IMG/VR virus record: IMGVR_UViG_3300049728_000165
Location: 1 to 25,326 of that record
Direction: 5' to 3' (one strand)
Length of the DNA stretch: 25,326 nt
DNA from: a virus
Below the pieces are notes generated by a model. That model saw only the letters and a program-made list of their open reading frames with translations, was not told the DNA's origin and made no database searches. The first letter of the stretch is position 1. Every line of letters begins with the position of its first letter. Below, piece after piece: positions 1 to 25,326 of this stretch. The position numbers and the translations under genes were made by a program.

Positions 1-178
1 CGCCGCCCATCCACAGCGCCCAGGTCACCGGGCGGCGTGAGCCGCGCCTGCTTGTCCGCTGGAGCGCCGCCTCATTTTCGCCTCGGCCGCCTGATCGACA
101 TCCGCCATCAGCGAATGTGCCCAGCCACACGATCACATGCATGGGCCACCACTGGCCCCCACCTGAAAGGAAGCAGCT
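1..178. promoter_or_regulatory. Upstream region of the left replication operon with two inverted repeats
   Basis: No gene is supported here. An 8-bp perfect inverted repeat pairs bases 1-8 with 30-37 (CGCCGCCC/GGGCGGCG) and could be a terminator of an upstream gene or an operator. A second perfect 6-bp repeat (GGGCCA at 143-148, TGGCCC at 153-158, 4-base loop) sits just before the Shine-Dalgarno AAAGGAAG (about 166-173) of the first gene, so it could control translation or bind a repressor. No convincing -35/-10 pair was seen. Confidence 0.35.
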
Positions 179-436
179 ATGACGAACACGAACATCCTGA
201 ACACGCCCACGGGGGCAGGAAAACGACCCGAGCCCCATCCGCTGGAGGGGCTGATGGATCCGCGCACCTGCGCCGCCTACCTCGCTGTTTCGGTGCTAAC
301 GCTGAGCGACTGGCGGGCCAAGAGGCGCGGCCCCGCCTGGGTGAAGCTGGGGACGGGTTCAGCCAAGTCCGCGGTGCGCTACAAGGTCTCCGATGTCCAG
401 CGCTGGCTCGATGCCCATGCCCAGGGAGGTGCCTGA
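179..436 (+). CDS. AlpA/excisionase-like helix-turn-helix protein
   Basis: This is an 85-aa protein with a single HTH_17/AlpA-type domain at about residues 24-80. The region reading LMDPRTCAAYLAVS forms the first helices and the recognition part follows with LSDWRAKRR. An arginine-rich wing then leads to the typical ending YKVSDVQRWLDAH. Proteins of this family are small DNA-binding factors that direct excision or switch on integrase and replication genes in prophages and satellites. A Shine-Dalgarno AAAGGAAG precedes the ATG. It is the first gene of a tight four-gene operon leading into the Prim-Pol gene, two bases before the next start. The right element has an equivalent gene at 14,354, also upstream of a primase. 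Whether it acts as excisionase or transcriptional activator cannot be told from sequence. Confidence 0.8.
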   Translation: MTNTNILNTPTGAGKRPEPHPLEGLMDPRTCAAYLAVSVLTLSDWRAKRRGPAWVKLGTGSAKSAVRYKVSDVQRWLDAHAQGGA

Positions 437-438
437 GC

Positions 439-744
439 ATGACGAACAAAGCGAAGGCCCCGGGTGCGGCTAACACCAGGGGCCCCCAAAGCAGCATTAC
501 GAAGCGGACAGCCAATCATAGCACGATCCAGGGCCACTACCCGGCCTGTGACTGTGCCCAGCAGGGGCGGCCCGATCACGGGGGTATGTGCGTGCTCAAC
601 CCCGCGAACCACCACTGTTTCACCTGTTCGCGGCTCAAGCTGAAGGCCACCCTGGTGGGTCTCGGCGTGGGCAAGTGCCGGGCAGGGCGATCCTGCCTCC
701 CCTACGCCTTCTGCTATGCCTGGCGGAAGCGGAGCGGCCTGTGA
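439..744 (+). CDS. Cys-rich small protein, probable zinc binder
   Basis: This 101-aa protein is of unrecognised family. Eight cysteines and several histidines are concentrated between about residues 37 and 93, in patterns such as CDC, HHCFTC and two further single cysteines, which suggests one or two structural zinc sites. The frame is open upstream to position 37, but the ATG at 439 is preferred: a GGGAGGTG Shine-Dalgarno lies about 9 bases upstream inside the previous gene's end, and the start follows that gene's stop by two bases. Its last bases overlap the next gene by four (GTGA), which implies translational coupling. Position between an AlpA-like regulator and a primase suggests an accessory DNA-binding or replication role, but that is inference. 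Confidence 0.65.
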   Translation: MTNKAKAPGAANTRGPQSSITKRTANHSTIQGHYPACDCAQQGRPDHGGMCVLNPANHHCFTCSRLKLKATLVGLGVGKCRAGRSCLPYAFCYAWRKRSGL

Positions 745-1037
745 CCGCCCGCGCCCTCGCTCAGGTCCGACAGCGGGTCGAGGCCATCGAGACCGCCGGG
801 ATCGATGCGGCCGCCGTTGCCGACTTCATCCTGGTTGACCCCCAGTGCGCCTTCCTGCGCCGGGGGGTGCCCTGGCTGGCCGTAGCGGCCCGCAGGGCGG
901 TCCAGGAGCTTCGCCAGCTGGACAGGACGCTAGAGGCCGTGCTGGACCAGCTCGACCGCATAGAGCACCCCGCCGGCCCCGGGACCAACCCCCCGGGCCC
1001 GTTTCCCTCGCTGCATGACCCGAAAGGACACTTTTGA
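741..1037 (+). CDS. Small helical protein of unknown function
   Basis: This is a 98-aa protein starting at GTG 741, which overlaps the preceding stop as GTGA. The frame is open further upstream, but the overlap start fits the operon best. Residues about 1-75 are predicted mostly helical with heptad-like leucines (LRQLDRTLEAVLDQLDRIE), followed by a proline- and glycine-rich tail. It ends as TGATG, sharing its last base with the start of the Prim-Pol gene. I do not recognise the family. Such small proteins directly ahead of Prim-Pol genes are common in phage satellites, often with unknown roles. Confidence 0.6.
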   Translation: MTARALAQVRQRVEAIETAGIDAAAVADFILVDPQCAFLRRGVPWLAVAARRAVQELRQLDRTLEAVLDQLDRIEHPAGPGTNPPGPFPSLHDPKGHF

Positions 1038-3256
1038 TGGAGACCAATCTCCAGCATTCCCTCGACCAAGCTCTGTCCCTGGCCTCCCGGGGCTTCTGGG
1101 TTTTTCCGCTCAAACCCGGGGCCAAGGAGCCGGCCTACTCAGGCTGGCAGGACCAGGCCACCCGCGACCCCGAGGCCATCAACCGCTGGTTCGCCAAGCA
1201 CCCCTACAACGTGGGCATCTACACCGGGAAGTATGGCGACAGCCAGGCGCTCTGCGTCATCGACGTGGACGTGAAGGGCGACAAGCGCGGCGACCTCTCG
1301 ATCATCGATCTGGACTTCGACGGCTTCGACATCCCGGAGACCCTCCGGCACACGACCCCGACCGGCGGCCAGCACATCATCTACGCCTGTGACGAGCCCC
1401 TGAAGCAGGGCGTCGAGGTTCTGGGCAGCGGCCTGGACATCCGCAGTCGCGGCGGCTACATCGTCGCCCCGGGCTCGGTCCTGGACGGCAAGCCATACGA
1501 GACCCAGGAGGGCCCGCAACTGCCCGTGCCCTGCCCTGCGTGGCTGGTGGAGAAGCTCGGCGCGGAGAAGGCCCCCCGGCGGCGCGGCACCACGGCCCTG
1601 CCCGGCGTGGTCCGCGAGACGGCCCTGGCCCGGGCCAAGGAATGGCTGCTGGAGCGCGCCCCCCTGGCCGTCCAGAACGAGGGCGGCGACATCACCACCT
1701 TCAAGGTCGCAGCCGTGGTCAAGGACTACGGCTGCGACCAGGACGACACCCTGGACCTGATGCTGGAGTTCTGGAACGACCGGTGCTCGCCGCCCTGGGA
1801 CCTGGATGAGCTGGCCACCAAGGTGACGAACGCATTCAACCACGGGGAGAACCCCCAGGGCGCAGCCGCGCCCGAGGCGGCCTTCGAGGCCGTGCCCCAG
1901 CCCCCGCCGCCGGCCGCAGGGCAGGAGCCTGCCCCGTCGCATCCAGTCCTTGCGCTGAACGCCGAGTATGCCTACGTAGCGGGCGCTGCCGGCCGGGTGC
2001 TTCGCGAAACAACCGACTCTGAGGGCAACCCGGCGCTTCAGCACATGCAGGTGAAGGCCTTCCACGAATTCATGGCCAACCGGAAGATTAGCCTGGGCGA
2101 TGGCAAGGAGGCCGACCTCTCCAAGCTATGGATGGAACACCCTGATAGGCGCACCTTCGACGGGCTCGTCTTTTCCCCCGGCACGGACATGGGGCCCCGC
2201 TGGTACAACCTGTGGCGCGGGTTCAAGGTGGACCCGGTGGAGGGGCCCGCCAGCCATCCGGCCTTGGACATGTTCCTCGAGCATGCCCTCCAGAACGTCT
2301 GCGGCGGTAACCAGGAGCATTTTCGCTGGCTCATGGGATGGTTCGCGCACCTCATCCAGAAGCCCGGGGAGAAACCCCTGGTGGCCTTGGTCATGAAGGG
2401 CCGGAAGGGCACCGGCAAGAACGCCCTGATCGAGCGGGTAGGATACCTCCTGGGCCCTCATGCCCTCGTCGCCGATGATCAGCGCTACCTCACCTCCCAG
2501 TTCAACGGGCACATGGCGGCCAACCTGCTCCTCGTCCTGGATGAAGCTGTCTGGAGCGGCGACAAGAGCGCCGAGGGCAGGCTCAAGGGGCTGATCACGG
2601 GGGCCAAGCACAACATCGAGAAGAAGGGGCTCGAGATTTTCTCCGTCAACAACCTGACGCGAGTGGTCATGCTCTCCAACGAACGCTGGGTATGCCCCGC
2701 CTCGGCCGATGAGCGGCGCTTCGCTGTGTTTGAGGTGGGCGACGGCCGGCGGCAGGACCGCCAGTTCTTCCGGTCCATGCGGGAGGGAATGGAGCGGGGC
2801 GGCTACTCCCACCTGCTGCGCTACCTGCTGGACTTCGACCTGACCGGCATCGACGTGAACGCAGCGCCGGACACCGATGGCCTGCGCGACCAGAAGCGCG
2901 AGTCTTTGCGCGGCCCTGAGCGTTTCCTGGCGGAAATCATCGAGTTGGGCGAGATTCAGCTCAAGGGCAACGGGTTCGCGCAGAGCATTGACTGGGTTGA
3001 TGAGGAGGTCGGTGTGCCCAAGGGCGCGATCTACACCGCCTTCACCGAGGCGTCCAGGCTCAGGTATCGGGAATACAGCTGCGTAAGTGAGAGTCAGTTC
3101 TGGAAGACGTTCGGCAAGGTGCTGAAATGCGGTGGGGTCACCCTGAGGGAAGAACGGCCAAGGGGCGAAGCTGGAAGCTCACGGGGCCGGGTCAAGGTGT
3201 TCCCGCCGCTCTCGGTGGCCGGGAAAGCCCTCGCCAATTACCTAAGCGGGAACTGA
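1037..3256 (+). CDS. Bifunctional Prim-Pol primase-polymerase / DUF5906-like SF3 helicase
   Basis: This 739-aa replication protein should prime and unwind DNA at the element's own origin. The N-terminal archaeo-eukaryotic primase (Prim-Pol, PF09250 type) covers about residues 8-175. Its metal-binding D-x-D is D76/D78 in VIDVD, the TPTGGQH motif is at 107-113, and DIRSRGGYIVAPGS is at 134-147. A linker rich in alanine and proline (about 275-305) leads to a D5/DUF5906-like superfamily 3 helicase. Its Walker A is GRKGTGKN at 455-462 and its Walker B LVLDEA has D502/E503, followed by a polar motif ending in LSNERW, typical of virus and plasmid helicases. ATG 1037 overlaps the previous stop; a TTG three bases earlier is less likely. 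It is intact and followed at once by a dense GGTCCA repeat cluster, the probable origin. The primase differs in type from that at 15,039. Confidence 0.9.
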   Translation: METNLQHSLDQALSLASRGFWVFPLKPGAKEPAYSGWQDQATRDPEAINRWFAKHPYNVGIYTGKYGDSQALCVIDVDVKGDKRGDLSIIDLDFDGFDIPETLRHTTPTGGQHIIYACDEPLKQGVEVLGSGLDIRSRGGYIVAPGSVLDGKPYETQEGPQLPVPCPAWLVEKLGAEKAPRRRGTTALPGVVRETALARAKEWLLERAPLAVQNEGGDITTFKVAAVVKDYGCDQDDTLDLMLEFWNDRCSPPWDLDELATKVTNAFNHGENPQGAAAPEAAFEAVPQPPPPAAGQEPAPSHPVLALNAEYAYVAGAAGRVLRETTDSEGNPALQHMQVKAFHEFMANRKISLGDGKEADLSKLWMEHPDRRTFDGLVFSPGTDMGPRWYNLWRGFKVDPVEGPASHPALDMFLEHALQNVCGGNQEHFRWLMGWFAHLIQKPGEKPLVALVMKGRKGTGKNALIERVGYLLGPHALVADDQRYLTSQFNGHMAANLLLVLDEAVWSGDKSAEGRLKGLITGAKHNIEKKGLEIFSVNNLTRVVMLSNERWVCPASADERRFAVFEVGDGRRQDRQFFRSMREGMERGGYSHLLRYLLDFDLTGIDVNAAPDTDGLRDQKRESLRGPERFLAEIIELGEIQLKGNGFAQSIDWVDEEVGVPKGAIYTAFTEASRLRYREYSCVSESQFWKTFGKVLKCGGVTLREERPRGEAGSSRGRVKVFPPLSVAGKALANYLSGN

Positions 3257-3321
3257 GCCCCACGCCAGTCAGCACCGCTCCCCCGGATCGCGGCCGCCCA
3301 ACGGCCGGGATTTTGCTTTGT

Positions 3322-3583
3322 GGTCCAGGTCGGTCCAGGTGGAATCGGCCACCCTGGACCGCGCAAACCCGCGCCACCATTGGCTTGGTCCAATGGTCCA
3401 GGGGGACCGGGGGGTTCTGAAACCCCTATATATATTCCTTCCCTTCTATCTATCCCTAGTCCTACTGATCCTATATATAACTTCTATTTTCTATTGGACC
3501 ACCTGGACCACCTGGACCAAAGCAGTAGTGGTGCGGGTTTGCGCGGTCCAGGTTGGTGGAAAGAACCTGGACCAGCCTGGACC
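3322..3583. repeat. Putative replication origin: 11 GGTCCA/TGGACC iterons around an AT-rich core
   Basis: Eleven copies of GGTCCA or its complement lie at 3322, 3332, 3355, 3387, 3395, 3495, 3504, 3513, 3545, 3568 and 3578, many extended to GGTCCAGGT/ACCTGGACC. Two 39-base arms, 3354-3392 and 3513-3551, are inverted copies with 34 of 39 matches. The 120-base spacer between them is the most AT-rich stretch nearby (about 3420-3490). Iterons in both orientations beside a low-melting region, directly after a primase-helicase gene, is the usual form of a phage or satellite origin. The function is inferred; the repeats themselves are read directly. Confidence 0.75.
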
Positions 3584-3642
3584 GGGGCCTGCCTATGGAA
3601 CCGCTGCCACGCGCCGCCCTCGCCCCTGGCTGCCGCGATCAC

Positions 3643-3920
3643 CTGGACTGGCTACCCCGAAGGTCGCCAGCAGGGCGGAAATTCCAGGCCAGTGGCAACA
3701 GATGTCAACGCGGGCCACGTCGTGATCCTTCGTCGTGATCGGGCACCAGCGGCGACGGGTAACTGGAATGGGGACACGCTGCCGGGAGGGGCCCGAAGCT
3801 GCAGGCCTTCCTTGTTCTGGACTGGCAACCTACGAGGCCGCCAGCGGGATGGAAATTCCAGGCGATTGGCAACAGATGTCAACACGGGGCACCCTGCTAT
3901 TTGGCAACATTACGTCAACA
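3643..3920. repeat. Imperfect 75-bp direct repeats with GGCAACA/GTCAACA half-sites
   Basis: The segments at about 3643-3718 and 3817-3893 are direct repeats, about 80 percent identical, both ending in a near-identical block containing GGCAACAGATGTCAAC. Within them, and once more at 3903-3920, a GGCAACA is followed three or four bases later by GTCAACA (pairs at 3694/3704, 3868/3878 and 3903/3914). The third pair sits about 80 bases before the ATG at 3998. These could be binding sites of a replication initiator or a repressor of the 3998 gene. The roughly 740 bases from 3257 to 3997 hold no supported gene. Confidence 0.55.
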
Positions 3921-3997
3921 AATGCTGCAAATATTGGGCTTGACGATGCTATTTGGCCCGGCCAACCTGGATCCCGCATCAGCCTAAAGGAGATCAC

Positions 3998-4318
3998 ATG
4001 GAAGCCGAAGACCAGCTGCACGACGTCGTGAGCGCCGCAGGGGCCCTCACCAAGGCATTGAAGGCAGTGGACCCGTCCGAACTACCGGCGGGCACGTTGG
4101 AAGGCCTCCAGGCCCTGCGGGGGCGCTCCCGGGACCTGATCGACGCCGAGATGCTCGCGGCCAACACCGTTTACGATGCCGAGCAGGCTGTGGCGGGTGC
4201 GGCCGTCCATCTCATGCTGGAGGTGCTGAAGCCCGGTGTGGTGCTGAAGCCCGAGGCCCTGGCGGCCGTGGAGGCTTTCCGGGTGCGGATCCAGCAGGTG
4301 GGGCTCGCAGTCGCCTGA
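3998..4318 (+). CDS. Small helical hypothetical protein
   Basis: This 106-aa protein has no recognised family. It is almost entirely alpha-helical and acidic to neutral, with alanine- and leucine-rich segments (about 5-30 and 55-105). It has no cysteine cluster, signal peptide or membrane segment. ATG 3998 was chosen because a strong AAAGGAGA lies about 5 bases upstream; the frame is open 45 bases further but without a ribosome site. It stands alone, flanked on both sides by repeat clusters (3643-3920 upstream, 4330-4399 downstream), so it may be a single-gene transcription unit whose promoter lies in the repeat region. Function unknown. Confidence 0.6.
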   Translation: MEAEDQLHDVVSAAGALTKALKAVDPSELPAGTLEGLQALRGRSRDLIDAEMLAANTVYDAEQAVAGAAVHLMLEVLKPGVVLKPEALAAVEAFRVRIQQVGLAVA

Positions 4319-4329
4319 CCCGGGTAGTC

Positions 4330-4399
4330 TCCACGCACTGCGCGGAGGCTGCGTGGAGTGCGTGGATCTGCGCTGGGCGCGGGTCTACGCAGCCACGCA
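4330..4399. repeat. Second iteron-like cluster, word CCACGCA/TGCGTGG
   Basis: CCACGCA or its complement occurs at 4331, 4350, 4359 and 4393, with a related CTACGCA just before the last. A perfect 10-bp inverted repeat pairs 4330-4339 with 4357-4366. An AT-richer stretch follows (about 4435-4495). The layout resembles the GGTCCA cluster at 3322 but uses a different word and has no primase gene beside it. It may be an orphan origin or an operator array. Confidence 0.45.
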
Positions 4400-4927
4400 G
4401 GGGATGGTGAGGGGAGTTTCCCAGGCCGGATCGAGGGAAAAAACAGCTCCACGTATCGTAACTCGTTGTAAATACTGCAGCTAGAAAAGCACGGGGGCCG
4501 CGTGACCCGCCTGGGTGGAAGTGCCCCGGAAGGACCCATTTTCGCCTTGGATGGCACGAAACCCTTATGGATCTAGGAGATTTTAGGATTGCCGGCCCCG
4601 TCCCGCTCGCCTAGCGGCCGGGGCCGGTTCGGTGGACGGGGACACGGGCGCGCGGGTGAGGAGCAGGCCATCCTGCAGGCCACGGGCGGGCAGGGGCTGC
4701 TGCCACAGGTGCGGACGATGATGCCGCTGCCACCGCAGGTGCTGCCGCTACCGCCACCGCGACTCCTGTGACCCGCTGCCGCCACACGTGCGGATCAGGG
4801 CACCCAGGATAGGATCCCCATCGGCCAGGAGCCGGCGGGCCCGATCCAATCAGGCGGGCGACATCGATGCCGTGCATCAGGCCCGCTCGCGGTAAAATGC
4901 GTTGACCCCAACCCCAAAGGAGCTGAC
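4400..4927. other. Non-coding stretch with degenerate repeats and an antitoxin-like remnant
   Basis: No intact gene is supported. From 4699 to about 4790 a GC-rich word (GCTGCCGCCACAGGTGCGG and variants) is repeated, and it recurs at 5945. On the minus strand, about 4876-4755 translates to a broken peptide containing LADGDPILGALIRTCGGSG, close to a peptide encoded at 5922-6140. A stop codon lies immediately before this piece, so it is a remnant. TAAAAT at 4893-4898 could be a -10 element for the gene at 4928, but no good -35 was found. Confidence 0.4.
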
Positions 4928-5125
4928 ATGGCTTGCCGGATTCTGCACGTCCTAACCGGGGAATACCTTCGATACCCCGACAATAATGACGTGGTCTTTG
5001 ATTCAAGAGAGGCTGCTGAAACGTTCATTAGCTCCGGACAAGCGTCCGGGTTTGCAATGGCATTAGAGTGGATTCCCTTAAATGCCCCAGTAACCGTATT
5101 AGAATTCGAGGTCATCTGTAACTGA
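4928..5125 (+). CDS. Small hypothetical protein
   Basis: This 65-aa protein is of unknown function. ATG 4928 follows a strong AAAGGAG about 7 bases upstream, and the coding sequence has a mixed amino-acid composition unlike the arginine/proline-rich shadow frames around it. It begins with a short beta-like segment (CRILHVLTGEYL), continues with an acidic helix (REAAETFISSG) and ends in a hydrophobic strand. There is no signal peptide or membrane helix. It lies alone between a repeat region and a broken BRO gene on the opposite strand. The relatively low GC for this region suggests separate origin. Reality as a gene rests on the ribosome site and composition. Confidence 0.6.
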   Translation: MACRILHVLTGEYLRYPDNNDVVFDSREAAETFISSGQASGFAMALEWIPLNAPVTVLEFEVICN

Positions 5126-5460
5126 CCTGTAGACGTGCCGCCTCTGGAGCAGATGGAGGGTGTCGGTTAAACCGACGGCATCCTTTTCGTCGGCGTCCAG
5201 CCGAGACAGGGCCTAGCGGGGGTTACCCAAAGCCAGCACCGCGCACACGTCGGCGGCGATCCACCAGGGCTCCCCATCCCGCAGGACGGTGCGGATCGGC
5301 GCGGAGCCGAAGGTGAAGGTGCGCACCTCGGCCTTAGGTGCGTCTTCGACGTCAGGATCGGGCACGGGGCCGGTGTGGGCTTGGGGTTCGCCGCCCAGGC
5401 GTCCACGGCGGCTTCGTTCCAGTGCAAGGTGCGGACGCCGGGGGTGCGGATCTGGGCAGC
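5126..5460 (-). pseudogene. Broken BRO-N (antirepressor-type) gene, copy 1
   Basis: Read leftward from about 5300, the minus strand encodes IRTVLRDGEPWWIAADVCA, then VLALGNPR, a TAG stop at 5215-5213, and then ALSRLDADEKDAVGL. This is the start of a BRO-N domain, the N-terminal DNA-binding domain of phage and baculovirus Bro proteins and many antirepressors. Upstream (5300-5460) the frame shifts and reads a different segment, TPGVRTLHWNEAAVDAW, that recurs in copy 2 at 9184-9235. The in-frame stop, the frameshift and the absence of the rest of BRO-N show it is dead. It runs head-to-head into the Rha pseudogene that starts near 5462. Confidence 0.65.
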
Positions 5461-5461
5461 G

Positions 5462-6032
5462 AGGACAGCATACTGGTCACCGTCCAGGGCAGCGAGCCCG
5501 TCACCACCTCCCTGGCCCCGCGTCGGGCCTCGGGGTCCAGCACAAGAATGTGATGGAGCAGATCCGCACGTATGTGAAGGATCTGGAGGAGTTCGGAAGG
5601 GTCGGATTTGAGATTGCAGCCTTCGGGACGGCTGGCGGTCCCCAGAAGCGCGAGTTCGCCATCCTCAACGAGCCCCAGGCGACCCTGCTGGTCACCTACA
5701 GCCGGAACAGCCCCGCCGTGTGCGAGTTCAAACTGCGCCTAGTCAAGGCCTTCTACGAGGCCCGGAAGGCCGTCAGGACCCTGGCCTATCAGGCGCATCG
5801 CCGGGAGCAGATGGAACGCCGGGGTTTCGTGGTCGCCGGCATGACCGTGGCCGGTCCCCGCAACTTCGCGGAGTCCCTGCGGCTCCTGGCCAACCTCGCG
5901 GAGCGCACCGAGGAGATGGCCCTACCGCGACTCCCGCTCCCCGCTGCCGCCACAGGTGCGGGAGATGATGCCGCTGATCAGGGCGACCAGGGCCGGATCC
6001 CCATCGGCCAGGGCCGCATCAAGGCAAGCTGA
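5462..6032 (+). pseudogene. Frameshifted Rha-family regulator fused to a BRO-type linker
   Basis: Rha proteins are phage regulators with an N-terminal domain of about 90 residues. Here the domain begins ILVTVQGSEPVTTSLA in one frame. Comparison with the copy at 6635 shows one base missing near 5515-5521, after which the frame continues GVQHKNVMEQIRTYVKDLEEF and on through REFAILNEPQATLLVTYS and FKLRLVKAFYEARKA. The usual ATG is ATA in this copy. After the Rha domain comes a segment reading FAESLRLLANLAERTEEM, which matches the linker of the BRO genes at 8651 and 9282. The reading then breaks into unrelated sequence near 5925. A functional product would need both a start codon and a frameshift correction. 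The deletion could in principle be a sequencing error, but the lost start and the broken C-terminus argue for real decay. Confidence 0.7.
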
Positions 6033-6140
6033 CAGGCGGGCCTCGGTCTTGAGCCGGTGGGCCTCGTCGCGTGGGTGCGCGCTGGCGGTAGCAGCGCGCT
6101 GGCTTGGGGGAGCATCCATGCCTTCTTGGACCCAGGGCAA
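5922..6140 (-). pseudogene. Remnant with a LADGDPAL motif, possibly from an addiction-module antitoxin
   Basis: The minus-strand reading of 72 residues contains LKTEARLSACLDAALADGDP followed by ALVALISGIIS. The pattern resembles the N-terminus of HigA-like addiction-module antidote proteins, where an acidic helix ending in a GDPAL-type motif precedes the HTH domain. The HTH part is missing: the frame runs into the opposite-strand Rha pseudogene. A second, more damaged copy lies at about 4755-4876. The family call rests on a short motif and is tentative; the sequence similarity between the two copies is seen directly. Confidence 0.3.
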
Positions 6141-6181
6141 AGGGCATCGGCATAGCCCGGCCTTCGAGCCCCTGCCGGCTG

Positions 6182-6270
6182 GTTCCCCTCAGTTCCCAGT
6201 GACGGGAACGCCAACAGGAACCATAACCGCTATACAGCGCAAGGCGGTTCCCGTTATTCCTATCGTTCCC
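6182..6270. repeat. Third iteron-like cluster, word GTTCC(C)/(G)GGAAC
   Basis: Six copies of GTTCC or GGAAC occur in 90 bases (6182, 6192, 6205, 6217, 6247 and 6265), in both orientations. The segment ACGGGAAC at 6202-6209 is the inverted match of GTTCCCGT at 6247-6254. An AT-richer spacer (about 6221-6237) separates the two halves. No primase gene is adjacent. It may be an orphan origin or a repressor array for the small gene at 6394. The rest of 6141-6393 holds no supported gene. Confidence 0.45.
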
Positions 6271-6393
6271 CGTGTTCGCATCGTGTCCTGTTCATGTTGG
6301 ACTGGCAGGGGGCGGGGCTGTGGCTGACGTTGCCCGCTTTGGGCCTGATCTGATCAGCTCGGCATAGAATCCATCCATCGGCCGGAGGGGTCC

Positions 6394-6582
6394 ATGACCA
6401 CCCAGGAAGCGACGGAGGCCCTGGTGGAGCACCTGGAAGATGTTCTGCGGCACTTGGCCTATGAGAACCCTGTCCCACCCGGCTCATGCTGCGCCTGCCT
6501 GCAGGACGTGGATACCCGGGGGCACCTCCCTAGCTGCGCTATCCATCTGGCCTTGATCGCGATTGAGGATTGGCGGGAGTAG
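6394..6582 (+). CDS. Small Cys-containing hypothetical protein
   Basis: This 62-aa protein starts at ATG 6394, with GGAGGGG about 4 bases upstream, a strong ribosome site. The first 25 residues form an acidic helix (EATEALVEHLEDVLRHL). The middle holds CCAC and a further cysteine followed by a histidine (CAIH), possibly a zinc site. The C-terminus is a hydrophobic helix ending EDWRE. No family recognised. It stands alone downstream of the GTTCC repeat cluster and upstream of a truncated Rha gene in the same direction. Short phage-type genes with this layout are often of unknown function. Confidence 0.55.
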   Translation: MTTQEATEALVEHLEDVLRHLAYENPVPPGSCCACLQDVDTRGHLPSCAIHLALIAIEDWRE

Positions 6583-6634
6583 TCAGGGCTGGGCCATGCC
6601 CTGCAACCCGGCGTCCCTGGGCGGCGAGGACGGC

Positions 6635-6844
6635 ATGCTGGTCACCGTCCAGGGCATCGCACCCGTCACCACCTCTCCGGCCCTCGCGTCGGGCCTGGGG
6701 GTTCAACCCAAGAACGTGCTGGAGTTGGTTCGCAAGTGTGGGGCCGACCTGAAGGCGTTCGACTTGGTCCGATTTGAAATCGCGGCAAGACCCGCCGGTC
6801 GGCACGGGAGAGGGGACACCGAGTTCGCCATCCTCAATGAGTAG
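6635..6844 (+). pseudogene. Truncated Rha-family gene, copy 2
   Basis: From ATG 6635 (an earlier in-frame ATG is at 6596) the frame reads MLVTVQGIAPVTTSPALASG, then LGVQPKNVLELVRKC, and ends TEFAILNE before a TAG at 6842-6844. Copy 1 continues at this point with PQATLLVTYS. Here the codon after GAG is TAG and a few matching bases (CAGGCGA) follow before similarity is lost at the end of the convergent 344-aa gene. The product would be about 69 aa, only the first two-thirds of a Rha domain. It preserves the intact reading in the stretch where copy 1 has lost a base, so it serves as the reference for that frameshift. Confidence 0.65.
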
Positions 6845-6851
6845 CAGGCGA

Positions 6852-7886
6852 TCATTGCGGCGGTTTCATCCCGATTGTCATATTCGGCATCTCGCTGAGC
6901 GTTTCTGACGGTCCGGGTTCAGGGATTTCGTCTTCAATCACACTCGAAATTAGCGGGGCATGACTCGGTCCTGGTGGCTCACCAACGCGCACCAATACCC
7001 ATTTCGGCTGGCCCGCCTTCTTGCTTCCGGCCTTTCGTTTTCTCTCAGCCCGGAATGTTGCTAGGCAACGTTTCTCAATCCACGACGCCAGTTCATGGGT
7101 GTCAAGGCCCAGGTCTAGTTGTCCGTGGATCACCTTTCTCCCTTCTGGTTGAAACTCAAATTTCCTGCTGAGCATGAAGAGCCCAGCCAGGTTGCCGAGG
7201 AGATCGGTTTCGTCCTCTGCGAGATTTGTCCTCTGAACCCAATGGGAGGCAGCCGCAATTTCCTTCTCGTCTAGGTATGCATCCTTTTCAGAGGTCCACA
7301 CCCTGAACGTTGCACCGGCCAAATCGACCGTTTCCAGAAAATCCCGCAAGGCCTGTGCAGTGCCGCCATCTAAGGTTTTCATCTTGTCGATGAATTCCTT
7401 TTCACTTCCCGTCCTGGCGAGGTCCACGACTTCTTGTATTTCCTGAATGGCCTGCGCCATGTGGCTGGGCCCCTGCAGGATGCCGCCTTCGGGCTGCACT
7501 TCCTCCAGAACGAACCCAAACGATCCGCGCGCAACGTCTACGATGGCCATATGTGGTGGCGGGGGAAGCATCCCCCTGCTGTTTGCCTTCGCCAGGGCAG
7601 CACCCCTGCGGTGGATGGCGCGCTGGAAACCTTCCGCCGCTTCCAGCCCGAAGTCTGCCTGGACGCCTCTTTGCCCGAACACCGGCTTGCCCCTGAAGGT
7701 TAGCTTCGTTCTGGCGAGGCGGACAGGGTTCTCTGCCACTTGGCCTAGCGCAATCAATTCAGATTCAACCTGGGCGAGCCTCGGCCCGAGAGAGGCTTGA
7801 GCGAAGGGGTTCGTGGGATGTTGAATTCGTTCAGTGAGATCTTCCTTTTCGGCAAGAAGGAAATCCCGTCGGTCCTGGTGACTCAT
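6852..7886 (-). CDS. 344-aa partner protein of a nucleotidyltransferase-like operon
   Basis: This is an intact 344-aa protein. Its N-terminus (about 1-50) is a charged helix, probably coiled-coil. The core (about 60-150) reads LTFRGKPVFGQRGVQADFG, then a helix, then DVARGSFGFVLEE; from memory this pattern occurs in a widespread uncharacterised bacterial family, but I cannot name a Pfam entry. The middle is helical and acidic, a short basic stretch (RAERKRKAGSKKAG) lies near 285-298, and the tail is proline-rich and acidic. ATG 7886 overlaps the stop of the upstream nucleotidyltransferase-like gene as ATGA, with AGAGGTGG as ribosome site, so the two are co-translated. That tight pairing suggests a two-component system such as a toxin-antitoxin or defence module. 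Codon and base composition are lower in GC than neighbours, consistent with recent arrival. Confidence 0.75.
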   Translation of the reverse strand: MSHQDRRDFLLAEKEDLTERIQHPTNPFAQASLGPRLAQVESELIALGQVAENPVRLARTKLTFRGKPVFGQRGVQADFGLEAAEGFQRAIHRRGAALAKANSRGMLPPPPHMAIVDVARGSFGFVLEEVQPEGGILQGPSHMAQAIQEIQEVVDLARTGSEKEFIDKMKTLDGGTAQALRDFLETVDLAGATFRVWTSEKDAYLDEKEIAAASHWVQRTNLAEDETDLLGNLAGLFMLSRKFEFQPEGRKVIHGQLDLGLDTHELASWIEKRCLATFRAERKRKAGSKKAGQPKWVLVRVGEPPGPSHAPLISSVIEDEIPEPGPSETLSEMPNMTIGMKPPQ

Positions 7887-8452
7887 TTGGCCACCTCTTT
7901 CAGGATCATCATGGCTTCATTCTCGTCATCAGCAAGCCCGACTTGGAAAAAACCCTTCCATGACTCACCCTCTTTGCTGTGGGAGAAAAGCCCCGACCAA
8001 TAGATGGCATCATCCATGTACGAGGTTCCGTTTGGGAAGACCGGTGCTATGTATGCATCACATTTGAAATTTGCCTTGGCGTCCAATCCGTAATACCAGG
8101 CAGCGACTCTCTTGTACCATTCGATCTGCTTTTCCGGGTCCAGCCCTTCGGGGAGGAAAACCCAGGTCAGCAGATCTACATCGGATGGTGGCCGGCGGCG
8201 TTCCGAATTCTCCACATCCTCGACAAAGCTCCCATCCACCCATTGAAACCCCTGCAAGCCCATCTTTTTCAGCTCGTTCCGAAACAGCAGGAACCCTTCA
8301 AGGATGGCCTTTCTCTCGGGTGAAAATCCTGTGGCCAAAACCAAGTTGGTCAGGCCGACCGGATATGGACTCCGGCCACCTCGCTCAGAAGGCATAGCGC
8401 CCCTATAGGGCGGTACTACACCGTTCCTAAAAATGTCGCGAAGGTCAGCCAT
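7883..8452 (-). CDS. DUF6932-like polymerase-beta-type nucleotidyltransferase
   Basis: This 189-aa protein resembles DUF6932 proteins, which have a nucleotidyltransferase fold. It begins MADLRDIFRNGVVPPYRG. The diagnostic motif is WVDGSF at residues 71-76 (G74-S75), followed by SDVDLLTW with D91 and D93, and a third acidic residue D132 in KCDAYIAP: the G-S/D-x-D/D arrangement of MNT-type transferases. All three acids are present, so it may be active. Such proteins in toxin-antitoxin pairs transfer AMP or other nucleotides to a partner protein or tRNA. ATG 8452 is preferred over a TTG 33 bases upstream because it gives the family's usual start and has GCAGGG nearby. It is the first gene of a two-gene operon, behind three adjacent inverted repeats (8495-8558). 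The specific substrate is unknown. Confidence 0.75.
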   Translation of the reverse strand: MADLRDIFRNGVVPPYRGAMPSERGGRSPYPVGLTNLVLATGFSPERKAILEGFLLFRNELKKMGLQGFQWVDGSFVEDVENSERRRPPSDVDLLTWVFLPEGLDPEKQIEWYKRVAAWYYGLDAKANFKCDAYIAPVFPNGTSYMDDAIYWSGLFSHSKEGESWKGFFQVGLADDENEAMMILKEVAK

Positions 8453-8494
8453 CCCTGCACCCTGCAAAGCCGAAGAACATCCCAATAATGATTG

Positions 8495-8558
8495 ATGATT
8501 TACACATCATAACGGGTCATCCCGTTTCATGTTACGGATTCGTCGGAAATCACGAATC
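8495..8558 (-). promoter_or_regulatory. Operator-like array of three adjacent inverted repeats upstream of the nucleotidyltransferase operon
   Basis: Three perfect inverted repeats lie end to end: ATGAT/ATCAT at 8495-8510 (6-base spacer), AACGGG/CCCGTT at 8511-8526 (4-base spacer), and GATTCGT/ACGAATC at 8537-8558 (8-base spacer). The block is AT-rich compared with its surroundings and lies 40-110 bases before the ATG at 8452. It is probably the operon's promoter and operator. No clear sigma-70 pair was found. Confidence 0.5.
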
Positions 8559-8610
8559 TTAGCGCAGCCTTCGGGCCCGTGAAACTCAGCAGATCATTTA
8601 GGTCGGCCAT
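8527..8610 (-). CDS. Possible 27-aa leader peptide of the nucleotidyltransferase operon
   Basis: A short minus-strand frame from ATG 8610 reads MADLNDLLSF and ends SDESVT before TGA. A GGGCCAGGG lies just upstream of its ATG. Its first residues MADLNDLL resemble the MADLRDIF start of the downstream gene, as if the start region was duplicated. It ends inside the inverted-repeat array. It could be a leader peptide or simply a remnant of a duplicated 5' end. Weak evidence. Confidence 0.2.
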   Translation of the reverse strand: MADLNDLLSFTGPKAALRFVISDESVT

Positions 8611-8650
8611 TGCCCTGGCCCGTGGCCGGGACTGGCGGCCCCCTGGACGG

Positions 8651-9235
8651 CTAACGCGACACTGCTAGGGCAGCGGGCAGGGACGGCTGCCGGTGCCGCA
8701 CGTTGCCCCTGTCAGGTCCGGAGATACCGTGGACCTTGCCGCTGTCCTCGACAATGTCGCCAGCCGCCTCCAGGAACACATAGAAGTAGTGCTCCCCGCT
8801 CCCGATCAGCTTGGCGAAATCGGTGACGTGGAGCAGGCCCTCGGTGGCGGCCACGGCGTCGTAGAACTCGGCCTTGGAGGCCAGCTCCTTGGCCCGCTCG
8901 GCCACGGTGGCCAGGGTCCGGAGGGACTCGGTGAAGTCCTCGGGGACCATCACATCCAGGCCGGCGACGTTGAACGTCTTGCGCGGCGGCGGGGCGCTGT
9001 AGCTGCCGGTCTTCCGGATCGCGGGAAGCACCTCGCTGGTGACCCACTTCTTGAAGGCCTTGGCCTCGGGCTTCCGGGAACCCAGCACCAGGCTGAAAAG
9101 GCCGGACTCATTGATGATGCTGGCGTGGTTGGGCCTTCCCGCGACATCATTTGAAATGATGTTGCCCTTTTCGTCCTCGTCCACCGCAGCTTCGTCCCAG
9201 TGCGAGGCGCGGACGCCGGGGGTGCGGATCTGCGC
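8651..9235 (-). pseudogene. BRO-family antirepressor remnant, copy 2
   Basis: From about 9184 leftward the frame reads VDEDEKGNIISNDVAG, then NESGLFSLVLGSRKPEAKAF and KKWVTSEVLPAIRKTGSY: the second half of a BRO-N domain. A linker DFTESLRTLATVAERAKEL follows, and a C-terminal segment LHVTDFAKLIGSGEHYFYVF that resembles, loosely, the helix-turn-helix part of phage antirepressor KilAC domains. The first half of BRO-N (the DGEPWW and ADVCA part) is missing. Upstream in frame the DNA instead encodes QIRTPGVRASHWDEAAV, a segment also seen in copy 1. A protein of about 177 aa could be made from GTG 9184, but with half its DNA-binding domain gone it is most likely a pseudogene. Confidence 0.65.
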
Positions 9236-9246
9236 AGGGAAGCCCC

Positions 9247-9405
9247 CGGCTGGTGGCCAAGGACGTGACCGATCCCCTGGGCTACCGGTGGCACCACAAC
9301 GTCATCAGCCACGTTCCAGCGGAATGGGTGGTGGGTCGGGTCCGTTCCGACCACCCTCTTGCCGCCAGGACACGCGCTTCATCTCCGAGCAGGGGCTCCT
9401 GCATG
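9247..9405 (+). pseudogene. Inverted BRO-N fragment on the plus strand, copy 4
   Basis: The plus strand here reads LVAKDVTDPLGYRWHHNVIS, then HVPAEWV, and after a frameshift RQDTRFISEQGLL. The minus-strand gene at 9282-9905 reads VAKDVAEALGYVWKGASGS, HVPTEWVG and KMSAISEQGLYFF in the same order. This is therefore a BRO-N fragment facing the opposite way. At about 9405 the plus-strand homology stops and the sequence becomes the complement of the neighbouring copy's linker. No start codon or intact frame. Confidence 0.6.
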
Positions 9406-9905
9406 GAGGCGCGCAGCCGGTCGTAGAAGGCGGCCTTGGGGGCCATCTCCTTGGCCCGCTCGGCCACGGTGGCGAGGATCCGCAGGGACTCGGAGTAGTC
9501 CTTGGGCAGATCCAGCTCCATGCCGGCGAGGGTGAACTTCTCGGCCCCGGGGACGGCGTAGCTGCCGGTCTTCCGGATGGAAGGGAGCACCTCACCGGCC
9601 AGCCACTTCTGGAAGGGGAGGGCGGCGGGCTTGTCGGAGCGGCCGAGGAAGAAGTAGAGTCCCTGCTCGGAGATGGCGGACATCTTCTGCCGTCCGGAGG
9701 GGGTCTGAACGAAACAGGCCCCCACCCATTCCGTCGGAACGTGTGGAACGCTGCCCGAAGCCCCCTTCCAAACGTAGCCCAGGGCCTCGGCCACGTCCTT
9801 GGCCACCCACCAGGGCTCCCCGTCGCGCAGGACCGTGCGGATCGGCCGTCTTGATGGTCAGCATTTCGAATGCGACCCTTCCGAAATCCTCCTGGTCCGC
9901 CCGGT
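9282..9905 (-). pseudogene. BRO gene fused to a Rha fragment, frameshifted, copy 3
   Basis: Reading leftward from 9905, the DNA first encodes DQEDFGRVAFEM, which matches the Rha segment DLEEFGRVGFEI of copy 1 at 5577. It continues LTIKT, and then after a frameshift IRTVLRDGEPWWVAKDVAEA and LGYVWKG: a BRO-N domain. The rest is in one frame from GTG 9806: SAISEQGLYFFLGRSDKPAA, FQKWLAGEVLPSIRKTGSY, linker DYSESLRILATVAERAKEM, and a short C-terminus. The C-terminal 50 residues (from about 9420 leftward) run into the inverted copy 4 and are not a real domain. It is a dead mosaic of two regulator families. A 174-aa protein starting at GTG 9806 remains possible but would lack the first strand of BRO-N. 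Confidence 0.65.
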
Positions 9906-10119
9906 GAACGCGGTGAGCGCGGGCCAGTTCCGCCGGCCAAATTGAGTTGGCCCCGTACCGGGGGCACGAACGGGGGAGGCGGATATCTGTGTCCGCGAGC
10001 AGCTCAAAGGGGCATAACTGAGTGCGGGGACCAACCTCGAATGGCGGGTTCGGCGTGGATGGGCTTAATCTTTTCGCTTAAATAACTGACTCAATTAGCT
10101 TTATATTATATTTGTATAT
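9906..10119. other. Intergenic gap without a gene
   Basis: No coding frame with a ribosome site or protein-like composition was seen. The GC-rich part up to about 10,060 gives way abruptly at about 10,070 to AT-rich DNA that continues into the DUF2971 gene. That marks the edge of an inserted segment with foreign base composition. No terminator hairpin with a T-run was seen for the minus-strand gene ending at 10,120. Confidence 0.5.
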
Positions 10120-10866
10120 TTAATATGAAGGGCGGTCATACAGCGCAGATTTCTCCACAGGGCATTTCAAACCGTACCGTTTCAAAAGATGCTCCACCAA
10201 CTCTCCAAACCATTTGGGAGATGTTGGAGAAACGTGAACTGCCTTTATTAGATCACTAGGATCGACATCAACAGTCACTGAAATGGCTTCGGCGGGAATT
10301 TGTGGTCCGTTGACGTCTTCTTTTGACCAGATAACAGCTCTAAGCTCATTTTCGTGGGAAAAACTAAGTCTCTTATGAAGAAACTGGAAATATATATTTC
10401 CAGCTGGAATTGGTGTTTTATCGTAATCGATATATTTAATATTTGCCGTTCTTGCCATAAGGGGTGATGCTATCAATGAACGACAGAGTGCGTCATGGTC
10501 ACTGCGAATGGCAATACCCTCAGAGCTTTGTAAATATAATTTCCACATTGCGGCCGATTCATATTCACTTGAATACCAACAGCTGATGAACATTTGCTTT
10601 CTAAATATATCGGCAGCCTTTATTGCGTTATCAATCATAATATCGACTTGTTTTGGTGGTATCCCAGTAGATAAATACTGCGCACGGTTTTGTGCCACTG
10701 CGGCCTTGGGCAGGCATCCCTCATAAGGGTCGTCAAACTGATCGGATCGAGGGAGAAATAGTTTTTTACTTTCCAGCATACCTAACAGCTTCGTCAGGTC
10801 CATATACCGCCATAAGGTACAGTTGGACGTTGGGGGCGGGAAGCATGGATGAGCGGTATCAAGCAT
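10120..10866 (-). CDS. DUF2971-family protein
   Basis: This 248-aa protein carries a DUF2971 domain. The family pattern is visible: LWRYMDLTKLLGMLESKKLF, then LPRSDQFDDPYEG (the F-x-DPYE core), then CWYSSEYESAAMWKLY (the cysteine-W and MW motif), and near the C-terminus FSHENELRAVIW (the ENE-R motif). The family is of unknown biochemical function and is common near prophages and defence genes. ATG 10,866 is chosen over a GTG nine bases upstream; neither has a strong ribosome site. The gene is much richer in AT than its surroundings, with TTTATATTATAT just beyond its end, which points to recent transfer. A second DUF2971 gene of a diverged type lies in the right element at 24,166. Confidence 0.8.
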   Translation of the reverse strand: MLDTAHPCFPPPTSNCTLWRYMDLTKLLGMLESKKLFLPRSDQFDDPYEGCLPKAAVAQNRAQYLSTGIPPKQVDIMIDNAIKAADIFRKQMFISCWYSSEYESAAMWKLYLQSSEGIAIRSDHDALCRSLIASPLMARTANIKYIDYDKTPIPAGNIYFQFLHKRLSFSHENELRAVIWSKEDVNGPQIPAEAISVTVDVDPSDLIKAVHVSPTSPKWFGELVEHLLKRYGLKCPVEKSALYDRPSY

Positions 10867-10879
10867 AGGAAACACCTAT

Positions 10880-11640
10880 GGTCGTGGTTGAGATCGCTGG
10901 ACTCAGCAAGGATTTGGCAAATTGAAGTGGATTGTTATGCAAGAGTATCACCCTCGGTGAGTGAATCAATCAGGATGGCGACACATGCCGATGCCTCGCT
11001 GGGCCCTAACGCGTCCTTGTGCTGGACGTCCAGTCCCGACGCAAGGGCTAGAGCGGTGGTGACGGCTCGCCGCCTAGAGGACCGGGGAACGGGCTACCAG
11101 GGGCCTCTGCGCGACAGAGGGGGCTGAGTCCTTCGGACCGCTTGGAGACCCCGCCCAGGGCCGACGCGAGGTGCTCCGGGTCGCCTTGTGCTCGACGTCC
11201 AGGCCTGCCGCGATGGCGAGGGTGGCGGTGACGGGCTCGCCGCCCAGGGAGGCGGGCTGCGCGCGACCAGCCAGCCATCGCTCTGGCCCTCGCCCATGGC
11301 AGCGGCACAGGGGGCTGAGAGGCCCTGGATCGCTGGAGGCCATGCCCAGGGCCAGCGCGGCCGGCGGTTGAGCCTTCTCCTCACCCGCCAAGGCCCCGGC
11401 CCCGTGGCCGTGATCCGGTGCGCGGCGTAGGACAGCATGGACAAGCTCGCCGCATGTTCCCGATGGAAGCGAGCAGGGGGTGGGGGTGGTCATCGGGCGG
11501 CGCTGGGGGCATCCCCCAGGGCCAGCGCAAGGTGATCCGGGCCGCCCCCTGCTGGGCCACCTCGCCAAGACCCCCGACAGCCCAGCCTCGCGCCTGGATA
11601 TGGGTTCAAGTATGGGTTCAGAAAGGGCGTCTGGTATAAG
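10880..11640 (-). pseudogene. Scrap region with at least two Rha N-terminal remnants
   Basis: No intact gene. On the minus strand, about 11,250-11,164 reads PASLGGEPVTATLAIAAGLD and then VEHKATRS, clearly related to the Rha copies at 5462 and 6635 (which read VTTSPALASGLGVQPKN). A second remnant at about 11,075-10,990 reads, after a frameshift, VTTALALASGLDVQHKDALG. Both end after about 30 residues and are followed by unrelated GC-rich sequence. Long frames across this region on both strands are arginine- and proline-rich and look like shadows of decayed coding DNA. Confidence 0.5.
11599..11620. repeat. Tandem TATGGGTTCA direct repeats beside the tRNA 3' half
   Basis: TATGGGTTCA occurs perfectly at 11,599-11,608 and 11,611-11,620, spaced 12 bases apart, about 50 bases from the end of the split tRNA-Ser. 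The position and spacing are like integrase arm sites. They differ from the TTGTAACC arm sites of the right element, so they may belong to the integrase of the left element. Confidence 0.35.
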
Positions 11641-11671
11641 TTTCTTTATCTAAAGGGCTTGCTTATGTAAT

Positions 11672-11732
11672 TGGCGGAAGGTGAGGGATTCGAACCCCCG
11701 GTGAGCGTGAGCCCACGCTAGTTTTCAAGACT
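11672..11732 (-). pseudogene. 3' half of a host tRNA-Ser(UGA), separated from its 5' half
   Basis: On the minus strand from 11,732 the sequence reads the anticodon loop CTTGAAA, the stem half ACTAG, a long variable arm, the T-arm with GGTTCGAATCC, acceptor half ACCTTCC, discriminator G and CCA. The 5' half is missing here and lies 13.5 kb away at 25,304-25,266. Acceptor (GGAAGGT/ACCTTCC) and anticodon (CTAGT/ACTAG) stems pair without mismatch between the two halves, so they were one gene. Confidence 0.9.
11723..11732. other. Attachment-site core, left end of the element
   Basis: TTTCAAGACT (AGTCTTGAAA on the tRNA strand) covers the anticodon loop and the adjacent stem bases. It is identical to the core at 25,266-25,275 and also to the anticodon-loop region (11,878-11,887, plus strand) of the intact tRNA carried by the element. 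Strand exchange within these 10 bases would excise 13,543 bp and restore the host tRNA gene. Confidence 0.85.
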
Positions 11733-11780
11733 GTTGTGTCTGTGCCTTAACCTCAATATTCACAGCGTCGGATCGGGATT

Positions 11781-11800
11781 TTGTAACCCATTTGTAACCC
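11781..11800. other. Integrase arm-type sites, left end
   Basis: TTGTAACCC occurs at 11,781-11,789 and 11,792-11,800 in direct orientation, 11 bases apart, about 50 bases inside the core. The same word recurs inside the right end (25,127-25,182). Repeats shared by both ends and flanking the core are the hallmark of arm-binding sites for the N-terminal domain of tyrosine integrases. Confidence 0.65.
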
Positions 11801-11848
11801 GAGACCAAAATGGACGCAGGCAGGGCGCTCGTGGCATCATTTGGGAAC

Positions 11849-11936
11849 GGAAGGGTGGCCGAGTGGTCGATGGCAGGAGTCTTGAAAACTCCCGAGGTGC
11901 AAGCCTCCGTGGGTTCGAATCCCACCTCTTCCGCCA
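11849..11936 (+). tRNA. Intact tRNA-Ser(UGA) carried by the element
   Basis: This complete 88-base gene includes an encoded CCA. The acceptor is GGAAGGG/CTCTTCC with one G-T pair, the D-arm is GGCCGAGTGG, the anticodon stem is GGAGT/ACTCC around loop CTTGAAA (anticodon TGA), the class II variable arm is CGAGGTGCAAGCCTCCG, and the T-arm contains GGGTTCGAATCCC. It differs from the split host tRNA in stem sequences but has the same anticodon and loop. It lies inside the element, opposite in direction to the host gene, with its 3' end 7 bp from the integrase stop. It probably supplies the tRNA-Ser lost by integration. UGA-anticodon tRNA-Ser is generally needed to read UCA. Confidence 0.95.
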
Positions 11937-11943
11937 ATCACGT

Positions 11944-13242
11944 TCAGTAGCTGGCCCCCAGGGCTGCGCTGAGCATCGCACCCGACACCAGAGAGGCTTG
12001 GTCATCTGCCCGCTTCAGGACGTGGGCATAGATGGTCATGGTGATGACCGGTGTGCTGTGCCCCAGGCGCTGGGCTACCACATGCGGCTGAACACCCCCC
12101 TGCAGGAGCTGGGTGGCGTGGGTGTGCCGCAGGCTATGGAAATGCACATCAGGGAGCCCGGCCATCGTGGCGGCCCTGCTGAAGGCTTTGGTGATAGCGT
12201 CCGGGTTCTCCGGTCGGGTGAAGTCGACATCATGGATTTCGACATTGAGCGGCTGGCGCCCGCGGGCCCGGCGGATGGTGCAGGGGAAAACCAACCCGTC
12301 GACCGGGCACAATACGCCCAGGCTGGCCGCGAGGTCTTCGTGATACTGCCGGTGGGCCTTGAGGGTGCGGCACAGCCCATCGTCGATGACGATGGTGCGC
12401 CGGCTGCTCTCGTTTTTCGGGGGCTTGATCCTCAACCCGAATTTCAAGGTGCGCTCAAGCGCCTTGCTGATGCACAGGGTTTTCTTTTCGAAGTCCACGT
12501 CTGACCACCGGAGGGCCAGCAGTTCGCCCCTGCGGGCCCCGGTGCCTACCGCCACCACGGCCAGTGTGAAGAAATACTTTCCCCGAATGGCCTTGAGCAA
12601 GGTCGCGAGTTCGTCCTGCTCAAGCGCCTTGATCTGGCCTGAGTCTTCCGGGTCATCGCTCACGGCCCGCACCCGCTTGGGGTTCGGCGCCGTCACATCC
12701 TCAGCCGGGTTGCGGAGGATCACCTTTTGACGGGCTGCAGCCTTCAGGCAGGAAAACAGGGCCTGGTGGATGTGGAGGACCGTCTGAGCGGAAAGACCGG
12801 GCCGCGCATGGGGCGCATCCTCCGGGCCCTTCGTGCCGCCCATGGGGAGCCGTCCCGCGGTGAGCATGTCAGACAGGAACTTCTGGATGGTCGGGGCCGT
12901 CAGCTTCTGGATAAGGACAGAGCCAATTTTCGGGGCAACATGAGTTTCCAGGTAGCCCTTGTAACCCTCATAGGTGCGCTGGCTGACACTGGGCGCGGCG
13001 TGGTCCCGCAGCCAAGTCTGGATCCAATCGGCTAGCGTCATCTTCGACGGGTCCACGGCCGTGCCGGTGTCCACTTCGCCCATGAGGCGGCGCAGCTCCG
13101 CCTGGGCCTCCTTCTTGGTGCCGGTGCAGGTCTTGTACCTCTGCACCCGGGCGCCGGTCGCGGGGTCGCGCTCGGCATCATACTTGAGCAGGTAGGAAAC
13201 GCCCCGCTTGCCTTCGCGCTTGATGATCGACCCTCTGCTCAT
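11944..13242 (-). CDS. int: Tyrosine site-specific integrase
   Basis: This 432-aa phage-type tyrosine recombinase would integrate the element into and excise it from tRNA-Ser. An N-terminal arm-binding domain (about 1-58, with GKRGVSYLLKYDAERD) is followed by the SAM-like core-binding domain (about 65-175) and the catalytic domain (about 205-415). All catalytic residues are visible: R237 in TGARRGE, K276, H369 and R372 in HSLRH, H395 in LGHS, and nucleophile Y405 in TIYAHV. Length is normal for the family. ATG 13,242 overlaps the stop of the upstream zinc-finger gene as ATGA, so the two are co-expressed. The stop lies 7 bp from the carried tRNA-Ser and about 210 bp from the attachment core, as expected for an int-attP pair. 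Confidence 0.95.
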   Translation of the reverse strand: MSRGSIIKREGKRGVSYLLKYDAERDPATGARVQRYKTCTGTKKEAQAELRRLMGEVDTGTAVDPSKMTLADWIQTWLRDHAAPSVSQRTYEGYKGYLETHVAPKIGSVLIQKLTAPTIQKFLSDMLTAGRLPMGGTKGPEDAPHARPGLSAQTVLHIHQALFSCLKAAARQKVILRNPAEDVTAPNPKRVRAVSDDPEDSGQIKALEQDELATLLKAIRGKYFFTLAVVAVGTGARRGELLALRWSDVDFEKKTLCISKALERTLKFGLRIKPPKNESSRRTIVIDDGLCRTLKAHRQYHEDLAASLGVLCPVDGLVFPCTIRRARGRQPLNVEIHDVDFTRPENPDAITKAFSRAATMAGLPDVHFHSLRHTHATQLLQGGVQPHVVAQRLGHSTPVITMTIYAHVLKRADDQASLVSGAMLSAALGASY

Positions 13243-14129
13243 TTCGAACCGCCTTTCTTGACTGGCTTGCGACGTTGCTGGGACTCGACATCTTTAAGGT
13301 GGGCTGCTTCACATTTCAAGCTGCAGTATTTACGAGGCTCCAACCCCTCTTGTCGGAGTTCGACCCACTTCTCATCACACCCAGGCCGTTCGCAGGATCT
13401 AGAGAACCTGCCCATGTCCATACCGTAATGATGGGCCGCCCTGCAGCGTGGATTGCAGTATTCCTTGCGTGAGGATTTCTGCCCATGGCCTTCGTACCAC
13501 TCGCCCGCACACGTCGGCAATTTGCATTTCTTGAGCAGGAGGTCCCCGGCGACTTCTTGGGCAAGGCGTAGCCACATCCAAGCTATCAAACTGCCCACCT
13601 TCGTCTTTAGAACGGTTCGGCCATTCTCTTTTTCCAAACATACAGACATGTGTTGAGGGCAAAAATTATTGAAGTGTGTATTGCGATCCGAGGGAAGTTT
13701 GCGATCCGACTGGGATAGGAGATGGGCGTCCTGCGACCAGTGGGCGTAAATCCAGAGATAGTCGTGCGCGAGCCATAGGTGGGCGAGGCTCTCCCTTTTT
13801 GGTGGTCCTCCACCGTCAAGGCCCAGGAGCCCGTATTCACTCACAAACGCAAGCAGGCCCTCATTATCGCCCGATTCCAGTTTCATAAATTCCCGGTGGG
13901 CCATCCTGTTCAATTCATCGGGGCAATACTCATCCATCGCATACTCGGCTCGATCTTCAGGGCCTGGGCCAAGTAGATAGGCAGAAGCGCTCAGCTGGTT
14001 CGCCGGCTGGGCCGCAACACTTGGCGGGTTCACCGGCCGGGCAACAATGGCGCCCCCCTGCAGGGTGTAACCCTGCCGGCACTTCTTCCAGCTCATGCGG
14101 GAGAACAAGGACCATTCCGTCATCGCCAT
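13239..14129 (-). CDS. Double zinc-finger protein co-expressed with integrase
   Basis: This 296-aa protein has an N-terminal half without recognised domains, helical and rich in W, H and Y. The C-terminal part holds two Cys-rich modules. The first reads CKLPTC and then YCNPRCRAAHHY, and the second CERPGC and then KYCSLKCEAAH. Each has a CxxxxC pair followed by a CxxxC pair, resembling CGNR-type or MYND-like zinc fingers with a basic patch after the last cysteine. The C-terminus is very basic (RRKPVKKGG). ATG 14,129 has GAGGG upstream. It sits just ahead of int in a two-gene minus-strand operon facing the excisionase-like gene across a 224-base control region. It could be a repressor controlling the switch, or a recombination directionality factor. 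Role inferred from position only. Confidence 0.7.
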   Translation of the reverse strand: MAMTEWSLFSRMSWKKCRQGYTLQGGAIVARPVNPPSVAAQPANQLSASAYLLGPGPEDRAEYAMDEYCPDELNRMAHREFMKLESGDNEGLLAFVSEYGLLGLDGGGPPKRESLAHLWLAHDYLWIYAHWSQDAHLLSQSDRKLPSDRNTHFNNFCPQHMSVCLEKENGRTVLKTKVGSLIAWMWLRLAQEVAGDLLLKKCKLPTCAGEWYEGHGQKSSRKEYCNPRCRAAHHYGMDMGRFSRSCERPGCDEKWVELRQEGLEPRKYCSLKCEAAHLKDVESQQRRKPVKKGGSK

Positions 14130-14151
14130 GCTGCCCTCTACTCAAAACAAA

Positions 14152-14276
14152 TACTGTTCAGTACAAGTGTCTACGCCCTAGTCCGTCATGTCAAGCGCTT
14201 ATTCGTTTAGCAACATAGGATATCCCTAGGCTCTTCTCTACCCAATTCTACGCATGACATAAGCCAGTAGGGTAGA
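14152..14276. promoter_or_regulatory. Divergent control region with a palindrome and TCTAC repeats
   Basis: This lies between the minus-strand zinc-finger/int operon and the plus-strand excisionase operon. TACTG-TT-CAGTA (14,152-14,163) is a perfect 5-bp palindrome near the zinc-finger gene start. TCTACCC at 14,237-14,243 pairs with GGGTAGA at 14,270-14,276, and TCTAC also occurs at 14,138, 14,170 and 14,248. These are candidate sites for the element's repressor or excisionase. No gene lies in 14,130-14,353. Confidence 0.45.
14189..14194 (-). promoter_or_regulatory. Possible -35 box for the zinc-finger/integrase operon
   Basis: The minus strand reads a perfect TTGACA here, 60 bases before the ATG at 14,129. 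At 17-base spacing the -10 position reads GACACT, a poor match, so it would need an activator. The palindrome at 14,152-14,163 would lie just downstream of the start of transcription, where a repressor could block it. Confidence 0.3.
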
Positions 14277-14353
14277 CGGCATCACCAGTCCGCCCGAAAA
14301 TAGGATCCAAGCAAGGGCGAACCGCCCGGGCCCCCTTAGCTGAAGGAGCTGAA

Positions 14354-14584
14354 ATGGCAGAACCCGAAGGACACTCAGGACCGGGGCAGAGCCCCAACCC
14401 GGGAATGGAACGTCTCACCCGGACGGTTGAGGAGGCCGCGGCCATCCTTGGTATCTCCCGGCCGAGCGCATACGAGGCAGTCAGGCGCGGCGAAATCCCC
14501 TCAGTTCGCATTGGGCGCCGCCTTCTTGTGCCCAACGCCGCCCTCGCCAAGATGCTGGCGGCCGCCGGCCAGGGTGCCCTGTGA
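14354..14584 (+). CDS. Excisionase/AlpA-like helix-turn-helix protein
   Basis: This 76-aa protein has a MerR-like excisionase HTH_17 domain at about residues 18-70. It opens LTRTVEEAAAILGISRPSAY, with the recognition helix EAVRRGEIPSVRIGRRLLV, the standard wording of this family, ending NAALAKML. Such proteins bend DNA at attachment sites to favour excision or activate early genes. ATG 14,354 follows GAAGGAG. Its stop overlaps the next start as GTGA, making it first gene of the right element's replication operon. It faces the integrase operon across the control region, the classic int-xis layout. It is the counterpart of the gene at 179 in the left element, though the two differ in sequence. 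Confidence 0.85.
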   Translation: MAEPEGHSGPGQSPNPGMERLTRTVEEAAAILGISRPSAYEAVRRGEIPSVRIGRRLLVPNAALAKMLAAAGQGAL

Positions 14585-15042
14585 AGGGAATGGCTTTCTT
14601 GGCACAGGCCGCGGTCGACCGGGAGATGGCTTTCCTTTCAATCGACCCGCAGGGGGTCCAGGGATTCCCCACGTACTACAAGCCCGGGTCGGGCTACCTG
14701 GCCCTGATCGGTGACGACCCGGATCCGGACCGAGATGCCAGCGTCGGCCCTGCCGGCTTCAGCGACCAAATCCTGAAGACCTACCTCGACGGCGCCCAGA
14801 CCTTCGTCATCAGCGCCGTCCTGGAGGAGGGGGCCGGGGCCATGCTCGCGACCACCGTCGCGACGTCGCCCGATCCCTTCGCCGCAATCGTGATTACCAA
14901 CCCCAGCCAGCACGCCGCCTGGACCCGGAAGATCATCGCACTGACCGGCAGGGGGCCCCGCTTCCACGTGGCGCCTGAGGGCTTCCTGGATGTCGGCGCG
15001 GAGGACGTCCTGTTCCTGAACCAGAGCAAGAGGTCACATTGA
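14581..15042 (+). CDS. Hypothetical protein between excisionase and primase
   Basis: This protein of up to 153 aa starts at GTG 14,581, overlapping the previous stop (GTGA). An ATG at 14,590 is an alternative. It contains alternating strands and helices without recognised motifs: an aspartate-rich loop DDPDPDRDAS near 46-55, hydrophobic strands TFVISAVLEE and FAAIVITN, and a tail reading EDVLFLNQSKRSH. It has no cysteines, no signal peptide and no membrane helix. It ends in TTGA overlap with the primase start, so translation is coupled in a three-gene operon. By position it may be a replication accessory or DNA-binding factor; not recognised. Confidence 0.65.
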   Translation: MKGMAFLAQAAVDREMAFLSIDPQGVQGFPTYYKPGSGYLALIGDDPDPDRDASVGPAGFSDQILKTYLDGAQTFVISAVLEEGAGAMLATTVATSPDPFAAIVITNPSQHAAWTRKIIALTGRGPRFHVAPEGFLDVGAEDVLFLNQSKRSH

Positions 15043-17555
15043 GCCAGTCAGCCCCCGCAATCACCCAGGCCCACGCCATCGAGGCGCCGGAGATGCTCCG
15101 GCCCCTGCGCGGGTGGCTGGTCTGGAAGTCTGAGCCCAACCCGAAGCGGCCGAAACCTCGCAAGGTTCCCTATTACCCTGAGACGGGCAAGCGAAGGCGG
15201 GGAAGGAACGGTACCCCAGAGGACCGGGCCCAGCTGGTCGACTTCGATACCGCGGTTGCCACCCTCCGGCGGGGCGGGTATGACGGCATCGGCTTCGCGC
15301 CCATGCCGGAATGGGGAATCGACGTCATCGACTTCGACGAGTGCATCAACAGTCACGTTGACCCTTTCATCGAACAGCTCGCGGCCGAGACCTATGTGGA
15401 GGTATCCCCCTCCGACCTAGGCGCCCACGCCTTCGTGCTGGGCGACATGCCGAACATGAAGGACCACGCCGCACCGGGTAAGTTCGGCGTCGAGGTCTTC
15501 CACGACTCCGGATTTGTCACCTTCACCGGCAAGGTGCTCCCCATCTGCCGGGTTCTCGACACCGACAACCTGGTGGGCCAGGCGGGCCCCGAGCTGGTCG
15601 CCCTGGTCGAGGCCCGGCGCCACAGCCGGGAGACCGATGGCAGCCCCGCGGAGCACTCCGAGGCGGCCAGCTTCACCCGGGCCATGGCCCTGAGGGAGGT
15701 TGATGCCGAAACCCTCGCCAGCCTGCGGGACGCCCTGCTGAGCGACTCGACCGCGGAGCTGGCCGAAGGATATGGATCCTGGGTCAACATTGGCCAGGCT
15801 CTCAAGAGTTTGGAGGAAACCTCCTTCGGATCCGAGGCACTGGACCTGTGGCATCTGTTCAGCGCACGCAGTGAGCAATACGACGGGGCGCAGGCGGAGG
15901 CCAAGTGGGACAGTTTCAGGCCCACCAAGATCACCTACAAGAGCATCTTCGACTTGGCACAGCGGAACGGGTGGACGAACCCCCGCAGCGCCCAGGGCAT
16001 GAAGGCGGGCGGCGCCGACGAATATGCCAAGCTGGAGGACCGCTCGGATATCGGGAACGCCAACTTGCTGATCAAGATCACGGGCGGCGATCTTCGCTAT
16101 GTGTGGGAGTGGAAGCGGTGGCTCTGGTGGGACGGATCCAGGTGGATTGATGACAAATCCGGCGCCGGCGCCCTGGCTGCGGCAAAGGGGATCGCCCAGC
16201 ACTATCACAAGAAGGCCGATGACCTGAAGCGCCAGGCCGCGGACGAGTCCCTGGTGGCGGCCGAGCGCAAGCGCATCAATACGGCGGCCGAGGGCGTCGA
16301 GAAGTGGGCGGTCCATTGCCGGAACAAGAAATCCATCGATGCGCTGCTGGCCATGGCATCTCGTGATAGCCGGGTCGTGGTGTCCGCGGCGGACCTCGAC
16401 CGCGACCCATTCCTGCTAGGCGTGGCGAATGGGACGATCGACCTGCGCACAGGCCAGCTGCGCGCCGCGGCCCGTGACGAGTTTGTCACGCAGCGCAGCC
16501 CCATCGCCTTCGACCGGGGCGCCGGTGCTCCACGTTTCCGCCGGTTCATTCAGGAGATCACTGGAAAGCCTCGACCGGTTGAATTCAATCACGCCACCGG
16601 GCGGCCAATTCCGGAATCGGTTATCGGCTATGTTCCCCGGCCAGCACTGGCGGATTACCTGCAGCGGGCCCTGGGCTATTGCCTCACCGGGTCGACAGCG
16701 GAACAAAAGGTGTTCATCGGTCACGGTGAGGGTTCGAACGGCAAAAGCGTGCTGTTCGACGTGGTGCAAGAGCTGGCTGGCGACTATTGCAGGACCGTCG
16801 AGCCCAAGTTCCTGATGTCCGGTGACTACCTCACCAACCCCGAGAGCCCGTCACCCGTGGCCGCGACCCTGGCGGGGGCCCGACTGGCCATTAGCTGCGA
16901 GAGCAAGGAAGGCCAGAAACTTGATATCGCCTTGATCAAGAGGCATTCCGGCGGTGGGTTTTTGACGGCCCGCGGGATGAACCAGAACACCTTCCGCTTT
17001 GCTATCACTCACAAATTGCTGTTGATGACGAATCACAAGCCAGAGCTTGAGCACTTGGATTTCGCCCTGCGCGGCCGGCTGCACCTTATCCCGTTCGATC
17101 GGAAGTGGAATCGCCCCGGAACTCCAGAGCGCGACGAATCCCTGCCGGACGGCGACCGGGATCTGATGACCGAGTTGCGGGCGGAGGCGCCTGGGATCCT
17201 GACATGGCTGATTGAAGGCGCCTCCCGATACGCCCAGGAAGGCCTGGAACCTCCCCAGGAAGTGGTGAACACCACCCGCGATTATCTGGCCGAGCAGGAT
17301 CCTGTTGGGAGGTGGCTGGAAAGCTTTGAACGCTGCGACCCCAGGCACGGGACTTCCGCCGCTGAGTTGTTCAAGCAGTTCATCACCTGGCATCGGGATG
17401 AGGACACCGGGAGCGGCGGGGCCCCTCACTCCGAAAAGGCTTTTGGTGTGGCCCTGCGCGAGCGCGGAGTGAGGAACCAAAAGAAGGAGACCGGGATGCA
17501 CTACGGGATAAAACCCTCAACCAAACCCCAAAACCTGACGGATGACGGATCATGA
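15039..17555 (+). CDS. NrS-1-type primase with PriCT-2 and P4/D5-type SF3 helicase
   Basis: This 838-aa replication protein is of the phage P4-like primase-helicase class. The N-terminal archaeo-eukaryotic primase (about 20-170) shows VIDFD with D98/D100, SPSDLGAH at 123-130, VEVF near 151-154 and FVTFTGK at 159-165, the wording of NrS-1-type primases rather than PF09250 Prim-Pol. A PriCT-2-like domain follows (about 217-310, with YGSWVNIGQALKSLE). The D5 N-terminal region (about 340-480) leads to the SF3 helicase: Walker A GHGEGSNGKS at 561-570 and a Walker B-like RLAISCE ending at E621, then LLLMTNHKPEL. Start is TTG 15,039, overlapping the upstream stop. The last 20 bases of the gene contain iterons of an inverted-repeat cluster (17,534-17,644), the likely origin. 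Confidence 0.9.
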   Translation: MSQSAPAITQAHAIEAPEMLRPLRGWLVWKSEPNPKRPKPRKVPYYPETGKRRRGRNGTPEDRAQLVDFDTAVATLRRGGYDGIGFAPMPEWGIDVIDFDECINSHVDPFIEQLAAETYVEVSPSDLGAHAFVLGDMPNMKDHAAPGKFGVEVFHDSGFVTFTGKVLPICRVLDTDNLVGQAGPELVALVEARRHSRETDGSPAEHSEAASFTRAMALREVDAETLASLRDALLSDSTAELAEGYGSWVNIGQALKSLEETSFGSEALDLWHLFSARSEQYDGAQAEAKWDSFRPTKITYKSIFDLAQRNGWTNPRSAQGMKAGGADEYAKLEDRSDIGNANLLIKITGGDLRYVWEWKRWLWWDGSRWIDDKSGAGALAAAKGIAQHYHKKADDLKRQAADESLVAAERKRINTAAEGVEKWAVHCRNKKSIDALLAMASRDSRVVVSAADLDRDPFLLGVANGTIDLRTGQLRAAARDEFVTQRSPIAFDRGAGAPRFRRFIQEITGKPRPVEFNHATGRPIPESVIGYVPRPALADYLQRALGYCLTGSTAEQKVFIGHGEGSNGKSVLFDVVQELAGDYCRTVEPKFLMSGDYLTNPESPSPVAATLAGARLAISCESKEGQKLDIALIKRHSGGGFLTARGMNQNTFRFAITHKLLLMTNHKPELEHLDFALRGRLHLIPFDRKWNRPGTPERDESLPDGDRDLMTELRAEAPGILTWLIEGASRYAQEGLEPPQEVVNTTRDYLAEQDPVGRWLESFERCDPRHGTSAAELFKQFITWHRDEDTGSGGAPHSEKAFGVALRERGVRNQKKETGMHYGIKPSTKPQNLTDDGS

Positions 17556-17644
17556 CGAACTTCGTGTGTTTTTCTCTACGCATTGAAAAAGTAGTCTCTA
17601 AGGAGAGACCTAGGGAAACCCGTCAGGATCCGTCATCCGTCAGG
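17534..17644. repeat. Putative replication origin of the right element: TGACGGA/TCCGTCA inverted repeats
   Basis: Two 23-base arms, 17,534-17,556 and 17,622-17,644, are inverted copies with one mismatch. Each contains two tandem heptamers: TGACGGA at 17,536 and 17,543 on the left, TCCGTCA at 17,629 and 17,636 on the right. The left arm overlaps the end of the primase gene. The 65-base spacer is AT-richer and holds a perfect 6-bp hairpin GTCTCT/AGAGAC (17,594-17,609). Position and form parallel the GGTCCA cluster of the left element. No gene is supported in 17,556-17,760. Confidence 0.7.
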
Positions 17645-17760
17645 ATTGCCCCCTGCGGGCCCTCCGGAAAGGCGCCCTGCTGGAAAGGCCGTGAGTGTCA
17701 CGCCACCACCGCTAAGGTTTCGGCCCCGCCACGGCCTTCCCCCTGCCCGGGAGGTGGCCG

Positions 17761-18312
17761 ATGAGCGCCGAGAAGCTGACCCCTAAGCAGACCGCCTTCG
17801 TGAAGAGCTATTGCCGGCTCGGCGGGATGAACGCGACCCAGGCCGCCATCGCCGCCGGCTATAGCGGCCACGGCAAGGGCGCCGGCGCCGCGGTATCCGC
17901 AAGCCGTATGCTGCAGCAGCCCCACATCCTGAACGCCATCCGCGAAGAGACAGAGCGCACTCTGCGCGCTGGCGTGGCCCTGGGCGCCCAGGTGCTCGAT
18001 GAGCTGGCAAGGGGCGCCGTAAGTGAATCGGTGCGCCTGCAGGCCGCCCAGGCCCTCCTGGATAGGGGTGGAATGCAGCTGGCCAACCTCAGCGAGCACC
18101 ACGTCATCGTCGAGGACAAGCGGACGGATGCCGAACTCAGGTGCCGGGTTGAGGAGCTGGCTCGCGAGCTGGGCCTGGCGGCCAAGGTCATTCCCGGCGA
18201 GCTGGTCGACCTTCCGACCCTCCAATCTGAGGGCCCTGGTTGCAAGGATGGTTACAAGTCCACTCCAAACAACCATTTTAATATTGATTCGAATGGACTT
18301 ATCGGCGAATAG
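17761..18312 (+). CDS. terS: Terminase small subunit
   Basis: This 183-aa protein is of the Terminase_2 (PF03592) type. The N-terminal 70 residues carry the DNA-recognition helix-turn-helix: LTPKQTAFVKSYCRLGG, then NATQAAIAAGYSG, and an ARRMLQQP-like motif (ASRMLQQPHILNAIRE). A central oligomerisation helix follows (about 70-105, GAQVLDELARGAVSESVRLQ), then QAAQALLDRGG and a C-terminal acidic helical region. Small terminase recognises the packaging site and loads DNA onto the large subunit. ATG 17,761 overlaps an upstream TGA-type context with GGGAGGTGG just before it. In phage satellites a private small subunit redirects a helper phage's packaging; here the large subunit is also present, at 20,365. 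The last 25 residues are lower in GC and may be a foreign tail. Confidence 0.85.
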   Translation: MSAEKLTPKQTAFVKSYCRLGGMNATQAAIAAGYSGHGKGAGAAVSASRMLQQPHILNAIREETERTLRAGVALGAQVLDELARGAVSESVRLQAAQALLDRGGMQLANLSEHHVIVEDKRTDAELRCRVEELARELGLAAKVIPGELVDLPTLQSEGPGCKDGYKSTPNNHFNIDSNGLIGE

Positions 18313-18375
18313 CAACGGTCTATCAGACCAAATCAATCTCCACCCACCCAAAACCCGCCCCGAAGGAGGCAAAAA

Positions 18376-19029
18376 ATGCTTAGTTCCCTAGCTTCAAAAC
18401 TGACCGGCAGCAACCCGGACAAGCTGGCTGAAACCATCCAGCGCCTGACCGCGGAGCGCGACGCCGCCAAGATCCGCCAGGATGTCGCGAGCCAAGCCTG
18501 GGGCGACGCTTTGGCCCTGCAGGCTGAGGGCGATGGTGATACGCCCGACACCGTCAAGCTGGAACGGGAGATGGATGCCGCATCCCAGGCCTTCCGCGCC
18601 AAGGATGCCGCGTTGACCGCAGCCAAGGCCCGCCACGGCGCCGCCGTGGTCCAGGCGAGCAGGGACAGCATGTCTGAGCAGTGGGGGAAGGCCGAAGCCC
18701 TGGCCGGCGCAAGGAGCGCGTCTGCGGTGCGTTTGGCGCAGTCCATCCGAGACTTCGCCGCCTGCCACGAAGACTTTCTGAAGGTAAATGCAGCCTTGAC
18801 CGGCGCCCTGCCCGAAGCGCCGGACCCGGACGCAGCTTTCCTCCGTGGCGCCCAAGTGGAGAACGCAATCAGAGCGGAGATGCAGCGCTTGGGTGTTGAC
18901 TGGGCATTCCATTGGCCCTGGGGGACCGTGAGTATCCCGTCGTTCACTCCCCAGTTCGAAGCCACGCCGGATCTCATCCGCCATTGGCGTGATAGCGCCA
19001 TGGCTCGGGCCACCGGCCAGAAGGCCTAA
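18376..19029 (+). CDS. Coiled-coil protein between terminase subunits
   Basis: This 217-aa protein has strong AAGGAGG eight bases before ATG 18,376. Residues about 12-110 are charged and helical with few breaks (LAETIQRLTAERDAAKIRQD) and likely coiled-coil. The C-terminal third contains a W-rich segment (RLGVDWAFHWPWGTVSI) and ends in a basic tail. It shows no homology I recognise. In tailed-phage modules a coiled-coil protein between terS and terL is sometimes a scaffold or head-assembly factor; that is possible here but not shown. It is followed after 3 bases by the next gene, so they are in one operon. Confidence 0.65.
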   Translation: MLSSLASKLTGSNPDKLAETIQRLTAERDAAKIRQDVASQAWGDALALQAEGDGDTPDTVKLEREMDAASQAFRAKDAALTAAKARHGAAVVQASRDSMSEQWGKAEALAGARSASAVRLAQSIRDFAACHEDFLKVNAALTGALPEAPDPDAAFLRGAQVENAIRAEMQRLGVDWAFHWPWGTVSIPSFTPQFEATPDLIRHWRDSAMARATGQKA

Positions 19030-19032
19030 GCC

Positions 19033-19686
19033 ATGACCGAATTCCTCGCCGCCCCTACCAATGCGCAGCCGGCCGCAGCGCCCCCGGCGCCTGAACCGTA
19101 CCAAATCCCCTTTCCCGGCCCATCACCCCAGATCGCAGCGCAGCCGGCAGCGCCTACGGTGCCTATGACGCGCCTCGCCGACTACCTCGGGGCGGCCGAG
19201 CCGGCGGCGCCGACCCTGGACCCCGCGGCAGCTGCCGAAGCAGCCATCCGGGCGGAGGAGGGGCGCCAGTCGGACATCCTGACTTTTTGCACACCCCCCG
19301 AGACGATCGCTGGATACCAGTTCCAGCCTCCACCTCCGGGCGTTGAAACCTCGATCGAGCAGGAAGTCGCCATGCGCACCCTCTTCCGGGAATCCGGCAT
19401 CCCCAGTCACGTCGGCAGTGAAGCGAATCGACTTTGGAACCAGGCCATTCTGAATCCGCCATCCGAGATCGACCGGACCCTGCAAGGGAAGGCCAACAGG
19501 GTTGCGCTTGAACAGGCCTGGGGCCCGGACTTTGAGCGGAACCTGGCGGCCGCGCAGAGCGTAGTGGCTCAAATGGCCAAGACCCGCCCAGAGGTCATCA
19601 ACATGCTTGAGCAGTCTGGGCTCGGGAACAATGTCTACATCATCAGGAGTCTTTACAACCTGGCCAGGGCCCGGGGTGCCAAGTGA
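19033..19686 (+). CDS. Scaffold-like virion assembly protein (tentative)
   Basis: This 217-aa protein has a low-complexity proline- and alanine-rich N-terminus (about 10-75, with PAAAPPAPEP) and a helical C-terminus. The C-terminus reads AMRTLFRESGIPSHVG near 113-128, then LEQAWGPDFERNLAAAQSV, and EVINMLEQSGLGNNVYIIRS near the end. From memory, this WG-x-DF and LE-x-xGLGN wording is similar to the C-terminal part of phage capsid scaffolding proteins, where the helical end binds coat protein. No signal or membrane segment. The start follows the preceding gene's stop by three bases and the end overlaps the next by GTGA. If it is a scaffold, the missing coat protein would have to come from elsewhere. 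Moderate to low certainty. Confidence 0.5.
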   Translation: MTEFLAAPTNAQPAAAPPAPEPYQIPFPGPSPQIAAQPAAPTVPMTRLADYLGAAEPAAPTLDPAAAAEAAIRAEEGRQSDILTFCTPPETIAGYQFQPPPPGVETSIEQEVAMRTLFRESGIPSHVGSEANRLWNQAILNPPSEIDRTLQGKANRVALEQAWGPDFERNLAAAQSVVAQMAKTRPEVINMLEQSGLGNNVYIIRSLYNLARARGAK

Positions 19687-19931
19687 CCGCCCCCAGCGCC
19701 GCCCTGTTGCTTGGCCTGGTGAACGACAAACCCCAGGCGCCCGCTCCCGCACCCGTGGCCGTCCCTGCGCCTGCGCCAGCTCCCGCCCGGAGCCACCGGC
19801 CGCGCTACCGGCGCAACAGACACAAGCGCAGGCCCCAGCCCGATGCCTTTGACCGGGAACCGGACGGCCAGGACGCTAGGTCGACCTTCGGGCCCGGTGA
19901 ACTGATCAAGACCTTGAAGATTCATCTGTGA
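19683..19931 (+). CDS. Small basic protein with proline-alanine repeat
   Basis: This 82-aa protein starts at GTG 19,683 within the GTGA overlap. The N-terminal 40 residues include a PAPAP-type low-complexity run, followed by a strongly basic patch (RSHRPRYRRNRHKRRP) and an acidic/polar end reading FGPGELIKTLKIHL. The basic patch could bind nucleic acid or an acidic partner. The gene ends in another GTGA overlap with the next, so the run of genes from 19,033 to 20,362 is translationally coupled. No family recognised; composition bias makes the functional call impossible. Confidence 0.5.
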   Translation: MTAPSAALLLGLVNDKPQAPAPAPVAVPAPAPAPARSHRPRYRRNRHKRRPQPDAFDREPDGQDARSTFGPGELIKTLKIHL

Positions 19932-20362
19932 CGCCGGGAGATCCCATGGCCAATGGCCTGACCACCAGACAACGCGGCCAAGGGGAGGGCGTCATGACCG
20001 CCCCCGCCTTCGGTCACGCCGCCAGGCTCCTCGGCTTCGACATGGCGCCCAGCACCCCGCAGCCCGAAACCGGCTCGGAGGGGGTTTATGCGCCCGCGGA
20101 TACTTCAAACAAGATGTACTCTCCGCACACCCGCGACATGGAGGGCACCGCGGCTGCGCCCACTCCCGGCTCGGCCAAGGTCCCTGCCGCCTTTGGCCAC
20201 GACCCGGAGGGGGCCCCAGACCCGAATCGCCAGATTGAGGGGGGCACCCCGGATTCTGGGCCCGGGCACATCACCCGTGGGGGCGACTCTCGCGATTGCA
20301 AGGCTCCAGAGGTCGACGTCCAAAAAATTCCGGTTGGTCCTAAAAATTCGGAAAGGGGTTAG
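19928..20362 (+). CDS. Glycine/proline-rich hypothetical protein upstream of terL
   Basis: This protein of up to 144 aa starts at GTG 19,928 (GTGA overlap). Internal ATGs at 19,946 and 19,994 are alternative starts. It is disordered in composition, rich in G, P, D and T (EGTAAAPTPGSAKVP; DPEGAPDPNRQIEGG), with no clear domain. It contains several charged, hydrophilic stretches and no cysteine cluster or membrane helix. It ends two bases before the large terminase ATG. It could be a poorly folded connector or a regulator. Low information; the operon position is the main support for its being real. Confidence 0.45.
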   Translation: MTPGDPMANGLTTRQRGQGEGVMTAPAFGHAARLLGFDMAPSTPQPETGSEGVYAPADTSNKMYSPHTRDMEGTAAAPTPGSAKVPAAFGHDPEGAPDPNRQIEGGTPDSGPGHITRGGDSRDCKAPEVDVQKIPVGPKNSERG

Positions 20363-20364
20363 AA

Positions 20365-21900
20365 ATGGCTGAATCCAAGCTGGCCGAACTTGCACAGCAC
20401 CTTGAAGAGCTGAAGCGCAGGCAGGAAGAGAACCGCCTCGACTACTACACCGCATACCCGAAGCAGCTCGAATTCCACGAAATGGGCGCATCCAAGCGCG
20501 AGCGCATGTTCATGGCCGGTAACCAGTTGGGTAAGACCTGGTCGGGTGGCATGGAAATGGCCATGCACCTGACCGGCAGATACCCCGACTGGTGGCAGGG
20601 GCGCCGATTCGCGGGCCCCATCCGCGCCTGGGCTGCCGGTGTCACAGGCGAATCGACCCGGGACAACCCGCAGCGCATCCTCCTGGGCACTCTTGGCCGG
20701 CAGGGCACAGGATCGATCCCCAAGGATGCCATCGTCGAGGTGCGAACCGGCCGCGGCCTGCCGGACGCCCTCGATAACATCCTGGTGATGCACAAGTCAG
20801 GGGGCATCAGCCAGGTTGCCTTCAAATCCTATGAGCGCGGCCGGGAGAAGTGGCAGGGTGAAACCCTCGACGTCGTGTGGATGGATGAAGAACCGCCCAT
20901 CGATATCTATTCGGAGGCCCTGGCGCGCATCGCGGCCAAGGGTGGGCTGGTCTACCTGACGGCAACGCCCCTGCTCGGCATGTCGGCAGTGGTGCGCCGG
21001 TTCCTGAATGAACCGACCGCAGACCGCGCCTACATCCAGATGACGATAAGCGACGCCCTGCACATCAGCCCGCAGGACCGCGCGCGCATCATCGAAGGCT
21101 ATCCACTACACGAGCGGGAGGCCCGGACGTTGGGTATCCCGATGCTGGGATCCGGCCGGGTGTTCCCGGTGGCAGATGAGAAGGTCGCTGAAGAGGCCTT
21201 CGCAATCCCGAAGCACTGGCCCCGGATCTGCGGGATCGATTTTGGCTGGGATCACCCGACCGCGGCCGCCTGGCTCGCCTGGGATCGTGACACGGATATC
21301 GTTCACGTTTACGACGTCTACCGGGTGCGGGAGGAAACGGCGGTCATCCACGCCGCAGCCATCAAGGCCCGGGGCGATTGGATCCCTGTCGCCTGGCCCC
21401 ATGACGGCCTGCAGACCGAGAAGAGCGGAGGTGAGACGCTGGCCGCCCAGTATCGCAAGCTGGGCCTGAGGATGCTCGGCGCCCAGGCCCGCTTCGAGGA
21501 TGGCGGCAACAGCGTCGAGGCCGGCGTCATGGATATGCTCAACCGGATGCAGACCGGGCGCCTGCGGGTGGCTGCGCACCTGGGCGAATGGTTCGACGAA
21601 TTCAGGATGTATCACCGGAAGGATGGGCGCCTGGTCAAGGAACACGACGACGTGCTGAGCGCGACCCGATACGCCCTGATGATGCTGAAGAGCGCGCGGA
21701 CCCGGCCGGACTACTCCCAGAGCAGGAGCTTCATCGCGGAAGGCGTCGACGACCCGCTGAACTTAGGCGGGCCCGCACAGGGGCGCCCTGCCGGCACTGG
21801 CGTCGTCTGGGGCAATGAGCGCCCTGCTCATCTGGACAGGCACAACCGCGCAAGGCGCGACGGCTCGGAGCCGAACTCCGATTATTCAATTTTCTCTTAA
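20365..21900 (+). CDS. terL: Terminase large subunit (ATPase and nuclease)
   Basis: This 511-aa packaging motor is intact. The ATPase domain (about 45-215) has the Walker A-like AGNQLGKT at 51-58 (K57), Walker B DVVWMDEE at 169-176 (D174, E175) and the coupling motif LTATP at 198-202. The RNase H-type nuclease (about 288-445) has the three expected acids: D292 in GIDFGWDHP, D347 in AWPHDG, and D428/D429 in HDDVLSATRY. The wording is closest to terminases of podovirus and lambdoid type; the group cannot be fixed without alignment. ATG 20,365 has GAAAGGGG nearby. It is preceded by terS at 17,761. No portal gene follows, which is the normal next gene in a tailed phage. Confidence 0.92.
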   Translation: MAESKLAELAQHLEELKRRQEENRLDYYTAYPKQLEFHEMGASKRERMFMAGNQLGKTWSGGMEMAMHLTGRYPDWWQGRRFAGPIRAWAAGVTGESTRDNPQRILLGTLGRQGTGSIPKDAIVEVRTGRGLPDALDNILVMHKSGGISQVAFKSYERGREKWQGETLDVVWMDEEPPIDIYSEALARIAAKGGLVYLTATPLLGMSAVVRRFLNEPTADRAYIQMTISDALHISPQDRARIIEGYPLHEREARTLGIPMLGSGRVFPVADEKVAEEAFAIPKHWPRICGIDFGWDHPTAAAWLAWDRDTDIVHVYDVYRVREETAVIHAAAIKARGDWIPVAWPHDGLQTEKSGGETLAAQYRKLGLRMLGAQARFEDGGNSVEAGVMDMLNRMQTGRLRVAAHLGEWFDEFRMYHRKDGRLVKEHDDVLSATRYALMMLKSARTRPDYSQSRSFIAEGVDDPLNLGGPAQGRPAGTGVVWGNERPAHLDRHNRARRDGSEPNSDYSIFS

Positions 21901-21910
21901 GGGGGCCATC

Positions 21911-22294
21911 GTGGCCGTCACCGAAAAAACCTTCCTCCTGGCCGGCACCGAAGCCCCGGTCGGCAGCACGCCTGAGATCCGCGAAGCGCTGGCGGCGGGC
22001 ACCGCAATTATCCGCGAAGTCACAGCCGGCGATGCCGTCGAGGTGCCGGCCGGATTGTTTCAGCTGAACTTGGTTGCGCCGGCGGACTGCGAAATCCACC
22101 TTCAGCGTTTCCAGGATGGTCGCTGGCTCAACGTCATTGGGCGCCTGCCTGAACCTCCTGAACACGGTGATCCGCGGGGCCCCCGGGCCTTTCGGCCGGA
22201 GCCGGTCCGTCTCCCGGCCTGCTCAGTGCGCCTGGATGCTCCGGGCATCCTCAGCCCCGGTGGCTTCATCGCAACCCTCGTCCTGATCGGGTAA
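21911..22294 (+). CDS. Small beta-rich protein, paralogue of the 22,532 gene
   Basis: This 127-aa protein starts at GTG 21,911, ten bases after the terL stop, with AAGGGGG ahead of it. The frame is open 96 bases upstream inside terL, but that start has no ribosome site. It is mostly short beta strands and turns (FLLAGTEAPVGST; VPAGLFQLNLVAP). The C-terminal wording VRLDAPGILSPGG and TLVLIG resembles the end of the gene at 22,532 (VRMAATGGAPSG, SLIGLG), so the two are probably related. Small beta-sandwich proteins after terL in phages are often decoration or spike proteins; here that is inference. It lies in a co-directional run of three small genes. Confidence 0.55.
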   Translation: MAVTEKTFLLAGTEAPVGSTPEIREALAAGTAIIREVTAGDAVEVPAGLFQLNLVAPADCEIHLQRFQDGRWLNVIGRLPEPPEHGDPRGPRAFRPEPVRLPACSVRLDAPGILSPGGFIATLVLIG

Positions 22295-22342
22295 TCCCTT
22301 CATCCAACCCAGGCGCCCGGCGCCACATCCAAGGAGTTTCAA

Positions 22343-22531
22343 GTGGCCAATTACTTTTACGGCATCAACAAAGGGCAGAACGAATACCAGGCCGTGGTCG
22401 GCACCTCCACCAATAGCGTGGACATCGAGCTGAACGTCAACGGCACCAACGTCACCACCAAGCAGGACATCGTCAACGCACTCAAAAAGCTGAAGAACTA
22501 CATCCTGCGCCTCCCGTTCACCCCCCTGTAG
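22343..22531 (+). CDS. Small hypothetical protein
   Basis: This 62-aa protein starts at GTG 22,343 with AAGGAG ten bases upstream. It begins MANYFYGINKGQNEYQAVVG and continues with a beta-strand segment, VDIELNVNG, and a helix that reads QDIVNALKKLKNYIL. Strand-strand-helix is the likely fold. No family assigned. In many phages small proteins with an opening like ANYFYGIN-x-G lie next to head and decoration genes, but the resemblance is from memory and weak. It is followed directly by the next gene at 22,532 without a gap, consistent with one operon. Confidence 0.6.
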   Translation: MANYFYGINKGQNEYQAVVGTSTNSVDIELNVNGTNVTTKQDIVNALKKLKNYILRLPFTPL

Positions 22532-22861
22532 GTGTCGGCCATGCCCGCAAATCGTTGTGACCCTCTCGCGTACAACCTCGGAACCAACCTCTCGGCGACC
22601 GGCGCCTCGGTGATGATCCCTGGTGGCGAGTACATGTTCTGGGCCGAGGGTACGCCCGTGGGCGCGACCGTCAGTCTGCAGATGCAGGCGGCGTTTACCG
22701 GAACCTGGATCGACGTTCAGGTGTTCAATGGCTCGCCTGTCAAATCGGCCACGCTGCCGTTTAGCCAGACCGGCATCGAGCTGCCCGCCGGCAATGTGCG
22801 CATGGCTGCGACGGGCGGGGCGCCGTCTGGCCTGAATGCTTCCTTGATCGGGCTCGGGTAG
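22532..22861 (+). CDS. Small beta-rich protein, paralogue of the 21,911 gene
   Basis: This 109-aa protein is annotated from GTG 22,532 (ATG 22,541 is possible). It has a beta-sandwich-like pattern of alternating strands: VMIPGGEYMFWAEG, VSLQMQAAF, GTWIDVQVF, and the end VRMAATGGAPSG with SLIGLG. The arrangement (strand, W/Q-rich strand, strand, AGNVRM, SLIG) parallels the gene at 21,911 and suggests duplication. It has no cysteine. A strong terminator follows 20 bases after its stop, closing the terminase operon. Possible virion decoration protein; this is inference. Confidence 0.6.
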   Translation: MSAMPANRCDPLAYNLGTNLSATGASVMIPGGEYMFWAEGTPVGATVSLQMQAAFTGTWIDVQVFNGSPVKSATLPFSQTGIELPAGNVRMAATGGAPSGLNASLIGLG

Positions 22862-22881
22862 GATCGACGGCCAGAACGCGG

Positions 22882-22918
22882 GCCCGGTGGTCTTGGGGGG
22901 ATCCCCAGGCCGCCGGGC
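22882..22918 (+). terminator. Rho-independent terminator closing the terminase operon
   Basis: GCCCGGTGGTCTTGGGG (22,882-22,898) pairs with CCCCAGGCCGCCGGGC (22,903-22,918), with two G-T pairs and one bulged T, around a four-base loop. A short T-rich stretch (TCTTTC) follows. The long GC stem just after the last gene of a co-directional run supports a terminator. The AT-rich cargo region begins right after it. Confidence 0.7.
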
Positions 22919-22998
22919 TCTTTCATGGAAACTTACAATGGCTTCCATGGTAAAAATATGATCGGTTCCTTTCCTCGAGACCTGATAGAGGGGTGTTT

Positions 22999-23349
22999 AT
23001 GGAAATCACAAGTGTTAATATCGGCGGTCAGACACTCGCGGATCAACGAAGGCTTTTGATTAAGGATGAGACCACGGCAGTAATTGAAATTGATGGATCA
23101 TTCCTGATTTATTTGATTTTTCACCCTGGCCCTAATCCGAATCAACCTGGGACACGCCTTTCTTGGACGCCATATGAAAGGGGGTTGAAGTTTGACGCAT
23201 ATGGATGGAATAACACACTTGGCGAATCTTTGACTGATCCAATCTCATTGGGCAAAGATAGCGAAACCCAGAAAGAAATTATGGTAATGATATCCAGTCG
23301 ACGACTGGGTAATTTTAACGATTGCAATATTGATTTATATATAGGGTGA
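22999..23349 (+). CDS. DUF6864-like protein, AT-rich cargo
   Basis: This 116-aa protein starts at ATG 22,999 with GAGGGG eight bases upstream. It begins MEITSVNIGG and continues with beta strands and a hydrophobic stretch (FLIYLIFHPG), then a segment reading FDAYGWNNTLGESLTDPISL, and ends in MVMISSRRLGNFND and a short strand. The wording (MEITSV, N-x-LG, PI-x-LG) resembles the DUF6864 family as I remember it, whose function is unknown to me. The gene is clearly more AT-rich than the terminase operon and is followed 3 bases later by a two-TM protein, so the two are a likely unit. Could be a small effector or immunity system. Family call is moderate; operon link is clear. Confidence 0.55.
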   Translation: MEITSVNIGGQTLADQRRLLIKDETTAVIEIDGSFLIYLIFHPGPNPNQPGTRLSWTPYERGLKFDAYGWNNTLGESLTDPISLGKDSETQKEIMVMISSRRLGNFNDCNIDLYIG

Positions 23350-23352
23350 CCC

Positions 23353-23643
23353 ATGCCAATCACTCCTAATATTAAATCTGGAAGCGAGTCGACAAGTTTT
23401 AAACTAAGTCTTTTCCCTGGAAAGGCAGAAAAGACGAATTTCACTGCCGCGGAACTTCAACACAACCTTGCTAGGTATGTAATATCGTGGCTGGGAGCTT
23501 TGGCGTGCTTGATTTTAGTCACCATGACTATCGCCTTCTATTTGGAAGAAAAGAAATTTCAAATTATTGTCCCTGGCCTATTGAGTGCAATTAGTGGAGT
23601 TATAGGTTATATTGCGGGCCACACATCAAGAAGCAACAAATAA
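23353..23643 (+). CDS. Two-TM membrane protein, partner of the 22,999 gene
   Basis: This 96-aa protein starts at ATG 23,353, three bases after the upstream stop. Residues 1-45 are hydrophilic with a helix before the membrane; the two hydrophobic helices are YVISWLGALACLILVTMTIA (about 42-61) and IIVPGLLSAISGVIGYIAG (about 71-89), with a short charged loop between them. The C-terminus ends SRSNK. Both termini are probably on the same side, likely cytoplasmic by the positive-inside rule. Small two-TM proteins beside a soluble protein are common in defence systems as pore-forming effectors. That reading is a guess from size and layout. AT-rich like its partner. Confidence 0.6.
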   Translation: MPITPNIKSGSESTSFKLSLFPGKAEKTNFTAAELQHNLARYVISWLGALACLILVTMTIAFYLEEKKFQIIVPGLLSAISGVIGYIAGHTSRSNK

Positions 23644-23668
23644 CATCACTAAGCAATACGAGGCTCCC

Positions 23669-23851
23669 ATGCCTACCTGCCGATGTTGCGACGCAAGCCA
23701 GCCACCCCAGGCCCCAAAGGTGTGCCCTGAGTGCGGCCGTGTCTTCCAAGGGCACGGTTGGGACGGCGTTGATGCTCACTGGAGGGCAAAACACGAGCAC
23801 TTGATGCCATATAAGGAATTCTGGGCAGGGCTGTGTTCTGACCACAGTTGA
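23669..23851 (+). CDS. Zinc-finger-like 60-aa protein
   Basis: This 60-aa protein starts at ATG 23,669. It begins MPTCRCCDASQ and continues CPECGRVFQGHGWDGVDAHW, followed by H-x-x-H (KHEHLMPYKEFW). The C-x-x-C, C-x-C-C and the late histidines fit a C2H2-like or zinc-ribbon fold, with a DGVDAHWRAKHEH segment like a classical finger. ACGAGG is present about seven bases upstream. It may bind nucleic acid. It stands 25 bases after the membrane-protein stop and before a 300-base gap, so it could be part of the same cargo operon. The frame is open a little upstream, but the first ATG with a ribosome site was chosen. Confidence 0.6.
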   Translation: MPTCRCCDASQPPQAPKVCPECGRVFQGHGWDGVDAHWRAKHEHLMPYKEFWAGLCSDHS

Positions 23852-23974
23852 GGGGGGACGTCGTAAGCCCTCCGTCCGGGGGAACTGGGGCGCCAACCGG
23901 GACAAGGCGCCTGCCCTGCAGGAGGAAGGTGAGCCGGCGCTCTGTGCGCCATCGCGTGCGACTCCGACCACCTT

Positions 23975-24094
23975 ATGGCCGCCGTGCTGGATCCGTTCGA
24001 CGGCGTGCCCCTGACCGGCCTGCCACAGGAGGCGCAGGATGTGCCCCTGGCCCACCTCCCGGCCGACGTGCCTACCGACCGGAGTAAGCCCTGA
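23975..24094 (+). CDS. Doubtful 39-aa acidic peptide
   Basis: The 269 bases of 23,852-24,120 have no clear gene. One frame from ATG 23,975 gives 39 residues with natural composition (AAVLDPFDGVPLTGLPQEAQ, then DVPLAHLPADVP) ending at TGA 24,094. Its upstream extension reads CAIACDSDHL. There is no ribosome site before the ATG. A GGAGGAA precedes a GTG in another frame, but that frame is arginine-rich and looks like a shadow. It may be the tail of a truncated gene. Confidence 0.2.
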   Translation: MAAVLDPFDGVPLTGLPQEAQDVPLAHLPADVPTDRSKP

Positions 24095-24165
24095 ACGCAG
24101 CCCTCCCTGCAGGGTGAGGAGTGGTTAGACTCGGTGATAACCTAACCAGACACCCAGGAACATCT

Positions 24166-24822
24166 ATGCTCTATTACAAGTTCCGATCCGTCGAAGATGC
24201 TGAGCGGGATATTCGAGAAAAACGGTTACGCATATCTAGGTACCGCTCACTTAATGACCCTTACGAACTCATGGGCATCGCCTCTGCGCGAGCTACGTTC
24301 ATCGCTGGAATCAAGCGTACAGTGGATGAATTCAACGACATGTGGGGCATCACTTGTTTTTCTGGCAACTGGAACGACCCCGTAATGTGGTCCCACTATT
24401 CATGTGACCATAAGGGTATCGCTCTCGGCTTTGAATTTCCAACACTCACACCAGATAAAGTCAATTATGATGAGCACCCAATCCCAGAAAAAGAATGGAT
24501 TGATCAATACCATAAAGATCCAGAAGGATCGGTGAAGGCGTGGTTTCTTAGAAAATACCTATCTTGGAAATATGAAGACGAATACAGGTTTATTTCTGAG
24601 CTTAAGGAACCGGATCCGATTCTGACTCAATACTATTTCGTTGAATTTGGTCCCACAACTCTGGAATTGAGGGAAGTGGTCATGGGCGTCCGATGCACCA
24701 AGCGTATGGCAGAGATGCGACGACTCCTAAATTCTGCCGGATTGTTGAAAGTGAAAATCATTAAGGCCGAGTTATCTACCACTGACTTCAAGGTTGTTGC
24801 CAGTCGAATATCCCGTTACTAG
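24166..24822 (+). CDS. DUF2971-family protein, second copy
   Basis: This 218-aa protein carries the DUF2971 pattern: LYYKFRSVEDAERDIREKRL (first strand and helix), RISRYRSLNDPYELMG (the DPYE core), CFSGNWNDPVMWSHYS (the S/W/MW motif), KGIALGF, and near the end WKYEDEYRFI (the YEDE-YR motif). ATG 24,166 is chosen because the upstream extension is short and lacks a ribosome site; the CAGGAAC before the ATG is a weak one. Function is not known for the family. It is AT-rich like the gene at 10,120 but its sequence is clearly different, so the two are not a recent duplication. Both elements thus carry a DUF2971 gene near one end. Confidence 0.85.
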   Translation: MLYYKFRSVEDAERDIREKRLRISRYRSLNDPYELMGIASARATFIAGIKRTVDEFNDMWGITCFSGNWNDPVMWSHYSCDHKGIALGFEFPTLTPDKVNYDEHPIPEKEWIDQYHKDPEGSVKAWFLRKYLSWKYEDEYRFISELKEPDPILTQYYFVEFGPTTLELREVVMGVRCTKRMAEMRRLLNSAGLLKVKIIKAELSTTDFKVVASRISRY

Positions 24823-24872
24823 CCACTATCTCGTTGGTCATACCACCATTATCTTAAGCCCAAGGAGACACC

Positions 24873-25094
24873 ATGGAAGTTTGCTTTTTATGCGGTGCGA
24901 AGCACCCGTCTCACCCCGGCGACTACCACTTCACCTTCATTAAGAAATACCAGTTCAGCATTTGCCCTGGCTGCTATGTGGCGAACTGGGACGGTTACTC
25001 CCCTAGTTATGACCATCAAATTATCGCCCATCTCAAGGCCTTGGGGATTCCCGAACCGGCGCGCAATGACAAGGATTTGTTTCCTCGCGAATAG
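24873..25094 (+). CDS. Zinc-ribbon protein near the element's right end
   Basis: This 73-aa protein starts at ATG 24,873 with AAGGAG seven bases upstream, a strong ribosome site. Zinc ribbon: CFLCG at 4-8, then FSICPGC at about 29-35, separated by HPSHPGDYHFTF. The C-terminal half (about 45-60, DHQIIAHLKALG) is helical. The last residues read KDLFPRE. The CxxC pairs may form a DNA- or RNA-binding module. It is the last gene before the arm sites, 33 bases upstream of the first, and could be the recombination directionality factor, though other small genes are also candidates. Low-information otherwise. Confidence 0.6.
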   Translation: MEVCFLCGAKHPSHPGDYHFTFIKKYQFSICPGCYVANWDGYSPSYDHQIIAHLKALGIPEPARNDKDLFPRE

Positions 25095-25126
25095 GGGAGC
25101 CTTCCGGCCCTGCCCCTGCCCGGTTC

Positions 25127-25182
25127 TAGTAACCCGATTTGTAACCAAACCGGGTTACAAAGGCTGATACCAGATGTAACCG
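25127..25182. other. Integrase arm-type sites, right end
   Basis: Four copies of the word seen at the left end: TAGTAACCC at 25,127-25,135, TTGTAACC at 25,139-25,146, the complement GGGTTACAA at 25,152-25,160, and ATGTAACC at 25,174-25,181. They lie about 85-140 bases inside the right core. Two copies are present at the left end (11,781 and 11,792). Asymmetric numbers of arm sites at the two ends are usual in lambda-type att sites. Confidence 0.65.
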
Positions 25183-25214
25183 AGCCCCGGCCCAATCAGC
25201 CTAAACCCCTGAAA

Positions 25215-25251
25215 TTACAGCCCATGCGTCACTCGACGGCATGGGCTGTAA
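25215..25251. repeat. Perfect 13-bp inverted repeat near the right end
   Basis: TTACAGCCCATGC (25,215-25,227) is the exact complement of GCATGGGCTGTAA (25,239-25,251), around an 11-base loop that can itself pair GTC with GAC. The hairpin lies between the arm sites and the core. No T-run follows on either strand, so a terminator is not well supported. It may be a binding site for excisionase or a structural element of attP. Confidence 0.55.
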
Positions 25252-25265
25252 CGATATGCTCTGGA

Positions 25266-25275
25266 TTTCAAGACT
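25266..25275. other. Attachment-site core, right end of the element
   Basis: TTTCAAGACT is identical to 11,723-11,732. Outside it (to the right) is the tRNA 5' half; inside it the sequence reads CCAGAG on the minus strand, which does not continue a tRNA. Confidence 0.85.
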
Positions 25276-25304
25276 AGAGCCATAAACCACTCGGCCAACC
25301 TTCC
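25266..25304 (-). pseudogene. 5' half of the host tRNA-Ser(UGA)
   Basis: On the minus strand from 25,304 the sequence reads GGAAGGT (acceptor 5' half), TG, GCCGAGTGG (D-arm), then CTAGT and the anticodon loop CTTGAAA. After the core it continues into element DNA with no variable arm or T-arm, so this copy cannot make a mature tRNA. Its missing 3' half is at 11,732-11,672. Confidence 0.9.
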
Positions 25305-25326
25305 CGGGTCCCGCGCGCGGGCCGAG

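Follow-up and report, generated by a model that had tools for sequence, protein, structure and literature searches.

What is the function of a dense cluster of GGTCCA words that lies directly behind a primase-helicase gene? The cluster was found in a stretch of viral DNA of 25,326 nucleotides (IMG/VR record IMGVR_UViG_3300049728_000165, positions 1 to 25,326), which is called the window below. The initial annotation took it for a probable replication origin and proposed that the primase-helicase recognizes it by a domain of its own. In Sfi21-type streptococcal phages, the origins are located downstream of the primase gene. From comparison with related helicase loci, we consider it very probable that positions 3322-3583 are a bidirectional iteron origin, which would be bound by the upstream Prim-Pol/DUF5906 helicase via its C-terminal winged helix and would open at the AT-rich spacer.

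The array and the gene upstream

The features of this region are as follows.

1034-3256, + strand: Prim-Pol/DUF5906 (SF3-like) primase-helicase, presumed initiator (profile and PDB matches)
2834-3253, + strand: C-terminal winged-helix domain of this protein, residues 601-740, presumed iteron reader (AlphaFold2 model, fold and sequence matches)
3322-3583, no strand: GGTCCA iteron array, 11 exact words in the order ++-++---+--
3322-3400, + strand: left half-array, GGTCCA at 3322, 3332, 3387 and 3395, TGGACC at 3355
3354-3392, no strand: left 39-nt inverted arm, 34/39 complementary with 3513-3551
3401-3494, no strand: central spacer, presumed strand-opening region, 59% AT; 3427-3494 is 71% AT and holds TATATATAT
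3495-3583, - strand: right half-array, TGGACC at 3495, 3504, 3513, 3568 and 3578, GGTCCA at 3545
3513-3551, no strand: right 39-nt inverted arm, 34/39 complementary with 3354-3392

The array starts 66 bp past the primase-helicase stop (3256). Its words, five on the + strand and six on the - strand, form two half-arrays that are mirror images in word order (++-++ / ---+--), and TGGACC at 3495, 3504 and 3513 keeps a 9-bp period in the right half. Exact counts and shuffles confirmed that the word density, the 34/39 arms and the AT-rich spacer are far beyond chance, as had been claimed: the maximum of GGTCCA per 262 bp is 11 in the window and does not exceed 3 in any of its 200 dinucleotide shuffles, and the AT content of 59% in the spacer and 71% in 3427-3494 compares with 38% in the whole window. 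For any 6-mer, the maximum per 262 bp is 6 in the window without the array and 5-10 in 20 shuffles. None of 40 other 600-bp stretches of the window passed the array test described below, and a DNA match to the array was absent from the phage collection. To the right of the array, there is also a 76-nt direct repeat (83%; 3643-3718 / 3817-3892), which contains GGCAACAGATGTCAAC.

The product of 1034-3256 matches the Pfam families PF09250 (Prim-Pol, 3.8e-35) and PF19263 (DUF5906, 9.1e-19), the latter with 68.6 bits against a curated cut-off of 27.6, and it also matches phrog_1156 DNA primase (9.5e-77) and the PDB primase 6k9c/6k9e (4e-8). In the AlphaFold2 model, residues 601-740 (mean pLDDT 88.4) consist of helices and wing strands, namely a predicted winged helix. 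The P4 origin-binding domain 1ka8 (Z 4.9, rmsd 3.6, 78 aligned residues) and the winged helices of ORC, Cdc6 and Cdt1 are among its fold matches, which indicate only the fold class because all of them are below Z 8. Foldseek gave no match at E <= 0.001, and the SaPI Rep and Cch2 domains were absent from the fold-match lists, which is uninformative.

Arrays behind related helicases

To look for arrays irrespective of their word, we used a word-blind test for any 6-mer overrepresented in both orientations from -60 to +540 of the helicase stop, with shuffles and other stretches of the same loci as baselines. An initial genome scan with only the window protein found no relative, and in the alignment used to seed the first genome set, two of the seven rows had been picked for their arrays. 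In the genome scan of DUF5906 helicases, the 80 best out of 165 loci were taken, and among the 77 testable ones 51 were positive, versus 34 of 938 control stretches (Fisher 1e-43). Near-identical loci such as L146/L147 were counted separately, and some of the 51 may not be genuine, as about three would be expected by chance at the control rate of 3.6%; L131, L137, L153, L156, L177 and L202 look weakest. An independent set of Pfam family picks from 289 and 299 genomes (56 loci, L369-L424, 54 testable) gave 20 positives against 3 of 161 controls (Fisher 4e-11). Accordingly, 26/77 loci of the genome scan and 34/54 of the family-based set failed the test, as did all three lytic-type phage records (L363, L364 and L365). 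The viral scan (the best 80 of 342 loci), whose hits were for the most part full-length relatives of the window Prim-Pol protein, yielded one positive out of 77 testable loci with 16/945 among the controls, and the GGTCCA array was missing in all four first homologues. Thus, the conservation of repeat clusters beside orthologous primases that the initial annotation called for was missing from the nearest orthologues but present in the wider helicase family and with proteins sharing the C-terminal domain of the window protein. The origin reading itself gains support from this comparison, that is, from the frequency of arrays in the two helicase-family sets and from their shared layout.

The GGTCCA word was also searched for directly. 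An early scan for three copies (at least 120 stretches) hit mostly collagen-like coding repeats, as judged by eye, and after it only non-coding clusters in two orientations were taken further. The two-orientation pattern (a pair of words, a gap of 80-110 and a second pair in the opposite orientation) was found in 70 viral stretches, some of which are coding collagen-like repeats. In at least 21 of the 70, the 3' end of a helicase gene faces the array; 18 of these helicases match the DUF5906 profile (L295, L296, L300, L307, L315, L318, L324-L327, L331, L333, L334, L338, L339, L351, L354 and L115) and three match D5-like queries (L319, L328 and L332). The word order of L333 is ++-++---+--, identical to that of the window, and that of L307, L326 and L351 is ++-+++---+--, which is nearly so. 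In L305, L317, L320 and L348, the GGTCCA array follows a long open frame, and the C-termini of the frames in L305 and L348 have a common motif like RVARCL(R/K)A(H/N)GWKQYKAREG.

Relatives of the helicase are encoded on ten plasmid records, five of which were examined. Three of the five pass the array test: a Roseomonas plasmid of 9.7 kb, whose record has no stronger repeat than the array, Vibrio pMP1 of 7.6 kb, and E. coli pEC224_4, in which the array comes after small genes and a RepB gene is also present. The other two, pMNOD07 and pTH2c, failed the test with the layout still visible, as +++--- in pMNOD07 and as words flanking an AT-rich center in pTH2c. We do not claim the helicase as the sole replication gene of these plasmids, since their gene tables are incomplete. 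A second two-orientation array, of nine GGTACA, lies away from the helicase gene in pMP1 (L361) at about 6300-7200.

It is evident that the words vary by locus, including GGTCCA, TGTCCAACCT, TGTCCCACCT, TGTCCTACCT, GTCATAGGT, TGTCCGGG, GTCCTAGG, GGTAAC, TGTGCA, GGACGT and more. On the other hand, the layout recurs across many bacterial viruses, prophages and a few small plasmids (++++++---+--, +--+++---+-- and ++-+++---+--), and the tandem words keep a 9-bp period in most arrays. A universally AT-rich center was rejected, because the AT content of the center exceeded that of the locus in only 29 of 39 arrays, with a mean excess of 0.05; one of the 39, L180, has overlapping center words and no usable gap. 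Instead, 38 of the 52 positive loci contain, within 400 bp past the stop, a run of 12 or more alternating purines and pyrimidines. Among array-negative loci the count was 6 of 102, and among the 1010 control stretches the share was 5.3%. Such a run lies between the + and - triads in all 30 clear-layout arrays, which are rows picked for a clear word out of the 52. In most alphaproteobacterial arrays it is an alternating CG/TG tract, 12-23 nt long in L154, L159, L165, L175, L193, L195, L206 and others. Alternating CG/TG tracts are prone to form Z-DNA. The center of the window has only TATATATAT as an alternating tract and is AT-rich instead.

The C-terminal domain and the word

The different parts of the window protein have different nearest relatives. 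The N-terminal and helicase parts are nearest to array-less Prim-Pol phages: the helicase part is 57-64% identical to the 25 best matches listed, 24 of which are array-less, and in the helicase tree the window and L283, whose array is built on a different word (ATCCGAC), are the sole positives in a starred set of 25 rows. Among the ten best matches of the C-terminal 140 residues, eight are array loci (including two selected for their arrays), one is L194, which has five GGTCCA words and is below the test threshold, and one is negative. This combination of an array-less-type helicase with an array-type C-terminal domain is consistent with a swapped recognition module in the window. The idea that the primase-helicase reads the words by a domain of its own is supported by comparison, with the array being linked to the C-terminal domain.

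To examine covariation, we used 42 rows with words assigned by hand from the consensus, taken from the 52 positives (51 genome, 1 viral) and the window after omission of 11 without a clear GTCC-like word or being near copies. Word distance correlated with C-terminal distance when helicase distance was given (partial r 0.18, 11/1000 permutations), and its correlation with helicase distance when C-terminal distance was given was lower (partial r 0.09, 138/1000 permutations). Residue 691 falls in the predicted recognition helix (686-698). In 35 of 37 rows, Thr in this column coincides with C at position 7 of the word, a post hoc link with two independent supported pairs. The columns of high mutual information are likewise post hoc and phylogenetically confounded, and helicase positions are also among the top ones. 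Tree label counts did not separate the C-terminal tree from the helicase tree (15 vs 14 changes), and hence they do not enter the argument for the C-terminal domain as the carrier of the trait. The words are more likely recognized by the C-terminal winged-helix domain than by the Prim-Pol domain.

Origin reading, its alternatives and the rest of the window

Based on these results, we propose that the Prim-Pol/DUF5906 helicase binds the GGTCCA words through its C-terminal winged helix and that the oppositely oriented half-arrays would load two helicase assemblies, face to face across the spacer. The AT-rich spacer would then melt, the N-terminal Prim-Pol domain would prime, and a host polymerase would continue. 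We infer binding, loading, melting and priming from SaPI Rep and SCCmec Cch2, in which the mechanism is already known. In SaPI Rep and Cch2, the C-terminal domain reads iterons directly downstream of its own gene (PMC7581432). In PICIs, the origin is found 3' of rep, where two sets of iterons flank an AT-rich region, and the rep-ori of EcCICFT073 drives plasmid replication (PMC6092414). The window resembles these SaPI/PICI systems (SaPIbov1, SaPI5 and EcCICFT073) in that its origin candidate is directly 3' of the helicase gene, in that its two word sets flank a 59-71% AT spacer and in that primase and helicase are fused, as in some of them (PMC6092414 and PMC7581432). It differs from them in that the initiator is a Prim-Pol-DUF5906 protein or, at other loci, a DUF5906 helicase, that the arrays reside mostly on viral contigs, bacterial genome contigs and some plasmids of Pseudomonadota, and that most arrays center on an alternating purine-pyrimidine tract that is not clearly AT-rich. 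SCCmec Cch2 is similarly a D5-like helicase, whose isolated C-terminal domain binds repeats directly downstream, but PMC7581432 describes just three iterons of 5 nt and a separate, polymerase-based primase complex. Phage P4 alpha, which acts with iterons as well, is also a primase-helicase with a winged-helix origin-binding domain, to which 1ka8 above belongs, but its primase is of TOPRIM type (PMC4234260).

The strong inverted repeat of the window raises the alternative of an origin read by its structure, as in pRN1 of Sulfolobus: the protein would assemble on a stem-loop of the inverted arms and the words would be a by-product of the palindrome. According to PMC4234260, the pRN1 replicase ORF904, likewise a Prim-Pol, SF3 and winged-helix protein, needs a 100-bp stem-loop downstream of its own gene, an origin described without iterons, and a stem-loop origin was also proposed for phage BIP-1, a near-identical relative of BPP-1. 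In accordance with this, the strand of the window folds much more stably than shuffled sequence (-81.4 kcal/mol, z -13.4), and the inverted repeat reaches 71-nt arms (3322-3392 / 3513-3583, 80% paired), which pair not only at 24/24 positions within words but also at 33/47 outside them. However, we did not find a conserved stem across 38 arrays, in which, with 2-base margins masked, 795 of the 2494 cells outside the words are paired, a near-random median of 0.31 per array, and the words and their spacing are kept. Therefore, the words rather than a stem seem to be the conserved unit; they are tandem direct repeats of 9-bp period in most arrays. In BPP-1 (L425), the fold of the stretch right behind the primase stop is on a par with shuffles (z -0.2), and a perfect 2+/2- array of GCCTCGTTT with a 9-bp period around an AT-rich center was noticed post hoc about 470-570 nt past the stop of bbp29 (primase), which is a candidate origin in this model phage. 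Thus, a structure-read origin seems improbable.

Even less probable is an operator array, that is, sites bound by a repressor or by the helicase for control of the replication or late operon. At some loci the array does lie at the end of the replication genes and ahead of late genes (terminase or a NusG-like gene), but the array is symmetric, lies on the 3' side of the helicase gene and stays there where another gene comes next; a dual role as origin and operator may exist. We regard a packaging signal (pac/cos) for terminase as the most improbable: terminase-like genes were seen by eye within a few kb past the array in L045, L067 and L034, but the terminase of the window is about 14 kb from the array, past a tRNA-Ser/integrase junction, and two array-bearing plasmids have no terminase in their incomplete gene tables.

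The iteron origin read by the winged helix would provide a sequence-only rule for locating replication origins in many temperate phages and plasmids, and it counters the printed claim that such a layout is peculiar to phage-inducible islands. This suggests one initiation module common to satellites and phages. We tentatively extend it to a large unrecognized class of phage, prophage and plasmid origins with a fixed layout, a 6-9 bp word diversifying with the winged helix as a readable protein-DNA code of many mutually orthogonal pairs, and a Z-prone opener in most GC-rich members. The arrays also offer naturally occurring initiator-word pairs that may be orthogonal, and a recognition code could be read from them. 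The spread beyond satellites, the diversification of the word and the Z-prone tract at the center of most arrays appear to be new as judged from the open-licence literature searched (subscription papers and preprints excluded), where no title or beginning of an abstract described this array class in phages of Alphaproteobacteria.

Finally, the window may be divided into two elements by an attachment site, marked by the following features.

11849-11936: tRNA-Ser(TGA), complete, 7 bp from the adjoining integrase
11944-13242: tyrosine integrase

Because the tRNA-Ser adjoins the integrase, the half with the array (1 to about 11.8 kb) and the half with the terminase may be different elements; the integrase, TerS and TerL are all to the right of the tRNA-Ser. 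No capsid or tail family was found among the window proteins scanned. A second primase-helicase (15039-17555; PriCT_2, D5_N and weak DUF5906) lies just ahead of the terminase genes, and no array was detected near it (0/40 control stretches of the window). In the left half, two tandem anti-repressor-like genes at 8651-9806 show partial duplication with repeats of 137 nt (80%) and 83 nt (77%), and further repeats related to this duplication are present at 5.2-6.8 kb.

Follow-up and report, generated by a model that had tools for sequence, protein, structure and literature searches.

A tRNA-Ser-integrated element encoding both terminase subunits: a candidate phage satellite that brings its own packaging motor

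Borders, tRNA gene and gene order

Within a 25.3-kb virus record, all 25,326 nucleotides of which were analysed here as "the window", we delimited an integrated element at positions 11,723–25,275, corresponding to 13.54 kb between its att cores. The element splits the host tRNA-Ser(UGA) gene in the anticodon loop: the 3' half of this gene (about 11,674–11,732, minus strand) terminates in the left core, and its 5' half (25,266 to about 25,311, minus strand) begins with the right core. Joining the outer flanks without the element yields a complete tRNA-Ser(TGA) according to ARAGORN. The order of genes is own tRNA, integrase, AlpA-like regulator, primase, TerS, three to four small genes, TerL, three small genes and cargo. 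The features outside the packaging block are given below, together with identities to G001, a complete but diverged element of 19.2 kb with host DNA on both sides.

11723..11732, plus strand: left att core TTTCAAGACT, exact 10-bp repeat of 25,266–25,275
11849..11936, plus strand: the element's own intact tRNA-Ser(TGA) (ARAGORN); arranged likewise in G001
11944..13242, minus strand: tyrosine integrase (PF00589, 2.6e-23); G001 copy 62% identical
13239..14129, minus strand: conserved protein, no family match; G001 copy 40% identical
14354..14584, plus strand: AlpA/excisionase-like HTH regulator (PF12728, 7.7e-14)
14581..15042, plus strand: conserved protein; G001 copy 32% identical
15039..17555, plus strand: P4-type primase-helicase (PF08706, 8.6e-27; PF08707, 7.7e-15); G001 copy 56% identical
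22993..25094, plus strand: cargo of low-GC3 genes (GC3 0.39–0.47 for the main ORFs of 22,993–24,822)
24,121–24,822, plus strand: DUF2971 candidate defence protein within the cargo (PF11185, 5.6e-7; PADLOC PDC-S31, 6e-27)
25266..25275, plus strand: right att core, copy of TTTCAAGACT, exact 10-bp repeat of 11,723–11,732

In tRNA-dependent lysogeny, as defined for mycobacteriophages, a short core lies within a tRNA gene, and the integrating phage itself provides a tRNA of that isotype (PMC10865867). Both complete elements, that of the window and G001, have such a core and such a tRNA. At both sites, reconstruction of the empty site restores the tRNA, and the element-host junctions do not rebuild it, as in tRNA-dependent lysogeny. 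The own tRNA-Ser(TGA) of the element replaces the split host gene. A search with the primase alone retrieved zero viral relatives, and tblastx of the left region returned mostly composition noise.

The packaging block and its small genes

The region between primase and cargo encodes the following features, all on the plus strand; L001 and L002 denote related loci from two other metagenomes.

17761..18312, plus strand: terminase small subunit TerS (PF03592, 2.8e-13; dN/dS 0.07–0.15)
18376..19029, plus strand: helical, coiled-coil-like protein (g18376); 77% conserved in L001/L002, no family match
19033..19686, plus strand: capsid scaffold homologue (g19033; phrog_3742, 8e-8)
19683..19931, plus strand: low-complexity ORF, uncertain gene; L002 copy 79% identical
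19928..20362, plus strand: low-complexity ORF, uncertain gene (DNA alignment)
20365..21900, plus strand: chimeric terminase large subunit TerL (PF03237, 5.6e-31; PF17289, 2.9e-24; dN/dS 0.04–0.09)
about 21,715–21,897, plus strand: helper-like C-terminal tail of TerL (tail alignment and shuffle test)
21911..22294, plus strand: small protein (g21911) with a weak profile match to g22532
22343..22531, plus strand: 62-aa phage virion-module protein (g22343); 69% identical in L096-type podoviruses
22532..22861, plus strand: small all-beta, decoration-like virion-module protein of 106 aa (g22532); 84% identical in L096

TerS and TerL are both intact, as judged from family searches and, for TerL, from inspection of residues. 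TerL displays Walker A (AGNQLGKT) and Walker B (DVVWMDEE) motifs as well as the acidic residues of the RNase-H nuclease (in GIDFGWD, WPHDG and HDD); PF03354 gave no match, this TerL belonging to the Terminase_6 type. The original prediction, a 13.5-kb element with its own TerS and a TerL with visible ATPase and nuclease residues, was borne out in these respects, and so was its observation that no portal or coat is recognisable. The whole record was searched in six frames for two portal and two capsid families (PF12236, PF19821, PF04860 and PF05065), with zero matches; in a candidate helper, the same searches detected the portal (1.7e-107, PF12236) and the capsid (4.3e-75, PF19821). The largest plausible ORF other than TerL within 17.7–22.9 kb (ORFs antisense to coding genes excluded) comprises 217 aa, below the usual size of a portal or HK97-fold coat.

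The scaffold-like protein that had been suspected could be assigned to g19033. Its best PHROG, phrog_3742, is also that of the scaffold of podovirus L096 (4e-42), and an HMM built from phage sequences only, with satellite sequences left out, scored 37.5 bits against g19033 (best of 2,000 shuffles: 6.5). The match covers HMM positions 112–229 of 295; therefore, the C-terminal part of phage scaffolds is missing from g19033. In other phages, it is the C-terminal end of the scaffold that binds the coat protein. Using the scaffold homologue as tblastn query against annotated phages gave zero matches.

Searching with g22532 led to podoviruses L096–L102, which carry an 84% identical copy of this gene and, adjoining it, a 69% identical copy of g22343. 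These L096-type phages encode a Head-tail_con portal (3.5e-105), a Phage_capsid_2 coat (4.5e-73) and a scaffold; their homologues of g22343 and g22532 have the coat/decoration genes on one side and the tail-tube gene on the other. The AF2 model of g22532 is a beta sandwich (pLDDT 73), with the BPP-1 cement jellyroll 3j4u_H as a weak top PDB match (E=0.02). To judge from their sequences, the scaffold homologue and the decoration-like genes of the element are phage-derived. Of the small genes, which had been suggested as possible hiding places of diverged structural proteins, those at 22,343 and 22,532 are phage virion-module genes; a portal or capsid was not found among them.

For g18376, the AF2 model is mostly helical and too poor for fold assignment (pLDDT 58). 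The last approximately 170 bp of the ORF at 19928..20362 are nearly invariant at the DNA level and may represent a cis-acting site. The protein g21911, not found in L001/L002, is possibly a diverged copy of g22532, to which its only link is a weak hhalign match of profiles (probability 6%, E=0.006).

Relatives, selection and the TerL tail

The gene order sought in other genomes was found in L001 and L002, both of which repeat the succession g18376, scaffold, TerL and g22532; L001 also has TerS. Their TerL proteins are 99% identical to that of the window (dN/dS 0.04). G001 shares the core in the order host flank, tRNA-Ser half, own tRNA-Ser(TGA), integrase, AlpA-like gene, primase, TerS and TerL, with the second att 19.2 kb away; identity to the window element amounts to 62% (integrase), 56% (primase), 73% (TerS) and 82% (TerL). 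A fragment of G001 recurs as L118 in a second metagenome. According to these sequences, the element family comprises at least two lineages, the L001/L002 type and G001.

Directly after TerL, G001 encodes proteins of 683 and 1,447 aa, and neither a portal nor a coat. They are related to 685- and 1,215-aa proteins of the L096-type phages (36–37% identity), the 683-aa protein being 47% identical to its counterparts in L110/L111. As their L096-type counterparts close the structural block, the two G001 proteins would be internal or ejection proteins. The portal and coat searches described above gave zero accepted matches in G001; a candidate portal inside the 683-aa protein scored 11.6 bits, below the cut-off, and was dismissed. 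The scaffold homologue is restricted to the lineage of the smaller, 13.5-kb element and, since G001 lacks it, is not a general component. The phage-derived modules differ by lineage: scaffold and decoration proteins in the window type versus ejection-type proteins in G001.

All five genes analysed are under purifying selection, which is strong for TerL: dN/dS is 0.04–0.09 for TerL, 0.07–0.15 for TerS, 0.18–0.23 for the scaffold homologue, 0.18 for the primase and 0.26 for the integrase. Terminase genes kept under such strong selection in a bacterial chromosome might also be expected of a domesticated packaging element or a gene-transfer-agent-like locus that serves the host. We consider this most improbable, as an integrase, exact att cores, an own tRNA, a primase and variable cargo all belong to the element, which has entered diverged hosts in two different insertions and lacks the structural genes of a particle. 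Loss of portal, coat and tail from a prophage, by deletion or decay, would account for the virion-module genes (scaffold, 62-aa and 106-aa proteins) and the phage-type TerL. It is an improbable explanation nonetheless: the core recurs without portal and coat in G001 at 57–82% identity, dN/dS values of 0.04–0.26 extend across TerL, TerS, scaffold, primase and integrase, the order of integrase, AlpA-like gene and primase is satellite-like, and body and tail of TerL match different phage lineages. Both a portal or capsid in the small genes and signs of a deletion derivative were looked for, and neither appeared.

The last 60 residues of the satellite TerL (452–511) are 45% identical to the C-terminus of the L096 TerL over the full tail length (E=5e-10, pairwise), with a local score of 120, whereas 2,000 shuffles reached at most 57. 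The TerL body scores 33 against L096 TerL, a pairwise similarity that is not significant; the L096-type protein is of another type (Terminase_3). Over residues 1–450, the body is nearest to phage TerLs with 50–61% identity, whose tails are short and unrelated. This tail is absent from about 90 other TerL relatives, among all of which the best score against the L096 tail is 34. TerL is thus, at the sequence level, a chimera, its body resembling one phage lineage and its tail another. In G001 the likeness to the L096 tail is weak (score 49, reached by 4 of 2,000 shuffles). With the tail as tblastn query, zero matches were obtained among annotated phages, and a single scan of genome contigs returned distant TerL relatives only (49–61%), the element itself being absent.

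Contact between the portal and the TerL C-terminus is known from phage lambda, in which removal of the last five terminase residues impairs prohead binding (PMC4856287); PMC2366019 cites work on T3 gp19 that concerns the TerL C-terminus and the portal. By analogy, the simplest reading of the tail is that the motor has been fitted to a helper portal, on which it would dock. A C-terminal [DE][YF]xxF-like motif was present in 6 of 9 sequences with Head-tail_con portals versus 0 of 26 others, a suggestive association among non-independent sequences for which the rule was set after viewing the data.

A tail of this kind would occupy the helper portal, and interference with helper packaging is common among satellites (PMC10690885). 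TerL might then mainly sabotage or divert helper packaging, e.g. as a competitor for the portal, while the helper motor packs the satellite DNA. There is little to recommend this explanation, given that every ATPase and nuclease motif is retained at dN/dS 0.04–0.09, beyond the needs of a decoy, and that TerL is accompanied by its own TerS.

Proposed packaging route and comparison with known satellites

The best supported reading is the one first proposed, in which the satellite contributes the whole motor and only the shell is borrowed; purifying selection on TerL, the core shared with G001 and the differing lineages of TerL body and tail all argue for it. We consider it likely that the element packages its own DNA, by its own motor, into heads of L096-type helper podoviruses. 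These phages are the candidate shell donors, and we infer their actual use as helpers; co-occurrence of satellite and L096-type phage consists of contigs with neighbouring IMG sample numbers only. According to our proposal, the element would integrate in the tRNA-Ser gene, supplying its own tRNA copy for the disrupted one. Upon helper infection or induction it would be excised by its own integrase and replicated with its own primase. TerS would select or mark the satellite DNA, and TerL, docked on the helper portal via its tail, would pump this DNA into helper procapsids; helper tails would then complete the satellite-filled particle. A role in biasing or stabilising helper head assembly may fall to the truncated scaffold homologue together with the captured head-surface proteins. 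The window element (13.5 kb) and G001 (19.2 kb) have about one third and one half the size, respectively, of the related phage contigs G008/G009 (about 42 kb), ratios that would be compatible with multimers packed in full-size heads, or else with a small head that holds one copy, although this is size arithmetic and not packaging evidence.

In the literature searched, satellites fall into two groups, those that redirect the motor of the helper (TerS, Rpp, cos or pac) and those that provide motor as well as shell. On balance, we lean towards a new satellite class, a reading that rests on two lineages, in which a whole own motor is brought to a foreign shell by a helper-matched docking tail, the helper terminase is bypassed, and sub-lineages add different helper-derived modules. 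If this is true, motor and shell would be separable in evolution provided that the docking tail is matched, and helpers with a matching portal would be usable while their own terminase is bypassed. With this system it could be tested directly whether portal specificity is set by the TerL C-terminal tail alone. Rules for satellite detection would have to be widened, as TerL-positive, capsid-less elements may have passed as broken prophages.

As is general for satellites, the element integrates (att borders) and lacks a full virion gene set. With SaPIs and TerS-carrying PICIs it shares the integrated state, an integrase, a regulator, a replication gene and an own TerS, which in those satellites redirects packaging (PMC10690885). 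SaPIs bring TerS and proteobacterial PICIs bring Rpp (PMC10690885); unlike SaPIs, which use the helper TerL, the element has its own, intact and chimeric one. Capsid-forming PICIs and the Streptomyces satellites MulchRoom and MiniFlayer likewise encode both terminase subunits, but cf-PICIs and Mulch/Flayer satellites do so together with portal and coat (PMC10690885), both of which are missing here. PICMIs lack packaging redirection genes (PMC10803314). In the literature searched, with incomplete journal coverage and with VEIMEs and tycheposons outside the comparison, no described satellite has TerS and TerL without portal and coat, so that we provisionally regard the motor-only satellite as novel. 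VEIMEs and tycheposons, named in PMC10803314 and PMC11389934, are integrative elements too, and marine phage particles carry them; as far as they are described in these papers, the likeness lies in being an integrative element.

Integration in a tRNA gene, integrase, AlpA-like regulator, P4-type primase and capsid-related extras are shared with P4-like satellites. P4, however, relies on the helper terminase and encodes Sid (PMC10690885), whereas both TerS and TerL are encoded by the element itself, and zero family matches to the capsid genes Psu and Sid were found among the element proteins scanned. Integrase, AlpA-like gene and primase also recur in AH14b, a 16.8-kb satellite of Pseudomonas sp. 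ANT_H14 that is found inside capsids of its helper, apparently in multimeric form; in the parts of that report available to us, a terminase is described for the helper AH14a and none for AH14b (PMC4936722), whereas the window element has its own. Finally, tRNA-dependent lysogeny was described for complete temperate mycobacteriophages (PMC10865867), and the same traits are found here on a satellite.

Divergence and conserved DNA in the packaging region

Between the window satellite and its close relatives from two other metagenomes (L001 and L002), silent divergence across window 17,761-22,861 is uneven, with a dS of about 0.2-0.3 for TerS and TerL and of 0.4-1.1 for the genes between them, which suggests that TerS and TerL cassettes recombine among satellites. 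In a DNA alignment of the same three elements, about 170 bp immediately 5' of TerL (window about 20,190-20,364) are near-identical and better conserved than the flanking genes. A short block from this region, containing GCGATTGCA, is also present in the diverged satellite G001. The stretch is possibly a packaging or regulatory site.

A C-terminal motif resembling [DE][YF]xxF occurs in TerLs of different types that adjoin Head-tail_con portals (noted in L052-L082, L096, L102, L113 and L115). Among the TerL relatives it was found in 6 of 9 distinct tails with such a portal versus 0 of 26 without, counts that derive from non-independent sequences and from a motif rule picked after the data had been seen; the association with this portal type is suggestive.

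The left neighbour and candidate defence cargo

The DNA to the left of the satellite (window 1-11,674) looks like a second integrative element. One of its ends lies at the 3' end of the satellite's target tRNA-Ser gene, and the other lies beyond the contig. It encodes a Prim-Pol/DUF5906 primase, about 53% identical to the primases of L096-type podoviruses (the proposed helpers), an AlpA-like ORF recognised by eye, and candidate defence genes, DUF6932-like (PDC-M63A) and DUF2971. Separately, window 5,289-9,967 contains several degenerate copies, in both orientations, of an antirepressor-like gene (BRO/Rha-type, by eye), about 70-90% alike across short stretches.

Candidate cargo genes
Window 6,852-8,485, left neighbour: two-gene module, DUF6932 nucleotidyltransferase-like protein and partner
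L103:17,758-19,310, G001 satellite: two-gene module of the same composition
Window 10,120-10,875, left neighbour: DUF2971 protein (PADLOC candidate PDC-S31)
Window 24,121-24,822, window satellite: DUF2971 protein (PADLOC candidate PDC-S31)

The two DUF2971 proteins, one per adjoining element, are distinct from each other. The DUF6932 module, common to the G001 satellite and the left neighbour (partner likeness judged by eye), is candidate defence or toxin-antitoxin cargo.

Replacement of the split tRNA-Ser gene

Each of the two satellites interrupts a tRNA-Ser(UGA) gene and brings a complete substitute for it:
Window 11,849-11,936, window satellite: full replacement tRNA-Ser(UGA)
L103:1662-1749, G001 satellite: full replacement tRNA-Ser(UGA)

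This arrangement matches tRNA-dependent lysogeny, here on satellites.
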